Source: Propionibacteriaceae bacterium
Lineage (GTDB): Bacteria; Actinomycetota; Actinomycetes; Propionibacteriales; Propionibacteriaceae
DNA length: 64,000 bases
Reading direction: 5' to 3'
Assembly (NCBI GenBank): GCA_031266665.1
Contig: JAISAO010000071.1
Span: forward strand, 1 to 64,000
Each line of letters opens with the position of its first letter. The first letter of the stretch is position 1. This document shows, piece by piece, positions 1 through 64,000 of this stretch. The notes under the pieces are model-generated. The model ran no database searches. It was not told where the DNA came from and saw nothing but the letters and a program-made list of their open reading frames with translations. A program made the translations under genes and the position numbers.

Positions 1-4
1 CCCG

Positions 5-2395
5 TTGACCGCCCCGCGGCCCGCCCCGCCCGGGACCGCCGCCCGGCCCCGGGCGGGGACGCCGGGGAGGGCCGCGCCGCCGGCCGGGGGCCGGGCGGCG
101 GCGGGTGCGGTCGGCGGTGTGGCTGGGGTGGGTGCGGTCGGCGGTGTGGCTGCTGTGAAAACGACTGGTCCGGCGGGCGGTTTCGGTTCCCATGATGGCC
201 GCCCGGCGGTCAGGGTCGCTGAGGTGGTCAGTGCGGTCGGTGCGGTCGCGGTCGGCGGTGCGGTCGCGGTCGGCGGTGCGGGTGCGGTCGGCGGTGTGGC
301 TGGGGTGGTCGGTGCGGGCGGTGCGTGCGTGGCGGCTGGCCGGGTGGCGGCTGATCGGACGGTCCAGCGGGGCGGCCGGCCGACGGCGCCAGGCGGGTGG
401 GCCGGACGGCCGACGGCGACGGCCGGCCGGACGGCCACGCCGGCCGAGATCCTGGCGGCCCGCGACGACCGCCAACGGCGGCAAGGTCGCCTGCTGGCGG
501 CCGGGCCGACGGTGGTGTCGCTGACGGTGGTCGCCCCGGGTCCGGCCAAGCGTTCCGCCACGGTGGAACGCTTGTTCGCGGCGGCGGCCACCGCCGTCGT
601 CTTGGAGGCGGCGGGCCGGGGCTGGCCGGTCGAGGCCCGGGACGAGCGCCATCCGGCCACCGGCCCGGAGTTGTTGCTGGCCCTGGCGGCGGAGCCGGCG
701 GCGGTCAAACGGGCCATGGCGGCCTTGGAGGACCGGTCCGGCTGGGGCCGGCTGTGGGACATCGACGTGGTCACGGCCGCCGGCCCGTGGTCGCGCCCGC
801 AGCTGGGTCTGGACCCCCGGACCTGCCTGCTGTGCCACCGGCCGGCCGCCGCTTGCGGGCGGTCCCGCCGCCACCGACTGGCGGAGCTGGAGCGGGCGAT
901 GGCCGCCATCATGGCCGCCCCGGCGCTCGGCCGCCCGACCGGATACGCGCCGCCGGTCTCATCAAAGCGGCGGCCCTCGGACGCGGAACCATCGGCGGCC
1001 GGCCCCCCGACCACGGGCGCCAGGGCGGCGGGCGTGACGGCGGGGGAGGTCCCGGCTCGGGGCGCGGCGGGGGAGGTCTCGGCTCGGGGCGCGGCGGGGG
1101 AGGTCTCGGCCCGGGGCGCGGCGGGGGAGGTCTCGGCCCGGGGCGCGGCGCCGCCGGGCGGCCGGGCCGCCGTTGTCCGCCCCGGGGCGGGCCGGCCGCC
1201 GGCCGTCATCGGCGCCTGGGCCGGGGAGGCGCTGCGGGCCGAGGCCCGGCTCACCCCCAAGCCGGGTTTGGTCGACAGCGACAATCGCGGCGCGCACCGC
1301 GATCTGACCTTGGAGTTGATGCTGGCCAGCGCCGACGCCTTGGAGCCCGAGTTCGTCAAAATGGCCGCCCTGGGGGCGACCCCGGGTTGGAGCGTGGCCC
1401 GGCTGCAAGCCCTGGGCAGGGACGCCGAACAGGTTATGTTGTCAGCGACGGGTGGCGTCAACACCCACCGGGGAGCCATCTTCGCCCTCGGCTGGCTGGC
1501 CGCCGCGGCCGGCGGCCAGCCGAGCGCCGACGAGGCCCGGGCACCGCGGCCCGAGCGCCCGCCCGTCTCTTCGCCTGATGTGGAACAAACGCCCGATCGC
1601 AGTCAGGCCGACAGCCCAGGGGCCGTGTTCCCCTCCCCACGGGCGGCCGACCGGTCGCGGGTAGCTGCTGTGAGAACGACTGGTCCGGCGGGCGGTTTCG
1701 GTTCCCATGATGGCCGCCCGGCGGTCAGGGCCGCTGACATGAAAATAGGACTCGTTTCCACCATCACGGAGGGTGGCGCAACGCCCTGGGGCGCTGTCAG
1801 CTCGGAGTCCCGCCGCCGGGCGTCCGCCACTGGGTTGGATGAGCCGGCGGCCGTCACCGGGTTGGAGGATTCGGCGGCCGGTCTGGCCTCGGAGCGGTTG
1901 GCGGCCCGGGTGGGGCGCTTGACCAAACCGGTCTTGGCGGCCTGGCTGGAGGCGTCCCCGGCCCCGGCCGGCCGCCGGCCCCGAGGCGCCCGGGGCGAGG
2001 CGGCTGCGGCCTTCGCCACCGTCACCCGGCACTGCCTGCCGGCCCTGCGCCGGGCGCTCAACGCGGGCTGGGCCGAGGACGACGCCTTGCTGGCGGCCCT
2101 GGTGGCGTCGCTGGCCCGGCTGGAGGACAGCAACCTGATCGCCCGGGGCGGCCGGGCGGCCCTGCGCGCGGTCCAGGGCTGGGCGGCGGCCCTGGAGCGG
2201 GCGGCGGTACCGCCCGACCAGTTGCGCTCCCACCTGGCCCGGGCCGACCGTTGGCTGACCGGCTGGGGGCTAAGCCCGGGGGGCAGCGCCGACCTGGTGG
2301 CCGTGACCTGGCTGTTGCACCGTTTCGACAGTGGTGACAACCTGTTAGAGCGGCCGACGAGCACGGAGGCGGAGAGGAGTCGAGGCGGCGCATGA
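5..2395 (+). CDS. citXG: CitX-CitG fusion, citrate lyase prosthetic-group assembly (5' end uncertain)
   Basis: Two fused enzymes that make and attach the phosphoribosyl-dephospho-CoA group of citrate lyase acyl carrier protein. The CitX-like part (about residues 143-300) shows GRLWDIDV near 247 and a CLLC...C.RSR.H cluster near 273. The CitG-like part starts near 402 with LTPKPGLVD (about 416) and GVNTHRGAIF (about 484), and ends with SPGGSADL (about 757). About 140 Ala/Gly-rich residues precede CitX, so the true start may lie downstream or before the window. The CitX-CitG linker is a 9-residue tandem repeat, and the CitG part is split by about 120 low-complexity residues near 505-625. Fused CitXG is known in other bacteria. 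The stop overlaps the next start by ATGA, and the neighbours are decarboxylase subunits, which fits citrate fermentation. The domain calls are firm; whether the interrupted CitG works is uncertain. Confidence 0.8.
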   Translation: MTAPRPAPPGTAARPRAGTPGRAAPPAGGRAAAGAVGGVAGVGAVGGVAAVKTTGPAGGFGSHDGRPAVRVAEVVSAVGAVAVGGAVAVGGAGAVGGVAGVVGAGGACVAAGRVAADRTVQRGGRPTAPGGWAGRPTATAGRTATPAEILAARDDRQRRQGRLLAAGPTVVSLTVVAPGPAKRSATVERLFAAAATAVVLEAAGRGWPVEARDERHPATGPELLLALAAEPAAVKRAMAALEDRSGWGRLWDIDVVTAAGPWSRPQLGLDPRTCLLCHRPAAACGRSRRHRLAELERAMAAIMAAPALGRPTGYAPPVSSKRRPSDAEPSAAGPPTTGARAAGVTAGEVPARGAAGEVSARGAAGEVSARGAAGEVSARGAAPPGGRAAVVRPGAGRPPAVIGAWAGEALRAEARLTPKPGLVDSDNRGAHRDLTLELMLASADALEPEFVKMAALGATPGWSVARLQALGRDAEQVMLSATGGVNTHRGAIFALGWLAAAAGGQPSADEARAPRPERPPVSSPDVEQTPDRSQADSPGAVFPSPRAADRSRVAAVRTTGPAGGFGSHDGRPAVRAADMKIGLVSTITEGGATPWGAVSSESRRRASATGLDEPAAVTGLEDSAAGLASERLAARVGRLTKPVLAAWLEASPAPAGRRPRGARGEAAAAFATVTRHCLPALRRALNAGWAEDDALLAALVASLARLEDSNLIARGGRAALRAVQGWAAALERAAVPPDQLRSHLARADRWLTGWGLSPGGSADLVAVTWLLHRFDSGDNLLERPTSTEAERSRGGA
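100..330. repeat. Degenerate GCGGTCGGCGGT tandem repeat
   Basis: Repeated GCGGTCGGCGGTGTGGCTG-like units fall before and after a longer dispersed repeat. They encode Val/Gly/Ala-rich low complexity at the N-terminus of the CitXG frame and have no resemblance to CitX, so this stretch may be a leader or noncoding sequence rather than enzyme. Confidence 0.6.
149..222 (+). repeat. 74-bp dispersed repeat, copy 1
   Basis: Matches 1664-1737 with two differences by eye (A/G near 159, T/C near 216). It contains an inverted CGGGCGG (174-180) and CCGCCCG (199-205), so it could form a REP-like hairpin. It is read in the same frame as copy 2 (distance 1515 bp, a multiple of three). Confidence 0.8.
1040..1147 (+). 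repeat. Four 27-bp tandem repeats in the CitX-CitG linker
   Basis: Units at 1040-1066, 1067-1093, 1094-1120 and 1121-1147 are nearly identical and encode AGEVSARGA (the first has P for S). The unit length is a multiple of three, so copy-number change would only alter linker length. Confidence 0.9.
1664..1737 (+). repeat. 74-bp dispersed repeat, copy 2 (inside the CitG domain)
   Basis: Second copy of the repeat at 149-222, in the same orientation and frame. It lies in a low-complexity insertion between the GVNTHRGAIF block and the C-terminal half of CitG, where the family has no such sequence. Confidence 0.8.
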
Positions 2396-3195
2396 CCCCA
2401 TTGGAGTCCGACCGGCTGGCCCGGCTGGCCTGGGGCGGCGGCATCACCGTCGCCGGCTTGGGCATGGTCTTCGCCATGCTCTTGGTCTTGGTTTTGGCGG
2501 TCGAGGCCATCGCCGCCTTGGACCGGATCGTCCAACGCCCGCCCCGACCGGTCAGCGGTGGCGGCCGGGCGGCGTTGCCGGCGGCCGACGGCGCCGGTCC
2601 GACCACTGATACGGCTGGCCCCGGCGCCACGGCGGCCGAGATGGAGGGAGACGGCCGCCGGGCTGGCGGCCGGACGGCCGAGCCGGATGTCGGCCCCGGC
2701 CGGGTCGCGCTCGCCCCGGCCAGCGGGAGCCGGCCTCCGAGCGGCCAGACGGCGGCCTCAGTCGGTCTCGGCGGCGGCTCGCCGCCGATGGGCGGCGGAC
2801 CGGTTGGCGCGGCGACAGCCGTGGGCGCGGTCACCTCGGCGGCGCCGACAGCGGCCGGCGGGGCGGGCGTCGGGTTCGGCCCCTTGGACCTGGCCGCCCT
2901 GGCCCTGGCCGTCCACCAAGCCGTGGCCGACGACACCGCCCGTGACCAGGTTGTTCGTGGTCAGGTTGTTCGTGGTCAGGCTGTCCGTGGCCAGGCTGTC
3001 CGTGGTCAGGTAGACAGTGGCTCGGCCGGTAATCAGGCCGACAGTGGCCAAGTCGACCCCGGTCGGGCCGATCCGGGCCAGGCCGCCCCCGGTCCAACCA
3101 CCAGCGACCGACCGGATTTCAGCTATTGGCCGGATTTCAGCCAATGGACCGCCGCCGCCCGCGCCGGCCAACCCCGTCAGCCCTACCGGAATTGA
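2392..3195 (+). CDS. OadG-like gamma subunit of a Na+-pumping decarboxylase, with long extension
   Basis: Small membrane subunit that in this family anchors and assembles the oxaloacetate decarboxylase complex. The recognisable part is the N-terminus: a short polar start, then one hydrophobic helix at about residues 12-38 (GMVFAMLLVLVLAVEAIAAL) followed by basic and proline-rich sequence. The rest (about 220 residues) is Ala/Gly/Pro-rich low complexity and contains five pentapeptide repeats of the form VRGQV/A near 184-207. OadG proteins are usually near 80-120 residues, so this one is greatly extended. The start overlaps the citXG stop by ATGA. The call rests on the single helix and on gene order beside the biotin carrier and beta subunit. 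Confidence 0.6.
   Translation: MTPLESDRLARLAWGGGITVAGLGMVFAMLLVLVLAVEAIAALDRIVQRPPRPVSGGGRAALPAADGAGPTTDTAGPGATAAEMEGDGRRAGGRTAEPDVGPGRVALAPASGSRPPSGQTAASVGLGGGSPPMGGGPVGAATAVGAVTSAAPTAAGGAGVGFGPLDLAALALAVHQAVADDTARDQVVRGQVVRGQAVRGQAVRGQVDSGSAGNQADSGQVDPGRADPGQAAPGPTTSDRPDFSYWPDFSQWTAAARAGQPRQPYRN
2941..3013 (+). repeat. 15-bp tandem repeats in the OadG-like gene
   Basis: Five units close to CGTGGTCAGGTTGTT begin at 2941, 2956, 2971, 2986 and 3001 and encode the VRGQV/A pentapeptides. The period keeps the reading frame. Confidence 0.85.
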
Positions 3196-3199
3196 GAAC

Positions 3200-3775
3200 A
3201 TGTCGCGCTACATCATCAATCTGCCCAACGGTCGCCACGTTGTGGACGTGACCCGATCCGGCGCCGACGAGTACACCGTCGTGGTGGACGGCGACAGTCC
3301 CGTCTCCCCGCCCGGGGCCGTCTCGTCCCCGGGCGTGCCACCCGCGGTCGCCGGGATCGCCGAGTCCTTGTCCCAACGGGTCGCTCCCACCGCCCCGCCT
3401 CCGCTCGCCCACGCCGCCGCTTTGCCAACCGCAGTCGTTCCGTCGTCCGGGGCGGCGGTCGCGCCGCCCGCCGGCCCTCCCTCGGCCGCTCCGCTGGCCG
3501 CCGCCCCACCGGCTGCGGCCCCCGGGCCGGGCGGGGACCCGGCCGACCCCGGGGTTCCCCTGACCGCCCCCCTGCCAGGGGTGGTCGACCGACTGCTGGT
3601 GGCGGTGGGCGACTCGGTTTCCCCCGGCCAGCCGGTGATCGTGTTGGAGGCCATGAAGATGAAGAACGACCTCTGCGCCTCCCATACCGGGGTCGTGAGC
3701 GCCATCGCCGTGACCGCCGGACAAACGGTCGGATTCGGCCAGTCGCTGCTCGTCATAAGCCGGACCGGACGATGA
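3200..3775 (+). CDS. Biotin carboxyl carrier subunit of the decarboxylase
   Basis: Carries the biotin that moves CO2 from the carboxyltransferase (not in this window) to the membrane beta subunit. 191 residues: an N-terminal beta-rich segment (SRYIINLPNGRHVVDV), an Ala/Pro hinge at about 40-115, and a C-terminal biotinyl domain with the EAMKMKND motif; Lys153 is the expected biotinylation site. The frame is open upstream from 3017, but the ATG at 3200 fits the family and follows the stop of the previous gene at once. The stop overlaps the next start by ATGA. It could belong to oxaloacetate or methylmalonyl-CoA decarboxylase; citXG next door favours oxaloacetate. Confidence 0.85.
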   Translation: MSRYIINLPNGRHVVDVTRSGADEYTVVVDGDSPVSPPGAVSSPGVPPAVAGIAESLSQRVAPTAPPPLAHAAALPTAVVPSSGAAVAPPAGPPSAAPLAAAPPAAAPGPGGDPADPGVPLTAPLPGVVDRLLVAVGDSVSPGQPVIVLEAMKMKNDLCASHTGVVSAIAVTAGQTVGFGQSLLVISRTGR

Positions 3776-4941
3776 TCTGGGACAGTTTTGGGAGTCTCTT
3801 CGCCGGCGTCGGCCAGTGGCTGGCCAGCGCCGACGGCGTTCGGGGGCTGATCATGATCGTGATCGGCTGCCTGCTGCTGTTCCTGGCCGTCGCCAAAGAC
3901 TTCGAGCCTTTGTTGTTGTTGCCCATCGGCGTCGGCTGTATCTGGGCCAACCTGCCGTTGTCGGCCTTTCTGGGGGAGTGGGACAGCAGCGACGGCCACC
4001 TGGTTCTGCGGGCCGCCCACGGTCTGCTCAGCGCCCTGTACGACGTCGGCGTGGCCAACGAGGTCTTCCCCCTGTTGATCTTCATCGGCATCGGCGCCAT
4101 GACCGACTTCGGGCCGCTGTTGGAGAACCCGAAGATGATCTTCCTGGGCGGGGCCGGCCAATTCGGCATCTTCCTCACCCTGCTGCTGGCCCTGGCCTTG
4201 GGCTTCGCCCCGGAGCAGGCGGCCTCCATCGGTGTCATCGGGGCCATCGACGGTCCGACCTCGATCTACGTCTCGGCCCGGTTGTCGCCCGATCTGTTGG
4301 GTCCGATCACGGTGGCGGCCTACAGCTACATGGCGTTGGTGCCGATCATCATGCCGCCGGTCATGCGCCTGTTGACGACGCCGGCCCAGCGGGCCATCAA
4401 GATGGCGTACAGCTCGCGGACGATCTCGCGGACGGTGCGGATCGTCTTCCCGGTGGCCGTCACCATTGTGGTCGGTCTGTTGGTGCCCTTCGCCCTGCCG
4501 TTGGTGGGCTCGCTCATGCTGGGCAATCTGATGCGCGAGTCGGGCGTGGTCGAGCGTCTGGCCCGGGCGGCCCAGAACGAGTTGGCCAACGTCGTCACCT
4601 TGTGCCTCGGCCTGGCCATCGGCTCGACCATGGTGGGGGCCAACTTCCTAAACCTCAAGACCCTGGCCATTCTCGGCCTGGGCCTGTTCGCCTTCGTCGC
4701 CGACACCGCCGTCGGCGTGTTGATGGGCCATTTTTATCGGATCGTCACCCGGGGCAAGTTCAACCCCCTGATCGGGGCGGCCGGCATCTCGGCCTTCCCC
4801 ATGGCCGCCCGGGTGGTGCAGCGGGAGGCCGCCAAGGCCGACTACGGCAATTTCATATTGATGCACGCCATGGGGGCCAACGCGGCCGGCCAGATCGCCT
4901 CGGCCATGGCCGGCGGCGTCCTGCTGGCCCTCCTGGCCTGA
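3772..4941 (+). CDS. oadB: Sodium-pumping oxaloacetate decarboxylase, beta subunit
   Basis: Integral membrane subunit that decarboxylates carboxybiotin and exports Na+. It has 389 residues, usual for the family, with many hydrophobic helices. Diagnostic blocks: GAIDGPTSIYVSARLSPDLL near residue 156, then YSYMALVPIIMPPVMRLLTT, and near the C-terminus GKFNPLIGAAGISAFPMAAR and MHAMGANAAGQIASAMAGG. It is the last gene of the citrate/decarboxylase operon and overlaps the biotin carrier by ATGA. Decarboxylating oxaloacetate from citrate cleavage yields pyruvate and a Na+ gradient. The close relatives (methylmalonyl- and glutaconyl-CoA decarboxylase beta subunits) cannot be separated by eye; context decides. 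Confidence 0.9.
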   Translation: MIWDSFGSLFAGVGQWLASADGVRGLIMIVIGCLLLFLAVAKDFEPLLLLPIGVGCIWANLPLSAFLGEWDSSDGHLVLRAAHGLLSALYDVGVANEVFPLLIFIGIGAMTDFGPLLENPKMIFLGGAGQFGIFLTLLLALALGFAPEQAASIGVIGAIDGPTSIYVSARLSPDLLGPITVAAYSYMALVPIIMPPVMRLLTTPAQRAIKMAYSSRTISRTVRIVFPVAVTIVVGLLVPFALPLVGSLMLGNLMRESGVVERLARAAQNELANVVTLCLGLAIGSTMVGANFLNLKTLAILGLGLFAFVADTAVGVLMGHFYRIVTRGKFNPLIGAAGISAFPMAARVVQREAAKADYGNFILMHAMGANAAGQIASAMAGGVLLALLA

Positions 4942-4960
4942 CCGTCGTGACGTTATGGCG

Positions 4961-5395
4961 TTAGCGGTGGGGGGCGCCCGGCTCCCAGGGGTTGGTCAGG
5001 GGCAGTCCGAAGCGGGCGAAGTCGGCGCTGTTACGGGTGGCGATGGTTAGGCCGTGCTCTTTGGCCGAGCCGGCGATCAAGGAGTCGGCCAACCGGGCGG
5101 GGTCGGGCACATGGAAAGCGGCGGCCAGTCGGGCGGCACGGATCGTCAGAGGCAGGACACGACTGCGGAAGGCCGTTTGGAACTCGTCCAGCCAGGCCCG
5201 GTGGACCGACCCTCGGGCCGGATCCTTGCGCTCGACCAGTAAGACGCCGCGTTCCAACTCGTGAATAGTGATGACGGACACGCAGGCGTCCGACAGGCGG
5301 GCCGCCTCGGCCCAGGCGGCGAACACGGGATCGGTTCCGGCGTGGCGGGCTTTGCGCAGCTCGGAGGCGACCATGGTGTCGAGCAGCAGGCTCAT
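4961..5395 (-). CDS. PIN-domain toxin, FitB/VapC-like
   Basis: Predicted Mg-dependent ribonuclease toxin of 144 residues. The N-terminus LLLDTMVASELRK matches the FitB-type PIN signature with its first acidic residue; further acidic sites are the Glu in ITIHELERGV and the Asp in PARLADSLIAGSA, and the domain closes with IATRNSADFARFGL. The open frame extends upstream to 5500, but the ATG at 5395 gives the canonical PIN start and overlaps the antitoxin stop by ATGA. It faces the decarboxylase operon convergently with a 19-bp gap. RNA targets cannot be told from sequence. Confidence 0.85.
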   Translation of the reverse strand: MSLLLDTMVASELRKARHAGTDPVFAAWAEAARLSDACVSVITIHELERGVLLVERKDPARGSVHRAWLDEFQTAFRSRVLPLTIRAARLAAAFHVPDPARLADSLIAGSAKEHGLTIATRNSADFARFGLPLTNPWEPGAPHR

Positions 5396-5634
5396 TCGAA
5401 CGTCGTCCGGCGGGGCTCGTCGTCCGAACGCACGAACGGCGGGTCGATGTCGGCCAGCGTCGCGTCGCCGGACAGGTCGGCCAGACTGGCGACAGCCCAA
5501 CGGCGGCGGCGGGCGACCTCCTGGTCGAGGATGTCGCGGGCCTCCGCCTCCATCGAGACGCCTTGGGCCTCGGCCAGGCGTTTAAGGCCCTCGTACACCT
5601 TCTCGTCCAGTCCCCGCACCGTCAGCGTGGCCAT
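5392..5634 (-). CDS. FitA/VapB-like ribbon-helix-helix antitoxin
   Basis: 80-residue antitoxin partner of the PIN toxin. The N-terminus TLTVRGLDEKVYEGLKRLAE followed by GVSMEAEARDIL is the FitA-type ribbon-helix-helix pattern (VRxLD, then SMEAEAR). The C-terminal tail is acidic and presumably wraps the toxin. A purine-rich Shine-Dalgarno (GAGGGGGG on the coding strand) precedes the ATG. In this family the complex represses its own promoter; a pair of direct repeats lies just upstream. Confidence 0.85.
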   Translation of the reverse strand: MATLTVRGLDEKVYEGLKRLAEAQGVSMEAEARDILDQEVARRRRWAVASLADLSGDATLADIDPPFVRSDDEPRRTTFE

Positions 5635-5660
5635 CGCGCCCCCCTCGGATCGGTAGTGAC

Positions 5661-5679
5661 AGCAGTCATGCTAGCAGTC
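5661..5679 (-). promoter_or_regulatory. Candidate operator of the FitAB-like pair
   Basis: AGCAGTC occurs at 5661-5667 and again at 5673-5679, 12 bp apart, about 30 bp upstream of the antitoxin ATG. On the coding strand a TAGCAT -10-like hexamer sits between the repeats. Ribbon-helix-helix antitoxins often bind repeated half-sites over their own promoter; the link here is inference. Confidence 0.4.
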
Positions 5680-5735
5680 CGACGGACGGTGTTCGTCTCG
5701 CCGCCCGCCTGGTCAGCGGGCGGCGAGACGACGGC

Positions 5736-8384
5736 TCAGCCGTAGAGCAGCTGGGCGCGGGCGGCCGCCAGGCGGGCGATGGGCACCCGGAAGGGCGAGC
5801 AGGAGACGTAGTCCAAGCCGGTGCGGTGGAAGAACTTGATCGAGTCCGGGTCGCCGCCGTGCTCGCCGCAGACGCCGCACTTCAGGCCGGGCTTGGCCGC
5901 CTTGCCTTTCTCGACGCCCAGCTTGACCAGGCCGCCCACCCCGTCGACGTCGATCGACTCGAAGGGGTTGCGGGGCATGATCTCGCGGTCGACGTAGACG
6001 TGCAGGAAGCTCTGCTCGGCGTCGTCGCGGGAGATGCCGATGGTGGTCTGGGTCAGGTCGTTGGTGCCGAAGCTGAAGAAGTCGGCCACCTGGGCGATCT
6101 GGTCGGCCACCACGGCCGCCCGGGGCAGCTCGATCATGGTGCCGATAGTGACGTCCAACGCCTGGCCGGCGGCGGCCAGCTCCTCGGCCACGGTCCGTTC
6201 GACGATGGCCCGCTGGTCGGCCAGCTCGGCCCGCAGCGCCACCAGCGGGATCATGATCTCGACCCCGACCGTTTGACCCTCGCGCTGGCGCACGGCCAGG
6301 GCGGCCCTGACGATGGCCCGGGTCTGCATCTCCGGGATGCCCGGCCACAACAGGCCCAGGCGGCAGCCCCGGGTGCCCAGCATCGGGTTCTGCTCGTGCA
6401 GGCCCTTGACCTTGGCCAGCAGGGCGCGCTCGGCCGCCAACTGGTCGGCCGGGGCCTGCTCCAACTCCAGGCGTTGCACCAGCAGGGACTGGTCGACCAG
6501 GTTGGGCAGGAACTCGTGCAGCGGCGGGTCGAGCAGCCGGACCGTCACGGGCAGGCCCTTCATGGCCGTGAAGATCTCCTCGAAGTCGGCCTGCTGCATG
6601 GGCAGGATCTCGGCCAACACCTGGTTCCGCTCGGCCTCGGAGTCGGACAGGATCATCCGTCGCACGGCCGGCAGCCGGTCGGCCACCATGAACATGTGTT
6701 CCGTCCGGCAGAGCCCGATGCCCTCGGCCCCGTACTTGCGGGCCGTGCTGGCGTCCTCGAAGTTCTCGGCGTTGGCCCGCACCCCCAAACGGCGCACCTG
6801 GTCGGCCCAGGCCACCACCGTCTCGAAGTCCTGGTTGACCTTGGCCTCCACCAGCGGCAGCGCCCCGGCGAAGACCTCGCCGGTCGAGCCGTTGAGGGTC
6901 AAGACGTCGCTCTCGCCGTAGGCCACCTGGTCGATGGTGACGGTCTTGGCCTCCAGGTCGATCTTGATGTCCTGGACGCCGGCCACGCAGGTGATGCCCA
7001 TGCCCCGGGCGACGACGGCGGCGTGGCTGGTCATGCCGCCGTGGGCCGTCATCACGCCCTGGGACACCATGACGCCGTGGATGTCGTCCGGCGTGGTCTC
7101 GAACCGGACCAAGATGACTTTCTCACCTTGGCCGCCCCGGGCGGCGGCGTCGTCGGCCGTGAAGGCCAGCGCCCCGACGGCCGCGCCGGGCGAGGCCGGC
7201 AGGCCCTTGGCCACCGGCTTGTCCGGGGCGTTGGGGTCGATGCTGGGGTGGAGCAGGGCGTCGAGCGCCGCCGGCTCGATCCGCAACAAGGCCTCTTCCT
7301 TGGTGATGAGGCCCTCGGCCACCATGTCGACGGCCGTCTTGACGGCGGCGGCGGCGGTCCGCTTGCCGTTGCGGGTCTGGAGCATGTAGAGCTTGCGATC
7401 CTCGATCGTGAACTCCATGTCCTGCATGTCCTTCTGGTGCTGCTCCAGGGTGCTCATGGTGGCCAGCAGCTCTTGGAAGGCCTCCGGCAAGACGGATTCC
7501 ATCTCGGCCAGGGGGCGGGGGGTGCGGATGCCGGCCACCACGTCCTCGCCCTGGGCGTTGACCAGGAACTCGCCGTACAGCTCTTTCACGCCGGTGGCGG
7601 GGTTGCGCGAGAAACAAACACCGGTGGCCGAGGTCTCGCCCCGGTTGCCGAAGACCATCTGCTGGACGTTGACGGCCGTGCCCAGATCGCGCGAGATGTT
7701 GTTGGCCCGGCGGTAGACCTCGGCCCTGGGGTTGAGCCAGGAGCGGAAGACGGCCTCGACCGCCCGGCTGAGCTGCTCATGCGGGTCGGAGGTCCACTCG
7801 CCGCCCAGGGCCTCGTTCGACAATTGCTTGAAGGTGTCGACCAGCCCCTTCAGGTCCGCGGCCGTCAGATCGGTGTCGGACTCCACCCCGCGAGCCGTCT
7901 TGAGCGCCGTCAGGGCGTCCTCGTAGACGTGGGACTCGATCCCCTCGACCACCTCGCCGTACATCTGGATGAAGCGGCGGTAACAGTCCCAGGCGAAGCG
8001 CTCATTGCCGGCCAGCTGGGCCACGGCGGCCACCGACTGGTCCGAGATGCCGAGGTTGAGGATGGTGTCCATCATGCCCGGCATCGACATCACGGCGCCG
8101 GAGCGGACCGACACCAGCAACGGGTTGTCGGGCGAGCCCAGCACCTTGCCGGTGCGCTCCTCCAGCCGTTTCAACCCGGCCGCCAACTGGTCGGCCAGCC
8201 CCTCGGGCCACTGGCCGTTGTTGCGCATGGCGGCCACGCAGGCCTCGGTGGTGACGGTGAAGGCGTCCGGCACGGGCACCCCGATCCGCTTCATCTCGGC
8301 GATCCCGGCGCCCTTGCCGCCCAACAGCGGCTTCAGCTCCATACTGCCCTCGGACAGGTCGTAGACGTATTTCGTCGATGTCAT
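5736..8384 (-). CDS. ppdK: Pyruvate, phosphate dikinase
   Basis: Interconverts pyruvate + ATP + Pi and PEP + AMP + PPi. 882 residues, full length for the family. N-terminal ATP-grasp domain starts with LLGGKGAGIAEM (about 22-33) and includes RSGAVMSMPGMMDT. The swivelling phosphohistidine domain has GGMTSHAAVVARGMG with the catalytic His near 452. The C-terminal PEP/pyruvate barrel has GTNDLTQTTIGISRDD and the active-site CGVCGEHGGDP, ending SCSPFRVPIARLAAARA. An AAGGAGAG Shine-Dalgarno precedes the ATG. It is transcribed alone, away from glgP. With a decarboxylase feeding pyruvate nearby, it may run gluconeogenically or use PPi in glycolysis. Confidence 0.97.
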   Translation of the reverse strand: MTSTKYVYDLSEGSMELKPLLGGKGAGIAEMKRIGVPVPDAFTVTTEACVAAMRNNGQWPEGLADQLAAGLKRLEERTGKVLGSPDNPLLVSVRSGAVMSMPGMMDTILNLGISDQSVAAVAQLAGNERFAWDCYRRFIQMYGEVVEGIESHVYEDALTALKTARGVESDTDLTAADLKGLVDTFKQLSNEALGGEWTSDPHEQLSRAVEAVFRSWLNPRAEVYRRANNISRDLGTAVNVQQMVFGNRGETSATGVCFSRNPATGVKELYGEFLVNAQGEDVVAGIRTPRPLAEMESVLPEAFQELLATMSTLEQHQKDMQDMEFTIEDRKLYMLQTRNGKRTAAAAVKTAVDMVAEGLITKEEALLRIEPAALDALLHPSIDPNAPDKPVAKGLPASPGAAVGALAFTADDAAARGGQGEKVILVRFETTPDDIHGVMVSQGVMTAHGGMTSHAAVVARGMGITCVAGVQDIKIDLEAKTVTIDQVAYGESDVLTLNGSTGEVFAGALPLVEAKVNQDFETVVAWADQVRRLGVRANAENFEDASTARKYGAEGIGLCRTEHMFMVADRLPAVRRMILSDSEAERNQVLAEILPMQQADFEEIFTAMKGLPVTVRLLDPPLHEFLPNLVDQSLLVQRLELEQAPADQLAAERALLAKVKGLHEQNPMLGTRGCRLGLLWPGIPEMQTRAIVRAALAVRQREGQTVGVEIMIPLVALRAELADQRAIVERTVAEELAAAGQALDVTIGTMIELPRAAVVADQIAQVADFFSFGTNDLTQTTIGISRDDAEQSFLHVYVDREIMPRNPFESIDVDGVGGLVKLGVEKGKAAKPGLKCGVCGEHGGDPDSIKFFHRTGLDYVSCSPFRVPIARLAAARAQLLYG

Positions 8385-8658
8385 TTCTTAAGTGCTCTCC
8401 TTGTGAGACCGGAAACTTGGGGCTCGCCTGGCCGTATTAGGGCCGCTCGCGTACCATCGGCCGAGTCTATCCCCTCCCCGTCCCCTCCCCGGCGGGAGTC
8501 GCCCAACCGGGGCCGGGCGCCGGCCGAGTCCCGGAGGTCAGACAATCAACCCTGTTTGCACGGCCGGCGGCGGCCAAGGCGGCGGTCCAGGGCGCAAGCG
8601 CCGCTCTAGGATTGGGTGTCGGGCGGCGGACGCCGGTCCGGCCAGCGGACTGGCGGTC

Positions 8659-8856
8659 GTGATCGACGCCTTGGTCTCCCGTCACCTCTGGCCGCCGCTG
8701 TGCGCCAAGCGGTTGGACGTCACCGACTTCGACGCCCAGTCCGACGCCATGGACTTCCTCTGGTCCAAGGCCGAGGACAACGATCTGCCCGAGCCGGAGG
8801 CGATGGGGATCCAAGCCGCCGCTCGACCCATGACCCAGATGTTGGGTTGGGCGTGA
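8659..8856 (+). CDS. Small unrecognised ORF
   Basis: A GTG-start frame of 65 codons, open further upstream in the same frame. The composition looks protein-like rather than GC-skewed filler: IDALVSRHLWPPLCAKRLDV, then an acidic middle (VTDFDAQSDAMDF). I recognise no domain and see no clear Shine-Dalgarno. It sits between ppdK and the degenerate glgP tail and may be the 3' remnant of a lost gene. Confidence 0.3.
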   Translation: MIDALVSRHLWPPLCAKRLDVTDFDAQSDAMDFLWSKAEDNDLPEPEAMGIQAAARPMTQMLGWA

Positions 8857-8930
8857 ACGAGTCTTCTCAAGTTCTGTTCTTCGGCCAGGCAGCCGCAGCG
8901 GGCGACGTTGAGGATGGCGCTTCGCGTCAC
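8829..8930 (-). pseudogene. Remnant of the glgP 3' end
   Basis: Read on the minus strand this gives TRSAILNVARCG followed by a diverged tail ending NIWVM, matching the last 33 or so codons of the intact glycogen phosphorylase (TRSAILNVARCGYFSSDRSI ... RIWHVRPL). 31 bp (8891-8921) are identical to 10781-10811 inside intact glgP. It begins where the HipA-like gene stops. It looks like the glgP tail displaced by insertion of the hipBA segment. Confidence 0.75.
8891..8921. repeat. 31-bp direct repeat, distal copy (candidate attachment core)
   Basis: Identical to 10781-10811 and in the same orientation. The two copies bracket hipBA and the working 3' end of glgP, as expected when an element integrates in a gene's 3' end and restores it. 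No integrase gene is present between them. Confidence 0.6.
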
Positions 8931-10171
8931 TTTGGAGCCGCGGTCCGGCACCAGGCGGCGGCGGCGACGACGAAGGCGCCGACCCACGGGGCGCTGTCGG
9001 GCGGCATGTCGACGGCCCGGCCGGCCTCGCTCAAGGCGTCGGGCAGGTCGGCCGCCAGCCGGCGCAGCCGGGCGACCACCCAGTCGTGGTCCAGGCCGCA
9101 GTCGTGGGCGAAGCCGCGCCACTGGAGCGGGCCGACGGCGGCGAAGCGGAACTCGCCGCCGACGGCCATGGCCGCGTGCTGGGCGAAGCCGGGGCCGTGG
9201 GGCAAACCGGCGTTGAGGTCGTACAGCGGCGCCAGGGCGGGCGGGGCGTCGGCCGGCAACAAGACGGAGTAGTTGCGAGCGTGGGCGTCCGTCCCCTGGA
9301 CCAGGTGGTTGAACATGACCGCCTGGGCGAAACCCTCCACGGCGGCGTCCCCGGCGTGGCGGCGCAGCAGGGCGGCGCAGGCCGCGACGCCCGGGCCGCC
9401 TTGGTCCTCGTATTTGCGCCGGGGGTCGCCGCCGGCGGCCTGGACCAAGTCCTCTTGGTGGACTCGGCGCCAGGCGCCGTCGACCAGGCGGCGGTCGTAG
9501 CGCTCGACCACGATCACCGGCTGGCCGGCGATGTCGGCCAGCTCGACCGTGACCGTCGCCAGGCCGAGGCGGCTGGCCGCCCGGGTTGTCATGGCTTCGG
9601 CCAGGAGTTGGTCCGCCAGCCCGGGGACCGGCAGTTTGAGCACATGGGTCGACGGCTCGGCCCCGTCGGGCAGCGCCCAGCCGTCGTCCTGGCGGCGCAG
9701 CGCGATCTTGGCCTGGGCCCCGGCCAGGCTGAAACGGCCTCGGGCCGGCTCGGGGAACGGCCCGGCGGTGCGGGCGGCCTCCAACAGGCGGCCGACTTGG
9801 TCCTTTGACAAATGAATGATGTCGCCCGGCCGGTCCAGGACGGCCTCCAAGCGGTCCTCGCGCACGAACTGGGCCGCCCCGGCCACGTCCTCGCCGATGT
9901 GGGGCAGCAGGGCCATGGGGTCGTGGTCCAAAACTTGGAACTGTTGGCGCCAACGCGCCAGCGTGCGCTCGTCGTCGGGTAGCAGGGCCGACACCCAGGG
10001 GTGGATGGCGGCGTGGGGCCAGCGCCGCTTGGCCGTGGGCATGGATAAGGACAAAGGCACGGGTCCGGGGTCGGCGTCGTACAACAGCCGGACCCGTCGG
10101 CGGTAGCCGTCCACCCCGGCGGCGTGGCGGCCGTCGATCAAGACGTGCAGGGCGATCCGGGGGTCGGTCAC
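8927..10171 (-). CDS. HipA-like serine/threonine kinase toxin
   Basis: 414-residue HipA-fold protein. The family phosphorylates targets such as glutamyl-tRNA synthetase and induces dormancy. Visible HipA features: RGRFSLAGAQAKIAL near 150 (the family's SLAGAQ.K block), VIVVERYDR, HQEDLVQAAGGDPRRKYE, the catalytic-loop block FNHLVQGTDAHARNYSVLL near 285-305 (TDAHxxN), and LAPLYDLN in place of DFG. Length and motif order are normal and no catalytic residue is obviously missing. It overlaps the upstream HTH gene by ATGA. The pair lies between two copies of the glgP 3' end, suggesting acquisition as a unit. Confidence 0.88.
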   Translation of the reverse strand: MTDPRIALHVLIDGRHAAGVDGYRRRVRLLYDADPGPVPLSLSMPTAKRRWPHAAIHPWVSALLPDDERTLARWRQQFQVLDHDPMALLPHIGEDVAGAAQFVREDRLEAVLDRPGDIIHLSKDQVGRLLEAARTAGPFPEPARGRFSLAGAQAKIALRRQDDGWALPDGAEPSTHVLKLPVPGLADQLLAEAMTTRAASRLGLATVTVELADIAGQPVIVVERYDRRLVDGAWRRVHQEDLVQAAGGDPRRKYEDQGGPGVAACAALLRRHAGDAAVEGFAQAVMFNHLVQGTDAHARNYSVLLPADAPPALAPLYDLNAGLPHGPGFAQHAAMAVGGEFRFAAVGPLQWRGFAHDCGLDHDWVVARLRRLAADLPDALSEAGRAVDMPPDSAPWVGAFVVAAAAWCRTAAPK

Positions 10172-10524
10172 GGCAGGCGCACCGCCCGGATGTCCAGCGG
10201 CAGGTCGAGGGCCGCCAGCAGGCGGAAGACCATGTCCATCCGGGCCGAGACCTTCTGGCCGTCCTCGAATTGGCTCAGCCAGGTCCGGCCCACCTTGGCC
10301 TGGCGGGCCAGGTCGGCCTGGGTCAGGCCGGCCCCCTGGCGGGCGGATCGCACCGCCGCGCCCACGAAGTGGGGGGTGCGCACCACCACCGGAGCCGCCG
10401 GGGCGGCGGTCGTCCGACTGGCGTTAGGCGGCGGCGCCGTGTTCGGCGTCGGCTCTGCGGCCGCCGGGTCGGGCGGTAGCGGCTCAGCCGTCGTGCTTCC
10501 AGGTCCTCCAGGTGTCGTTCGCAC
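10168..10524 (-). CDS. HipB-like XRE-family antitoxin/repressor
   Basis: 118 residues from a GTG start. The first 45 or so are Pro/Ala/Thr-rich; the C-terminal half is a clear XRE helix-turn-helix: VRSARQGAGLTQADLARQAK, then VGRTWLSQFEDGQKVSARMD. In HipBA systems this protein binds the operator and neutralises HipA. It overlaps hipA by four bases. The true start could be one of the later valines; the low-complexity N-terminus is unusual for HipB. Confidence 0.85.
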   Translation of the reverse strand: MRTTPGGPGSTTAEPLPPDPAAAEPTPNTAPPPNASRTTAAPAAPVVVRTPHFVGAAVRSARQGAGLTQADLARQAKVGRTWLSQFEDGQKVSARMDMVFRLLAALDLPLDIRAVRLP

Positions 10525-10715
10525 CGGGCCAGACTAGTCCCACTGTTGCCGTTTGAGAACATTGAGCCGCGTGTTGCCGATCAGCGACACGACATCCAGG
10601 TTCGGGCTGGGGCCTGGTAGATCCCTCCGCCCACCGCCCGGTCCGTTTGGGGCCGAGTTTACTTTTCCACAGACTCCCTCCAGCTGTCGCGGATCAGGCG
10701 GCGGCCGGCCGGCGG

Positions 10716-13271
10716 TCAGAGGGGGCGGACGTGCCAGATGCGGTCGATGTAGTCGCGGATCGAGCGGTCGGAGGAGAAGTAGCCGCAGCGGGCGACGTTG
10801 AGGATGGCGCTGCGGGTCCAGGCCTCCGGGTCCTGCAGACGGCGGTCGACCTCGGCCTGGGCGCGGATGTAGTCGGCGAAGTCGGCCAGGACCATGAAAC
10901 GGTCTTGGTAGAGCAGGTTGGACACGATGGGCTCGAAGACGTGGCGGTCGCCGCCGGAGAAGGTGCCGCAGGCGATCAGGTCCAGGGCCGCCTTCAGGTC
11001 CGGGTCGGACTCGTAGCAGGCCGACGGCTGGTAGCCGGCCTCCTGCAGCTGGGCGGCCTCGGGCTCGGACATGCCGAACAAGAAGAAATTGGCGTCGGTC
11101 ACGCGGGCGCGGATTTCGACGTTGGCCCCGTCGTTGGTGCCGATGGTCAGGGCGCCGTTGAGGGCGAATTTCATATTGCCGGTGCCCGAGGCCTCCATGC
11201 CGGACAAAGAGATTTGTTCCGACAAGTCGGCCGCCGGGATCAGCCGCTCGGCCAAGGTGACGTTGTAATTGGGCGGGAAGGCCACCGTCAACAACCCCTG
11301 GACGCGGCGGTCGGCGTTGATCACCTTGGCGACCGAGTTGATCAGGTGCATGGTCTCCTTGGCTAGGCGGTAGCCGGGGGCGGCCTTGGCCCCGAAGATG
11401 AAGGCCCGGGGGGTGACGTCGGCCGGGTCGAGGCGGCCGTTGATGATCCGCTCGTACAACGACACGATGTGGAGCAGCTTGAGCGACTGGCGCTTGTACT
11501 CGTGCAGGCGCTTGACCATGACGTCGAGCAAGGCGTCATCCGGCAGCTTGATGCCGTCGCGGCGCAACAACACTCTACGCAAACGATCTTTGTTCTCGGC
11601 CTTGATGTGGCGGAACAACTGGCGGAAATCCGAGTCCTCGGCCTGGGGCTCCAGCTCTTGCAGACGCTCCAGATCGGTCAGCCAGCCCGGGCCGATGGCG
11701 TCGGTGATCAAGGCCGCCAAATCAGGATTGGCCAGTTTGAGGAAACGCCGTGGCGTGACACCGTTGGTGACATTGGTGAACTTGTCCGGCCACAAGGCGG
11801 AGAAGTCGGGCAAGACCTTGTCCCGCAACAATTGGGAGTGCAACTCGGCCACGCCGTTGACCCTCAGGGCGGCCACCACCGCCAGGTGGGCCATGCGCAC
11901 CGACCGCTCCGGCCAATCGGACACGATCGACATCCGCCGGGCCAGCAACTCGTCGCCCGGCCAGCGGGAGCGGACCTCCTCCAGGAAAGCGTCGTTCAGA
12001 CGGAGGATGATCTCCAGGTGGCGCGGCAACAATCGTCCCAAGACCTCGACCGACCAAGTCTCCAAGGCCTCAGGCAACAAAGTATGACAAGTGTAATTGA
12101 AACATCGGCTGGTGATGTCCCAGGCGTCGTCCCAGTCCAAGCCGTGGACGTCGACCAACAGTCGCATCAGTTCGGGCACGGCGATGACGGGATGGGTGTC
12201 ATTGAGCTGGAAGGTGACCGCGTCGGGCAGGTCGTGGAGGTCGAAGTCATCGCCCTGACGGTCGATGAAGTCGCGCAACGAACAAGTCACGAAAAAATAT
12301 TGCTGTTGTAAGCGGAGTTCTTTGCCTTGGGGGGTGGTGTCCTCGGGGTAGAGCACCTTGGTGATGTTCTCGGCGAAGGTCTGGGCCCGGACGGCCTCGA
12401 CGTAGTCGCCCGAGTTGAACAGGGCCAGGTCGAAGGCCTTGGTGGCCTTGGCCGTCCACAGGCGCAAGGTGTTGACCCAGCCGTTCTCGAAGCCGGGGAC
12501 CATGTAGTTGTAGGGCACGCCCAGGACCTCCCAGCCCGGCACCCAGCGGGCCTGGTCCAGGCCGGTCTCGTCCGGCCCGTGCTCGACGTGGCCGCCGAAG
12601 TCGACCCGGACGGCCCGCTCCGGGTGGGGGAACTCCCAGGGGTTGCCCAGGGCCAGCCAGTTGTCGGGCTGCTCGACCTGCTGGTCGTCGACGAAGGTCT
12701 GGCGGAAGATGCCGTACTCGTAGCGAATGCCGTAGCCGACGGCCGGGACGCGCAAGGTGGCCAGGGAGTCGATGAAACAGGCTGCCAGCCGCCCCAAACC
12801 ACCATTGCCCAGTCCGGGCTCGATCTCCTGGGAGCGCAGGCTCTCCAGGCTGAGCCCGCAGGAGGCCAGCCCGGCCTCGGCGATCTCGTCCAAATCAGAG
12901 GCCAATAAGTTGTTGTCGAGTTGACGGCCCAGGAGGTATTCGGCCGAGAGATAGCCGACGACCTTGGAGCCAGTCTGGCGGATGCGCCGCATCGACTCCA
13001 GCCAACGGGCCATCAGATAGTGGCGGACGGTGCGGGCCAGGGCCAGGTACTGGTCGTTGACGGTCGATTCGGTCAAGGTGACGCCCTGGCCGGTGTTCAA
13101 CTCGTGCAAGAACTCGCGCACGAAGCCGTCAACGGTGTGTTGGGGCGCCACCACTGGGCCGGTGGCGATGGGGTTGGTGGGCTCGAACTCGGGTCCCAGC
13201 CGACGGGTCTCGGAACGCCGCTCGTCGGTCGGGGTCTGAGGCGACTGGGCTGGTGTCTGGCTATCGTTCAC
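10716..13271 (-). CDS. glgP: Glycogen/maltodextrin phosphorylase
   Basis: PLP-dependent GT35 enzyme releasing glucose-1-phosphate from alpha-1,4-glucans. 851 residues, full length. The PLP site EASGTGNMKFALNGALTIGT lies near residue 693-712 with the Schiff-base lysine near 701. Other conserved blocks: GNGGLGRLAACFIDS, VGYGIRYEYGIFRQ, QLNDTHPVIAVPELMR, VTNGVTPRRFL, KRLHEYKRQSL. About 40 extra N-terminal residues are Thr/Pro-rich. Its last 20 or so codons follow a 31-bp repeat that recurs at 8891, so the 3' end may have been supplied by the hipBA element; the C-terminus nonetheless looks normal (SIRDYIDRIWHVRPL). Confidence 0.97.
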   Translation of the reverse strand: MNDSQTPAQSPQTPTDERRSETRRLGPEFEPTNPIATGPVVAPQHTVDGFVREFLHELNTGQGVTLTESTVNDQYLALARTVRHYLMARWLESMRRIRQTGSKVVGYLSAEYLLGRQLDNNLLASDLDEIAEAGLASCGLSLESLRSQEIEPGLGNGGLGRLAACFIDSLATLRVPAVGYGIRYEYGIFRQTFVDDQQVEQPDNWLALGNPWEFPHPERAVRVDFGGHVEHGPDETGLDQARWVPGWEVLGVPYNYMVPGFENGWVNTLRLWTAKATKAFDLALFNSGDYVEAVRAQTFAENITKVLYPEDTTPQGKELRLQQQYFFVTCSLRDFIDRQGDDFDLHDLPDAVTFQLNDTHPVIAVPELMRLLVDVHGLDWDDAWDITSRCFNYTCHTLLPEALETWSVEVLGRLLPRHLEIILRLNDAFLEEVRSRWPGDELLARRMSIVSDWPERSVRMAHLAVVAALRVNGVAELHSQLLRDKVLPDFSALWPDKFTNVTNGVTPRRFLKLANPDLAALITDAIGPGWLTDLERLQELEPQAEDSDFRQLFRHIKAENKDRLRRVLLRRDGIKLPDDALLDVMVKRLHEYKRQSLKLLHIVSLYERIINGRLDPADVTPRAFIFGAKAAPGYRLAKETMHLINSVAKVINADRRVQGLLTVAFPPNYNVTLAERLIPAADLSEQISLSGMEASGTGNMKFALNGALTIGTNDGANVEIRARVTDANFFLFGMSEPEAAQLQEAGYQPSACYESDPDLKAALDLIACGTFSGGDRHVFEPIVSNLLYQDRFMVLADFADYIRAQAEVDRRLQDPEAWTRSAILNVARCGYFSSDRSIRDYIDRIWHVRPL
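10781..10811. repeat. 31-bp direct repeat, glgP copy
   Basis: Lies within the last 35 codons of glgP (coding TRSAILNVARCG) and is identical to 8891-8921. Confidence 0.75.
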
Positions 13272-13347
13272 CAGGACACGGTAGCTGAAAGCGGTCGTCC
13301 GGGGTGAACCCGGGGGCCGGCGCAGGGCGGGTCCGGGCAGCCCGGCC

Positions 13348-14820
13348 CTAAGGCGGCGTCAGGTGGGCGATCAGCCAGTCTACGGCGCTCTGGGGCTTAA
13401 CCTCTCCCCAGTTATCGCCGACGCCGCTGGTTTGGTCAGGGGGATCGGTGACGGCGGTGTCGAAAGGGCCGTAGACGAATGAGTCAGTACAGTCGTAGAC
13501 GGTGACGGAGGTGATGCCCTGGAAAGCCTGGCCGAGGCGTTGGCCGGTAGCCGCGTCGGTGTACCAGTCGCCGGCCTCGCCCGGGCGCAGACTGATCACG
13601 GCCACGTAGCGGATCTCGTCCCTGATCACCGGCAAGTAGTCGGCGGGCACCCCCAGGAAGTCCTTCCCCTCGGGTCCATTGCTGAAGGATGGTTGCCAGC
13701 TGTTGCGGGGCAGGTCCGGGGCGAGGTCGATTATCAGACCGCCGTCCAGGGTGGGTAGGCCGGTGACCGGCACACCGACGGCGCCGAAGTTGGAGGTCAA
13801 GTTTTGAGCCGTTGAGGTGATCTGGTCCGTCCGGTATTGGGTCAGTTGCTCGGCGGTGATGTCGCTGTGGGCGCGGTAGTCGAAGTCGGCCACCGGCTCG
13901 CCGTTGATGGTCTGAAGGACACCGGGGTTGGTGGTCAGCCAGTCCACCAGCGAGGCCGCCGGGCGGGTCAACCAGTCTGGCCGCCAATCGGCCGCGGACC
14001 ATCGGTCGGAGCTGGTGCCGATGGTCAAACTGGTCACCTTGGAGTCGAGCAAGTTCTGGGGTTCCCACATAAAGACACCGCCGTGGATGCCTTGTTCGTC
14101 CGGCAGTATGAGGGTCAACTCGGTCAGATCGGGGAAATAGGACACGGGCTCCAGCCCCGCCTCGGTCGGATTGGCGTAGGCCAGGCTGGTGACACCGGGC
14201 CACTTATTGTCCGGATGGGTGTGCGAGTAAAACGGCTCGAAGGACTCGGTCCGCAATTTGGTTAGATTGGCCAAGTCGAGGGCAGAGACGTCGGCCAGCT
14301 CGTTGTAGTTGTCGGAGATGGCCAACTCGAGAGAGGCACAGTTCAACGACATCAGGTAGGGTAGATAAGAGTCAGCCCCCAGATCCAGACGGCAGTCGAG
14401 GCCGTCGAGGTATTTCACCAGGCCGGCCGCGATCCGGCCGGGATCGTCGGTCAAGCCCGCCACGATAGTCTCGTCCGACTGGTTGAAACTGACCAACCGC
14501 CACTGCTCCGGGTCCAAGTCGCTCATCAAGTCGATGTAGGCCTGGAAAAGGGGCGATAACTCCGGGCCGGCCGCGACCGGCGGTACGGCCAAGCCGAGTT
14601 GGTAGCGCAGTCGGTAGCTCATCGCCCCGGCGACGACCAGGGCCAGCCCGAACAGGCTCAGACCGATGACCAGACCCAGCCGTCGCCCTCGGCCTCGCTG
14701 GGGCGGTGGGGGCGGTGGGGGCGGCTGGTAGGGGAGGGGCTGGGGGGCGGATATTGGTAGGGGCGGTTGGAAGCTGGGGCCGGCCGGCATCGGCTCGGGC
14801 GATTGTTCGTGGTTCGGCAT
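13348..14820 (-). CDS. Membrane-anchored surface protein of unknown function, paralogue 1
   Basis: 490 residues. A Pro-rich cytoplasmic tail (about 1-45) precedes one transmembrane helix (LGLVIGLSLFGLALVVAGAM) and a large presumably extracytoplasmic domain. That domain has leucine-rich-like strands (LDLANLTKLRTE, FPDLTELTLILPDE, VTSLTIGTSSDRW) and ends PQSAVDWLIAHLTPP. It is clearly homologous to the gene at 16633-18750 over the membrane and outer part. Upstream, 14 bp away in the same direction, is a lipoprotein gene, and the same pair is repeated further on. No enzyme motif is visible; a binding or signalling role is only a guess. Confidence 0.75.
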   Translation of the reverse strand: MPNHEQSPEPMPAGPSFQPPLPISAPQPLPYQPPPPPPPPQRGRGRRLGLVIGLSLFGLALVVAGAMSYRLRYQLGLAVPPVAAGPELSPLFQAYIDLMSDLDPEQWRLVSFNQSDETIVAGLTDDPGRIAAGLVKYLDGLDCRLDLGADSYLPYLMSLNCASLELAISDNYNELADVSALDLANLTKLRTESFEPFYSHTHPDNKWPGVTSLAYANPTEAGLEPVSYFPDLTELTLILPDEQGIHGGVFMWEPQNLLDSKVTSLTIGTSSDRWSAADWRPDWLTRPAASLVDWLTTNPGVLQTINGEPVADFDYRAHSDITAEQLTQYRTDQITSTAQNLTSNFGAVGVPVTGLPTLDGGLIIDLAPDLPRNSWQPSFSNGPEGKDFLGVPADYLPVIRDEIRYVAVISLRPGEAGDWYTDAATGQRLGQAFQGITSVTVYDCTDSFVYGPFDTAVTDPPDQTSGVGDNWGEVKPQSAVDWLIAHLTPP

Positions 14821-14834
14821 GGCGGCTCTTCGGC

Positions 14835-15365
14835 TCAGGGGAGGCGGAAGAAGACCAAGTCGACGTCCGCCTCGTCCAAATGAATGAATAGAGCTTTGTT
14901 GTTGAACCAGTATTCGCCGGCCAGGGGGACGCCGGCTTTGAGTTCGACCGGGTCGCCGTTGTGCGTCACCTCTATGTGGCCGTCCCGGGTCTGGTAACGC
15001 AAGGCGACATTACCGGCGCTGTCGTCGGGTTGGAGCAAGTAGGCGCTGCCGCCGTGGCGCAGGACCAGACCGGCCGCCGACGAGCGGGGGTCAGTTCGGT
15101 TGTCAAAAGAGAAGTAGTCCTGGTTGTGCTCCAGTCGCCAGGAACCGACGATCTGCTGATCAACGGCGCAGCCGGACAACAGCCCGCAGACCAATAGCGC
15201 GAGGACGACGGCCGCCAGGTGAGCGCGACGACGTGTGTGGGGCTGGAGGCCGTCGGCTGGCGTGAATCGAGCCGTAGGCCCCGGCCCGGGCGGGGCGAAG
15301 TTGGGCGCGCCCGGCGGCGGGGCGTCATCCGTATGGGGGAGGGGCGGCGAATCGTTGTCTGGCAT
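14835..15365 (-). CDS. Small lipoprotein, paralogue 1
   Basis: 176 residues. After about 45 polar Pro-rich residues a hydrophobic stretch (LAAVVLALLVCGLLSGC) ends in a lipobox (LSGC), so the mature protein would be lipid-anchored. It begins AVDQQIVGSWRLEHNQDYF and ends VDLVFFRLP; the GSWRLE start recalls small beta-barrel lipoproteins but I cannot assign a family. The paralogue at 18766-19182 shares the lipobox and most of the mature part. The N-terminal extension before the signal is unusual, so translation might begin further in. Confidence 0.75.
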   Translation of the reverse strand: MPDNDSPPLPHTDDAPPPGAPNFAPPGPGPTARFTPADGLQPHTRRRAHLAAVVLALLVCGLLSGCAVDQQIVGSWRLEHNQDYFSFDNRTDPRSSAAGLVLRHGGSAYLLQPDDSAGNVALRYQTRDGHIEVTHNGDPVELKAGVPLAGEYWFNNKALFIHLDEADVDLVFFRLP

Positions 15366-15378
15366 GGCGACTATTCTC

Positions 15379-15770
15379 TCACCAGAATAGCTCTTCCACG
15401 CCTCCGCGCCTCAGGACGAGAAGCCAAGGACCCGGTTTGTCCCACCACTGCTCGATGGTTTCTAAGTGGTCGCGGAAACAGGCGACCTGTTCCGCCATCG
15501 TCAGACCGCCCGGGGTGAGGCAGACGACTCTAGCCTTGGCTTTCAAGAAGGCCGATTTCTCCCTCGGCCGTCGCCGAATGCGCTCGTCCTTGGTGACGAC
15601 CACCCAGCCATGGACGCCGGCGTCGTGCAGCCAACGCTCGTCCGGGATTTCCCTACTGCCGTATTCGTCTCGCACGGTCATCACGCTGTAGCCCGCCGCC
15701 GTGAAAAAGCGGGCACGCTCCGCACGCCTAAGCTCTGGTCGACCAGGATTCTAGGCCGCGAGCGCGACAC
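15379..15770 (-). pseudogene. VapC45-like PIN toxin, frameshifted
   Basis: The downstream frame (stop at 15379) encodes VTKDERIRRRPREKSAFLKA and RVVCLTPGGLTMAEQ, as in VapC45-like PIN proteins, but lacks their N-terminus. The missing part is in the other frame, from a GTG at 15770: ILVDQSLGVRSVPAF, then garbage. The switch point is a five-A run at 15704-15708 (T run on the coding strand). One extra base there would join them as VPAFFTAAGYSVMTVRDEYG, restoring about 130 residues. The gene overlaps the antitoxin stop. It is either a real inactivating deletion, a slippery site or a sequencing indel. Confidence 0.75.
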
Positions 15771-16398
15771 GGGTGCGCACAATCGACTCGACCACGACGG
15801 GTGGCAGGTCCATCTCGTCGGACACCGACTGGATAGTGTCTCCGGCTTTGAACAACGCCAGGATGTCGTCCACCCGGACGGTCGTGCCGGCGATGATCGG
15901 TTGGCCGAAGGCATACCGATGGTCGGCGATCACGGGCGTCGAGTCGTAGGCCGTCAGGCGCACCGCCTCGGGGAATCCCCGATCATCCCAGGTGATCAGT
16001 CGCAAACCGGTTTCGATGACTTGCGGTAGCCCGCCTTGTAAGTCCTTGGCCCGCGTCCACTGGGTGTCCCCCTGGGCGGCCAGGTTCATGAGGATGTCCC
16101 GGCCGTCGTGGGCCAGCACTCCTTGGCGCAGCATCCGCTCCCCCAAGTGCTGGCGGACTCTCCCCATGCCGGTGGTGATGGCCCGTAGGGGCAGGCCAGC
16201 GCGGAGTAACTCCCGATAGATTTGGGCCTCGACCAAAGCGATGAACGGCAACCGTGGCTGTTGCCCGGCGGCGGGTAGACTGGTTAACAAATTATCCTTG
16301 TTAATCCATCGGCGCAGCTTCTCCGGGTTCAAGCCCAGGTGGGACGCTGCCAGGCCAATCGTGTAGAGGGGCACTGTGTAACGCTCGTCCCGGTCCAT
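15751..16398 (-). CDS. VapB45-like antitoxin with DUF433 domain
   Basis: 215 residues. The N-terminal part (YTIGLAASHLGLNPEKLRRW) looks like a MerR-like DNA-binding helix-turn-helix; the C-terminal part (FGQPIIAGTTVRVDDILALF, then IQSVSDEMDLPPVVV) is a DUF433 domain. This architecture with a downstream PIN-like toxin is that of the Rv2018/Rv2019 (VapB45/VapC45) pair of Mycobacterium tuberculosis. An AAGGAGG Shine-Dalgarno sits 5 bp before the ATG. The toxin downstream is frameshifted, so the antitoxin may now act alone as a repressor. Confidence 0.85.
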   Translation of the reverse strand: MDRDERYTVPLYTIGLAASHLGLNPEKLRRWINKDNLLTSLPAAGQQPRLPFIALVEAQIYRELLRAGLPLRAITTGMGRVRQHLGERMLRQGVLAHDGRDILMNLAAQGDTQWTRAKDLQGGLPQVIETGLRLITWDDRGFPEAVRLTAYDSTPVIADHRYAFGQPIIAGTTVRVDDILALFKAGDTIQSVSDEMDLPPVVVESIVRTRVALAA

Positions 16399-16527
16399 AC
16401 GCGCCTCCTTAGCCGACGGCTCGGACCAATCATACGAATCGGGTCTGACACCCGGGCGGATTAGACCGTGATCGTCGGCCGTGTCGGGACCAGAGGCTCG
16501 ATGCCGTGGCGGACAGGTCGGACTTCC

Positions 16528-16632
16528 TTAACGCGGCGCCAGGTGGGCGGCCAACCAGTCGACGGCGCTCTGGGGCTGGACGTCGCCCGCCGGCTTGGGC
16601 GACGATTCTCGGGCGACGGGCCGACGTGACGG
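16528..16632 (-). pseudogene. C-terminal remnant of a third surface-protein paralogue
   Basis: The minus strand reads DVQPQSAVDWLAAHLAPR and then stops at 16528. That is the same C-terminal tag as in the proteins at 13348 (KPQSAVDWLIAHLTPP) and 16633 (QPQTAIDWVVSHLS). It lies just after the stop of the latter, as if a tandem copy collapsed. Confidence 0.7.
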
Positions 16633-18750
16633 TCAGCTCAGGTGGGACACGACCCAGTCGATGGCGGTCTGGGGCTGGATCGGCCCGGAGTGGTCGCCGG
16701 AGCCTTGGACCTCGTCCGGCGCCGAGGTGCTGGCGGTGTCGAAGAAGCCGTAGGAGACATAGTCCACCAAGTCGTAGACGACGACGTAGGTGATGCCCAG
16801 GAAGGCCTGGCCGGTGCGTTCGCCCGTGGACCGGCTGTAATACCAGCCGTCGTTGGCGCCGTTGCGCAGGTTGACCATGATGACGTAGCGCAACTCGTCC
16901 GGGATCACCGGCAGGTAGCTGGCCGCCACCCCCCGGAAATCCTTCCCGGCCGGGCCGTTGCTGAAGGACGCCTGCCAGTCGCGGCCGGCCACGCCGGTGG
17001 CGAAGTCGACCGCCAGGCCGCCGGTCAGGGCCGGGAGGTTGGCGTTGTACTGATCGGTGGCGCCGAGGATGGCGGTGCCGGCGCGGGCCATGGAGGAGAT
17101 CTTGTCCGCCCGGTATTGGGCCAGCTCGTCGGCCGTCAGGTTGCTGAGGGCTTGGTGGTCGAAGTTGGCCACCGAGACGCCGTTGATGGTCTGGAGGTTC
17201 CCGGGATGGGTCGTCAGCCAGTCCGCCAGCGAGGCCGCCGGCCGGGTCAGCAGTTCTGGTTGCCAAGCGGACGAATACCACAGGTCGGAGCTGGTGCCGA
17301 GGGTCAAACTGGTCACCTGGGAGTCGAGCAGGGGCTGGGGATACCAGCGTGAGAAATCGCCTTTGTCGGCGTTCTCGTCCGGCAGCATGACGGTCAAGTC
17401 GGTCAGGTTGGGGAAATAAGACACCACCCTCAGCCCCTGGTCATAAGGGTTGCCGTAGGCCAGGCTGGTGACCTCGGGCCAGGTCTGGCCCTCTCGGTCG
17501 ATCCAGTCGAGCGGGGCCAACTCCTCGGTGCGCAACTTGGTCAGATTGGCTAGGTCGATGGCGGAAACGTCATCCACCAAGGCGGTGGTGGGAACGGCCA
17601 ACTCGAGGGAGGCGCAGTTCAACGACTGGAGGAAGAAGACGTAGGTAATATCCTCCAGCGCCAGGCGGCAGTCGAGGCCGTCGAGGTGTTCCACCAGGGC
17701 GGCCGAGATCTCCTCGGATCGGCCGTCGTAGTCCACCGCCACGATGGTCTCGTCCTGCTCGATGAAAGCGATCGACCGCCGCTGCTCGGGGGTGAGGTCG
17801 CTCATCAGGTCGATATAAGCCTGGAAACGGGGCGTCAGGGTCGGGCCGGTGCCGGCCGGGTGGACGGCCAGGCCGATTTGGTAGCGCAGCAGATAGGTCG
17901 CCCCGCCGCCGATCAGGAGCACCCCGATCAGGCACAGGCCGACGATCCGCACCAGCCGCTTCCGCTGCCCCGGCTGTCGGGCCGGCTTCGGCTGGCGCTC
18001 CCGCTTCGGCCGTCGGCCCTTGGACGGCGGCTGGGGCTGGTTCGGGGCGGGCGCGTAGAAGGCGCCGGGGCCGGCCGGCGGGAAGGGCTGGGGGCCGTAG
18101 CCGGTCGTCTCCGGCGGGGGCTGGTTCGGGTTTGGCGGGTAGGCGGGTTGGGGGCCGTTGGCTTGGAAGGGCTGGGGGTCGTTGGCCGGGAAGTATTGCG
18201 GGCCGGTGGATTCGGCTGGTCCTGGTGGTGGTTGGTTCGGGGCGGCTTGGAAGGGTTGGGGGCCGTTGGCCGGGAAGTATTGCGGGCCGGTGGATTCGGC
18301 TGGTCCCGGTGGTGGTTGGTTCGGGGCAGGGGGGTAGAAGGCTTCGGGGCCGGCGGCCGGGAAGGATTGGGGGCCGGTCTGGCTGATCTGTCCGGTCTGT
18401 CCGGTCGGCGACTGGGGCTGGTTCGGGGAGGGCGGATAGACGGCTGGATAGGCAGACCGGGGATCGGACGCCGAGAGGTATGGGGGCGGGCCGGAGTTGG
18501 CCGGCCCCGCCCCGGACCCGGCCAAGTCGGCCGCGCCCGGCGGCGGCAGGGGCGGCTCGTATGGGCCCGGCGCGGGCGGGCCGAAGTCGGCTGGTGGTGG
18601 TGGCGGGCCGAAGTCGGCTGGTGGTGGTGGTGGGCCGAAGTCGGCCGGCTGGAAGGGGACGAAGCCTGGCGGCGGCGGTCCCGGTGGCGGGCCGGCCGCG
18701 GGCGGCTGCGGGGTGTATCCCGGGAAGGGTGGCTGATCATTGGTTGACAT
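16633..18750 (-). CDS. Membrane-anchored surface protein of unknown function, paralogue 2
   Basis: 705 residues. The first 250 or so are Pro/Gln/Gly-rich with repeats (PPPADFGPP near 35-60; an 84-bp tandem unit near 130-190), then a basic stretch and one transmembrane helix (IVGLCLIGVLLIGGGATYLL), then an outer domain homologous to the 13348-14820 protein: DLMSDLTPEQRRS, LANLTKLRTEELAPLD, FPNLTDLTVMLPDE, VTSLTLGTSSDLWYS. The paralogues differ mainly in the length of the inner proline-rich tail. Upstream in the same direction is the lipoprotein paralogue at 18766. Function unknown. Confidence 0.75.
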   Translation of the reverse strand: MSTNDQPPFPGYTPQPPAAGPPPGPPPPGFVPFQPADFGPPPPPADFGPPPPPADFGPPAPGPYEPPLPPPGAADLAGSGAGPANSGPPPYLSASDPRSAYPAVYPPSPNQPQSPTGQTGQISQTGPQSFPAAGPEAFYPPAPNQPPPGPAESTGPQYFPANGPQPFQAAPNQPPPGPAESTGPQYFPANDPQPFQANGPQPAYPPNPNQPPPETTGYGPQPFPPAGPGAFYAPAPNQPQPPSKGRRPKRERQPKPARQPGQRKRLVRIVGLCLIGVLLIGGGATYLLRYQIGLAVHPAGTGPTLTPRFQAYIDLMSDLTPEQRRSIAFIEQDETIVAVDYDGRSEEISAALVEHLDGLDCRLALEDITYVFFLQSLNCASLELAVPTTALVDDVSAIDLANLTKLRTEELAPLDWIDREGQTWPEVTSLAYGNPYDQGLRVVSYFPNLTDLTVMLPDENADKGDFSRWYPQPLLDSQVTSLTLGTSSDLWYSSAWQPELLTRPAASLADWLTTHPGNLQTINGVSVANFDHQALSNLTADELAQYRADKISSMARAGTAILGATDQYNANLPALTGGLAVDFATGVAGRDWQASFSNGPAGKDFRGVAASYLPVIPDELRYVIMVNLRNGANDGWYYSRSTGERTGQAFLGITYVVVYDLVDYVSYGFFDTASTSAPDEVQGSGDHSGPIQPQTAIDWVVSHLS
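18186..18353 (-). repeat. 84-bp tandem duplication in a Pro-rich tail
   Basis: Two nearly identical 84-bp units starting at 18186 and 18270 encode a 28-residue repeat containing PAESTGPQYFPAN. The period keeps the frame. Confidence 0.8.
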
Positions 18751-18765
18751 AGCGGCTCTTTTGAC

Positions 18766-19182
18766 TCAGGGGAGGCGGAAGAAAATCAACTCGACGTCAG
18801 TGGTGTCCAATGAAATGAACAAAGCTTCATTATTGAACCAATATGTGCCGGACAGGGGAACGCCGTCCACGGTCTGGACCACTTCGCCCTCGTACGTCAC
18901 CTCGATATGGCCGTCCCGGGTCTTATAGCGCAAGACGTCTTCGCCGGCGGCGTTGCCGTAGATGAGCACCGAGGCTTTGCCGTTGTCGCCGAAGACCAGA
19001 CCGGTGGCGGACAAGTAGGGGTCGGCCGGGGTGTCCAGGTAAAAGTAGTCTTGGTTGTGTTCCAGGCGCCAGCTGCCGACGATTTGCTGATCGACGGCGC
19101 AACCGGACAAGAGCGAGCCGATCAACAGCGCCAAGACGACGGCCGCCGGACCAACGAGGCGGCGGCGGGTGTGGACTGACAT
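18766..19182 (-). CDS. Small lipoprotein, paralogue 2
   Basis: 138 residues from the ATG at 19182, chosen because AGGTG lies 7 bp upstream and a normal signal peptide follows (MSVHTRRRLVG, hydrophobic core, LLSGC lipobox). The open frame continues upstream without a better start. The mature part begins AVDQQIVGSWRLEHNQDYF, the same as paralogue 1, and ends DVELIFFRLP. It pairs with the surface-protein gene at 16633-18750, mirroring the pair at 13348-15365. Role unknown; co-duplication with the membrane partner suggests they work together. Confidence 0.8.
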   Translation of the reverse strand: MSVHTRRRLVGPAAVVLALLIGSLLSGCAVDQQIVGSWRLEHNQDYFYLDTPADPYLSATGLVFGDNGKASVLIYGNAAGEDVLRYKTRDGHIEVTYEGEVVQTVDGVPLSGTYWFNNEALFISLDTTDVELIFFRLP

Positions 19183-19447
19183 ATTGCAACACCTCGTTTC
19201 ACGGTGTCTCAAAGATAGCCCCGACTGGCAATCAAGGCTAACCCGCCGCCCGACCGTCGGGAGGCAACGGGCCGCCCCCAAGCCGCTCGGTGGGGATAGT
19301 CCGATTATAGCCTCCGGGTTGACGCCGCGCCGACGGATCGGGTGAGTCCGCTGGTCAGCTCGGGGGGTTGTCGGGCGGGTGGATCAGTTGGGACTGTCAT
19401 CGACGCCGCCATCGCCACGGTCGACGAGGCCGATTGCGGGACAGTGA
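19183..19447. other. Intergenic region between divergent genes
   Basis: No coding frame I would support. It holds the leader of the minus-strand lipoprotein and the upstream part of the DUF4143 ATPase control region. Confidence 0.5.
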
Positions 19448-19501
19448 GCGTTCTAACGCACGCAGTGGTTGAATTTGGGCTTAGCGTGCATTAGAATGCA
19501 C
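19448..19501 (+). promoter_or_regulatory. Two palindromes upstream of the DUF4143 ATPase
   Basis: GCGTTCTAACGC (19448-19459) and GTGCATTAGAATGCAC (19486-19501) are perfect inverted repeats with two-base centres, related to one another (GTGC-A/G-TT arms). Their centres are exactly 40 bp apart and the second ends 4 bp before the ATG. The arrangement suits two dimers on one DNA face. The regulator is unknown. Confidence 0.65.
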
Positions 19502-19505
19502 AGTC

Positions 19506-20726
19506 ATGGAATTGGTCGACCGGCCGGACTACTTGGCCCGGCTGCGGCGGTGGCGCGACCGGCCAGTCATCAAGGTGGTGACCGGCGTCCGGCGCTGTGG
19601 CAAATCGACCTTGCTGGAGCTCTATCGCCGCGAGCTGGCCGGCGAGGGAGTGCCGGCGGAGCGAATCATCGCCTTGAACCTAGAAGATCTGAGCCTGGGC
19701 GCCTTGACGGCCAGCCATCAGGCGTTGCACGACCACATCGCCGCCCGGCTGGCCCCGGACGGGCCGACCTACGTTTTCTTAGACGAGGTCCAAGCCGTGC
19801 CCAACTTCGAGCGGGCCATCGCCAGCTTGCAGCTACGGCCCGGCGTCGACCTCTACGTGACGGGATCCAACGCCCATATTCTGTCCGGCGACCTGGCGAC
19901 CTTGTTGTCCGGGCGCTATGTCGAGGTGGCGGTCCTGCCGCTGTCCTTGGCCGAGTTCGCCGCCGCCCGCCGGGCGGTCTCCCCCCAGGCCGCGCCCGCC
20001 GACCTGTACGCGGACTATGTCCGTTTCGGCTCCTTCCCCTTCGTCCTCAGCCTCGTGCCCGACGGCGACGCCGTTGACGACTACCTCGGCGGGCTGTTGG
20101 CGACGGTCCTGTTGAAGGACGTGGCGGTGCGCCAGAAAGTGGCCAACGCCCGCCTGTTGCAAGACGTCACCGCCTACCTCTTCCACAACGTGGGCAGCCC
20201 GGTGTCGCTGCGGCGGGTGTCCGACTCGTTGACCTCGTTGGGGCGGCGCCCCTCGCCGCACACGGTCGAGAGCTATCTGACGGGTCTGATCGACGCTTAC
20301 CTGGTCTATCCGGTGGCCCCCTGGGACGTCCGGGGGCTGACCCACCTGGCCATCCCAGACAAGTATTACGTCGTTGATCCGGGGCTGCGGCGGGCCCTCG
20401 TCGGCTACGCCGGAGGTGACAGCGGTCATGTGTTGGAGAATGTCGTCTTCCTGGAGTTGCGGCGCCGCCACTCCCGTGTCCGAGTCGGCCGGACGGGCGG
20501 CCGGGAGATCGATTTCGTGGTCGGCCAGGCCGAGCGGACGGGTTACTTCCAGGTGGCCCAGTCGGTGCGCGACCCTGCCACCTTGGAGCGGGAGCTGGCC
20601 CCACTGCGAGCCATCGACGACCACCATCCGAAACGTCTGCTGACCCTCGACGCCGAGCCGCCCATATCCCACAACGGGATCGTCCAGCTCAACGTCTTGG
20701 ACTGGCTGTTGGGTCGGGAGTCGTAG
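19506..20726 (+). CDS. AAA ATPase of the ATP-binding/DUF4143 family
   Basis: 406 residues. N-terminal P-loop domain: VVTGVRRCGKSTLLELYRRE (Walker A, about 25-44), YVFLDEVQAVPNFERAI (Walker B, about 90-106) and YVTGSNAHILSGDLATLLSG (sensor region). The C-terminal DUF4143-type half has LENVVFLELRRR and a nuclease-like GGREIDFVV. Families of this build are widespread, often laterally moved, and of unclear function; some act with toxins or phage defence. It stands alone and diverges from the lipoprotein gene, with its own palindromic control region. Confidence 0.9.
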   Translation: MELVDRPDYLARLRRWRDRPVIKVVTGVRRCGKSTLLELYRRELAGEGVPAERIIALNLEDLSLGALTASHQALHDHIAARLAPDGPTYVFLDEVQAVPNFERAIASLQLRPGVDLYVTGSNAHILSGDLATLLSGRYVEVAVLPLSLAEFAAARRAVSPQAAPADLYADYVRFGSFPFVLSLVPDGDAVDDYLGGLLATVLLKDVAVRQKVANARLLQDVTAYLFHNVGSPVSLRRVSDSLTSLGRRPSPHTVESYLTGLIDAYLVYPVAPWDVRGLTHLAIPDKYYVVDPGLRRALVGYAGGDSGHVLENVVFLELRRRHSRVRVGRTGGREIDFVVGQAERTGYFQVAQSVRDPATLERELAPLRAIDDHHPKRLLTLDAEPPISHNGIVQLNVLDWLLGRES

Positions 20727-20813
20727 CCCGTCCCAGCCCGCCGCCGGGGCGCGAAGACATCACCCCCTAAGATATCGGGACTGTTGGGCCGCCAGCTCAT
20801 CCATGATGACTGG

Positions 20814-21281
20814 TTATAAGGTTCCCAGGTCGTCACGGAACACCGGCTCGCCCGGAAGCCGCGACACAATATCAGGACCCCGCAAAACCCTCCACTCCTC
20901 ACGCAAATACAAGACGCCGTCCACGCGGCGCATGATGACCTGACCTGTATCGACGAAAAGCACGGCCGAGGCGTCCACCCGGTCGGCCAGTTGGGCGGCC
21001 GACACGAACATCGCAGCCTGGGCCCGCTCGAACTCGTCATAGCTGATTTTATAGTCGACCGCATAGTAAACCTCGGTCGTCAACGGTGCGCCGAGCTCCT
21101 TGGCGTACATTTCTAGGCCCGGTACATACCTGTCCTCGCCGTTGTGGACGCTTACCCTCCACAGGGCGGGCCATTTGACGGGGGCCTCCGACAGGTGCCG
21201 GAGGCCCAAGAGGCCCAGCAACTCCGCCTTCACTTCCGGCGTGGTTTTCGCGGAGTTCAGCCCCAGCGGATAGTTGAACAT
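20814..21281 (-). CDS. Putative immunity protein, copy 1
   Basis: 155 residues, about one-for-one with copy 2 at 21409-21876: MFNYPLGLNSAKTTPEVKAE, LLGLLGLRHLSEAPVKWPAL, AAQLADRVDA and a conserved end LPGEPVFRDDLGTL. I recognise no named family. Position and duplication suggest it neutralises the nuclease tip of the toxin upstream: polymorphic-toxin genes are followed by immunity genes, and orphan toxin tips carry their own copy. A GGGAGG Shine-Dalgarno precedes the ATG, as in copy 2. GC content is lower than in surrounding metabolic genes. Confidence 0.6.
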   Translation of the reverse strand: MFNYPLGLNSAKTTPEVKAELLGLLGLRHLSEAPVKWPALWRVSVHNGEDRYVPGLEMYAKELGAPLTTEVYYAVDYKISYDEFERAQAAMFVSAAQLADRVDASAVLFVDTGQVIMRRVDGVLYLREEWRVLRGPDIVSRLPGEPVFRDDLGTL

Positions 21282-21300
21282 GTTTCCTCCCAGGTCGTTG

Positions 21301-21408
21301 TCATGGCCATATCCTCACGATCTGGCCAGCTTTGATGGCGATCACTTCCACAAACCCGAAAAGCGGCCACTCCCCCAACTGAGCCGCCAGTTTATTTGTG
21401 GTGACCGG
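21301..21408 (-). pseudogene. Orphan toxin C-terminal tip
   Basis: The minus strand encodes LAAQLGEWPLFGF followed by VEVIAIKAGQIVRIWP and a stop, the exact end of the large toxin at 21890. It directly follows the stop of immunity copy 2 and has no start codon of its own. The order toxin, immunity, orphan tip, immunity is typical of polymorphic-toxin loci. Confidence 0.8.
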
Positions 21409-21876
21409 TCAGATGGTCCCCAGGTCATCGCGGAACACCGGTTCGCCCGGCAGCCGCGCCACAACATCCGGCCCCCTCAACGCCCTCCAGTCATCACGCA
21501 AATATAGCACCCCCCCCATGCGGCGCATGATGACCGGACCAGTATCGGAAGAAAGCGTGGCCACGGCGTTCACCCGGTCGGCCAACTGGGCGGCCGACAC
21601 AAGCATCGTAACCCGAGCCCGCTCGATCTCGTCATCGTCGGCTTCATGGTTAAGCGCATAGCTAATCTTGGTCGTCACCGGGACCCCTAGCTCATCCGTG
21701 TACATTTCTCGGGTCGGCTCGTTCAGGCCATCGCTGTCGTAAACGCTTATCCCCCACAGGGCGGGCCACCTGACGGTGGCCTCCGACAGGTGCCGGAGGC
21801 CCAAGAGGCCCAGCAACTCCGCTTTTACCTCCGGCGTGGTCCTCGCGGAGTTCAGCACCAGCGGATGGTTGAACAT
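21409..21876 (-). CDS. Putative immunity protein, copy 2 (cognate of the full toxin)
   Basis: 155 residues, homologous throughout to copy 1; they diverge most in the middle (residues 40-90), where specificity may lie. Its AAGGGAGG Shine-Dalgarno overlaps the toxin stop and its start is 14 bp downstream, so the two are probably translationally coupled. A run of eight C (21510-21517; eight G on the coding strand, in MRRMGGVLYLR) is absent from copy 1 and would be a site for frameshifts. Immunity function is inferred from position only. Confidence 0.65.
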   Translation of the reverse strand: MFNHPLVLNSARTTPEVKAELLGLLGLRHLSEATVRWPALWGISVYDSDGLNEPTREMYTDELGVPVTTKISYALNHEADDDEIERARVTMLVSAAQLADRVNAVATLSSDTGPVIMRRMGGVLYLRDDWRALRGPDVVARLPGEPVFRDDLGTI

Positions 21877-21889
21877 GTTTCCTCCCTTG

Positions 21890-23974
21890 TCATGGCCATA
21901 TCCTCACGATCTGACCGGCTTTGATAGCGATCACTTCCACGAGCCCGGGCCGATCCCAGGCTTTTAGCTCGGCCGCCACCTGCTCCGCAGTGGCCGTGGT
22001 GTCGTCAAGGTTCAAAACGACCCGACTCGTCTGTCCCTCTTCAACCTTTTCCATTATACGGGAAGCGATGTTCCTCAAATTGTCGGTATTCGGCGCGCAG
22101 CAGTCGAATATCCTGCCCTCGATGAGATAGTCGGGATTCTTCAACCCCGGCACCTCCGGCTTCTGCTCTATATTAAACCCGGCGTCCGCCAGGGTTCGCG
22201 CGGACTCATTCTCCCGGGTCAAAGACCGAACCGTGCTGTCATCGTCTTTCGGCGAGATTTTAGCGGGTCGTCCGGTTGGGACGCCGCTTTTCGGGCCGGT
22301 CGGCTCGGTCAGTTTGATCTTCGGTTCGACGGTTTTGTAGCCGATTCTGGCGGCTATTTCTTCGGCGGCTTTGAGGTCGTTTTGGGTGATGACGACGCCG
22401 TCGCGGGTGATGTTGTCGCCGTTTCTGAGGGCTTGGATCTCGTCGGGTTTCAGGCGCACCCAGCGGGTGGCGCCGCCGATGGTGATGGGGATGACGGCTA
22501 GGGCTAGGCCGAACAGGCCTTGGACGATCTCGCCCTCGCCCAGGTAGGCGACCGCGTTGGTCAGGGCGACGGCGGTGTCGGCGGCGGACAACGCGGCTAT
22601 GACCACGGGCGCGGCCGTGCCGGCGGTGGCGGCCAAGGACGCCACCATTATGACTATGCCCAAGCTCTGCAGAAGCTCATGCTTGTGCTTGTCCCACCAC
22701 GACAAATGGTCATACACGACCTGCTGGCGGGCGAGATGCTCGGCGGCGTTGGCCACGTCGGCGGCGAACCGCTCGACCGTGCCCTCCTGGTAGGCGTCGG
22801 ACGGCCTGTTCCGGCCATCGGCCGGTTCGGCTTGGGCGCTCTGTTGTAATCCCCAGGCGACTGTGGTGGCGGCGGCTTGGCCGAACCAGTAGCCGCTGGC
22901 CTGGTCGAAGCCGTACTCCAGCATCAGGTATTCCAGGCGGGAGTCGATCTGGGCTGTGCCGGGGTCGGCGTGCTGCCCGTCCGGGTAGTCGTAGCCGGGC
23001 AGGTCGACCGGCGTGGTCCCGTTGCCCTGGAAATAGTTCAGCATCCAAGCCGGGCTGTAGTCCGCAGCCGACTGGAAGACCCCGGCCATCGGGTCCACCA
23101 CCGGCGGCTGACAGCCCAGATCCTCGTTGAAACGGGGGTCGATGACCGGGGTGCCGCCGGGGATCTGCCAGGCCGCGGCGTCCGGCTTCCCGTCGTTGTA
23201 CAAGATCGCGTCGGACACGCCGGTCAAAAACTCGTCCGGCCAAGACCCCCGGCCGATCACCATCGACAACAACGCCGCCGAGGGAGCGGCGGCCGAGTCT
23301 CGGATGACACCCTGCCACTGGCCGGTGAGGGCCGCCAACCGGTCGGGGGGCAGACTGCGGGCGGCCAGGCTCAACGTCGCCCCCAAGTCGTCCAACAAGT
23401 GGCCGTAGTCGGCGTCGAAGGCCTCCAGGTCGGACGGCTCGGCGGCGCCCAAGCCGATATTGACATCCAACTGGTTGCGGCGCGTGTTCAAACCGTTCAA
23501 CAGTTGGGCCAGCCGCCCGGGACCCAGGCGGGCCTGCAAGGCCAGGGCGAATCCGGGGTCGCCGCTGTTGGCGTCGAGCAGGTCCAACAGCTCCTGCGGG
23601 ACCGTCCCGTCCCCCGTGCCGCCCAGAGTGTTGGCGTCGAGGCACTGTTGGATCAAGACGGCGGCCCGGCGGGCGTCGTCGTCGCTCAGGAACACCGTGT
23701 CGTCGAACGTCACTTGGCGTAACGACTCCCCGGGGCGGGAGTCGGCGATCTCGCGCGCCAGGTCGAGACGCTGCTGGCACTCCCGCGCCAGCTCGCGCAG
23801 CCGCCACACGCGCTGGCCGTCATACGTCCAGTCCGGCAGCCGGTCCGACGACAAGCCCACGTCGTTCAAATAATTGGCCAGCCGGCCGGCCGCCTCCGGA
23901 GCCTCTTCGACGGCCCGGTTCAACCGGTTCACGACGTCTTGCAGCGCGTCGATGTTGATGGACTGCTCGGCCAC
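21890..23974 (-). CDS. Polymorphic toxin with CdiA-type tRNase-like tip, likely T7SS-exported
   Basis: 694 residues from a GTG. The N-terminal part is helical (NIDALQDVVNRLNRAVEEAP, then LARECQQRLDLAREIADSRP), resembling WXG/LXG delivery domains; the middle (about 435-515) is hydrophobic; and the last 110 residues contain RENESARTLADAGFNIEQKP, KNPDYLIEGRIFDCCAP and SRVVLNL, the pattern of the CdiA C-terminal tRNA-nuclease family (PD-(D/E)XK-like). No Sec signal peptide is visible, so export through the adjacent type VII-like system is plausible. The small gene at 23987 precedes it and putative immunity follows. A near-identical N-terminal half recurs at 63412-64000 on the other strand. Confidence 0.8.
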   Translation of the reverse strand: MAEQSINIDALQDVVNRLNRAVEEAPEAAGRLANYLNDVGLSSDRLPDWTYDGQRVWRLRELARECQQRLDLAREIADSRPGESLRQVTFDDTVFLSDDDARRAAVLIQQCLDANTLGGTGDGTVPQELLDLLDANSGDPGFALALQARLGPGRLAQLLNGLNTRRNQLDVNIGLGAAEPSDLEAFDADYGHLLDDLGATLSLAARSLPPDRLAALTGQWQGVIRDSAAAPSAALLSMVIGRGSWPDEFLTGVSDAILYNDGKPDAAAWQIPGGTPVIDPRFNEDLGCQPPVVDPMAGVFQSAADYSPAWMLNYFQGNGTTPVDLPGYDYPDGQHADPGTAQIDSRLEYLMLEYGFDQASGYWFGQAAATTVAWGLQQSAQAEPADGRNRPSDAYQEGTVERFAADVANAAEHLARQQVVYDHLSWWDKHKHELLQSLGIVIMVASLAATAGTAAPVVIAALSAADTAVALTNAVAYLGEGEIVQGLFGLALAVIPITIGGATRWVRLKPDEIQALRNGDNITRDGVVITQNDLKAAEEIAARIGYKTVEPKIKLTEPTGPKSGVPTGRPAKISPKDDDSTVRSLTRENESARTLADAGFNIEQKPEVPGLKNPDYLIEGRIFDCCAPNTDNLRNIASRIMEKVEEGQTSRVVLNLDDTTATAEQVAAELKAWDRPGLVEVIAIKAGQIVRIWP

Positions 23975-23986
23975 GGCGAAACCCTC

Positions 23987-24280
23987 TCACCAGCGGGTCC
24001 AGCGGGACCGCCACTCGGAGACGTCGACCATCTCCGGCTGCGCCCGGACAACATCCGCGAACAAGTCGTCCACCTCCTGGGCCGCCGCGTGGGCGGACCA
24101 CCTCAGGTCATACAACTCGGCGTAGACCTGGCGCGCCCTGGGGCTGACCCACGCGGGTGCCCCGAAAACCCGCAACACCGAGGCCAACGCCGCCGACAAC
24201 ACATCCTCGTCGGCCTCGGAGGCCCACCGCCGCGACACCACACCCTGCCGATAAAGATTCAACAACTCAGTCACAGCCAT
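23987..24280 (-). CDS. Small partner protein of the polymorphic toxin
   Basis: 97 residues from the ATG at 24280, chosen because GGAGGG lies just upstream on the coding strand. Sequence: VTELLNLYRQGVVSRRWASE ... LRVFGAPAWVSPRARQVYAE ... AAAQEVDDLFADVV. No family recognised. It is the first gene of the toxin operon, 12 bp before the toxin, and recurs before the second toxin copy at 63109 (there with a stop codon). The position of a small alpha-helical protein before a WXG/LXG-type toxin matches T7SS targeting partners; that role is inference. Confidence 0.7.
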   Translation of the reverse strand: MAVTELLNLYRQGVVSRRWASEADEDVLSAALASVLRVFGAPAWVSPRARQVYAELYDLRWSAHAAAQEVDDLFADVVRAQPEMVDVSEWRSRWTRW

Positions 24281-24540
24281 ACCCTCCAGTCGCCGTTTCG
24301 GAGTCTCGGCCAACCCGCCCACTGGTCCTTCTTGGGGGCAGTGTACCCATCCTCACGGGCCGAGTCGGACGGACAGCGCGCCGGCCGGCCTACTCATTCC
24401 CGGATCGATCAGCCGTCACGATGTGGGGCAGGTCGTGGGCGGGAGGCTCTGGTCGCTCAGGCCAAGGGCCGTCTGGAGCGCCTGGGGCGGCGAGGCGAGT
24501 GCTGGGGTCGGCGACCGGGGACGGGGCGGGGGTGGTCGGG
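24281..24540. other. Divergent intergenic region, no gene
   Basis: Between the minus-strand toxin operon and the plus-strand T7SS operon. I see no convincing coding frame; the downstream end leads into a palindrome and a -10 element. Confidence 0.5.
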
Positions 24541-24587
24541 TGGGGGTTTATCCCCATGGATTGGACTGTCGATGATCTGTTTATAAT
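24541..24587 (+). promoter_or_regulatory. Palindrome plus promoter of the T7SS/surface-protein operon
   Basis: TGGGGGTTTATCCCCA (24541-24556) is followed by TTGGAC (24561-24566) and a perfect TATAAT (24582-24587). The spacer of 15 bp is short, so the -35 assignment is tentative. The palindrome matches those before the membrane-protein genes at 52394-57831. Transcription would start near 24595, about 85 bp before the first start codon. Confidence 0.65.
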
Positions 24588-24679
24588 CGCCTTCGGCGTC
24601 CGTCGGGTGACGGGGCGTCGCTGTCTCGGCCGGGCTCCCGGCCGGGGTCTTCGGTAGTTCTTCGTGGCGTCGAAAGCGG

Positions 24680-25264
24680 GTGATGGTGATGGGCCGGTTG
24701 TTGTCAGGTCGTCGTCGGCGGGTGGCCTCGGTCGCCCCGGTGGTGGCCCTGGCGGTGGCCCTGGCCGGTCTGGCGGTGGCCCAGGACGGTTTTGCCATCA
24801 CAGAGTTGGAGTTGGACGACTCGGGGGTCTGGGTGACCAGCCAGGCGCGGTTGAGCTTGGGGCGGTTCAATTACAACGCCGGCCGTCTGGACGGGGCCTT
24901 GGTGGCCTCGACCGATGATTTCGAGGTCCTGCAGGACGGCGCCCAAGTTTTCTTGCACGACCCGGTGGCGGGGCAGTTGGCGCAAGTGTCGCCGGCCCGG
25001 ATGGAGTTGGGCGGGCCGGTGGAGCTGCCGGCCGGGGCGCAGGTGGCGCTGGGGGGCGGCCGGGCGGCCGTCTGGGCGCCGAGCCTGGGCAGTTTGTGGG
25101 TGATGGCGGAGACGGCGGTGGCCAGTTTCCAGGTCGACTCGGAGGCTTTCCCGCCGGTTTTGACGGATTTGCCGGCCAACGCCGCCATGACGGTCGGGAC
25201 CGACGGGGAAACCCATCTGTTCGACCCCGCGGCCGGACGCCTGATTTCGCTGGGGGGGGGGTGA
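24680..25264 (+). CDS. N-terminal part of the giant Ig/FN3 surface protein (frame ends after a poly-G run)
   Basis: 194 residues. A basic start is followed by a hydrophobic segment (VAPVVALAVALAGLAVAQ, about 16-33), a signal anchor or signal peptide, then beta-rich sequence in which phrases such as VELPAGAQVALGGGRAAVWA look propeller-like. The frame ends in TGA right after ten G at 25252-25261. The next frame, open from within the run, continues DLAASITADRQLEGV into the 25305 ORF. With nine G the two would be one protein of about 2054 residues. In related operons this is normally a single gene, so the run is either a phase-variation switch or an indel artefact. Confidence 0.75.
   Translation: MMVMGRLLSGRRRRVASVAPVVALAVALAGLAVAQDGFAITELELDDSGVWVTSQARLSLGRFNYNAGRLDGALVASTDDFEVLQDGAQVFLHDPVAGQLAQVSPARMELGGPVELPAGAQVALGGGRAAVWAPSLGSLWVMAETAVASFQVDSEAFPPVLTDLPANAAMTVGTDGETHLFDPAAGRLISLGGG
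25252..25261 (+). repeat. Poly-G tract (G10) at the frame junction
   Basis: Ten consecutive G. Losing one G gives the continuous frame L-G-G-G-D-L-A-A-S; the present length gives an immediate TGA. Confidence 0.9.
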
Positions 25265-25304
25265 TTTAGCCGCTTCCATAACGGCCGACCGCCAACTGGA
25301 GGGG

Positions 25305-28300
25305 GTGCCCCAGGAGGGAGCTTTCGCCTTGACGGCGGTGGGCGACCGGCCGGTGGTGTGGTCGGCCGGGTCGCACCAGTTGTTCTGGGAGGGCGGTCAG
25401 GCGATGCCGCCGGCCGGGGCCGGGGATGTCACGGCGGCGGTCTTGCAGCAGCCGGGTCCGGCGGCCCCAGCGGTGGTCTTCGCCACGCCGGAGGCGGTGG
25501 TCAGCCAACCGTTGACCGGCGGGGAGGCGGTGGTGTCGCCGCCGGCGGTGACGGGCGGCCGGCCGGCCGCGCCGGTGGTCTTGGGGGGTTGTGTCTTCTC
25601 GGTCTGGAACTCGTCGGCGGCCTTCCGCCGGGATTGCCCGGACGCCGGGGACAGTTTGAGCCAGGTGGTGGAGGGGGCCAGCCCCCGGGACGAATTGAAG
25701 CTGCGCCAAAACCGTGGCCATGTGGTGTTGAACCAGGTCAACTCGGGGGGCCTGTGGCTGGTGACCGACGATTTGGAGCCGGTCGACAACTGGGACGACG
25801 TCATTCCGGCCACGGACGAGGGTGACGAGTTGGACGAGTCGTTGCAGGAGCAGGACGAGGAGGTGACGCCGGAGCGGAGCGAGGACAACCATCCGCCGAC
25901 CGCCCAGGACGACAGTTTCGGGGTGCGGCCGGGGGGCTCGTTCTTATTGCCGGTGGTGGAGAACGACCAGGACGAGGACGGCGACTTGTTGACGGCCGCC
26001 CTGGACGGGCCGCCGCCCAGCGTCGGCACGCTGGGGCTGGTGTACGCCGACTCGGTCTTCCAACTGACGGTGCCGGACGACGCCACCGGGTCGTCGTCCT
26101 TCCGCTACACCGTCTCGGACGGGCGCGGCGGCACGGCCTCGGCCAGGGTCTCCTTGGAGGTCGTCCGGCCGGAGTCGAACCGGCCGCCGGCCCCGGTGAC
26201 GGAGCGGGAGGCCAGCCGGCTGTACGTCTCGTCCGGCCAGAAGGTGTCCTACAACGTCTTGACGGATTGGCGCGACCCGGATGGGGACGAGATCTTCCTG
26301 GTGTCGGCGGCGCCGCCGGGGCCGGAGGACGTGGTGGTGGCGCGCCCGGACGGGACCATCGAGTTCCGCGACGGCGGCTATTCGACCGGGGTGAAGAAGG
26401 TCACGGTGGTGGTGTCGGACGGCCGCGAGGAGGCCACCGGCGAGTTGACGGTGGTGGTCTATCCGTCCGGCAACCACCGGCCGATCGTGCGCCCGGATCT
26501 GGCCTCGGGGCCGGTGGGCTCGCAGATTGTGGTCCAGCCGCTGTTGAACGACATGGACCCGGACGGGCAGACGTTGCGCCTGGTGGACGTGTCGGAGCCG
26601 GCCGGGGCGCAGGTGACGAAGGATTTGGACGCCGGGCGTTTCACGGTCCAGGGGTCGCGGCCGGGGAGCTTCTATTTCACCTACGCGGTGACCGACGGGC
26701 CGACGGCGGTCGAGTCGTGGGTGCGGGTGGACGTGACCGACGAGGCGCCGGTGGACGCGCCGCCGCTGGCGGTGCCGGACACGGTCCTGTTGCCCAAGGG
26801 GCAAGAGGTCTTGGCGGCGGTCTTGAACAACGACGTCAACCCGCTGGGCGGGCCGCTGGTGGTGACGCGGGTGCAGGCCCCGGACGGGGCGCCGGTGTCG
26901 GCGGCGGTGCTGAGCCACGCCAACGTCAAGGTGACGGAGCTGCGCCAGTTCGACCAGCCGGTGAAACTGGACTATTGGGTGTCCAACGGCAAGAGCACGG
27001 CCCGGTCGACCTTGACGGTGGTGTCGGTCAAGGCTCCGGAGACGATTCTGCCGCCGTCGGCCGGCGACGACGAGGTGCGGGTCAGGGCCGGCGACATCGC
27101 CACGGTGGCGGTGCTGGCCAACGACTCCCACCCCAACGGGGTGCCGCTGCGGCTGCGCCCGGAATTGGTGGGGGAGTTGCCGGACCCGGACTCGGAGGCG
27201 TTGGTCTTCACCGCCGGTAACAATATCCGTGTCCATGCTCGGCAGACCGCCGGTACTTACACGGTCCTCTATCAAGTGGAGGCGACCCAGGGTGACGCCG
27301 AGCCGGACACCGGCCGGCTGACCATCCATGTGATGGCCCCGGACCCGGAGCGCAACCAGCCGCCCCGGCCCCAGGAGGTCGAGGCCCGGACGGTGGCCGG
27401 GCAGCCGGTGACGATCAAGGTGCCGCTGGACGGCATCGACCCGGACGGCGACTACACGGTCCTGGCCTCTCTGGGGTCGGCCCCGGGCCAGGGCCGGGTG
27501 ACCGGACTGACCCAGGACGCGCTGGTCTACGACCCGGGCGAGCTGACGGTGGGCACGGTCGAGTTCGACTATGTGGTCAAGGACCGGCTGGGGGCCGAGG
27601 GCCGGGCCAAGATCCGGGTCGGGGTGGCCGGCGCCCAGACCCAGAACCACGACCCGATCGCCAACTCGGACGCGGTCGAGGTCAGGCCGGGGAGGCAGGT
27701 CGATGTTGATGTGACGGCCAACGACGCCGACCCGGACGGCGACGCCATCGTCTTGGCGGCGGACTCGGCCCGGTCGGACGATTTCACGGTCTCAACCCGG
27801 GACGAGCGGCTGGTCTTCACCGCCCCGACGGAGGAGGGCGATTATTCGGCCACCTATGTCATCCGCGACGCCTGGGGTCAGGAGGCGACCGGCGTGGTGA
27901 CGGTCAAGGTGCGCCAGGACGTGGCCTTGAAGAAGCCGCTGCCGCGCGACGACCAAGTCGACCGGCTAGAGGTCTTGCGCTCCGAGACGGGCACGGTCGA
28001 GGTCGAGGTGTTGAAGAACGACGACGACCCGGACGGCGATGCCACCAGCGACGATTTGCGGGTCGAGGGCGACACGGCGGTGGCCTCGGGCGGCCGGGTG
28101 ACGGTCACCCTGACCGCCGCCCAACAGTTGATCGACTACTCCCTGACCGACCCGGACGGCCTGGTCGGCCACGCCTTCATCACCGTCCCGGGGACGGATG
28201 AGATCCCACCCATGCTCGACCCGGACAGCGTCGGCCTGGAGGTCAAGGCCGGCGTCACCGTCCAGGCGGCCCTGGTCGATCACGTCCTGGTCGGCCCGGG

Positions 28301-30845
28301 CAAGACGCCCCGGGCGACCGAGGCCTCGAAGCTGTCGGCCTGGAACGGCGCCGCCGCCCTGGTGTCGGCCGACACGGTGTCGTTCGTCGTCCCGGAGGAT
28401 TACGTCGGCCCGGCGGCCATCTCGCTGGAGGTGGCCGACTCCACCGACGACGCCGCCCTGCGGGCCATGATCACCATCCCAGTGACGGTGACGGCGGCCG
28501 ACAAACGCAATCAGCCGCCCGAGTTGATGGGCGGACGGGTCGAGGTCGAGGCCGGCCAGGAGGCCCAACTGGGCCTGGCCGACTATGTGACCGACCCGGA
28601 CCCGGACGACAGCTTCAGCTTCACCGTCTCCCGGCCGCCGGCCCTGGACGGCGTGACCGCCGCCGTCGACGGGCCGACCTTGACGGTCAAGGCCGAGCGG
28701 ACGGTGGCCAAGGGCGCCGCCACCAGCTTGACGCTGGCGGTGACGGACGGCCACAACGACCCGGTGACGGCTCAGGTCGAGATCGTGGTGGTGGCCTCCA
28801 AACAACCCTTGGCCCAGGCGGTCGAAGACACGGAGCCGAACGCCAACCAAGGCAAGGACCATTGTTTGCAGGTGACGGCCAACGACGTCAACCCCTTCCC
28901 CGACACACCGCTCAAGGTGGTGGCGGCGGCGGTCGAGACCGGCCAGGGGTCGGCCTCCACCGGCTGCTCCGGCCAGGGCTCGGTCCAGGTCACGCCCGGG
29001 GCCAGCTTCGTCGGCCAGATGGTGGTGCGCTACACCGTCGAGGACGCCACCGCCGACCCGGACCGCCGGGTCGAGGGTCGCATCCGCTTGAACGTCAGGG
29101 GCCGTCCCGACGCCCCGGCCGGGCTGCACGTCGACCAGGTGGGCGACCAGACGGTCACCTTGTCCTGGTCCCCGGCCAACAACAACGGCGCCCCGGTGAC
29201 CAGCTACCAGGTGAGCGGCACGCCCGCTTACGGGCCGATCAACTGCGGCACCCAGACGGTCTGCGTCCTGACCGGGCTGACCAACAATGTGACTTACACC
29301 TTCACGGTCACGGCCACGAACGAGGTCGGGACCTCGGAGGCCTCGATGGTCTCGCCCGAGGCTAGGCCCGACACCTTCCCCAACCACGCCTCACCGCCGA
29401 CGCTGGTGTTCGGCGACACCAGCTTGACTGTGAGCTGGACCTACCCCGGCACTCGTGGCAGCCCAGTCACCGGCTACGTGTTAGAAATCTCGCCGCCGCC
29501 GACCAACGGCATCGCCCAGATTGGCGACCCGGCCTCCGGCGGTCAGCCGGGCACGACTTACATCTGGAGAGGACTGAAGAACGGCACCGAATACAGGGTT
29601 CGGATCTGCCCGGTCAACGCGGCGCCCGGGGTATGTGAGGATGAGGGCCAGTTCTCCAGCTACTCGGCCCCCGAGATCCCGGCCAAGCGGCCCGAGCCGC
29701 CGGCCGCGCCGACGGCCGCCCGGCTGCGCTCGGCTGGCACCGAGTCGGAGGTCCAGCTCACCTGGCAGCAGCCCGTCACCAACGGGGCCGAGATCAAGTC
29801 CTACCAGGTTGTGTCATCCGGCGGGGTGACCAAAACCTGGAATTTCCCCGCATCAGCCGCCGGGGCTCCCCAAACCCTTTCTCTGCCTGTTTCGACTAAC
29901 AACATCACCTTCCAAGTCAAGGCCGAGAACAAGGCCGGCTGGTCTGACTTCTCGCCCGCCTCAGCCCCCTTCCGCTCGATCGTCGAGCCCGGATCGGTCT
30001 CCAACATCGCCACCACCGACAAGGATGGGGCCTGCGGGCTGAGCTTCAGTCCGGCCGCCCTAAACGGCGCCAGCGCCTCCGAGGTCAGCTACCACTACCA
30101 GGTCAGCAACGGGGCCGTCGGCTCCTTCGGCATCTCTAACTCCGGGACCGTCACCGGGCTGTCCAACAGTCAGGCCTACACATTCACGGTCTGGGCGGTC
30201 ACAACCGTCCAAGGTGCCAGCTACGAGGGCGTTAAGACCACCAGCGGCCAGTGCAGTCCCTACGGCCCGCCCCTCAAGCCGGACGGCAACGCCCAGCCCG
30301 AGGGGGCAAAAGCCGTCCGGTTGTGGTGGGGCTCGGCCCCACCGTACAACGGCCGTTTCGTCGAGCGGGTCGAGTACATGGTCGACAACAACGGGACTTG
30401 GAACCACGGCGGTCTGGTGGGTGGCCAGATCGTGGTCGGCGACGCCTACTCGGAGCTGCATTGCATCAAGGTCCGCACCGTCGACAACCTGGGTCAGATC
30501 TCGGGCGAAAACGATTTCTGCGCCACCTCGAACCCTCGGCCGGCACCGTGGGTGAACATTACGCAGACCCAAACCGCCAGCAAGGTCAGCGGCGGGGGGG
30601 AAGCGCGCATCACTTGGGGCAACATTCCCGGCTCAAACCAAATCGTGATCTACAAGGGCGGCAAGTGGACGGGCTGTGTCTTCAACACCGGAAAAACTGA
30701 GGACTGCTTGAGCTTCTATCCTTCGGACGCTAATGGGAGCGGTATTAACACTTCCGGTGGTTGGAAAGCTTCGAGTTGCGGACTGACTATCCAAATAGAG
30801 ATAGCCGGGACCAAGTCGAACGTGATTACTTGGAACTGCAGTTAA
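25305..30845 (+). CDS. Giant Ig-like/fibronectin type III surface protein (main part)
   Basis: 1846 residues from the GTG at 25305, though its frame is open back into the poly-G run and probably belongs to the same protein as 24680-25264. From about residue 200 come repeated Ig/cadherin-like domains marked by NDQDEDGD, NDMDPDGQ, DGIDPDGD and NDADPDGD. From about residue 1267 fibronectin type III domains follow (PDAPAGLHVDQVGDQTVTLS; TYTFTVTATNEVGTSEAS). No LPXTG is seen; the end is SNVITWNCS. The last 150 bp are less GC-rich than the rest. It heads the MoxR-DUF58-transglutaminase-FHA-EssC operon. Such proteins are probably surface-displayed and adhesive or structural; ligand unknown. Confidence 0.85.
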   Translation: MPQEGAFALTAVGDRPVVWSAGSHQLFWEGGQAMPPAGAGDVTAAVLQQPGPAAPAVVFATPEAVVSQPLTGGEAVVSPPAVTGGRPAAPVVLGGCVFSVWNSSAAFRRDCPDAGDSLSQVVEGASPRDELKLRQNRGHVVLNQVNSGGLWLVTDDLEPVDNWDDVIPATDEGDELDESLQEQDEEVTPERSEDNHPPTAQDDSFGVRPGGSFLLPVVENDQDEDGDLLTAALDGPPPSVGTLGLVYADSVFQLTVPDDATGSSSFRYTVSDGRGGTASARVSLEVVRPESNRPPAPVTEREASRLYVSSGQKVSYNVLTDWRDPDGDEIFLVSAAPPGPEDVVVARPDGTIEFRDGGYSTGVKKVTVVVSDGREEATGELTVVVYPSGNHRPIVRPDLASGPVGSQIVVQPLLNDMDPDGQTLRLVDVSEPAGAQVTKDLDAGRFTVQGSRPGSFYFTYAVTDGPTAVESWVRVDVTDEAPVDAPPLAVPDTVLLPKGQEVLAAVLNNDVNPLGGPLVVTRVQAPDGAPVSAAVLSHANVKVTELRQFDQPVKLDYWVSNGKSTARSTLTVVSVKAPETILPPSAGDDEVRVRAGDIATVAVLANDSHPNGVPLRLRPELVGELPDPDSEALVFTAGNNIRVHARQTAGTYTVLYQVEATQGDAEPDTGRLTIHVMAPDPERNQPPRPQEVEARTVAGQPVTIKVPLDGIDPDGDYTVLASLGSAPGQGRVTGLTQDALVYDPGELTVGTVEFDYVVKDRLGAEGRAKIRVGVAGAQTQNHDPIANSDAVEVRPGRQVDVDVTANDADPDGDAIVLAADSARSDDFTVSTRDERLVFTAPTEEGDYSATYVIRDAWGQEATGVVTVKVRQDVALKKPLPRDDQVDRLEVLRSETGTVEVEVLKNDDDPDGDATSDDLRVEGDTAVASGGRVTVTLTAAQQLIDYSLTDPDGLVGHAFITVPGTDEIPPMLDPDSVGLEVKAGVTVQAALVDHVLVGPGKTPRATEASKLSAWNGAAALVSADTVSFVVPEDYVGPAAISLEVADSTDDAALRAMITIPVTVTAADKRNQPPELMGGRVEVEAGQEAQLGLADYVTDPDPDDSFSFTVSRPPALDGVTAAVDGPTLTVKAERTVAKGAATSLTLAVTDGHNDPVTAQVEIVVVASKQPLAQAVEDTEPNANQGKDHCLQVTANDVNPFPDTPLKVVAAAVETGQGSASTGCSGQGSVQVTPGASFVGQMVVRYTVEDATADPDRRVEGRIRLNVRGRPDAPAGLHVDQVGDQTVTLSWSPANNNGAPVTSYQVSGTPAYGPINCGTQTVCVLTGLTNNVTYTFTVTATNEVGTSEASMVSPEARPDTFPNHASPPTLVFGDTSLTVSWTYPGTRGSPVTGYVLEISPPPTNGIAQIGDPASGGQPGTTYIWRGLKNGTEYRVRICPVNAAPGVCEDEGQFSSYSAPEIPAKRPEPPAAPTAARLRSAGTESEVQLTWQQPVTNGAEIKSYQVVSSGGVTKTWNFPASAAGAPQTLSLPVSTNNITFQVKAENKAGWSDFSPASAPFRSIVEPGSVSNIATTDKDGACGLSFSPAALNGASASEVSYHYQVSNGAVGSFGISNSGTVTGLSNSQAYTFTVWAVTTVQGASYEGVKTTSGQCSPYGPPLKPDGNAQPEGAKAVRLWWGSAPPYNGRFVERVEYMVDNNGTWNHGGLVGGQIVVGDAYSELHCIKVRTVDNLGQISGENDFCATSNPRPAPWVNITQTQTASKVSGGGEARITWGNIPGSNQIVIYKGGKWTGCVFNTGKTEDCLSFYPSDANGSGINTSGGWKASSCGLTIQIEIAGTKSNVITWNCS

Positions 30846-30890
30846 CGGTCTGAAGCCCACAACCATGACCAACAATACAAGGAGACAATC

Positions 30891-31856
30891 TTGCCCGGAA
30901 TGACCGACGATCAGGCCCAGTGGTTCCAGACCACCTTCGAACAGTTGGTGGGCAATGTCTCCCAGGCCGTGCTGGGCAAGCCGGAGGTCATCCGGCTGGC
31001 CTTGACCTGCCTGTTGGCGGAGGGCCATCTGCTGCTGGAGGACGCCCCCGGCACCGGCAAGACCTCGCTGGCCAGAGCCATCGCCGCCACCGTCGACGGC
31101 GTCGACAAGCGCATCCAGTTCACTCCCGACCTACTGCCCAGCGATGTCACTGGGGTGACCATCTTCGACCAGGGCCAAGGCGCCTGGGTCTTCCGCCCCG
31201 GGCCGGTCTTCGCCTCCATCGTCTTGGCCGACGAGATCAACCGGGCCAGCCCCAAGACCCAGTCGGCCCTGCTGGAGGTGATGGAGGAGGGCCAGGTGAC
31301 CGTGGACGGGGAGACCCGGCCGGTGGGGCGGCCCTTCATGGTCATCGCCACCCAGAACCCGATCGAGCAGGCCGGCACCTACCGGTTGCCCGAGGCCCAG
31401 CTGGACCGCTTCCTGATGAAGACCTCGATCGGCTACCCCGACCGGACGGCCACGGTCGAGATCCTGTCCGGGTCCACGGTCAAGAACCGGGCCGCCGCCC
31501 TGACGCCGCTGATCACCACCCAGGCGGTGGGCGACATGGCCGACCTGGCCGGGGAGGTCAACCTGGAGCCGGCCGTGCTGGACTACATCGCCCGGCTGAC
31601 CGAGGACACCCGGGAGGCCATGGAGACCCGGGTCGGCGTGTCGGTGAGGGGGGCGCTGGCGATGGCCCGGACGGCCAAGGTCTGGGCCGCCGCCCAAGGC
31701 CGGGCCTACGTCACCCTGGACGACGTCAAGCGGCTGGCCGGGCCGGTCTGGACCCACCGGCTGGTGTTGGAGCCCGAGGCCGAGTTCTCCGGCGCCACCG
31801 CCCCCCAGGTGATCGCCGCCGCCCTGGCCCAGACCCCTGTGCCGCAGGGGCGTTAG
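30891..31856 (+). CDS. MoxR-family AAA+ ATPase
   Basis: 321 residues. Walker A EDAPGTGKTSLARAI (about 48-62), Walker B IVLADEINRASPKTQSALLE (about 106-125), sensor 1 MVIATQNPIEQAGTYRLPEA. MoxR ATPases act as chaperones in complex assembly and usually pair with a DUF58 protein, as here. The start is TTG at 30891, because AAGGAGA ends 5 bp before it; the ATG at 30900 is too far away. Only 45 bp separate it from the surface-protein stop, so one operon is likely. It may help assemble the secretion or surface machinery. Confidence 0.93.
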   Translation: MPGMTDDQAQWFQTTFEQLVGNVSQAVLGKPEVIRLALTCLLAEGHLLLEDAPGTGKTSLARAIAATVDGVDKRIQFTPDLLPSDVTGVTIFDQGQGAWVFRPGPVFASIVLADEINRASPKTQSALLEVMEEGQVTVDGETRPVGRPFMVIATQNPIEQAGTYRLPEAQLDRFLMKTSIGYPDRTATVEILSGSTVKNRAAALTPLITTQAVGDMADLAGEVNLEPAVLDYIARLTEDTREAMETRVGVSVRGALAMARTAKVWAAAQGRAYVTLDDVKRLAGPVWTHRLVLEPEAEFSGATAPQVIAAALAQTPVPQGR

Positions 31857-31860
31857 ACCA

Positions 31861-33207
31861 ATGGCTGCCGAGTCGGCTCCGGCGGTGGCGGGCCGCCCGG
31901 CCCGGCCGCGCCCGGCCCGCGCCCGCCCGCTGTCATGGGCCTGGCGCCGCCCGGTCGAGGCGGCCGGCCGGTTGGGCCAGGCGTTGAGCCGCTGGCAGAC
32001 CCATTGGGCGGAGCGTCTGGGGCCGACGCTACGGCCGTGGTGGGGCCGGCTCAAACCGCTGTTGGCGACCGTCCGACCGCTGGGCTGGGTGGCTTTGGCC
32101 GTCATCGCCTTGGCCTGGCCGCTGGGCCGGCGGCTGGGCTGGGCCGAGTTGACGGCGGCGGCGTTGGCGTTGACGGCCGCCTGGATCGCCGCCCTGGGCT
32201 TCGTCCTGGGGCGCTCGACCTATCAGGTGACGGTCGACGTCGCCCGGTTGCGGGTGACGGTCGGGGACAAGGCCTTCGGCGGCCTGACCATCGCTAACAT
32301 CGGCCCCCGGGCGGTCTTGGCCTCCGACTTCGTCCTGCCGGTCGGACGCGGTCGGGCCAGTTTCCGGGCCCCCCGCCTGGCGCCTGGCCAGGACCACCAG
32401 GAGAGCTTCCAGATTCCGACCCAGCGGCGGGCCGTGGTGCCGCTGGGGCCGGTCCGCTCGTCCCGGGGCGACCCGGTCGGCCTGCTGCGCCGCGACCTGG
32501 TCTGGAGTCAACAATTAGAATTGTTCGTGCATCCGGCCACCGTCTCCCTGGAGGGCTCCAGCGCCGGCTTCCTGAAAGACCTGGAGGGCCGCCCGACCGA
32601 CACCCTGTCCAGCTCCGACGTGGCCTTCCACGCCCTGCGCGACTACGTCATGGGCGACGACCTGCGCCACGTCCACTGGAAGACCTCGGCCCGGCTGGGC
32701 AAGCTGATGGTGCGTCAGTTCGAGGAGACCCGGCGCTCCCACCTGGTGGTCTGCCTGGCCATGGACGAGTCGGAGTGGCCCTCGCCGGAGGCCTTCGAGC
32801 TGGGCGTCAGCCTGGCCGCCTCGCTCGGCCGCCAAGCCCTGCACGAGGACAAGGACCTGACCATTCGGGCGCCCGGCCGGACACTGCAGACCGGCACCGA
32901 GCAGCGCCTGTTGGACGATTTCTCGCGCCTGGACTTCGGCGGCCCGCAAGAGTCCCTGGAGATGGTCGCCCAGGCCGCCGCCGCCGACGCTCCCGACGCC
33001 TCGGTGGCCGTGCTGGTGGCCGGGTCCAACCTGTCGGGGGCCCGCTTCCACGCCGCCGCCCGCCGCTTCCCGGTCGACGTGGCCACCGTCCTGGTGCGGG
33101 TCGAGCCCGGCCTGGCCCTGGGCCGGGGGGCCATCGCCAGCTCGGCCGTGCTGACGGTGGGCGCCCTGGGCGACTTCCCCCGGGCTTTTAGATCGCTGGG
33201 GGCCTGA
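31861..33207 (+). CDS. DUF58 membrane protein
   Basis: 448 residues. A basic Pro-rich N-terminus, two membrane helices at about 78-120 (VALAVIALAWPLGRRLGWAE; ALALTAAWIAALGFVLG), then the DUF58 domain with its signature DYVMGDDLRHVHWKTSARLG near 260-280 and a von Willebrand-like C-terminal part (VCLAMDESEW). DUF58 proteins are the usual partners of MoxR ATPases and precede transglutaminases, an order conserved here. It starts 4 bp after the moxR stop and its stop overlaps the next ATG by one base. Confidence 0.92.
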   Translation: MAAESAPAVAGRPARPRPARARPLSWAWRRPVEAAGRLGQALSRWQTHWAERLGPTLRPWWGRLKPLLATVRPLGWVALAVIALAWPLGRRLGWAELTAAALALTAAWIAALGFVLGRSTYQVTVDVARLRVTVGDKAFGGLTIANIGPRAVLASDFVLPVGRGRASFRAPRLAPGQDHQESFQIPTQRRAVVPLGPVRSSRGDPVGLLRRDLVWSQQLELFVHPATVSLEGSSAGFLKDLEGRPTDTLSSSDVAFHALRDYVMGDDLRHVHWKTSARLGKLMVRQFEETRRSHLVVCLAMDESEWPSPEAFELGVSLAASLGRQALHEDKDLTIRAPGRTLQTGTEQRLLDDFSRLDFGGPQESLEMVAQAAAADAPDASVAVLVAGSNLSGARFHAAARRFPVDVATVLVRVEPGLALGRGAIASSAVLTVGALGDFPRAFRSLGA

Positions 33208-35660
33208 TGACCGCCAAACGCTCGAAGCGCTCGAAGCGCTCGAACAGTGCCGGCCCGACGGCCGCCACCCGCTCGAACCGCTCCGCCCGCTCCACCCGCC
33301 CGAACAACGCCACTTCGACGGCGTCCGCCAGCCGCCCCAGTCGGGCCACCTTGTTGGCCGCCACCAGTCATTCGAATAGCGCCAGCGTGACCGCCGGCCG
33401 TCTGAACCGCTCCGGCCTGCTCGACCTGGGGGCCATGGTCGTGTTGCTGGCGGCCGGGCTGGCCGGCTTCTGGCCGGTCTTCGCCGGCCCCGGCTTCGTG
33501 CCGGCGGCCGGCGTCGGCCTGGCCCTGGGGGTGGCGGTGGCCGGGTTGTCCGCCTGGCGGCGCTGGAACACCGCTCTAACCGCCCTGGCGGTGGTGGTGG
33601 CCTATTTCCTGGGCGGTGCCGCCGGCCTGCCGGAGCGGGCCATCGGCCACGTCCTGCCCGGTCTGGCGACCCTGCGGGGGCTGGTCTTCGGGCCGGTCGA
33701 GGTGTGGCGCCAATTCCTCACCGCCACCACGCCGCTGGACAGCTTCGCCGGCCTCAAGCTGGTCCCCTACCTGGTCGGGCTGCTGGGCGGTGTGACCTGT
33801 CTGACGGCCGCCTGGCGGGCGCGACCGGCCGCCTGGGCGCTGCTGCCGGCCGCTGTGGTCTTCGTCGGCGTCATCGTCTTGGGCACGACCGAGGCCTTCC
33901 AGCCGACCGCCCAAAGCCTGGTTTGGCTGGCCGTGGCCCTGGTCTGGCTGGCCTGGCGGCGGCGGACGGCCCAGCCTCAGGCGGCGGCCGAGAGCCGGGC
34001 GGCCCGGCGGGCGCGCTGGCTGGGCCTGGCCCTGATCCTGGCTGTGGCCGGCGGTGCCGGTCTGGCCGGACCGGTCCTGAGCGGCGACCAGCCTCGGCTG
34101 GCGGCCCGTTCCCAGGTGGTGCCGCCGCTGGACCTACGGGCCTACGCCTCGCCCCTGACCTGGTTCAGGGCCTACACCGACCAGCAAGCCGAGACCGCCC
34201 TGTTCAGCGTCAGCGGCTGGCCGGAGGGTGCCCGGCTGCGCCTGGCCGTGATGGACGCCTTCGACGGCATGGTGATGAACGTCTCCAGCCAGTCGCGCGA
34301 CGCCCGCTACGACCGGGTGGGGCCCCGGTTGGGCCGCCCCGGCCAGACGCCGGCCGACAGCCAGGTCGAGGTCACGGTCGAGTCCTACCGGGGGGTCTGG
34401 GCACCGGGGGTCAGCCAGTTGCGCACGGCCGAGTTCGCCGGCCCCAGGGCCGAGGCCCTGGCCGCCGCGCTGTATTACAACGCCGACGCCGACGCCCTGG
34501 TCGACCCGGCCGGATTGACGACCGGCGATAGCCTGACCCTGGGCGTGGCCCTGGCCTCGGTGGGGCCGGAGCAGGCCCGGGACCACGCCGTCGACCAGAC
34601 GGTCGACCAGCCCCGGCCGCTGCAGGTCCCCGACGCCGTCACCGAAATGGGCTCGCGGCTGAGCGGCGACGCTCGCGACGGCTTCGAACAGGTCCAGAAC
34701 ATCACCGCCGGGCTGTCCCAGTCGGGCTTCTTCTCGCACGGCCTGGAGTCGCAGGAGGCCTCCCAGCCGGGCCACTCCAGCCGCCGGCTGGCCGACCTGC
34801 TGGCCAACCCCGACCGGATGGTGGGCGACGACGAGCAATACGCCGTGGCCGCCTGCCTGATGCTGCGCCAGCTCGGCCTGCCGGCCCGGGTGGTGATGGG
34901 CTTCTGGCCCGACGACCAGTCCCAAATCCGGGACGGCGTCTGGACGGTCACCGGGTCCGACGTCCACGCCTGGGTCGAGGTGCCCTTCGTCGGCCTCGGC
35001 TGGGTGCCTTTCGACCCGGTGCCGGACGAGGACCAAGAGCCGATGGAGGAGACCCCGCAGTCGCACTCCGAGCCCAAGCCGCAAATCCTGCAACCGCCGC
35101 CGCCGGCCGACGAGCCGGAGGCCGACGAGCCGGAGAACCTGCCCGACGACCGCCGTTCGGAGGAGGACAAGCCCAAGGCCTTCGACTGGCGGCGGGTGTT
35201 GGCCTGGGCCGGCGCCGGGGCCGGGGCATTGCTCTTGTTGGCGGGGCCGCCGTTGTTGATCGCCGCCCTCAAGCGCCATCGCCGCCAGCGGCGGCAGCGG
35301 GCGACTGACCTGTCGGCCCGGCTGGTCGGCGGTTGGCAGGAGCTATTGGACCGGGCGGCCGACCTCGGCACGGTGGTGCCGGCGGCCGCCACCCGGCGCG
35401 AGGCCGGCCGGCTGCTGGCCGCCCGACACCGCCGGGCCGAGGGTCTGGAGGCGTTGGCCGCCAGGGCCGACCGGGCCGTCTTCGCCGCCGCTCCTCCCAG
35501 CTCGGACGAGGCCGGCGCCTACTGGGAAGCCGTGGCCGGCGCCCGCCAGGCCCTCGGCCGCTCACTCTCCCGGCGACGGCGGGCGCGGGCGGCCTGGGCG
35601 CTGGTCTCCCTGCGCCGCCATCCCCGTCCCACCGTCGCGTTGGAGGAGGTCGCCGTATGA
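33207..35660 (+). CDS. Membrane transglutaminase-like protein (TgpA type)
   Basis: 817 residues. A Ser/Arg/Asn-rich N-terminal tail (about 1-65) precedes several membrane helices (70-300), an outer transglutaminase-like domain and a further helix near 675. The catalytic triad is visible: Cys in EQYAVAACLMLRQLGLPARV (near 550), His in DVHAWVEVPF (near 585), Asp in GWVPFDPVPDED (near 600). Enzymes of this type may cross-link or process envelope proteins. It forms the third gene of the MoxR-DUF58-TgpA set. An acidic linker (about 605-660) separates the domain from the last helix. Confidence 0.9.
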   Translation: MTAKRSKRSKRSNSAGPTAATRSNRSARSTRPNNATSTASASRPSRATLLAATSHSNSASVTAGRLNRSGLLDLGAMVVLLAAGLAGFWPVFAGPGFVPAAGVGLALGVAVAGLSAWRRWNTALTALAVVVAYFLGGAAGLPERAIGHVLPGLATLRGLVFGPVEVWRQFLTATTPLDSFAGLKLVPYLVGLLGGVTCLTAAWRARPAAWALLPAAVVFVGVIVLGTTEAFQPTAQSLVWLAVALVWLAWRRRTAQPQAAAESRAARRARWLGLALILAVAGGAGLAGPVLSGDQPRLAARSQVVPPLDLRAYASPLTWFRAYTDQQAETALFSVSGWPEGARLRLAVMDAFDGMVMNVSSQSRDARYDRVGPRLGRPGQTPADSQVEVTVESYRGVWAPGVSQLRTAEFAGPRAEALAAALYYNADADALVDPAGLTTGDSLTLGVALASVGPEQARDHAVDQTVDQPRPLQVPDAVTEMGSRLSGDARDGFEQVQNITAGLSQSGFFSHGLESQEASQPGHSSRRLADLLANPDRMVGDDEQYAVAACLMLRQLGLPARVVMGFWPDDQSQIRDGVWTVTGSDVHAWVEVPFVGLGWVPFDPVPDEDQEPMEETPQSHSEPKPQILQPPPPADEPEADEPENLPDDRRSEEDKPKAFDWRRVLAWAGAGAGALLLLAGPPLLIAALKRHRRQRRQRATDLSARLVGGWQELLDRAADLGTVVPAAATRREAGRLLAARHRRAEGLEALAARADRAVFAAAPPSSDEAGAYWEAVAGARQALGRSLSRRRRARAAWALVSLRRHPRPTVALEEVAV

Positions 35661-35743
35661 GTCGGTCGCTCTGCCGCCACCGGGCGTTGATCTGCCGGCG
35701 CCGATGTTCCCGTCCTGTCGTCGTGTTGGAGGAGGTCGTATGA
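35657..35743 (+). CDS. 28-codon linker ORF duplicating the preceding gene's end
   Basis: ATG overlaps the transglutaminase stop (ATGA) and its own stop overlaps the next FHA gene's ATG in the same way. It has its own GGAGGAGGTCG Shine-Dalgarno. Its end, CSRPVVVLEEVV, echoes the end of the transglutaminase, HPRPTVALEEVAV, so this looks like a tandem duplication of about 85 bp that copied a termination-reinitiation site. Probably no separate function. Confidence 0.5.
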   Translation: MSRSLCRHRALICRRRCSRPVVVLEEVV

Positions 35744-37188
35744 GTCAGCCGGTGGTCGACTGCCAGCGTTGTGGCCGACCGCTCGAGGCCGGGTCGCAGG
35801 GCTGTGACTGCGGCGGCGTGCCAGCGGTCCGCCTTCAGGACGCCGCCACGACCCTCAAGGCCCCAGCGGCCCCGGGCCGGGCCGGGCTGATCACGGCGGT
35901 GCCCGGGGTCGTCCGCCGCGACCGGCCGGCCGCCGCCGCGCCGCCCGCCCGGCCGATGATCGCGGTGCCGCCGCCGCTGCTGGCGGTCCAGGCCGGCCCC
36001 AAAGGGTTGCCGCCGCCCCCCGGATTGCCGCCCCGCGGGTTCGTCCCGCCGCCGCCCGTCGGGTTCGTCCCGCCGTCAGTGGTTCCGGTTGTGCCGCCGC
36101 CGTCAGTGGTTCCGGTCGCGCCGTCACCGCTGGTCTCGCTGGCCGCTGTGCCGCAGACGCCAGTGGTCTCATCGGTCATCTCGCCAGTGGCCCCGGCGGT
36201 CGTGCCGTCGCCGCCTCAGGCGGCCTCGCCCTGGGCCGCGCCGCCGCCGGCCGCTTTGGTCCCGCCGCCCCCGCCGCCGGGACTGGCCGCGCCTTTCTCG
36301 GACGCCGCTGGGCCGGCCGCCCCGGGAGGGAGGCTCGTCCCGCCGCCGCCCCCGCCGCCTTGGCCCGTGGTCGCGTCGCCGCCGGCCGCCGCGCCGCCGT
36401 GGGAGGTCGCCGGGTCGCCGGGCTCTACTGGGCAGCCGCCGGCCCCGTCGTGGACCGCCGGGCCGGCGCTACCGGGCTCGGCCTCGCCGGCCTCGGTGGC
36501 GGTCCTCACGCCGCCCCCGCCGCCGGGCTGGGACGCCGCCCGGCCGCCCGGGGCGGGGCCGACACCTTGGGCCGCCGCCCCCGGAGGGCTGCCGTCCCTG
36601 CCGCCCTGGGCCGTCCCCGCCGTCCCGCCGCCGGACCCGGCCCCGCCGTGGGCCGTTCAGCCGTCGGACCAAGTCGTGCCACCGTGGGCCGCCGGCCCGT
36701 CGCTGACGCCCCCGCCGCCCCCGGCCGTGGCCGTGGCGGCGCCGCTAGCCGCTCCCGCCGGACTGCCCTCAGCACTGCCGCCGGCCCGGCCGGACGACCC
36801 AGACGAGTCGGACGAGGAGGCCGTGACCCACCTGTCCTGGTCGGCGGTGGCGGCCCCGCCGGCCGGCGTCCAATTCCAGTTCGCGGACGGTCGGCGGGTG
36901 GCGGTGACCGGCCCCGGGCTGATCGGGCGTGACCCGGTGGCCCGCGACGGCGCCCAGGCGGTGGTGCTGGACGACCCCGGCCACTCGATCTCCAAGACCC
37001 ACCTGGAGTTCGGCCTCGACCAGGGCCGGCCCTGGGTCAAAGACCGGGGCTCGACCAACGGTTCGACCATCACCCGGCCGGGCCAGTCGGCCCAACGGTT
37101 GGAGCCCAAGACCCAGGTCTACGTGGCGGCCGGAGACATCATCGGTTGCGGCCATAGCCGCTTCGAGGTTTGGCCGGGGCCGACATGA
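35740..37188 (+). CDS. Zinc-ribbon and FHA-domain protein
   Basis: 482 residues from the ATG at 35740, which has GGAGGAGG 5 bp upstream. A short zinc ribbon (CQRCGRPLEAGSQGCDCGG, about 7-25) is followed by some 330 Pro/Ala-rich residues and a C-terminal FHA domain (about 378-474) with IGRDPVARDG, HSISKTHLEF and DRGSTNGSTI (the conserved GR, SxxH and N). FHA domains bind phosphothreonine, so this is a likely target or adaptor for the kinase at 40038, reset by the PP2C phosphatase next door. It overlaps both neighbours by ATGA. Confidence 0.88.
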   Translation: MSQPVVDCQRCGRPLEAGSQGCDCGGVPAVRLQDAATTLKAPAAPGRAGLITAVPGVVRRDRPAAAAPPARPMIAVPPPLLAVQAGPKGLPPPPGLPPRGFVPPPPVGFVPPSVVPVVPPPSVVPVAPSPLVSLAAVPQTPVVSSVISPVAPAVVPSPPQAASPWAAPPPAALVPPPPPPGLAAPFSDAAGPAAPGGRLVPPPPPPPWPVVASPPAAAPPWEVAGSPGSTGQPPAPSWTAGPALPGSASPASVAVLTPPPPPGWDAARPPGAGPTPWAAAPGGLPSLPPWAVPAVPPPDPAPPWAVQPSDQVVPPWAAGPSLTPPPPPAVAVAAPLAAPAGLPSALPPARPDDPDESDEEAVTHLSWSAVAAPPAGVQFQFADGRRVAVTGPGLIGRDPVARDGAQAVVLDDPGHSISKTHLEFGLDQGRPWVKDRGSTNGSTITRPGQSAQRLEPKTQVYVAAGDIIGCGHSRFEVWPGPT

Positions 37189-38030
37189 CCGGGCCGGCCT
37201 TTCCCCAGCTCCAAGTCGCCCAGGGGACGCACCCGGGGCGGCGCCGGCGTCTCAACGAGGACGCCGTGGTGGCCAGTTTCCCCTGCTTCCTGGTGGCCGA
37301 CGGCATGGGCGGCCACGACCGGGGCGAGCGGGCCAGCGCCATCGTGGTCGAGGAGCTGGGGGCCCTGGCCGGACGGGTCGACCTGGGCGTCGAAGAGGTC
37401 CGCGACAGCTTGGCCCAAGCCCGGCGGCGGATCGCCCAGGTGGCCGGACGCGACCAGCGGCACGCCCCCGGCACCACCGTCAGCGGCATTGTGCTGGTGG
37501 TCTTGGAGGGCGAGCCCTACTGGCTGGTGGTCAACCTGGGCGACTCGCGCACCTATCGGCTGAGCCGCGGCCGGCTGGAACAGATCTCGGTCGACCACTC
37601 CGAGGTCCAGGAATTGTTGGACGGCGGCCGGATAGACGACGACCAGGCGCGTAACTATTTCCGCCGCCACGTCGTCACCCGCGTCCTGGGGGCCGGCATC
37701 GTCGAGCAGCCCGACTACTGGCTGTTGCCGCCGGAGCCGGAGGAGCGCTGGCTGATCTGCTCGGACGGGCTGACCGGCGAGCTGCCCGACCAACACTTGA
37801 TGGCCGTCCTGAGCGACCAGCCGACGCCGCAGGGGGCGGTCGACGTCCTGCTGGCGGCCGCTCTGGAAGCCGGCGCCAGAGACAATGTCTCTTTGATTGT
37901 GGTGGACGCCTGCCAGCCGTCGGCCGCGGACGACTTGGCTCCCACGGTCGAGGAGATAGCCGCTGCGGGCGCGGCCGGCGAGGTCGACGACGACACCGTG
38001 CCCATGCCCGTGACAGGGCGGGCGCCATGA
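37185..38030 (+). CDS. PP2C-family serine/threonine phosphatase
   Basis: 281 residues from the ATG at 37185, which overlaps the upstream stop. PP2C metal- and phosphate-binding motifs are in order: RRRLNEDAVV, FLVADGMGGHDRGERAS, LVVNLGDSRTYRLSRG, WLICSDGLTGE and GARDNVSLIVV. No membrane helix, so it is cytosolic, unlike mycobacterial PstP. The obvious partner is the Ser/Thr kinase three genes on; together with four FHA proteins they form a local phospho-signalling unit inside the secretion operon. Confidence 0.95.
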   Translation: MTGPAFPQLQVAQGTHPGRRRRLNEDAVVASFPCFLVADGMGGHDRGERASAIVVEELGALAGRVDLGVEEVRDSLAQARRRIAQVAGRDQRHAPGTTVSGIVLVVLEGEPYWLVVNLGDSRTYRLSRGRLEQISVDHSEVQELLDGGRIDDDQARNYFRRHVVTRVLGAGIVEQPDYWLLPPEPEERWLICSDGLTGELPDQHLMAVLSDQPTPQGAVDVLLAAALEAGARDNVSLIVVDACQPSAADDLAPTVEEIAAAGAAGEVDDDTVPMPVTGRAP

Positions 38031-38179
38031 CCGGCCGCCATACCGCCGGGACCGCCGGGGCGGGCGTCGCCGCCGAGCCTGTGATCGGTCGCGCCCTGAT
38101 CAGCCGCCGCGCCGCCGGGGCCGTGGCGGCGGACGGGGCGATCACCGCCGCCGTGCCTTTGATAGGTCGAACATTATGA
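38027..38179 (+). CDS. 50-codon Ala-rich linker ORF
   Basis: Starts on ATGA overlapping the phosphatase stop and ends on ATGA overlapping the next FHA gene, so ribosomes could pass through it. The product (MTGRHTAGTAGAGVAAEPVI ... AVPLIGRTL) is Ala/Gly-rich with no recognisable domain. The double overlap shows the frame is kept; whether the peptide matters is unknown. Confidence 0.5.
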   Translation: MTGRHTAGTAGAGVAAEPVIGRALISRRAAGAVAADGAITAAVPLIGRTL

Positions 38180-40041
38180 CAACCCGCTATGCCGTCGGAG
38201 CCTGGTTGGCGCTAGTCGCCCCCCGGGCCTGCGCCCTGCTGCCCGCCACCACCGAGGCCGACCGGGCCGACCGGCTGTGGGCCGCCCTGGCGGCCCAGGA
38301 CGGTTTCGACGCCGTCTTCGGCCGCCTGATCGAGGGCAATCTGGCCGACCTGCCGTCCTTCGCCCTGGCCGTGCTGGGGCCCGAGGACTGCCGGCTGGCG
38401 GTCCGGGGGCCGCTGCGGGTGACCCTGGAGACGGCTCAGGGCGAGATCCGCCGAGACGGCCGCCGAGTCGCCACCTGGCGCGAGGACAGCGTGGCCGGCC
38501 CGGTCCGGCTGCGCCTGGAGGCCATCGACCAGCCGGGCGGCCAGGAGCTGGGGCTGGAGTCGGGCCAGGTGCTGGCCGCCTGGGTGGAGCTGGACCCGGC
38601 CGAGCCAACGCCGGACCTAGCGGCGCCGCCGGCCCGGCGGGCGGCGGAGGGGGCGGACCCGTCCGCGCTCGCGCCGTCCGCGCCCGCGTCTTCTGGGTCC
38701 AAACCCGCGTCGTCCGCCCCAGGGTCGTCCGCCACGTCGTCCGCGTCTTCCGAGTCCGCCCCAGGGTCGACCGAGGAGGTGTCGTCTGAGTCCACGCCGG
38801 ACCGCGCGCCCGCGCTGTCCGGGTCCGCGCCCGCGCCGCTCACGTCGTCCGTGCCGTCCGCGTCCCAGCCCGGTTCGGCCGCCGTCGTGCCGTCCGCGCC
38901 CGCATCGCCCGTGCCCACACTCGGGGCGTCCGGGTCTGCGTCGTCCGGGTCCGAGCCGCGCGTGCCCGCGTCGTCCGAGTCTGAGCCCGCGTCGTCCGCG
39001 TCCCAGCTCGGTTCGGCCGTGCCCGCGTCAGTGCCGCCCACGTTTGCGTACGTGCCGTCTGCGCCAGCGCTGCTCGTGCCCGGTCCGACCGCCGTCGTGT
39101 CGTCCGTGCCCGGGTATCCGATCGCGCCGGTTCCGGTCCCGCCAGACCCGCCGCCGGTCCCGGCCGAGCACAGCGGGCAGACGACCTATCTGCCCCTGGA
39201 CGACGACTCTTGGAGCCAGGCGGGCGGCGACGGGCCGGGCGGCTACGACCGCCTCTTCGACCCCTTCGACCAACCCACCCGGCTGTCGACGACCGAGGCC
39301 GCCGGCCCTGGCCAGCCGCCCCCGGCGCCGCCGCCCCCGGCGACCCCAGTACCGCCGCCTCCCGCCGCCCAGACCGAGGACGACTGGGGGGACGACCACG
39401 ACGGTATGACGGTGGCCAGTTTCAGCCTGGCCGCCCCGCCGCCCGGCTCTGCCGTGCCGCCAGACGCCGCCGTGCCTTTCCCGGGTGCCGTTCCCTCCCC
39501 GGGCGTTGCGCCTTTCCCGGGCGCCGCACCCTCCCCCTATCCGTCCCGCCAGACCGCCGCTGCCGCCGCCGCGCCGGGGCAGGCCACCGTCTTGGCCCGT
39601 TTGTGCGCCGCCTGCGGACGGCCCAACTCGACCCTGCGCCCCCAGTGCGCCGGCTGCGGACAACCGCTGGGCGGCGACGCCCGGCGCATTCCGAGGCCGG
39701 TGTTGGGCCAGCTCAAGCTCTCGACCGGGGAGCTGATCCCGCTGGACCGGCCGGTCGTCTTCGGGCGCCGCCCCAAGGCGGCCCGCTTCTCCAACGCCGA
39801 CCTGCCCCGCCTGGTGGCGGTCAACGGCCCCCGCCAAGACATCTCGCGCTCCCACTTCAAGATCGACTTGGACGAGTGGAGCGTGTTGGCGTCCGACGCC
39901 GGCTCGACCAACGGCACGGTCCTGCGCCGGGCCGGCCAGCCGGACCGCCGACTACGGCCGGGCGAGCAGGTGGTGGCCCAGGCCGGCGACCTCTACGACT
40001 TGGGCGACGGCGTGACCATCAAGGTGGTGGAATTGGCATGA
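38176..40041 (+). CDS. Second zinc-ribbon and FHA-domain protein, Ser/Pro-rich
   Basis: 621 residues. The N-terminal 150 residues form a globular part (WLALVAPRACALLPATTEAD) of no known family. Then come about 320 low-complexity residues rich in Ser, Ala and Pro, a zinc ribbon (CAACGRPNSTLRPQCAGCG, near 476-494) and a C-terminal FHA domain (about 510-620) with FGRRPKAARF, DISRSHFKID and SDAGSTNGTVL. Layout resembles the 35740 protein with the ribbon moved next to the FHA domain. It overlaps the kinase start by ATGA. The Ser/Thr-rich middle is a plausible phosphorylation region. Confidence 0.87.
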   Translation: MTTRYAVGAWLALVAPRACALLPATTEADRADRLWAALAAQDGFDAVFGRLIEGNLADLPSFALAVLGPEDCRLAVRGPLRVTLETAQGEIRRDGRRVATWREDSVAGPVRLRLEAIDQPGGQELGLESGQVLAAWVELDPAEPTPDLAAPPARRAAEGADPSALAPSAPASSGSKPASSAPGSSATSSASSESAPGSTEEVSSESTPDRAPALSGSAPAPLTSSVPSASQPGSAAVVPSAPASPVPTLGASGSASSGSEPRVPASSESEPASSASQLGSAVPASVPPTFAYVPSAPALLVPGPTAVVSSVPGYPIAPVPVPPDPPPVPAEHSGQTTYLPLDDDSWSQAGGDGPGGYDRLFDPFDQPTRLSTTEAAGPGQPPPAPPPPATPVPPPPAAQTEDDWGDDHDGMTVASFSLAAPPPGSAVPPDAAVPFPGAVPSPGVAPFPGAAPSPYPSRQTAAAAAAPGQATVLARLCAACGRPNSTLRPQCAGCGQPLGGDARRIPRPVLGQLKLSTGELIPLDRPVVFGRRPKAARFSNADLPRLVAVNGPRQDISRSHFKIDLDEWSVLASDAGSTNGTVLRRAGQPDRRLRPGEQVVAQAGDLYDLGDGVTIKVVELA

Positions 40042-41792
40042 GCCCGGCCAAACGCGCCTCCGTGCCGCCGGTCATCCCCGGCTACGAGCCCCAGAACCTG
40101 CCCGGCAAAGACCACAACCTGATCGGCCAGGGCGGCTTCGCCGACGTCTTCTTGTACCGCCAGTCCAACACCCGGCGCAATGTGGCAATTAAAGTCTTGT
40201 TGGCCGAGGCGGTCGACCAGGGGGCCGCCCAACGGTTGCACGACGAGGCCAGCGTCATGGCGGGGCTGTCCCAGCACCCCAACATCGTCACCGTCTTCAC
40301 CTCCGAGACGGCCCGCGACGGCCGGCCCTGCCTGGTGATGGAGTACTACCCCCGGCCGTCTTTGGCTGAGGGTCTGCGCGGCGCCCGCCATTCGGTCATC
40401 GACGTCCTGGCCATCGGCGTACAACTGGCCGGGGCCGTCGAGTCGGCCCACCGCGTCCCCATCTTGCACCGCGACATCAAGCCGGCCAATATCCTGGTCG
40501 ACCGCTCCGGGCGGCCGATGCTGGGCGACTTCGGCATCGCCATGGAGGTGGCCCAGGCCAGCCAGCAGGCCGAGGGACTGTCCGTCCCCTTCAGCCCGCC
40601 GGAGGCCTTCGCCGACCCGCCCAAGGCCTACCCCCAGTCCGACGTCTGGGGCTTGGCCGCCACCCTCTACGCCCTGCTCAGCGGCCGGCCCCCCTTCGCC
40701 AGCCCGGGCGACAACCGGGACTACGCCATGGCCGACCGCATCTGCCACGCGCCTTACCGGCCGTTGGGCCGCCCGGACGCGCCGGCCGCGCTGGACCAGG
40801 TGCTGGCCACCGCCATGGCCAAGGACCCGGCCCACCGCTACCCCACCATGCGGGCCTTCGGCATCGCCTTGAACGGGGTCGAGGACGAGATGGGCACGGC
40901 CACCACCCGGATGGACATCATCGACGACAACCCCGACGATGACGAGGACGAGGACGAGGATGAGGAGGGCACCCGGCTGCGGCCGATCACCTCGATTGAC
41001 CCGGAGGGGCCGGCCGGCCGGCCGCCGACCGCGCCCGGACCCCTGATCGGCTGGCCCTCACTGCGAGCCGCCCCCTCGACCGGCTGGCACTCCGCCTCCG
41101 GCCCCAGCACGTACGGCGCCTCCACCTCCGGCTTATCCGGCCCTTCCGCCCCCAGCGCCCACAGCGCCTCCGGCCCGTCGCTCCCCGGCTGGGCGGCCTC
41201 CGGGCCGACTTTGGCGCCGGGCGCGCCCCCGCCCTTCGACGCCGGCTCGCAAACCGTGCTGCGGCAGGCGGTCCTGGGAGTCACGCGGCAGCGCCCGACC
41301 GCCCCGGAGTCCCCGCCCGTCCCGGATGAGCCGGTGGAGGAGCCGGAGCCGGCCCGGCCGCGCGCCTGGTGGAAGGTTTGGCTGCCACTGGCGGTGGCGG
41401 CGCTGATAGGGGTCGTCATTTGGCTCATCGTCTGGTCCAGCGGCCCCAGGACGCCCGAGGCCATCGACGGCCCCGGCCAGGCCACCAGTTCGGCCCCGGG
41501 CGAGGTCGACAACCCCCTGGGGCCGGCCGCCCCGCCCGCCCCGGCCGATCTGGTCTGCCTCAAACAGGACCAGGTGGCCCACTGCAGCTGGACCAACCTC
41601 GACCCCCAGCCCGGCGACGTCTACCGCTGGATGGTCACCAACGACCCGGCGGCGGTCTCCAACCGGGTGGCCGAAGCGGCCGCCGACGTGCCCATCCCAG
41701 AAGGCCAGTTGACGGTCTGCGTCGAGGTCGTGGTGGTCCGTTCCAACGGCGTCGGCTCGCTCGCCGCCAACACCTGCGCCCGGGCGTCATAG
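40038..41792 (+). CDS. Transmembrane serine/threonine protein kinase
   Basis: 584 residues. Complete Hanks-type kinase domain: glycine loop IGQGGFADVF (about 29-38), NVAIKVL with the ATP lysine near 51, HRDIKPANIL near 144, LGDFGIA, and SPPEAF in the activation-segment position. An acidic stretch near 295-315 and a Ser/Gly/Pro linker lead to one membrane helix (WLPLAVAALIGVVIWLIVW, about 447-465) and a small outer domain with paired cysteines, possibly FN3-like. There are no PASTA repeats, so it is not a typical PknB. It overlaps the upstream FHA gene by ATGA. Likely substrates are the FHA proteins and EssC-like ATPase of this operon. Confidence 0.95.
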   Translation: MSPAKRASVPPVIPGYEPQNLPGKDHNLIGQGGFADVFLYRQSNTRRNVAIKVLLAEAVDQGAAQRLHDEASVMAGLSQHPNIVTVFTSETARDGRPCLVMEYYPRPSLAEGLRGARHSVIDVLAIGVQLAGAVESAHRVPILHRDIKPANILVDRSGRPMLGDFGIAMEVAQASQQAEGLSVPFSPPEAFADPPKAYPQSDVWGLAATLYALLSGRPPFASPGDNRDYAMADRICHAPYRPLGRPDAPAALDQVLATAMAKDPAHRYPTMRAFGIALNGVEDEMGTATTRMDIIDDNPDDDEDEDEDEEGTRLRPITSIDPEGPAGRPPTAPGPLIGWPSLRAAPSTGWHSASGPSTYGASTSGLSGPSAPSAHSASGPSLPGWAASGPTLAPGAPPPFDAGSQTVLRQAVLGVTRQRPTAPESPPVPDEPVEEPEPARPRAWWKVWLPLAVAALIGVVIWLIVWSSGPRTPEAIDGPGQATSSAPGEVDNPLGPAAPPAPADLVCLKQDQVAHCSWTNLDPQPGDVYRWMVTNDPAAVSNRVAEAAADVPIPEGQLTVCVEVVVVRSNGVGSLAANTCARAS

Positions 41793-41828
41793 GTCCCGCC
41801 GATGCCCGCCCGCCCCGAGGAGCCCGAT

Positions 41829-42806
41829 ATGACCCAGACAGCGACCTTCCAGCTGGAACCCGAGCGGTCGCCGGAATCGGCGCGGTCGCCGGAGGCCGAG
41901 TGGCCGACGGAAGAGCCGGCGTCCGAGCCGTCGCTCACGTCTGAGCCGTCGCCCACGCCCGACTCGTCCCGAGCGGCGACCCTGCGGCTGGAGTTCGAGG
42001 GCCGGACCATCGAAGTGGCGCCCGAGGCCGCCTTCGAGATCGGCCGCGAGGCCGACCTGTCGCTGAACGGCAACCGTTTCCTGCACCGCCGCTTCCTCCG
42101 ACTGGTCTTCGAGCACGGCTTCTGGTGGCTGGTCAACGTCGGCTCGAGCCTGTCGGCCACCGTCTCCGACCCGGTCAGCGGCACCCAGGCCTGGCTCGGT
42201 CCCGGCGCCCGGCTGCCGATCACCTTCGCCCAACTGGCGGTCCAGTTCACGGCCGGCCCCTGCGCCTACGAGATCCGGCTGCGTCACGATTCGCCGCTGT
42301 GGCAGGAGCCGCTGGCCGTCGGCCCGAGCAACGGCGACACCACCGTCACCGCCTTGCCCCTGACCCCGACCCAGCGACAACTTATCGTTGCCCTGGCCGA
42401 GCCGGTGCTGCGGCGCGAGGGGGCCGGCGTCATCCACATCCCCTCCAACGCCGAGGCCGCCCGCCGCCTGGGCTGGAACATGAGCCGGTTCAACCGCAAG
42501 CTGGACAACGTCTGCGGCAAGCTCGACCGCTTGGGCGTCGACGGCATGCGCGGCGGCGTCAGCGCCCACGCCACCAACCGTCGCGCCCGCCTGATCGAGT
42601 GGGCCGTCTCGACCGGCCTGGTGACTGGGGCCGACCTGGCACTGCTCGACCAGTCGGCCGAGGCCGACGACTGGGACGACGACCAGCCGGGAGACGACGA
42701 CTGGGACGGCGACAGCCCGCCGGCCGCCGCCCGCCCCGGAAGTCCGGCCATCAGCTCGGCCGGTCCGGCCGGGCCGGCCGCCGCCCGTCCAGGGGCTCGG
42801 CCATGA
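41829..42806 (+). CDS. FHA-like protein with C-terminal winged-helix-like region
   Basis: 325 residues from the ATG at 41829, preferred because GAGGAG lies 6 bp before it; an ATG at 41802 has no such site. After a Pro/Glu/Ser-rich start comes a degenerate FHA-like domain (about 53-153: AAFEIGREADLSL, FLHRRFLRLVFEH). A helical segment follows (about 177-237: LTPTQRQLIVALAEPVL, NAEAARRLGWNMSRFNRKLD) that looks like a winged helix. The C-terminus is acidic. It overlaps the next gene by ATGA. A role in sensing phosphorylation or assembling the secretion ATPase is inferred from the neighbours. Confidence 0.8.
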   Translation: MTQTATFQLEPERSPESARSPEAEWPTEEPASEPSLTSEPSPTPDSSRAATLRLEFEGRTIEVAPEAAFEIGREADLSLNGNRFLHRRFLRLVFEHGFWWLVNVGSSLSATVSDPVSGTQAWLGPGARLPITFAQLAVQFTAGPCAYEIRLRHDSPLWQEPLAVGPSNGDTTVTALPLTPTQRQLIVALAEPVLRREGAGVIHIPSNAEAARRLGWNMSRFNRKLDNVCGKLDRLGVDGMRGGVSAHATNRRARLIEWAVSTGLVTGADLALLDQSAEADDWDDDQPGDDDWDGDSPPAAARPGSPAISSAGPAGPAAARPGARP

Positions 42807-43315
42807 GCGCGACCGGGCCGGACGGCCAGCCGGGGGCCGGCCACGACTATGACGCCCTGTGGGCCCCGACCACCTTGCGGCCGGTCGAGCGGGCAGCCGT
42901 ACGGGCGGTGCGGGACGACGCCGCCGAGTCCCCGAACCAGTCGTCGCAGCCGAACCAGCCGCCCGCCCAGCCGGTCTGGGGGACCATCGTCGTCAGCACC
43001 GGCGAGGTCGTCGCGGTCAGCGGCGACATCCTCTTCGGCCGAGCCCCGAGGGCCATCCCGGGGCGGGACTGCCGACTGATCCGCCTACCCAGCCCCACCC
43101 AGGCCATCTCGCGCAACCACGCCATCGTCGCGCCGCGCGACGGCGGCCTGGTGATCGAGGGCCTGGGGGCGCTCAACGGCACCCGGCTGCGCCGGGGCCA
43201 GCACCCGCCCTACCTGATCGGCCGGGGCCAGGTCGTGGCCCTCTTCCCGGCCGACGTGCTCGACCTGGGCGACGACGTCACCTTGACCGTCGGCCCGCCG
43301 GGAGGACCAGCGTGA
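42803..43315 (+). CDS. Short FHA-domain protein
   Basis: 170 residues from the ATG at 42803, overlapping the upstream stop. A short tail is followed by one FHA domain (about 57-165) with LFGRAPRAIPGRDCR, QAISRNHAIVAPRDGGL and GALNGTRLRRGQ. The GR, SRNH and N positions of phosphothreonine-binding FHA domains are kept. Its stop overlaps the GTG of the EssC-like ATPase, so it is translated just before it and may dock on it or on phosphorylated partners. Confidence 0.88.
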   Translation: MSATGPDGQPGAGHDYDALWAPTTLRPVERAAVRAVRDDAAESPNQSSQPNQPPAQPVWGTIVVSTGEVVAVSGDILFGRAPRAIPGRDCRLIRLPSPTQAISRNHAIVAPRDGGLVIEGLGALNGTRLRRGQHPPYLIGRGQVVALFPADVLDLGDDVTLTVGPPGGPA

Positions 43316-46300
43316 AACTGCGACTGACGGTGCGCCGGGGTCCGGCCACCCACAACCTGATGATCACGGCCGACGGCACGGCCAGCGTGGGCGACATCGC
43401 CGCCGCCGTGGCCGTGGCCAGCCTGGACGGCGGCGGCCAACTGCCCGCCTCGGACCAATACACCTTGCGTCCGCTGGGCGCTCCGGGGGCGGGCGACCCG
43501 GCCGGGCTCGACCCGGCCACCCCCCTGGCCCACTCCGGCATCCGCTCCGGCTGGTCGGTCGAGGTGGTCGAGGCCGCCGCCCAGGCCCGCCAGCCGCTGG
43601 AGGCGGTGGCGCTGCTGCGGGTGCTGTCCGGCCCGGACGCCGGCCTGGAGCGCTGGCTGCCCCTGGGGTCGTCGACCATCGGCCGGGGGCCGGACAACGC
43701 CGTCGTCCTGACCGACCCGCTGGTGTCGAAGTCCCACGCCCGGGTGATCGTCGGCCACGAGGTCGAGGTGGCCGACACCAACTCGGCCAACGGCGTCCTG
43801 GTGGGCGGCCAGCAGGTCACCCGGGTGGTCATCGGCCCCGGCGACGGCGTCACCTTGGGCGACGACGTCTTGAGCGTCACCCTGGTCCGCGCCCCGGGCG
43901 CCGCCGCCTCCACCAGCACCGACATCTGGTTCACCCGGGCGCCGCTGGTCCTGCCCCGGATGGTCCCGGAGGAGATCGACCTGCCCGAGCCGCCGTCGCC
44001 GCTGGACCGGCAGCGCTTCCCCCTGCTGGCCATGGTGGCGCCGCTGATCATGGGTGTGGTGATGTACCTGACGGCCGGGGCGGGCATGAAGCTGATGAGC
44101 CTGCTGTTCGTGGCCCTGAGCCCGATCCTGATGCTGGGGACCTACATCGACCAGCGCATCCGCTCGCGCCGGCGGCTGAAGGCCGACATCAAGGCCTTCG
44201 GCCAAGAGGTGCGACGTACCCGGCGACGGCTGGCCGAGGCCCACCAGCGCGACCGGGAGCGGCTGAAAACCATCTTCCCCGACGTCGAGGAGTCCTGCCA
44301 GTCGGCCGCCCAATTGGGGCCGACGCTGTGGTGGCGCCGGCGCGAGCACCCCGAGTTCCTCTGCCTTCGGCTGGGCCTAGGCGACATCCCGCCCTACACC
44401 ACCATCAACCGCTCCCAGGGCAAGGCGTCGGTAGAAGACTGCGAGGACCAGATCGACGCCTTGGAGGCGGAGTTCGCCCGCCTGACCGACGCCCCCCTGG
44501 TGGTCAACCTGCGCGACTGCGGCTCGCTCGGCCTGTGCGGCCCCCAGGAGCGCCTGGAGGGGGCCGCCCGGGCCGTCATGGCCCAGTTGATCTGTATGCA
44601 TTCGCCGGCCGACCTGGTGGTCACCTGCCTGACCTCGCAGCGCCGGCTTGACTGCTGGGAATGGCTGCAATGGCTGCCCCACAGCTCGTCCCCCCACTCG
44701 CCGTTGGGCCGCCTCCACCTGGCCGCCGACCCCGCCACTGGAAAAGCTTTATTGTCTCAGTTGGAGGAGCTGGTCGACTTGCGCTCGGGCCGGGCTTCCG
44801 AGCCCAAGTGGCGCGGCCCGGCCGAGCAGGCCGAGTCGATGGGCGAGCCGGTCTTCCCCGTGGTCGTCGTCCTGGTGGACGACGCCGCCGTCGACCGGGG
44901 CCGGCTGACCCGGGTGGCGGAGCGCGGCCCGGACGTGGCCGTCCACATCGTCTGGCTGGCCCCCCAGCGGGCGGAGCTACCGGCGGCCTGTCGGACCTAC
45001 ATCGAGATCGGCCCGGAAGAGGCCCAGGTGGGCCAGGTCAGGCAGGGACGGACGGCCGCGCCGGTGGCGTTGGAGACACTCGACGCCGCCCTGGCCGAGC
45101 GGCTGGGCCGGGTCCTGGCGCCGGTGGTCGACGCCGGCGTGCCGGTGGCCGACGTCTCCGACCTGCCGCAGGCCGTCTCACTGGTCTCCCTGGTCGGCGC
45201 CGACGTGGCCGACCAGCCGGCCGTGGTGGTCGAGCGCTGGCGGGCCAACCAGTCCGTCATCGACCGGCGGCCGGGCCGCCCGCCCCAGCCGTTGAAGAAC
45301 CCGATCACCCTGCGGGCCACCGTCGGCCACTCCGGCACCGACCCCTTCACCCTCGACCTGCGCTCCCAGGGGCCCCACGCCCTGGTCGGCGGCACCACCG
45401 GCGCGGGTAAATCCGAGTTCCTGCAGTCGTGGGTGCTGGGCCTGGCGGCGGCCCACTCGCCCGACCGTGTGACCTTCCTATTCGTCGACTACAAGGGCGG
45501 GTCGGCCTTCGCCCGCTGCGCCGATCTGCCCCACACCGTCGGCATGGTGACCGACCTGTCGCCCTACCTGGTGCGCCGCGCCCTGACCAGCCTGCGGGCC
45601 GAGCTGCGCTTCCGCGAGCACCTGCTCAACGCCAAGGGGGCCAAGGACCTGGTCGAATTGGAGAAGTCGGGCGACCCGGACTGCCCGCCCAGCCTGATCA
45701 TCGTGGTGGACGAGTTCGCCGCCCTGGTCTCCGAGGTGCCGGAGTTCGTCGACGGCGTGGTCGACGTCGGCCAGCGGGGCCGCTCCCTGGGACTGCACCT
45801 GGTCCTGGCGACCCAACGGCCGGCCGGCGTCATCAAAGACAACCTGCGCGCCAACACCAACCTGCGGGTGGCCCTGCGCATGGCCGACGAGCACGACTCG
45901 CAAGACGTTCTGGGCGACAAGATGGCCGCCTTCTTCGACCCCGGCACCCCCGGGCGGGGGGCGGCCAAGATGGGCCCGGGGCGAATCTCGCCCTTCCAGT
46001 CGGGTTACCCCGGGGCCAAGACCCCGGCCCAGGCGGTGGCCGCCCCGGTCGAGGTGGTGGAACTGGACTTCGGTCCCGGCCGGCCTTGGCGGGTGCCCAA
46101 GCCACAAACCAACCTCGACACCTGGCCCAAAGACATCGACCGGCTGGTCGACACCATCACGGCCGCCGCCACCGTGGCCCAGTTGCCGGCGCCGCGCAAA
46201 CCCTGGTTGGACGAGCTGGCCACCGCTTACAATTTGGCTTTGCTGCCGCAGCGTCGTGACAGCGAGTTGGTGCTGGGCGTGATCGACGACCCGGACCGCC

Positions 46301-47760
46301 AAGAGCAGCGGACGGAGTTCTTCCGGCCCGACTCCGAAGGCAATATCGCTTTCTATGGGGCGGGCGGTAGCGGCAAGACCACGGCCCTGCGGTCGTTGGC
46401 CCTGGCGGCCTCGGTCACGCCCCGCTCGGGCGAGGTCCACCTCTACGGCCTAGACTTCGGCGGCGGCGGGTTGCAACTGCTGGAGCCGATGCCGAACGTC
46501 GGCTCGATCATCGACGGCGGCGACGACGAGCGGGTGGCCCGGCTGTTCCGCTGGCTGCGGCGACTGGCGGACGACCGGGCGGCCCGCTACGCCGCCGCCC
46601 GGGCGCCGACCCTGACCGACTACCGCCAAACGGTCGGTGACCAGTCCGAGCCGCGCATCCTGGTGCTGATCGACGGGGCCGGCAAGTTCAAGGCCGAGTA
46701 CGAGGGCACCACCGAGAAGGCCGCCATCTTCAGCCTCTACCAGCAACTGCTGGTCGACGGCCGTGGCGTCGGCCTCCACTTCGCGGTCAGCGCCGAGCGG
46801 GCCTCGGCCATCGCCCACTCCATGGCCTCGTCCTTCCAACGCAAACTGGTCCTGCGCCAGACCGACCAGGACGGCTACTCCGCCCTGGGCGTGGCCAAGG
46901 ACGTGCTCAACCCCGACTCGCCCCCCGGCCGGGCGGTCCAGGTCGGCGCCGGCGAGTTGCAACTCCAATTAGCCATCCTGGGGGACAACATCAACGTCGT
47001 CGCCCAGGCGCGCGAGATCGAGGCCCTGGCCCAGGCCCGGCCCCGCCAGAACACGGCCGCGCCCTTCCAGGTGGCCGCCCTGGGGGCCGACATCCCGGGC
47101 CAGGACATGCCGGACGAGGTGGACGGCCGGCCGGTGCTGGGCGTGGCCGACACCAGCTTGGGGCCGGTGTCCTTCGACCCCACCGGGCCGATGGTCTTGT
47201 GGGGGCCGATGCAGTCCGGGCGGACCAACGCCGTCCACTGGATGGCCGCCGCCCTGCTGCGCTGGCGGCCCAAGCTGGCCCTGGTGCGGCTGTCGCGCAA
47301 ATCCTCGACCCTGACCGCCTTGGACCTGTGGAGTCGCTCGGCCGTCGGCCTGGAGGTCGCCGGCCAGGCCCTGGAGACGGTCAAGTCGATCATCGCCAAA
47401 TACGGCGGGGCCGACGAGCCCCGGCTGGCCGTCTTCGTGGAGGGTTTCCCCGACTTCGTGGGCAGCAGTGTCGAGGCCGCCTTGGAGGAGACCGTCAAGG
47501 CCTGCCGGGACTCGGGCAACCTAATCGTGCTGGAGGGCGAGTCGACGGCCTGGCCGCAGGGCTACTCGACCTCCTCGCTGGTGGCCCAGGTCCGCACCAT
47601 TCGGACCGGCCTGCTGCTGCAGCCGGAGTCGGGCGACGGCCAGGCCATTCTCAAGACCGAGCTGCCCCGCTTCAAGAAGGGCGACCCGCCGCCCGGGCGC
47701 GGCTGGTGGGTCTACGGCGGGCGGACGCTCAAGATCCAAGTCCCCAAGGCGGGGGAGTGA
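43312..47760 (+). CDS. essC: EssC/EccC-like type VII secretion ATPase with N-terminal FHA domain
   Basis: 1482 residues from the GTG at 43312, which overlaps the upstream stop by GTGA; longer frames upstream only shadow the FHA gene. An N-terminal beta-rich module is followed by an FHA domain (about 100-190: TIGRGPDNAVV, VSKSHARVIV, NSANGVLVGG). Two membrane helices lie near 240-280, then three FtsK/SpoIIIE ATPase domains: D1 Walker A GGTTGAGKSEF near 692 with Walker B LIIVVDEFAAL; D2 GAGGSGKTT near 1015; D3 GPMQSGRTNAV near 1300, degenerate as usual. Length and FHA-TM-D1-D2-D3 order are those of EssC of T7SSb. It is the motor for WXG100/LXG export. Confidence 0.93.
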   Translation: MKLRLTVRRGPATHNLMITADGTASVGDIAAAVAVASLDGGGQLPASDQYTLRPLGAPGAGDPAGLDPATPLAHSGIRSGWSVEVVEAAAQARQPLEAVALLRVLSGPDAGLERWLPLGSSTIGRGPDNAVVLTDPLVSKSHARVIVGHEVEVADTNSANGVLVGGQQVTRVVIGPGDGVTLGDDVLSVTLVRAPGAAASTSTDIWFTRAPLVLPRMVPEEIDLPEPPSPLDRQRFPLLAMVAPLIMGVVMYLTAGAGMKLMSLLFVALSPILMLGTYIDQRIRSRRRLKADIKAFGQEVRRTRRRLAEAHQRDRERLKTIFPDVEESCQSAAQLGPTLWWRRREHPEFLCLRLGLGDIPPYTTINRSQGKASVEDCEDQIDALEAEFARLTDAPLVVNLRDCGSLGLCGPQERLEGAARAVMAQLICMHSPADLVVTCLTSQRRLDCWEWLQWLPHSSSPHSPLGRLHLAADPATGKALLSQLEELVDLRSGRASEPKWRGPAEQAESMGEPVFPVVVVLVDDAAVDRGRLTRVAERGPDVAVHIVWLAPQRAELPAACRTYIEIGPEEAQVGQVRQGRTAAPVALETLDAALAERLGRVLAPVVDAGVPVADVSDLPQAVSLVSLVGADVADQPAVVVERWRANQSVIDRRPGRPPQPLKNPITLRATVGHSGTDPFTLDLRSQGPHALVGGTTGAGKSEFLQSWVLGLAAAHSPDRVTFLFVDYKGGSAFARCADLPHTVGMVTDLSPYLVRRALTSLRAELRFREHLLNAKGAKDLVELEKSGDPDCPPSLIIVVDEFAALVSEVPEFVDGVVDVGQRGRSLGLHLVLATQRPAGVIKDNLRANTNLRVALRMADEHDSQDVLGDKMAAFFDPGTPGRGAAKMGPGRISPFQSGYPGAKTPAQAVAAPVEVVELDFGPGRPWRVPKPQTNLDTWPKDIDRLVDTITAAATVAQLPAPRKPWLDELATAYNLALLPQRRDSELVLGVIDDPDRQEQRTEFFRPDSEGNIAFYGAGGSGKTTALRSLALAASVTPRSGEVHLYGLDFGGGGLQLLEPMPNVGSIIDGGDDERVARLFRWLRRLADDRAARYAAARAPTLTDYRQTVGDQSEPRILVLIDGAGKFKAEYEGTTEKAAIFSLYQQLLVDGRGVGLHFAVSAERASAIAHSMASSFQRKLVLRQTDQDGYSALGVAKDVLNPDSPPGRAVQVGAGELQLQLAILGDNINVVAQAREIEALAQARPRQNTAAPFQVAALGADIPGQDMPDEVDGRPVLGVADTSLGPVSFDPTGPMVLWGPMQSGRTNAVHWMAAALLRWRPKLALVRLSRKSSTLTALDLWSRSAVGLEVAGQALETVKSIIAKYGGADEPRLAVFVEGFPDFVGSSVEAALEETVKACRDSGNLIVLEGESTAWPQGYSTSSLVAQVRTIRTGLLLQPESGDGQAILKTELPRFKKGDPPPGRGWWVYGGRTLKIQVPKAGE

Positions 47761-47966
47761 TGGCGGGCGGGGGTTCGGGCGGCTGGCCCGCCGGCCGATG
47801 GGTATTACTCCCCATCGCGGCTTGGACCGTGACTCGATTGGCTGGGAACACAGCGGCCAAGGCGGCGGGAAGCGGCCGATGGGGATTCCTCCCCATCGCG
47901 GCGCGGACCGCCAGCCGATTAGCTGGGAACACGGCGGCGCAGACGGCAACGGAAAGGGGTGAATAG
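47760..47966 (+). CDS. 68-codon ORF made of an 81-bp tandem repeat
   Basis: Starts on TGATG overlapping the essC stop and ends 3 bp before the next gene. It is two 27-residue repeats (GRWVLLPIAAWTVTRLAGNT, then GRWGFLPIAARTASRLAGNT). Each repeat contains the palindrome found at several promoters of this region. The frame may be a real small hydrophobic protein, or simply a repeat-carrying regulatory stretch that stays open. I favour a regulatory or linker role. Confidence 0.45.
   Translation: MAGGGSGGWPAGRWVLLPIAAWTVTRLAGNTAAKAAGSGRWGFLPIAARTASRLAGNTAAQTATERGE
47799..47895. repeat. Two palindromes related to the shared promoter motif
   Basis: TGGGTATTACTCCCCA (47799-47814) and TGGGGATTCCTCCCCA (47880-47895), 81 bp apart. 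The second lies in a perfect 9-bp inverted repeat, CGATGGGGA/TCCCCATCG with loop TTCC. They precede the putative T7SS substrate genes and could act on DNA or as RNA hairpins. Confidence 0.7.
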
Positions 47967-47969
47967 GTC

Positions 47970-49406
47970 ATGGCACAGGCGGACCTGATCATCAAGGCCA
48001 AGGACCTGGAGGACATTGAACGGGATCTGACCCAGGTGTCCCAGTCCTTCGCGGCCTACGCCAAGACCACGGACAGTCTGGAGGACGCGGTCGGAGAGCC
48101 GAAACTGGGTGGGAAGCTGGCCTGGTTCGCCGAGCGCTGGCGGATCAAGCGGGGCAAGATGAGCGAGCAGTTCGAGGCCTTGCGCAAGGAGGTCCAGACG
48201 CAGCGCGAGGCCTGGGACGACACGGACGCGGCCTTGGCCGGCGAGGACGATCCTCACGACAATGATGACCATCGGCCGGACGATCGGCCAGACGATGACA
48301 AGCCGACTAACAATAAACCGACCGACAACAAGTTGGACGACGACACCCCTCTGGACAATAACCCAACCCCACAGCCGCCCGGGCCGGGCTCCGGCGACCA
48401 GTCGAACAACACCTCCGGCGACCGTTCGAAGAACGCCTCATCGACCGACGACCTAGGCTCGGAGACAGCGATCGAGAGCCCCGGCGACGGCCCGTCGACC
48501 GGCGGCGAGTCGGCCACGGGCGAGGGTGGCGGGGCCGGTTCGAACGGTGTTGACGGCTCGACCGATCAGACCACGGGCGGCGATGTCACGGCCGAGGACC
48601 TGGTCCAGGGGGCGGCCGTCGGCGGTGTCGTCGGCTCGATCTACAGCCTCTGGCAGTCCGCCCGGGAGCGGGCGGCCGGCGGCGGCTCCAGCGGGGCCGG
48701 CGAGTCGGAGAGCGGCCAATCGGTCGAACAAATGTTGCGTCAAGACCTGGACTCGGCCGGCCTGGGAGACAAGGTCGAGTTGTCGACTGACCCGGGCGAC
48801 CCGGACGACATCATCGCTCTGCTGCGCCAAGACGACGGCAGCAGCCTGCGGCTGGAGTTCGAGGACGGCGACGGCGACCCGGCCCTGGGCGCGGCGGCCG
48901 GCGGCACGCTGCCCGGCGAGAAGTCGGGCGACGACTGGCGCTCTCTGCTGCAAGAACCGGCGGCCGGCGAGGCGGCGGGCGGCGCGCTGGACGCGGCCGA
49001 AACCCCCTTGGACACGTCTGCGGGCGGCGGCGGTGGTGGTGGCGCAGGTGGCGGCGGTGGCGGCGGGTCGTTGGGCGGCGGGGAGTCCCTGCTGTCGGGC
49101 GACGACCTGACCGCGAGCGACAGCCCGACTCCGGCGGCCGTCGGCCTGGACGGTGGCGGCACGGCCTCGGCTCGCCCGGCCGACTGGTCCGAAACCCCGG
49201 CGGCCACCGCCTCCCCGTCCAACGTCTCGTCCGACAGCGCCGCAGACAGCAGTGGCATCGCCAGTCTGGGCGGCATGGCGGCCATGCGCATGGGCGGGAT
49301 GGGCGGCCGCTCGGGCGGCGGCTCCTACGAGGAGCGCCGCCGCAAACGCCGCCCCTTGGTCGAGACCGAACAGCTGGAAACCCCTGAGGGGCAGGAGAAG
49401 AAATGA
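47970..49406 (+). CDS. T7SS-associated protein with Esx-like N-terminus
   Basis: 478 residues; GGAAAGGGG Shine-Dalgarno upstream. Residues 1-95 form a helical hairpin-like segment (ADLIIKAKDLEDIERDLTQV ... EAWDDTDAALAGED) whose end resembles the end of the WXG100 protein at 51944 (AETDAALAGQG). An Asp/Asn-rich stretch (about 95-150), a Ser/Gly/Thr region, a possible hydrophobic segment near 212-228 and a Gly-rich tail with MAAMRMGGMGGRSGGGS follow. No catalytic motif recognised. It directly follows the secretion ATPase and overlaps the next gene by ATGA; it is probably a substrate or secretion partner. Confidence 0.75.
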   Translation: MAQADLIIKAKDLEDIERDLTQVSQSFAAYAKTTDSLEDAVGEPKLGGKLAWFAERWRIKRGKMSEQFEALRKEVQTQREAWDDTDAALAGEDDPHDNDDHRPDDRPDDDKPTNNKPTDNKLDDDTPLDNNPTPQPPGPGSGDQSNNTSGDRSKNASSTDDLGSETAIESPGDGPSTGGESATGEGGGAGSNGVDGSTDQTTGGDVTAEDLVQGAAVGGVVGSIYSLWQSARERAAGGGSSGAGESESGQSVEQMLRQDLDSAGLGDKVELSTDPGDPDDIIALLRQDDGSSLRLEFEDGDGDPALGAAAGGTLPGEKSGDDWRSLLQEPAAGEAAGGALDAAETPLDTSAGGGGGGGAGGGGGGGSLGGGESLLSGDDLTASDSPTPAAVGLDGGGTASARPADWSETPAATASPSNVSSDSAADSSGIASLGGMAAMRMGGMGGRSGGGSYEERRRKRRPLVETEQLETPEGQEKK

Positions 49407-50635
49407 GCCGCTATTACGACTGGAGCCCGCTGGGTTGCTCCTGTGACCCCGTGCCGGGCGACCCGGACACGGTCCAGCGGGTGGCCGGGGAATACCAGCA
49501 GACCGCTGACGCCATCCGGGAGGCCCGCGACGGGCTGAACCGGCTGAGCCACGGCGGCAGCAAGAGCCAGGGCCTGCAGAAACTGCTGGACGACATCAAG
49601 GAGGTCCGGGGCCAATTGGACCGGGTCGAGGGCCGGGTGGCCGGCGTGGCCCAGGTCTTGACCGAGTACCACCCCGTGCTGCGCTCGTCCCAGGCGACGT
49701 CTCTGGAGGCTCTGAGGGAGGCCGAGGCGGCTGCGGACGCCGGCAGGCGGGCCGACCGGCAGCGGGCCAACGTCAGATCGACCTATAACTGCTCGAACGA
49801 CCCGGACGAGCGCGAGCGCCTAGCCGACGACTTCCGCCGGCTGGATCAAAATGTCAGTACGGCCAACGCTAATCTGCGGGTAGCTAAGGAAAAGCTGCAA
49901 CGGGCCATAAACGAGCGCAACAACGCCTCTGTCAAAGCCCAGAACGAGTTGAAGGACATCGACGAGGACAGCCCGGTGCATGATACTCTGGGCGACAGGA
50001 TCGGCGAAATCCTGCAAGCTGTCGGTGAGATAGTGAAGGCTGTCTATGACGGTCTCAAGTACATCGCTAACTTGATAGCCGACAACGCTTGGTGGTTGAA
50101 TATCGTCCTGGTGGCGATAGCCCCCGTTTGCCCGTTCGCGATGCTGGCGTTGGCTGTGGTCAAAGGTGCCACGATAGTGAGCCTGGCCATGAAAGTGCTG
50201 GAAACCGGCGCGACCTTTGTGAATGCTATCAGCGGCAACGCCTCTTGGGGAGAATTCTTCTCCCAACTGACCGACGCCGCAGTCGGGGTCGGCCTTTTCT
50301 TCGTCGGTCGCCAGGCGGGCAAAGGGATCAAACAGGCGCTGGACTTGGGCAAGGTCAAGAGTAGCCCCATGAAGTTATTATTGAAAATCAACAACGTCGG
50401 CACGAATCTACTGAACCAGAGCGGCGTGGTGGCCAACGTGGTGGCCAATTACCCCGCTTGGATATCGAATATATTCACGAACTACTCCGGTCGGCTAGCG
50501 CAAACTGTGATCGGAGTGGCGAAGAAGCCGGTCAAAGATTTGTGGGAAAATTGGGTATCGCCGGCTGTGCATAGTGTCCTGGATACCCAATCGCCTGTGA
50601 CGACGTACAACTGCTGTTGCTCGGACGGGAGCTGA
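49403..50635 (+). CDS. Putative type VII-secreted effector or carrier, coiled-coil plus membrane segments
   Basis: 410 residues. The N-terminal 200 residues are strongly helical with heptad-like spacing (DTVQRVAGEYQQTADAIREA; NVSTANANLRVAKEKLQRAI), as in LXG/WXG proteins. Hydrophobic helices follow at about 230-275 (WWLNIVLVAIAPVCPFAMLA; VVKGATIVSLAMKVLETGA). The C-terminus ends in a cysteine cluster (NCCCSDGS). The last 600 bp are visibly less GC-rich than the first half, so the C-terminal part may have a separate origin, as in modular toxins. No nuclease or other toxin motif recognised and no immunity gene is evident. Confidence 0.7.
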   Translation: MSRYYDWSPLGCSCDPVPGDPDTVQRVAGEYQQTADAIREARDGLNRLSHGGSKSQGLQKLLDDIKEVRGQLDRVEGRVAGVAQVLTEYHPVLRSSQATSLEALREAEAAADAGRRADRQRANVRSTYNCSNDPDERERLADDFRRLDQNVSTANANLRVAKEKLQRAINERNNASVKAQNELKDIDEDSPVHDTLGDRIGEILQAVGEIVKAVYDGLKYIANLIADNAWWLNIVLVAIAPVCPFAMLALAVVKGATIVSLAMKVLETGATFVNAISGNASWGEFFSQLTDAAVGVGLFFVGRQAGKGIKQALDLGKVKSSPMKLLLKINNVGTNLLNQSGVVANVVANYPAWISNIFTNYSGRLAQTVIGVAKKPVKDLWENWVSPAVHSVLDTQSPVTTYNCCCSDGS

Positions 50636-50637
50636 CC

Positions 50638-51345
50638 ATGGCTGAACCAATCCAGACCAACCTGACAACGGTGGGGCCACAGCGTCGCTACGAGTTTGTC
50701 CTGCCCTCGGGCTGGCATCGTTTCGACCTGCGTCGCCCGCTGCCCGCTCAAGCCGAGCGTTACGCCGCCAAGTTGCTGGAGGGGGCATCCCTGGGCGACC
50801 GGGCGGCCATGGTCCGGGCCAACTTGGCCCGTTCCCTGGAAGCCCAACTGCGCCAGGCCCAGGACAAGGGGATACTCGACTTGGTCATGCCGACCATGCA
50901 CGGCGCCGGCCTGGCCCCGGCCACCAGCTTCATGTTCGCCCCCCTAGAACTGCCAGACGGAGTCGGGCCGATGGAGTTGCTGATGGCCACGGCCCAGCGC
51001 GACCAAACGGCCCAGTTGGTCGAGATCGAGGACTTGGTGGCCCTGCGCACCGAGGCCCGGACGGTTAATGCCGGCCATGACCTAGCCGCTGAGGCCGCCC
51101 AGGCCGGCCGTCAACTCGGCCTGCCGCCCGAGGCCATCATCGAGACCACCGCCGACCTGGGCGAGACCGTCACTACCTACTCCCGCCGGGTGCAATACCT
51201 GTTTGGTCACCCGGACCGGCCCCAGGGCTGGATGGTCGCCGTTCTGGCCACCGTCGAGTCCGACAACTCGGACGCCAAGGCCCTGGCCGACGCCGTGGTC
51301 GCCCTATTCGACCAAATCATGTTGACAGTGAGGTTCCATGTCTGA
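50638..51345 (+). CDS. T7SS-associated cytosolic protein, unknown family
   Basis: 235 residues from the ATG at 50638 (GGGAG just upstream); an earlier start at 50617 would overlap the previous stop without a ribosome site. Sequence features: RRYEFVLPSGWHRFDLRR near the start, a helical middle, and VQYLFGHPDRPQGWMVAVLA followed by ADAVVALFDQIMLTVRF at the end. The closing pattern (beta strands, then a helix, then TVRF) is repeated in the next gene's product, so the two may share a fold. No signal peptide. Position suggests a chaperone or accessory factor for the neighbouring substrates. Confidence 0.7.
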   Translation: MAEPIQTNLTTVGPQRRYEFVLPSGWHRFDLRRPLPAQAERYAAKLLEGASLGDRAAMVRANLARSLEAQLRQAQDKGILDLVMPTMHGAGLAPATSFMFAPLELPDGVGPMELLMATAQRDQTAQLVEIEDLVALRTEARTVNAGHDLAAEAAQAGRQLGLPPEAIIETTADLGETVTTYSRRVQYLFGHPDRPQGWMVAVLATVESDNSDAKALADAVVALFDQIMLTVRFHV

Positions 51346-51898
51346 GCTGGTGGTCGCTTTCGACCCCGATGTCTGGGTCGACCTGGCCCAAGCCGCCGCC
51401 GACCCCGGTCAGACGGTCAGCCGCCTGGCCGCTGTGGCCGCCGCCGGCCAGCCTTTCGAGTCCCAAGAGTTGGCCGACGTTTTGGGACGCTGGGCCCAGC
51501 CGGACCTGTCGGAGACGCGACTGCTCTTGTTGGCCGACCCGTTAGAGCCGGTCCTGATCGTCACCTTGGACCAATACCCAGCCGGCGGCCTCAGCCTGGC
51601 GCAGGCCGTCTCACAGCGGGTCGGCCCCGAGGCCGAGGCCTCACTGCAAGAGGTCGAGGTGGCCGGGGAGCCCTGCCTGCGGGCGATCGACTTCGCCACC
51701 GCCGGGCAATTGTCCGACCAGGAGCCTGACCCGATCGAGGGCGACCGGCTATGGGCCACCCTGTGGTATTTCCGCCTGCTGGACGGCCTCGAGGGGGCCG
51801 TGCTGGTCTCAGCCGCCCTCTTCACCGAACGGATCGACGCCATACCGGTGGTCGACGCCCTGATGGCCGACCTGATCGGCAGCCTGCGGGTGGAATAG
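51338..51898 (+). CDS. T7SS-associated cytosolic protein, unknown family (second)
   Basis: 186 residues; its ATG lies 8 bp inside the end of the previous gene. Acidic, no signal peptide or membrane segment. The end, LWYFRLLDGLEGAVLVSAAL followed by VDALMADLIGSLRVE, parallels the end of the 50638 product, suggesting paralogues acting as a pair. No known family recognised. Likely cytosolic factors of the secretion system. Confidence 0.65.
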   Translation: MSELVVAFDPDVWVDLAQAAADPGQTVSRLAAVAAAGQPFESQELADVLGRWAQPDLSETRLLLLADPLEPVLIVTLDQYPAGGLSLAQAVSQRVGPEAEASLQEVEVAGEPCLRAIDFATAGQLSDQEPDPIEGDRLWATLWYFRLLDGLEGAVLVSAALFTERIDAIPVVDALMADLIGSLRVE

Positions 51899-51943
51899 CC
51901 CCCATGATTTAGCCACGCCACAAACAAGAAATAAGGAGAAAAA

Positions 51944-52234
51944 ATGGCTAACCTCAATGTCTCATACGACGACATGTCCAATGCCGCCCGCGGTCTGCGT
52001 GCTGGCAAGGAGAACCTCAACTCGGAGCTGGAGCGTCTGCGCCAGCAGATCGACAACCTGGTCACCAGCGGTTTCGTGACCGACCGGGCCTCGGTCGCCT
52101 TCCAGTCGGATTACGAGCAGTACAACCAGGGCGCCAAGTCCACGGTCGACGCCTTGGAGGACATCGCCACCCGCCTGGACCAGACCGCCCAGGCCCTGGC
52201 CGAGACCGACGCCGCCCTGGCCGGCCAAGGCTGA
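51944..52234 (+). CDS. WXG100-family type VII secretion protein (Esx-like)
   Basis: 96 residues, the usual length. Two helices joined by a turn: NLNVSYDDMSNAARGLRAGK ... LRQQIDNLVTSGFVTDRASV ... AFQSDYEQYNQGAKSTVDAL ... LAETDAALAGQG. The WXG turn is replaced by SGF, as in other actinobacterial members I know with NLVxxGFVTDxAS. An AAGGAG lies 7 bp before the ATG in an unusually A-rich leader, suggesting high expression. It is the last gene before a strong hairpin. Likely exported by the EssC-like ATPase, possibly as partner of the larger substrates. Confidence 0.92.
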   Translation: MANLNVSYDDMSNAARGLRAGKENLNSELERLRQQIDNLVTSGFVTDRASVAFQSDYEQYNQGAKSTVDALEDIATRLDQTAQALAETDAALAGQG

Positions 52235-52256
52235 TCCCAGCTAGTCCCAGCGGCCC

Positions 52257-52287
52257 GGGGGCCGCCACCACAGCGGTGGCGGCCCCC
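52257..52287 (+). terminator. Strong hairpin after the T7SS operon
   Basis: A perfect 13-bp stem (52257-52269 with 52275-52287) and a 5-base loop, 22 bp after the WXG100 stop. There is no T run, which is common for actinobacterial terminators. Confidence 0.7.
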
Positions 52288-52304
52288 GTGGCCTGTCCGC
52301 TTCC

Positions 52305-52348
52305 GGGGACGAGTCTCCATTGCCCGAACCGGTGGCGGGCGCTTAGAT
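52305..52348 (+). promoter_or_regulatory. Promoter with degenerate palindrome, before 52394
   Basis: GGGGA-CGAG-TCTCCA (52305-52319) abuts TTGCCC (52320-52325), and TTAGAT (52343-52348) follows after 17 bp. The same arrangement and much of the following leader recur at 55020-55110. Confidence 0.6.
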
Positions 52349-52393
52349 GGAGAGGCGGCTCCGGTCGGGGCCGGAGGGCGGACGGAGGGTGTC

Positions 52394-53809
52394 ATGGCCG
52401 ATGGCGGCTGGGAGGGCCGTTATCCAGGGGGCGGCGTCTATGCCGGGGGCGGCGGTATGGCGCCAAGCGCCGGTTCAGACGCGGCGGTGTTGGATCCGGC
52501 GTTGCCGGCGGCGGCTTTGGCCCGAGTGGCCCATGACCGTCCGGAGTGGCGGGCGGCGGTGGCGGGCCACCCGGCGGCCTATCCGGGTTTGTTGAACTGG
52601 TTGGACGCCTTGGGCGATCCGGCGGTGTCGGCCGCCGTGGCCGTCCGCCGGGCGCGTGAGGCTGCGGCTACGCCCCCCAGGCCGCCGTACCAATCGGCCT
52701 TGCCGCCTCCAGTCCCAGTCCCGCCCGTTCAGCCGTCCCAACTGGTCCCGGCGGCCTCGCCCCAGGCCGGCTGGACTCCCCAGTTCGCTCCCATGGCCCC
52801 TACCGCTCCCGTCGCCGCCGCGACTCCGCCCGGCGGGGGCGGCCGGTTGGCTTGGGGAGCCATTCTCGTGGTGTTGGCCGGGATATTCGCTGGCGGGCTG
52901 CTCGTCGGAACGTCTGATAGCCTGTTTTTCTTCGTCGTTTATGTCGTCATCGACAATTACGTCCCGGGGACGGAAAGCGTCCGCCAGATTTTGACCGCCT
53001 TCATCGGCGCGGTCAGCTACGCCGTCGCTATCGGGTGCGCCTGGCTGGTGGTGAAAGGGCGGGTGGCGCGGCGGGCCGCCGCCCCCTGGTTCATCGCAGT
53101 GGTCGCGGCCGGTTTCATCTTCGGCCTGCCGCACCTATCGGACATCGTCTCATCCGGCCCGTCCCTGGTGGACTTAGAGCCTTACTATTATGGCTATAAC
53201 TCGCTCACGCTGGGATATTGGCTGGCGCAATCGCTACTGGCCGCCACGGCCTGCGCCGGCTGGTTCCGGCTGCGCGGCCGGCCGAACAAAGCATTCGCCG
53301 TTCTGCCCGTGGCGTTGGCGACCGCGTTCCTCGGACAGTTGATCGTGAGTGGGATGAGAGCGTCAAGTCTGTTCTATGAGATATTGTCGGCACTGCCTGG
53401 AACGCTTGGTTATTACACCATTTATGGCCTTGTGACCGGCCTGACGCTCGGTTTGTGCTACCTGATCACGGTCGTGCCGGTGGCGGCCCTGGGCGCGGTG
53501 GTGGCCCCGACGGCCTCCGCGACGGCCGGAGCCGTCGGTCCGTCCGGCGCGGCGCCCGGTTTCGGCCCCCAGCCCGGCTACCAGCCATCGTCCCAGTACG
53601 AAACGGCCAGCCCGTCGGACACGGGTAGTTTCGGCTGGGTCGTGATGGGCTTATTCGCCCCGTGGGTCGGGCTGGTCCTGTGGCTGGTCTGGCAGCGGGA
53701 TCGGCCCCGGAACTCGCGCCAGGCGCGCAACGGTTTCATCGTCGGCATGATCGTCAACACCATTGTGGTCATCCTAGAAATTTTCTACATCCTCTTCAGC
53801 GTCGGTTGA
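52394..53809 (+). CDS. Polytopic membrane protein with LRV-like domain and two-helix C-terminal module
   Basis: 471 residues; GGAGGG 5 bp before the ATG. After a Gly-rich start comes a helical block (about 30-85: DPALPAAALARVAHDRPEWR, AGHPAAYPGLLNWLDALGD) like actinobacterial variant leucine-rich-repeat (LRV) domains. A Pro-rich linker and about seven membrane helices (150-370) follow. The last 70 residues (TGSFGWVVMGLFAPWVGLVL, NSRQARNGFIVGMIVNTIVV) form a two-helix module shared with four more genes downstream. Function unknown. It starts a tandem family and shares a promoter type with its paralogues. Confidence 0.75.
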   Translation: MADGGWEGRYPGGGVYAGGGGMAPSAGSDAAVLDPALPAAALARVAHDRPEWRAAVAGHPAAYPGLLNWLDALGDPAVSAAVAVRRAREAAATPPRPPYQSALPPPVPVPPVQPSQLVPAASPQAGWTPQFAPMAPTAPVAAATPPGGGGRLAWGAILVVLAGIFAGGLLVGTSDSLFFFVVYVVIDNYVPGTESVRQILTAFIGAVSYAVAIGCAWLVVKGRVARRAAAPWFIAVVAAGFIFGLPHLSDIVSSGPSLVDLEPYYYGYNSLTLGYWLAQSLLAATACAGWFRLRGRPNKAFAVLPVALATAFLGQLIVSGMRASSLFYEILSALPGTLGYYTIYGLVTGLTLGLCYLITVVPVAALGAVVAPTASATAGAVGPSGAAPGFGPQPGYQPSSQYETASPSDTGSFGWVVMGLFAPWVGLVLWLVWQRDRPRNSRQARNGFIVGMIVNTIVVILEIFYILFSVG

Positions 53810-54158
53810 TTCAGCTCGTTTTAATCTTTCGGCCCTCGCGCCCTCGAGCCCAGCACCGTTGATGATCGGCGAGGCCAGCGATGCCCGGCGGGCGTTATGA
53901 GGGTGTGGCCGGAGCGGAGGCGGGTTGGACGGACTGGACATTGGTTGAGACGTCGGCTCGCCCGGATGGGGTCGCGCGGCGGCCGAGAATCGGTGGAGCC
54001 GGGCTGGGCCGTCTCGCCCGCGCGCCGCCGGGCCGGCGCTGGGTGTCGGCTCAGGGAGGCCTCGCCGTCGGCGCTGCTGGTGGTCACCTCCAGCGGCGCC
54101 GCCGGGCGGCGTGGCGACGGCGTCCACGTTGCCCCGGTCACCGCGCTGGCCCCCTGAC
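53810..54158. other. Noncoding duplicated flank
   Basis: No frame here has protein-like character. The segments 53808-53850 and 53928-54012 match 55756-55806 and 55839-55924 after the paralogue, so this is the duplicated downstream flank of the gene unit. Confidence 0.6.
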
Positions 54159-54184
54159 GCCTCGGCCCGCCGGGAGGCTTTTAT
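54159..54184. terminator. Weak hairpin with T run
   Basis: GCCTC (54159-54163) can pair with GAGGC (54174-54178), followed by TTTTA. The stem is only 5 bp, so the call is weak; it would lie between convergent genes. Confidence 0.3.
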
Positions 54185-54227
54185 TGGCCAGGGCGCGTTG
54201 GCGGAGTTGAGCCTTTTCGAGGCGATG

Positions 54228-54893
54228 CTAGCGCACCAGGGTGGCGTTGGCCAGATACACCATGCCCGCCGGTGCTTTGTTGGTATCAGTCCGGTTTTCC
54301 CAGGAGAAAGTGATCTCGATCTGGATTATCCCGCCGACCGGGACCACTAAATCCTGAGACTGGCCCGGTAATAGCTGGTCGCTGGTGAAGATCGGTCCCT
54401 TGGCGGGGTCGTTGGCGTCATAGACGGTGATGACGCCGGGCGATTGGGGGCGGCTGTCGTCGGGGACGCAAAGCGTGCCGCGCAACTCCGACCAGACCCC
54501 ACCCAGAGAATATGTTCGCGAAGCCCACTCGCGTGCCGTCCCACTAAATTTGAAGCCCAACCCATTAGACACGGCGCTTCCACTCACCTGGAATGGTCCG
54601 GTGACGAATCCTTGACCGTTGGTCATGTCAGTGGAAACCAAGGTGGCGTCGGTCAGCCAGATGGATTTGTCCTCGGCGGTGGTGGTCGCCGAGGAGCCGC
54701 TGGGGTTCGGGGTGGCGGCGGGCGAGGGTGGAGGCGCCGTGACGGTGACCGTTTCCGTGACTGTGACGGTGACGGCGGGCGCGGGGGAGTCGTCGACCGC
54801 CGGCGGCTGGGAGCAGCCGACCAGAACGAGCGGGCCTAGGGCGGCCAGGCCCAGCCCTAAGGCTGAACGTCGGCGGCGGTGCGACGGCTTCAT
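54228..54893 (-). CDS. Lipoprotein with NPCBM-like carbohydrate-binding domain
   Basis: 221 residues from the ATG at 54893, which has GGAGAGG upstream on the coding strand; the open frame reaches further but without a ribosome site. A basic start, hydrophobic core and lipobox (LVLVGCSQ) give a lipid-anchored protein. A Thr/Val-Pro linker (VTVTVTETVTVTAPPPSPA) follows. The C-terminal domain (KFSGTAREWASRTYSLGGVW, then LRGTLCVPDDSRPQSPGVIT, then VVPVGGIIQIEITFSW) looks like the NPCBM family, which binds glycans. It is opposite in strand to its neighbours and sits between two tandem paralogues. Confidence 0.75.
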   Translation of the reverse strand: MKPSHRRRRSALGLGLAALGPLVLVGCSQPPAVDDSPAPAVTVTVTETVTVTAPPPSPAATPNPSGSSATTTAEDKSIWLTDATLVSTDMTNGQGFVTGPFQVSGSAVSNGLGFKFSGTAREWASRTYSLGGVWSELRGTLCVPDDSRPQSPGVITVYDANDPAKGPIFTSDQLLPGQSQDLVVPVGGIIQIEITFSWENRTDTNKAPAGMVYLANATLVR

Positions 54894-55019
54894 GGGTTTT
54901 CCTCTCCGGTGGTCGCCGGACGACGCGGCCGGCTGACGGGACCACTCTAAAGCCGTCACCGCCTCGCCGCCATGGTGACAAATTCCCAAAGATATATTGT
55001 CGCTAGGCTGGCTGATGGA

Positions 55020-55064
55020 CGGGATGAGTCCCCATTGCCAGAAGCGGCGGCGAGGCGCTTAAAT
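55020..55064 (+). promoter_or_regulatory. Promoter with palindrome, before 55110
   Basis: CGGGA-TGAG-TCCCCA (55020-55034) abuts TTGCCA (55035-55040); TTAAAT (55059-55064) follows after 18 bp. It is a near copy of the 52305 promoter. Confidence 0.65.
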
Positions 55065-55109
55065 GGAGAGGCGGCTCCGGTCGGGGCCCAACAGTGGACG
55101 GAGGGTGTC

Positions 55110-55772
55110 ATGACCGATGGCGGTTGGGAGGGCCGTTACCCTCAGGGCGGCGTCTACGCCGGGGGCGGCCCGTTTGTCGTGTCAGGGGGCGGCGGTCTGG
55201 CGCAGAACGCCGGTTCGGCCGCGCCAGTGTTGGATCCGGCGTTGCCGGCGGCGGCTTTGGCCCAGTTGGCCTATGACCGTCCGGAGTGGCGGGCGGCGGT
55301 GGCGGGCCATCCGGCGGCTTATCCGGGTTTGTTGGACTGGTTGGACACCTTGGGCGATCCGGCAGTCTCAGCCGCCGTGGCCGCCCGGCGGGCAGGGGAA
55401 GCCGCCACGGTGTTGCCGGTTCCGCCACCCCCGCCGGTGGCGGCCCTGGGCGCGGTGATGGCCCCGGCGGCGTACGAACCGGTCGGAGCCTTCGGGCCGG
55501 CCGGCGCTGTGCCCAGTTTCGGCCCCCAGCCCGGCTACCAGCCGTCGCTCCAGTATGGGGCGGCCAACCCGGCGGACAAGGACAGTTTCGGCTGGGCCGT
55601 GTTGGGCTTCTTCGTCCCGATGGTCGGGCTGGTCCTGTGGCTGGTCTGGCAACGGGACCGGCCCAAAGACTCGCGTCGGGCGCGCAACGGTTTCATCGCC
55701 GGCATGATCGCCAATACCATTGTGGTCATCCTCTACATCATCTTCGTCTTCGCCTGGTTCAGCTCGTATTGA
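55110..55772 (+). CDS. LRV-like protein with two-helix membrane module
   Basis: 220 residues from the ATG at 55110; the upstream leader and GGAGGG match the 52394 gene almost base for base. The N-terminal third is nearly the same as in that protein (DPALPAAALAQLAYDRPEWR, AGHPAAYPGLLDWLDTLGD). A short Pro/Ala linker follows and then the C-terminal module directly (KDSFGWAVLGFFVPMVGLVL, DSRRARNGFIAGMIANTIVV). It equals the 52394 protein without the seven central helices, so one arose from the other by duplication with loss or gain of the middle. Confidence 0.75.
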   Translation: MTDGGWEGRYPQGGVYAGGGPFVVSGGGGLAQNAGSAAPVLDPALPAAALAQLAYDRPEWRAAVAGHPAAYPGLLDWLDTLGDPAVSAAVAARRAGEAATVLPVPPPPPVAALGAVMAPAAYEPVGAFGPAGAVPSFGPQPGYQPSLQYGAANPADKDSFGWAVLGFFVPMVGLVLWLVWQRDRPKDSRRARNGFIAGMIANTIVVILYIIFVFAWFSSY

Positions 55773-55977
55773 TCTTTTGGTCTTTCGGCCCTCGCGCCCC
55801 TGAGCTCAAGGGGAGTGGTGGGGCGGGGCCGGCGTGAAGACGGACTGGACGTTGGTCTAGACGTCGGCTCGTCCGGATGGGATCGCGCGATGGCCGCGAA
55901 TTGGTGGAGCCGGGCTGAGCCGTTCTGACCGTCGTCCAGGGGGAGTCTCACCGCCGGGGGCCGGGCCGGCCGGGACA
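55773..55977. other. Noncoding duplicated flank, second copy
   Basis: Matches the region after 53809 (see 53810-54158). No gene seen. Confidence 0.55.
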
Positions 55978-56023
55978 TGGGGATTGTTCCCCCTTGACCA
56001 GAGTTCGGGTCGTAGTGGAGAAT
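55978..56023 (+). promoter_or_regulatory. Palindrome-promoter before 56076
   Basis: TGGGGATTGTTCCCCC (55978-55993) abuts TTGACC (55994-55999); GAGAAT (56018-56023) follows after 18 bp. The same elements, with a longer poly-C spacer, precede 57831. Confidence 0.7.
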
Positions 56024-56075
56024 ACGGCGTCGAACCATCCGGTTTCCGGCAATGACTATTTTGAAAAGTGGCGAC

Positions 56076-56312
56076 ATGTCACAACCCCAACCATACGGCC
56101 AGCAGGCCACTAACCCATCGGACACGGGCAGCTTCGGCTGGACCGTGCTGGGCTTCTTCGTTCCCCTGATCGGTCTGATCCTGTGGCTGGTCTGGCGGCA
56201 GGACAAGCCCAACAATTCGCGCCGGTCGCGCAACGGCTTCATCGCCGGGTTGATCGTCAACGTCGTCGTCGGCGTCATCTACGCCATCGTCATCGCCTCT
56301 GCCTTGTCGTAA
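56076..56312 (+). CDS. Small membrane protein: two-helix module alone
   Basis: 78 residues from the ATG at 56076, which gives MSQPQPYGQQATNPSDTGSF. The open frame begins 24 bp earlier. It is essentially the shared module by itself: GSFGWTVLGFFVPLIGLILW, RQDKPNNSRRSRNGFIAGL and a second helix VNVVVGVIYAIVIASAL. The ribosome site is weak. It shows that the module is an independent unit to which LRV or zinc-ribbon parts are added in the paralogues. Function unknown. Confidence 0.75.
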   Translation: MSQPQPYGQQATNPSDTGSFGWTVLGFFVPLIGLILWLVWRQDKPNNSRRSRNGFIAGLIVNVVVGVIYAIVIASALS

Positions 56313-56325
56313 CGGTCGGGTACCG

Positions 56326-57534
56326 ATGACAGCGGACAACCAGGCGAACGCGCTCGGAGCCGCCGCCGTGCCGGCTGGCGGGGACGACCCGTCAGCGGCG
56401 GTCGGCGCGGCCTCCCAGCTGGCGCCGGAGGCTGCCGGGCTCGGCCTGGCCGGTCAATCGATGGACGCGGTCGCTCTCGTCGGCCCGTCGTCGGAACTGA
56501 CGTTTGGCGACCCCGGCGCCGCCCCCGTCATCCCGGCCTTTCCGACGGCGGTCGGTGGTGCAGAGGCGGTGGTCATGGCCCCGGACTCTCGGCCGCTGGC
56601 GGGCGTCGCCGGGTCCGCTCTCGTAGGTCAGTCGGCGGTCGGCGCCCACGAAACCGCCGCCCTGGCGGCTCAGCCGGCGGTGGACGGTGTTGAGGCTGTT
56701 CCCGCCAGTCCGGCCGCCGCCGACCCGGCCAGCCAGGTGTTCGACCCGGCGACCCCAGCGCTGGTCCTGGCCCAACTGGCCTACGACCACCCTGAGTTGC
56801 GGCTGGCCGTGCCGGGACACCCGGCGGCCTACCCCGGCCTGTTGGACTGGTTGGACGCCTTGGGCGATTCGGCGGTCTCAGCCGCCGTGGCCGCCCGTCG
56901 GGCGCGGGACGCCACTCCGCCCCCGCCGCCCCCGCCGCCGGTCCCGGCCGCCGCCGCCCTTGATCCCGCCGGTCCGGCCGCCGCCCCGACAGCGGTATCA
57001 CCACTACCCCCCGACTCGGCGTCGGCACCGCTGTCCCAGTCGCCAGCCGGCGCGGCTGGCGCCGAACCGCCCGACCGGTCGGCCAGCGTCGAGGTGGTGC
57101 TGGCCCAAGCCGGCGGTAAACGCTGCGGCCGCTGCAAAGCCATCTTGAACGGTGCCCAGATCTGTCCTCAGTGCGGGGTGGCCAACAGGGGAGTGCTGGC
57201 CGTCGTCGGTCGGGGCTCCACCACTGTGGCGGCCGTGGCACCCCGGATGACCTGGCCCGGAGACCCGCCCTCGCAATATCGCTCTGACGCCCAGACGCGG
57301 GTCGTCTACGTGCGCCGACCGGCCAATCCGGCCGACACGGACAGCGTCGGCTGGGCTGTGTTGGGTTTTTTCGTCCCGTTGGTCGGGCTGATCCTGTGGC
57401 TGGTCTGGCAGCGAGACCGGCCCAATAACTCGCGCCGGGCGCGCAACGGTTTCATCGCCGGCACGATCGTCCAGGTGGCCATCCCGCTCCTCATCTCCAT
57501 CATCTACTTCTTCGCCCTGATGGCGAGTATCTGA
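56326..57534 (+). CDS. LRV, zinc-ribbon and two-helix membrane protein
   Basis: 402 residues, starting 14 bp after the previous stop and so probably cotranscribed. An Ala/Gly-rich N-terminus (about 1-135) precedes the LRV-like block (ATPALVLAQLAYDHPELRLA, PGHPAAYPGLLDWLDALGD), a Pro/Ala linker, one zinc ribbon (CGRCKAILNGAQICPQCG near 266-283) and the C-terminal module (TDSVGWAVLGFFVPLVGLIL, NNSRRARNGFIAGTIVQVAI). It joins all three modules of the family in one chain. The zinc ribbon closely matches both ribbons of the 57831 protein. Confidence 0.75.
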   Translation: MTADNQANALGAAAVPAGGDDPSAAVGAASQLAPEAAGLGLAGQSMDAVALVGPSSELTFGDPGAAPVIPAFPTAVGGAEAVVMAPDSRPLAGVAGSALVGQSAVGAHETAALAAQPAVDGVEAVPASPAAADPASQVFDPATPALVLAQLAYDHPELRLAVPGHPAAYPGLLDWLDALGDSAVSAAVAARRARDATPPPPPPPPVPAAAALDPAGPAAAPTAVSPLPPDSASAPLSQSPAGAAGAEPPDRSASVEVVLAQAGGKRCGRCKAILNGAQICPQCGVANRGVLAVVGRGSTTVAAVAPRMTWPGDPPSQYRSDAQTRVVYVRRPANPADTDSVGWAVLGFFVPLVGLILWLVWQRDRPNNSRRARNGFIAGTIVQVAIPLLISIIYFFALMASI

Positions 57535-57735
57535 CAGCGGCGGCGGGGGCGTCTCCCACCGCCCCGGCCAACGTCTGTCGGCCGTCGGCCCCGGGGTGTC
57601 GCCGCCCGGACGGCCCGAACCCGACTAATTTTTAAGTTTAATTGCTATGAGGTCGAAGCGGGGCGGCGGTCACCGCCCACACCGTAACCGCCGACACCGG
57701 GAGGCGGGACTGGTCGAGGGCGAGGTGGAACGGAT
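57535..57735. other. Intergenic region, weak terminator possible
   Basis: GGCCGTC (57580-57586) can pair with GACGGCC (57609-57615) across a long loop, with TTTTT at 57628-57632. Otherwise no gene seen. Confidence 0.35.
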
Positions 57736-57783
57736 TGGGGATTTATCCCCATTGACCCCCCCCCCCCCCCCGAATTGGAGAAT
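57736..57783 (+). promoter_or_regulatory. Palindrome-promoter with a poly-C16 spacer, before 57831
   Basis: TGGGGATTTATCCCCA (57736-57751) abuts TTGACC (57752-57757). Sixteen C run from 57756 to 57771 and GAGAAT lies at 57778-57783, so the -35/-10 spacer is 20 bp. The homologous promoter at 55978 has 18 bp of mixed sequence. Changing the C count would change the spacer toward or away from the optimal 17 bp. Confidence 0.7.
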
Positions 57784-57830
57784 GGGGCGGCGCCGCATCG
57801 GGGCGGCGTGATTGTCCCTAAGGGGGAGAC

Positions 57831-58379
57831 ATGTCGCAATCTCTGTCGTCCGATTATCAGGCCGCGTCCGGCGACTGGTCCGTGGCGGCCGGATCATCCC
57901 GGACGGTGGAGCCAACTCCTGAGACGGTGGTGGTGGAGGCCCAGCGCCAGGGGAAGCGGTGCGGCCGTTGTTGGGGATTGTTAAACGGCGCCCGAATCTG
58001 CCCCCGGTGTGGGGCGGTCAACCAAGGTGTGGCGACTCCTGAGACGGTGGTGGTGGCGCCTCAACGCCGAGGGGAGATGTGCGGCCGTTGCCGAAGCCCG
58101 TTGAACGGCGCCCAAATCTGTCCCGGGTGTGGGGCGATCAACCAAGATGGGGCGTTGCTGGCAGTTCCGGGGACGGCCGGCCCGCTGGACTCGGGCAGTT
58201 TCGGCTGGGCCGTGCTGGGCTTCTTCATTCCTTTGGCCGGGTTGATCCTGTGGCTGGTGTGGCAGCGGGAGCGGCCGCTCGACTCGCGCCAGGCGCGCAA
58301 CGGTTTCATCGCCGGCCTGATCGTCGAGGTGGGCGTGCCCGTCCTCATTCTCCTGGTTTTCACTCTGGCGCTGGCGTAG
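57831..58379 (+). CDS. Double zinc-ribbon protein with two-helix membrane module
   Basis: 182 residues; AGGGGGAG precedes the ATG. Two tandem zinc ribbons (CGRCWGLLNGARICPRCG near 44-61 and CGRCRSPLNGAQICPGCG near 83-100), each led by PETVVVxxQRxG, show an internal duplication of about 39 codons. The C-terminal module follows (SGSFGWAVLGFFIPLAGLIL, DSRQARNGFIAGLIVEVGV). It lacks the LRV block. Its promoter carries the poly-C tract, so expression may switch on and off. The ribbons may bind protein or nucleic acid at the membrane; function unknown. Confidence 0.75.
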   Translation: MSQSLSSDYQAASGDWSVAAGSSRTVEPTPETVVVEAQRQGKRCGRCWGLLNGARICPRCGAVNQGVATPETVVVAPQRRGEMCGRCRSPLNGAQICPGCGAINQDGALLAVPGTAGPLDSGSFGWAVLGFFIPLAGLILWLVWQRERPLDSRQARNGFIAGLIVEVGVPVLILLVFTLALA

Positions 58380-58552
58380 ACGGCTGTCGTCGGCAGGTGC
58401 TGGCCGTGGCACTGGTCGCGGGCTTGACGGCTGTGTCGCCGCACCGAGGGTGGCGCAGATCGGGCTGGGCGCGGCCGGACGGCTCGGCATCGGCCGGTCG
58501 CGCCGTCCCGTAGCGGCTAATCTCATCCTCCCGGCCGGCGGTCGGACAGGGG

Positions 58553-59815
58553 TCAGCGGTCGGCCCAGAAGACGACGTCGGTGATGCCGGTGTCCTGCCA
58601 GCGGCTGCCGCTGTAGACCGAGACGATGGTCAGGCGGACGCTCCGACAGCGGTGGTCGGATTGGAAAATAAGTTGTTGGCCGTCCACCCCGTCGCTGGAC
58701 TGGAAGCCGGTGACGACCGGATCGTCCAGGCAGAAACTCTCGACCGAGCCGTCGCCGAAGGCCAATTCGAGGCACTTGATGCGGTTGTTCTCGGCCAGCC
58801 GGGTCTGGCTGCGCCAATAACCGTTCTCGATCCAGAGGCCGCGCAAGGTGACCGTTGAGTCGAAGCTGTAGTCGATCCACTGGCCCAGGCCGTCGTCCTC
58901 GGCGTTCTCGAACCAGGCCGTCTCCCGAGAGCCGTCGAGGGTGTTGTCGGCGCCGTACTCGTAGTGCTTTCCCGTCACCTCGTCGTCCTCACCCTCGTGG
59001 GTGGAGGAGGCGGCGGCGCGGTCGGCCACCACGGCGTGGCCGGCCGGCGCGGACGGCTCCGCCGTCACGGTCACGGTCACGACCGGCGGCGAGGGGTCCG
59101 GCTGCACCGTCACGGTCACCGGGGCGGCCGGCGGCGCGGGCGACGGGTCGTCGTGGCCGAGCAGCCAGCGGACCGTCAGGGCGGCGGCGCCGATCAGGAC
59201 GACGACGGCCCCGACCAAGACAGGGACCAGCCAGACGTTCCGGGAGCGGGAGGCGGGCACGGGTCGGGGTAGCGGGGCCAGTGGCACGGCGGGCGACGGC
59301 ATCGTGTCCGTCATCGGATCGGCCAGCCGTCGAACGGTCGGCGCGGCCGGCGGAATCGACGCCGGGGTCCCCGGGGCGCTGGCGCGGGGGAACGTGGCCG
59401 GGGTGCCCGGGGCGAAAGCGCCGGGGGCGGTGGCGCCCGGAAACACGGCTAGGGGGTCAGAGGCGGTGATGCCTGGGAAAGCGTTCGGGGTGGGGGCGCG
59501 AGGGGGCGCGGCCGGAGCGCCCGGGGCGAAGGCGCCCGGGAGCGCGCCCGGGGCGGGGGAGCCCGGAAACACGTCGGGGGCGGGGGCACCCGGGGCGCGC
59601 CGCAGGCTGACTGCCCGCCGGGTGGCCTCGTCGCCGTAGGCCGCCAGCCAGTCCAGCAGGCTGGGGTAGGCGTTGGGGTGGAGCGCCACCGTCGTACGCA
59701 ACTCCGGGCGGGCTTGGGCGATCGCCATCAGGTCGGCCGGCGGCAGGCCGGGATGACTCAGAGCCTGGGCGGCCAAACCGGTGTCGGACCAGTTGTTGAC
59801 GCCGTTAGCGGCCAT
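58553..59815 (-). CDS. Membrane protein with LRV-like and glycan-binding-like domains
   Basis: 420 residues from the ATG at 59815, chosen for the AAGGGGGGAG just upstream on the coding strand. N-terminal LRV-like block (about 10-70: LAAQALSHPGLPPADLMAIA, ALHPNAYPSLLDWLAAYGD), a long Ala/Pro/Gly linker with repeated APG units, one membrane helix (VPVLVGAVVVLIGAAALTV), a Val/Thr/Pro stalk, then an outer domain with NTLDGSRETAWFE, GQWIDYSFDSTVTLRGLWIE, NNRIKCLELAFGDGS and SVYSGSRWQDTGITDVVFW. The latter matches discoidin-like NADase-type glycan-binding domains. It is convergent with the 57831 gene and shares its LRV block with the tandem family. Confidence 0.8.
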   Translation of the reverse strand: MAANGVNNWSDTGLAAQALSHPGLPPADLMAIAQARPELRTTVALHPNAYPSLLDWLAAYGDEATRRAVSLRRAPGAPAPDVFPGSPAPGALPGAFAPGAPAAPPRAPTPNAFPGITASDPLAVFPGATAPGAFAPGTPATFPRASAPGTPASIPPAAPTVRRLADPMTDTMPSPAVPLAPLPRPVPASRSRNVWLVPVLVGAVVVLIGAAALTVRWLLGHDDPSPAPPAAPVTVTVQPDPSPPVVTVTVTAEPSAPAGHAVVADRAAASSTHEGEDDEVTGKHYEYGADNTLDGSRETAWFENAEDDGLGQWIDYSFDSTVTLRGLWIENGYWRSQTRLAENNRIKCLELAFGDGSVESFCLDDPVVTGFQSSDGVDGQQLIFQSDHRCRSVRLTIVSVYSGSRWQDTGITDVVFWADR

Positions 59816-60052
59816 CGCTCCCCCCTTCGAGGCACAACCATAGCCAGCCCGCCCCGCCACTGAGTAAGCCTCTGTGAGGCGGCGGTCATGGTCCGGGCTC
59901 TGTTCGACGTCTTGGGCTGGTCGCCGGAGCTAGAGTCATAGGCCGCCCGCATCGAGGGCCTCAAGGGGTGGCAACACCGCCGCCGGGTTGCGCGGGCACG
60001 GCTGTATGCTAGCGTATACGTCAATGCTCAACCTTTCCGTTAGGATCAAGAC

Positions 60053-60982
60053 ATGCCTGTTTTGGAATCGCTCACCCAGGCCGTCGGCCGCACGCCGCTG
60101 GTCAAACTCTCCACGCGGACCAACCCGCACCCGGCCGCGGTCGCCCTTAAACTCGAGTTTTACAATCCGGCCAACTCGGTCAAAGACCGCATCGGCGTGG
60201 CCATCGTCGACGCCGCCGAGCAATCCGGCCAGTTGAAGCCCGGCGGCACCCTGGTGGAGGGCACCTCCGGCAACACCGGTATCGCTTTGGCCTGGGTGGC
60301 GGCCGCCCGGGGCTACAAACTTGTCTTGGCTATGCCGGAATCCATGTCGTTGGAGCGGCGGGCTCTGCTGCGGGGGTTCGGGGCCGAGCTGGTGCTGACG
60401 CCCAAGGCCGAGGGCATGCGTGGCGCGGTGGCGGCGGCCGAGCGGATCGCGGCCGAGCGGGGCGGCGTGCTGGCCCGCCAGTTCGCCAACCCGGCCAACC
60501 CGGCCATCCACTACACCACCACCGGCCCCGAGATCTGGCGGGACACGGACGGGAGGATCGACATCTTGGTGTCGCCCTTCGGCACCGGCGGCACCCTCAC
60601 CGGGGCCGGCCGCTACCTCAAGGAGCAGAACCCGGCGGTCCAGGTGGTGGCGGTCGAGCCGGCCGAGTCGCCCCTGCTGTCCCAGGGCCAGGCCGGCCCC
60701 CACGGCATTCAGGGCATCGGGGCCAACTTCGTGCCCGAGGTCTTGGACCGCTCGCTGGTGGACGAGGTCCTGACGGTGGCCACGCCCGAAGCCGTCGCCG
60801 CCGCCCGCCAACTGGCCGCCCAAGAGGGCATCCTGGGCGGCATCTCGGCCGGCGCCGGCGTCAAGGCGGCCCTCGACCTGGCCGCCCGGCCCCAGAACGC
60901 CGGCCGCCTGATCGTCGCCATCACGCCCGACTTCGGCGAGCGCTACCTGTCCACCCCGCTATTCGCCGGCCTGACCGACTGA
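60053..60982 (+). CDS. cysK: Cysteine synthase (O-acetylserine sulfhydrylase)
   Basis: PLP enzyme making cysteine from O-acetylserine and sulfide. 309 residues, full length. PLP lysine in [19 protein letters not shown] (Lys near 43), substrate loop [19 protein letters not shown], phosphate loop [20 protein letters not shown], and the C-terminal [16 protein letters not shown]. An AGGATC lies 6 bp before the ATG. No cysE neighbour is present. A cystathionine beta-synthase-like relative is less likely given length and the SVKDR/TSGNTG motifs. Confidence 0.95.
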
Positions 60983-60995
60983 GCCCAGATTCGCT

Positions 60996-61181
60996 GTGGC
61001 GAACGACCCACAAGAGGCGGCGGGCTTGACCCTGAAGCCGGCAGACACCACCGTCGGCGCGACACAGGCCCAACTGGCCGCATCGAAGTTGTACCGGGGC
61101 AAGAGCCAGCGGCTGATTGACGCCCAACTGGCCCAGGTCGAGGCCGGACGCGACGCTGCCGGCCGCGTGGGCGACCGGTGA
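60996..61181 (+). CDS. Small unrecognised ORF after cysK
   Basis: 61 codons from a GTG, 13 bp after cysK. The product (DPQEAAGLTLKPADTTVGAT, then QAQLAASKLYRGKSQRLIDA, then QLAQVEAGRDAAGRV) is helix-prone and protein-like but matches nothing I know. No Shine-Dalgarno is seen. It may be a real small gene or the tail of a lost one. Confidence 0.35.
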   Translation: MANDPQEAAGLTLKPADTTVGATQAQLAASKLYRGKSQRLIDAQLAQVEAGRDAAGRVGDR

Positions 61182-61206
61182 GAGTTGCGGGTGCGATGAC
61201 CTGATT

Positions 61207-61251
61207 TATAGCCTGTTTTCTAGCCATATATCAGGCTATAATCCAGGCTAT
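61207..61251 (+). promoter_or_regulatory. Operator and promoter of the Phd/RelE-like pair
   Basis: TATAGCCTG (61207-61215) and CAGGCTATA (61232-61240) form a perfect 9-bp inverted repeat; CAGGCTAT recurs at 61244-61251 across the start codon. A TATAAT (61237-61242) lies 8 bp before the ATG, so the mRNA is probably leaderless, and TGTTTT (61214-61219) is 17 bp further up. The layout fits autorepression by the antitoxin. Confidence 0.7.
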
Positions 61252-61522
61252 GAAGATGTTGCCGATCAACCAGGCCAAGAACACGCTCTCCATTATCGTC
61301 GAAGAGGTGAGCCTGACGCACCAGCCGGTGACGATCACGCGCCACGGCCGTCCCGCCGCCGTCATGGTCGCCCCGGAGGACTTGGAGGTCTTGACCGAGA
61401 CGTTGGCTTGGCTGGCCGATCCGGAGCATGCCGCCGAGATGGCCGAATCGAGGGAGGCGATCGAACGGGGCGAGACCCTCAGCCTGGACGAGGTTCGCGC
61501 CCAACTGGCCGCCCGGCGGTGA
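61250..61522 (+). CDS. Phd/YefM-family antitoxin
   Basis: 90 residues. The N-terminus KMLPINQAKNTLSIIVEEVS followed by QPVTITRHGRPAAVMVAPED is the classic Phd/YefM DNA-binding fold (INxAK...L, then ITRHGRPxAVMV). The C-terminal half (AEMAESREAIERGETLSLDE) is the toxin-wrapping tail. There is no Shine-Dalgarno; the -10 is so close to the ATG that leaderless translation is likely. Its stop overlaps the GTG of the toxin. Confidence 0.92.
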   Translation: MKMLPINQAKNTLSIIVEEVSLTHQPVTITRHGRPAAVMVAPEDLEVLTETLAWLADPEHAAEMAESREAIERGETLSLDEVRAQLAARR

Positions 61523-61794
61523 GCGAACCCTACGCGGTGCGGCTGACGCCTCCGGCCGCTAGGGCGCTCAACCGGTTACCGCTGCGAATCGCGGAGGCTG
61601 TGTTCCGCTTTCTGGAGGGACCGCTGGCGGAGAACCCTTACCGCCTGACAAAGCCTCTCGGCAAGGAATTGGCCGGGATGCGGGTCGGTCGCGTCGGTGT
61701 CGCCTTCCGGGTGCTGGTCTCCGTCGATGAGGCCGAGCGGGTGGTGTACGTCCGTCGCATCGCCCACCGGGCCGACGCTTACCGCGTCGTTTGA
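61519..61794 (+). CDS. RelE/ParE-family toxin
   Basis: 91 residues from the GTG at 61519, which overlaps the antitoxin stop. RelE-fold pattern: YAVRLTPPAARALNRLPLRI at the start, NPYRLTKPLGKELAGMRVGR in the middle (LxGxxxxRVG) and FRVLVSVDEAERVVYVRRIA then HRADAYRVV at the end, with the basic and His/Tyr residues typical of the ribosome-dependent RelE group. Longer frames upstream only shadow the antitoxin. With Phd/YefM it makes a complete type II module between two biosynthetic genes. Confidence 0.92.
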   Translation: MSEPYAVRLTPPAARALNRLPLRIAEAVFRFLEGPLAENPYRLTKPLGKELAGMRVGRVGVAFRVLVSVDEAERVVYVRRIAHRADAYRVV

Positions 61795-61915
61795 GGCGGG
61801 GTCCGAGTGGCCGTCCAGCGGTGGGCGCGCCCCGCCGGACGAGCGTGGCACCGTTTGCCGCCCGGCGGGTGAGCCGTGCGGGGTCGGCCGGTCGTGATTG
61901 GGCTAGCCTGACGGC

Positions 61916-62824
61916 GTGCTTGGATACTTCGGCCCCGAGGGCAGCTTCACCCATCAGGCCCTGCTCAGCCTTGGCCCAGACGAACCGACGACGCCCTTCG
62001 GCTCGGTCGGGGCCACCTTGGAGGCCGTCCGGTCGGGCCGGGCGCGGGCCGGGCTGGTGCCGATCGAGAACTCGGTCGAGGGCGGCGTCTCCGCCACCTT
62101 GGACGACCTGGCCGCCGGCAAGCCGCTGGTGATCACGGCCGAGGTCTTATTGCCGGTCCAATTCGGCCTCTACGTCCGCCCCGGCGTCGGCTTGGACCAG
62201 GTCCGCCGGATCATCACCCACCCCCACGCCCACGCCCAGACGCGGGGCTGGCTGGAGGCCCGCCTGCCCGAGGCCGTGGTGGTGGAGGAGGGCTCGACCG
62301 CCGCCGCCGCCGCCGAGGTGGCCCGGCCACAGTCCGACTTCGACGCCGCCGTCTGCGCCGAGGTGGCGGGCCGGCTCTACGGCCTGGAGGCCGCCGCCCA
62401 GGACATCGCCGACAACGACGGCGCCGTCACCCGTTTCGTCCTGGTGTCCCGCCCGGCCCCGCCGCCGGCGCCCACCGGCCACGACAAGACCAGTTTGATC
62501 CTGCACCTGCGGGAGGACCACCCGGGCACCCTGATGCAGACATTGGAGCAATTTTCCTTGCGCGGGGTCAACCTCTGCCGGATCGAGTCCCGTCCGGCCA
62601 AAGACCGTATCGGCAATTACTATTTCGCGGTCGACGCCGAGGGCCACCTGCGCGACGCCCGCTTGGCGGAGGCCCTGGCCGGCCTGCACCGGACCTGCAA
62701 GCGGGTCGACTACCTGGGCAGCTACCCCAGGGCCGACCGGACCGAGCCGGTGGTGCGGGCCGGCTTCCGCGACTCCGACTTCGCCAAGGCCGCCGCCTGG
62801 CTGGACGGACTCCTGGCCGACTGA
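61916..62824 (+). CDS. pheA: Prephenate dehydratase
   Basis: Converts prephenate to phenylpyruvate in phenylalanine synthesis. 302 residues, monofunctional type. Catalytic domain: GYFGPEGSFTHQAL at the start, LVPIENSVEGGV, and NDGAVTRFVLVSR with the key Thr-Arg-Phe. A C-terminal ACT domain (LILHLREDHPGTLMQTLEQF, then NLCRIESRP) binds phenylalanine for feedback control. The GTG start has a TAGCCT hexamer (61904-61909) 6 bp upstream and no Shine-Dalgarno, hinting at a leaderless transcript. It stands alone; no aroH, tyrA or hisC beside it. Confidence 0.96.
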   Translation: MLGYFGPEGSFTHQALLSLGPDEPTTPFGSVGATLEAVRSGRARAGLVPIENSVEGGVSATLDDLAAGKPLVITAEVLLPVQFGLYVRPGVGLDQVRRIITHPHAHAQTRGWLEARLPEAVVVEEGSTAAAAAEVARPQSDFDAAVCAEVAGRLYGLEAAAQDIADNDGAVTRFVLVSRPAPPPAPTGHDKTSLILHLREDHPGTLMQTLEQFSLRGVNLCRIESRPAKDRIGNYYFAVDAEGHLRDARLAEALAGLHRTCKRVDYLGSYPRADRTEPVVRAGFRDSDFAKAAAWLDGLLAD

Positions 62825-63108
62825 CAGGTCGGCCGGGACGGGCCGTCAGGGGCGGGTCATCACTTGGATGGCGGCCGGGAGGCCCTCGCCCTCCAGCCAA
62901 GTCCTCTGGGCGGTGGCGTCGCCGTCCACCTGGAAGGGCGGCGGCGTTCGTGGTCCAGGGTCACGTTGGAGGCGCAGTTTTGCGAGTGGGCCGCTGGGAC
63001 GCGTGACATGGTCCGCGAGGAGAACTACACTGCCTTCAAGATCAACGAACCCGTCGTATAGTGGGTCAGCGCGGTGCTTCGCCGTGATTTGGCGGGAAGG
63101 GGTCGGCT
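62825..63108. other. Intergenic stretch with protein-like remnants
   Basis: No intact gene. On the minus strand, a frame ending at 62846 reads FQVDGDATAQRTWLEGEGLP and AAIQVMTRP before its stop, and another frame nearby reads SNVTLDHERRR, as if a gene had decayed by frameshift. On the plus strand a 65-codon frame (62864-63061) is less convincing. Confidence 0.3.
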
Positions 63109-63396
63109 GTGACTGAGTTGGTGAATCTTTATCGGCAGGGTGTGGTGTCGCGGCGGTGGGCGTTTGAGGCCGACGAGGACTTGTTGACGGCGGCGTTGGC
63201 TTAGGTGTTGCGGGTTTTCGAGGCGCCCGCGTGGGTCAGCCCCAGGGCGCGCGAGGTCTACCAGGAACTTTATGATCTGCGGTGGTCCGCCGCAGCGGCC
63301 GCCCAGGAGGTGGACGACTTGTTCGCGGACGTCGTCCGGGCGCAGCCGGAAACAGTTGACATCTCCGACTGGCGGGCCCGTTGGACCCGGTGGTGA
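63109..63396 (+). pseudogene. Second copy of the toxin partner gene, with an in-frame stop
   Basis: From a GTG at 63109 (GGAAGGGG upstream) it reads VTELVNLYRQGVVSRRWAFE, then TAG at 63202-63204 where the intact copy at 23987-24280 has a serine codon; TCG to TAG is one base. Beyond the stop the frame continues VLRVFEAPAWVSPRAREVYQ to the normal end. So this is a nonsense-mutated paralogue, unless the stop is suppressed or a later start makes a truncated protein. Confidence 0.8.
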
Positions 63397-63411
63397 GGGG
63401 GTAGTTTCGTC

Positions 63412-64000
63412 GTGGCGGAGCAGTTCATCAACATCGACGCGTTGCAAGACGTCGTGAACCGGTTGAACCGGGCAATCGGCGAGGTGCCGGAGGCGGCGGG
63501 CCGGCTGGCCAATTATTTGAACGACGTGGGCCTGTCGTCGGACCGGCTGCCGGACTGGCTGTATGACGGCCAGCGGGTGTGGCGGCTGCGCGAGCTGGCG
63601 CGGGAATGCCAACAACGCCTCGACCTGGCGCGCGAGATCGCCGACTCCCGCCCCGGGGAGTCGCTGCGCCAAGTGACGTTCGACGACACGGTGTTCCTGA
63701 GCAACGACGACGCCCGCCGGGCCGCCGTCTTGATCCGGCGGTGCCTCGACGCCAACACCCTGGGCGGCACGGGGGACGGGACGGTCCCGCAGGAGTTGTT
63801 GGACCTGCTCGACGCCAACAGCGGTGATCCCGGGTTCGCTCTGGCCTTGCAGGCCCGCCTGGGCGCCGGACAGCTGGCCCAGCTGTTGAACGGTTTGAAC
63901 GCGCGCCGCAACCAGCTGGACACCAATATCGGCCTGGGCGCGGCCGAGCCGGCCGATCTGGAGGCCTTCGACGTCTCCTACGCCCGCTTGTTGGACGATC
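63412..64000 (+). CDS. Second polymorphic toxin, 5' part (runs off the window)
   Basis: GTG start at 63412, open to the window end (196 complete codons). It aligns without gaps to the first 196 residues of the minus-strand toxin at 21890-23974, with 17 differences by hand count, clustered near the right end. Shared blocks: NIDALQDVVNRLNRA, RPGESLRQVTFDDTVFLS, GDGTVPQELLDLLDANSGDP. So the N-terminal delivery region is the same; the toxic C-terminus is outside the window and may differ. Its partner gene just upstream is broken by a stop codon. Confidence 0.85.
   Translation, partial: MAEQFINIDALQDVVNRLNRAIGEVPEAAGRLANYLNDVGLSSDRLPDWLYDGQRVWRLRELARECQQRLDLAREIADSRPGESLRQVTFDDTVFLSNDDARRAAVLIRRCLDANTLGGTGDGTVPQELLDLLDANSGDPGFALALQARLGAGQLAQLLNGLNARRNQLDTNIGLGAAEPADLEAFDVSYARLLDD

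Follow-up and report, generated by a model that had tools for sequence, protein, structure and literature searches.

A ten-guanine tract dividing the fn3 gene of a Propionibacteriaceae surface-protein cluster is a candidate slipped-strand switch

The fn3 locus and its gene cluster

The window, by which we mean the whole 64,000-nucleotide stretch of Propionibacteriaceae DNA analysed here, carries on its forward strand a gene for a large fn3-domain protein that is open in two pieces. The first frame (24680..25264, +) starts with GTG, encodes 194 residues and matches the N-terminal part of orthologous proteins. It ends in a TGA (25262..25264, +) directly after ten consecutive guanines (25252..25261, +), a tract, here called G10, that was read directly and also returned by a genome-wide pattern search. 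The second frame (25245..30845, +), offset from the first by one position, is preceded by a stop at 25242-25244 and is open through the tract from 25245; it comprises 1,866 codons from stop to stop, or 1,846 residues from the first listed start (GTG at 25305) to the end at 30845, and encodes the rest of a beta-propeller, Big_9/cadherin-like repeats and two fn3 domains. These 1,846 codons contain no internal stop. An earlier note on this DNA had placed a run of ten guanines exactly at the junction of two long frames, with the second open right back into the run, and both points are borne out. Codon scoring, the open frames and ortholog alignments agree that the frame changes at G10 and that the flanks are otherwise intact, and the two pieces combined, which the note had put at about 2,054 residues once fused, are of the size seen in orthologs, whose open frames span 1,991 to 2,133 codons. 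A search of positions 23900-25400 for a sigma-70-type promoter just ahead of or inside the fn3 gene gave no site. Independent translation from the internal GTG at 25305, which has a GGAGG-like stretch ahead of it, was also considered; such a start is possible, but would yield a protein without the anchor and without part of the propeller.

The fn3 gene is followed on the same strand by genes for a MoxR-type AAA ATPase (30891..31856, +; AAA_3 and AAA_lid_2 domains), a DUF58 protein (31861..33207, +; domain match), a transglutaminase-like membrane protein (33207..35660, +; Transglut_core and TgpA_N), an FHA-domain protein (35704..37188, +; domain match), a PP2C phosphatase (37170..38030, +; ORF as listed, with a provisional start codon), a second FHA-domain protein (38176..40041, +; domain match) and a Ser/Thr protein kinase (39210..41792, +), whose listed ORF overlaps the preceding gene and probably has its true start later than 39210. 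Beyond the cluster lies a gene for a 1,633-residue FtsK/SpoIIIE protein with an FHA domain (42859-47757, +), which is possibly linked to a secretion system. On the other side, a 694-residue CdiA_C (contact-dependent growth inhibition) protein is encoded on the opposite strand (21893-23974, −), and this divergent upstream neighbour makes it probable that the unit begins with fn3. Farther upstream, an AAA_14/DUF4143 ATPase (19506-20723, +) matches the PADLOC candidate defence model PDC-S01 (E 1.4e-136).

The consecutive fn3, AAA-ATPase, DUF58 and transglutaminase genes are those that mark the PFNA operon. In PFNA, the kinase gene pkb2 comes first, directly before fn3, whereas none of the nine upstream ORFs scanned here encodes a kinase; for this reason the cluster is, on present gene content, better described as PFNA-like than as a PFNA member.

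Predicted protein structure at the break

The first frame contains a 19-residue hydrophobic stretch (residues 15-33; 24722..24778, +; hydropathy 2.44) that is predicted to be a membrane anchor and has its counterpart in a helix at residues 43-59 of an ortholog model. This model covers the first 500 residues of the frame at locus L039, folded with a 16-row alignment (mean pLDDT 76.1), and consists of helix 43-59 followed by strands from 75 to 440. Its best matches in the PDB are beta-propellers (best E 2.2e-08), with modest TM-scores (0.21 to 0.47, normalised by query length, across the 50 matches listed). The two pieces of the window gene join at ortholog residues 217 and 227, and the model places the break in a hairpin turn that links strands 212-220 and 226-234 of what is predicted to be a membrane-anchored beta-propeller. 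In the alignment, orthologs differ in length at this very site, and insertions and deletions therefore seem to be tolerated there in protein terms. With its predicted anchor and extracellular-type domains, the fn3 product is a candidate surface-linked protein.

Orthologs carry both pieces in one frame

For comparison, ORFs of at least 150 codons were taken from fetched loci, with the window's own locus excluded and some contigs present in duplicate. When the two pieces were searched separately, the left piece was matched by 93 ORFs and the right piece by 97; 92 ORFs at 86 loci contain both in one open frame, one further ORF matches the left piece only and five further ORFs match the right piece only. 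Judged by these comparisons, the two frames are one gene, and the alternative of two separate genes is ruled out by the 92 ORFs that hold both pieces in a single frame. Residues 1-432 of the right frame were matched in 26 of 57 genomes, own genome included, with no stop within any of the matches listed, and against three orthologs the right frame aligned over 1,742 to 1,840 of its 1,846 residues at 42-52% identity. Of all ORFs examined, only the window gene is broken at the junction.

None of the 92 two-piece ORFs has a G or C run of at least 7 at the junction, the longest being 6, so that retention of a tract in related genomes, a supporting but not a defining feature of contingency genes, is not seen. 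The earlier note had proposed that intact relatives with a non-homopolymeric junction would speak against phase variation, and all 92 two-piece ORFs are of this kind. Their bearing on the question is slight, however, because the nearest orthologs compared are only about 50% identical at the protein level, and because homopolymer tracts of this kind usually arise lineage by lineage.

Frequency and context of long G tracts

By base composition alone, a G10 in the window is not rare, because both models used expect about one: for runs of at least 10 per 64 kb, a first-order Markov model of the window gives 1.5 of G and 0.9 of C, and synonymous redraws of nine coding pieces (eight genes) of the fn3 cluster give 0.94 runs of at least 10. 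The same redraws expect 10.2 runs of at least 7 against one observed besides G10, and G or C runs of this length are thus avoided in the cluster genes. Across the window there are 38 G/C runs of length 6 and one each of lengths 7, 8, 10 and 16.

The 3.28 Mb genome contains 17 G/C runs of at least 10, of which seven are close to a contig end (within 200 bases) and ten are internal. Two of the internal runs lie in coding frames, namely the window G10 (out of frame) and a G10 on contig C19 (in frame), the left flank of which scored 0.24, just below the codon-score cut-off of 0.25; of the others, one on contig C84 has a single coding-like flank and seven are noncoding on both sides. The C19 tract (locus L105, G000:C19:23158-23167) is found shortly past the lipobox-like start of a gene for a family-5 solute-binding lipoprotein. 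A coding G9 on contig C81 of the same genome is also in frame as assembled. The genus comparison drew on sister records that include Hm464, Hs463 and TD116, which, going by the style of their names, we take to come from termite guts. Among 53 internal runs of at least 9 scored across the genus, two were classed as coding with differing frames (the window G10 and one at G012:C66), although these labels are rough, with the codon models of some sister genomes built on few codons. Other long tracts of the genus are mostly noncoding, and the coding G10 is therefore atypical. In the fetched stretches, 34 of 84 runs of at least 9 have a contig end within 200 bases; these are either sequencing artefacts or places where assemblies break at variable tracts.

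Mismatch repair and promoter-linked tracts in the genus

A NucS_C domain was matched in 19 of 19 genomes of the genus, some of which are incomplete (the lowest 64%), and MutS_V in none of the 19; in control genomes, NucS was matched in 7 of 14 and MutS_V in 11 of 14. NucS of Mycobacterium smegmatis leaves indels of 1-2 bases unrepaired, a property that the authors of that study connect with phase variation (PMC11551767), and by analogy across genera homopolymer slippage may also go uncorrected in the genus studied here.

Several long G tracts are placed as if in the spacer of a promoter. In 9 of 47 cases the −35-like box TTGAC stands in the 24 bases ahead of the G run, against 0.74 in shuffles (0/2000), where the 47 are internal runs of at least 10 collected without the promoter pattern; three pattern-fetched runs were excluded, and 15 of 75 sister-genome rows, each of which begins in the first 141 bases of a contig, fell outside the sample. 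Among permuted-motif controls, CAGTT, GTTCA and TGTCA occurred twice each, TTGCA once and ACTTG four times, the last against 0.76 expected (14/2000). TANNNT downstream of G tracts is not significant by itself (12/47 against 8.37; 164/2000 shuffles), and TTGAC occurs upstream of C tracts in 3/47 against 0.62 (46/2000); these two results and those for the permuted motifs weaken the promoter reading. The combined pattern TTGAC-G8-TANNNT, with spacers of 16 to 22 nt, has nine sites in 7 of the 19 genus genomes, where its reverse has none. Elsewhere, 5 of 179 further genomes from the family have it (none in 198 for the reversed pattern), as do 14 of 395 others from a sample of the phylum (16 sites, against three for the reversed pattern). 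Fisher tests by genome gave p of about 1e-5 for both contrasts, the genomes within one genus not being independent of each other. The corresponding poly-C pattern was found in 0 of the 19 genus genomes, and its reversed control at one site.

These TTGAC-G-tract sites with a −10-like hexamer are candidate phase-variable promoters that appear to be enriched in the genus. Those in the window's own genome are at G000:C101:40251-40281, ahead of a gene for an ABC transporter ATPase, at G000:C63:53750-53780, and at G000:C88:160851-160865, ahead of a gene for a WG-repeat lipoprotein; the sister-genome sites are at loci L149-L157, and in three of six further promoter-pattern loci listed (L149, L154 and L157) a short protein that looks secreted, as judged by eye, adjoins the tract.

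The window itself contains a second long tract, outside fn3: 16 cytosines on the forward strand (57756..57771, no strand assigned), noncoding and 59 bases ahead of an ORF at 57831-58379 with zinc-ribbon-like and membrane segments. TTGAC overlaps the start of this C16 tract, which does not match the G-tract promoter pattern. A homolog of the ORF in sister genome G004 is preceded by a tract of its own, TTGAC-G10-TACTTT; among the four loci of this family outside the own genome, a run of at least 8 is present in G004 and none in G013 (two loci) or G002. Five similar membrane modules stand in a row in this part of the window (53627-58376; at 53627, 55584, 56130, 57343 and 58197), with 64-69% identity to the last, which suggests a local expansion of a gene family. 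The product of a further gene (58556-59860, −) combines an LRV_2 repeat domain with a NADase_transloc domain of discoidin-like type, and LRV_2 is found also in 56326-57531.

A slipped-strand switch and its alternatives

We favour, with a little better than even confidence, the interpretation that G10, which lies in the first tenth of the fn3 gene, acts as a slipped-strand contingency site and was caught in the OFF state. Replication slippage on the tract would change the number of guanines; at some lengths the ribosome would continue into the rest of the anchored fn3 protein (ON), and at the assembled length translation would end after 194 codons (OFF), with an anchored stub of half a propeller as the product. 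The OFF state might in addition lower the expression of downstream cluster genes by polarity. At ten bases the tract exceeds the length of about 8 or more, in a coding region or a promoter, that is expected of a contingency gene, and its persistence, in a loop of variable length among orthologs and despite the scarcity of runs of at least 7 in the cluster genes, speaks for a switch, as do the TTGAC-linked G tracts of the genus and its NucS matches in the absence of any MutS_V match. Of the phase-variation reading offered in the earlier note, the structural part stands: one gene is interrupted by a homopolymer, a membrane anchor is predicted near its N terminus, its domains are of surface type and its context speaks for slippage. 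The reading as a whole is plausible, and has more support from this context than the sequence alone gave it. Variation of tract length in the population, switching of the protein and selection for the switch are all steps that we infer.

The strongest competitor is an ordinary frameshift, in which a G run owed to base composition would have slipped and so inactivated fn3, in this lineage or just in this sample; the change would be reversible in principle, but no selected switch. The run statistics are compatible with it, composition alone permitting about one such run, as are the 92 orthologs, none of which has the tract, and the tract lengths of Propionibacterium (Cutibacterium) acnes, which track clades (PMC4746626). 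The absence of further decay, both from the 1,846 codons of the second frame and from the scanned genes after fn3, argues against it, and we regard it as unlikely overall. An old pseudogene is disfavoured as well, a second lesion being absent from the same 1,846 codons.

We give slightly less weight again to an assembly or sequencing indel, by which the true tract would have another length and the gene would be intact in all cells. Homopolymers are prone to error, and the many runs near contig ends noted above show the same concern in this data set. Yet G10 lies deep inside its contig, and the coding runs on C19 and C81 are in frame as assembled. In short-read assemblies, indels in 10-base runs are rare, and the k119 contig names of the sister records are typical of such assemblies, to which the own genome may also belong. 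A precedent for the indel does exist in a G tract whose database length is reported not to be the main length in the population (PMC9187656). Recoding, in which RNA polymerase or the ribosome would slip on the tract and the full protein would always be made at a low level from unchanged DNA, is very improbable: a homopolymer at the junction with frames open on both sides would suit it, as would the work on transcriptional slippage cited in PMC9187656, but a programmed site would be expected to be conserved and is present in 0 of the 92 ORFs, and DNA slippage accounts for the same facts.

If G10 does vary, as the slipped-strand switch predicts, a conserved actinobacterial surface cluster, linked in bifidobacteria to host sensing, would be under random on/off control, and a single gut population would mix cells with and without the fn3 cluster. 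A coding case and promoter cases from uncultured bacteria would then join a mechanism so far described in few cultured actinobacteria, and that mechanism would be tied to a repair system that leaves small indels unfixed. More tentatively, and at somewhat less than even confidence, the genus, one of uncultured gut-type Propionibacteriaceae, may use poly-G slippage, unchecked by NucS-type repair, as a genome-wide switchboard that combines promoter tracts with the translational switch in fn3. In such a switchboard the promoter-spacer tracts would precede genes for secreted proteins, lipoproteins and transporters, and the fn3 switch might turn the whole PFNA-like surface-sensing cluster on or off.

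Comparison with known systems

The bifidobacterial PFNA operon comprises genes for an FN3 protein, an AAA-ATPase, a DUF58 protein and a transglutaminase together with FHA, phosphatase and Ser/Thr kinase genes, and its FN3 protein is membrane-linked with two fn3 domains (PMC8430577). The window cluster shares the order fn3-ATPase-DUF58-transglutaminase, the nearby FHA, phosphatase and kinase genes and the two fn3 domains, but its kinase gene is downstream instead of directly before fn3 and its host is not a bifidobacterium (PMC8430577). The terms ‘phase variation’ and ‘frameshift’ are absent from the main text of the PFNA paper (PMC8430577). Titles and opening lines of abstracts, in a search that covers the subscription literature thinly, gave no published report of such a tract for an fn3 gene of the PFNA type or for Propionibacteriaceae from termite guts.

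Homopolymer switching as such is less exceptional in actinobacteria than the earlier note held; ‘uncommon’ is too strong, with published cases of switching or of length variation in Bifidobacterium breve, P. acnes and Gardnerella (PMC9187656, PMC3224659, PMC4746626, PMC11287997). Gardnerella, also an actinobacterium, has many tracts of at least 8, mostly upstream of genes and about a quarter in ORFs; the affected genes often encode surface proteins, and one tract varies in vitro, although A/T as well as G/C tracts were counted there and the genes are different from those in the window (PMC11287997). P. acnes shares with the window organism the family-level name and the use of G/C tracts, and its known cases include PPA1880 and PPA2127 (PMC3224659) and 54 variable tracts (PMC4746626), some of them intragenic and frameshifting, with surface and secreted proteins included. 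The PPA1880 promoter (11-15 G; spacers of 18-23 nt) is built in the same way as the promoter tracts of the genus (PMC3224659). Unlike in the window, the P. acnes cases affect other genes, fn3 not being named among the cases considered here (PMC3224659, PMC4746626), and their tract lengths follow clades, from which the authors suggest slow change and not active switching (PMC4746626).

The most similar arrangement is that of bbr_1889 and bbr_0113 in B. breve UCC2003, which belong to sortase-dependent pilus operons and have intragenic tracts of G10 and G11 as annotated; the tracts split the first operon gene into two frames, the reference is OFF, and polarity on the downstream genes has been proposed (PMC9187656). 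The B. breve length variation was measured by error-controlled sequencing, whereas the fn3 G10 is known from an assembly, and the genes concerned are pilus genes there and one for a beta-propeller/Ig protein here (PMC9187656). In both organisms an intragenic G tract splits the first gene (in the case of fn3, probably the first) of a surface-structure unit (PMC9187656), and by this analogy bbr_1889 can be seen as a close precedent for the G10 of fn3.
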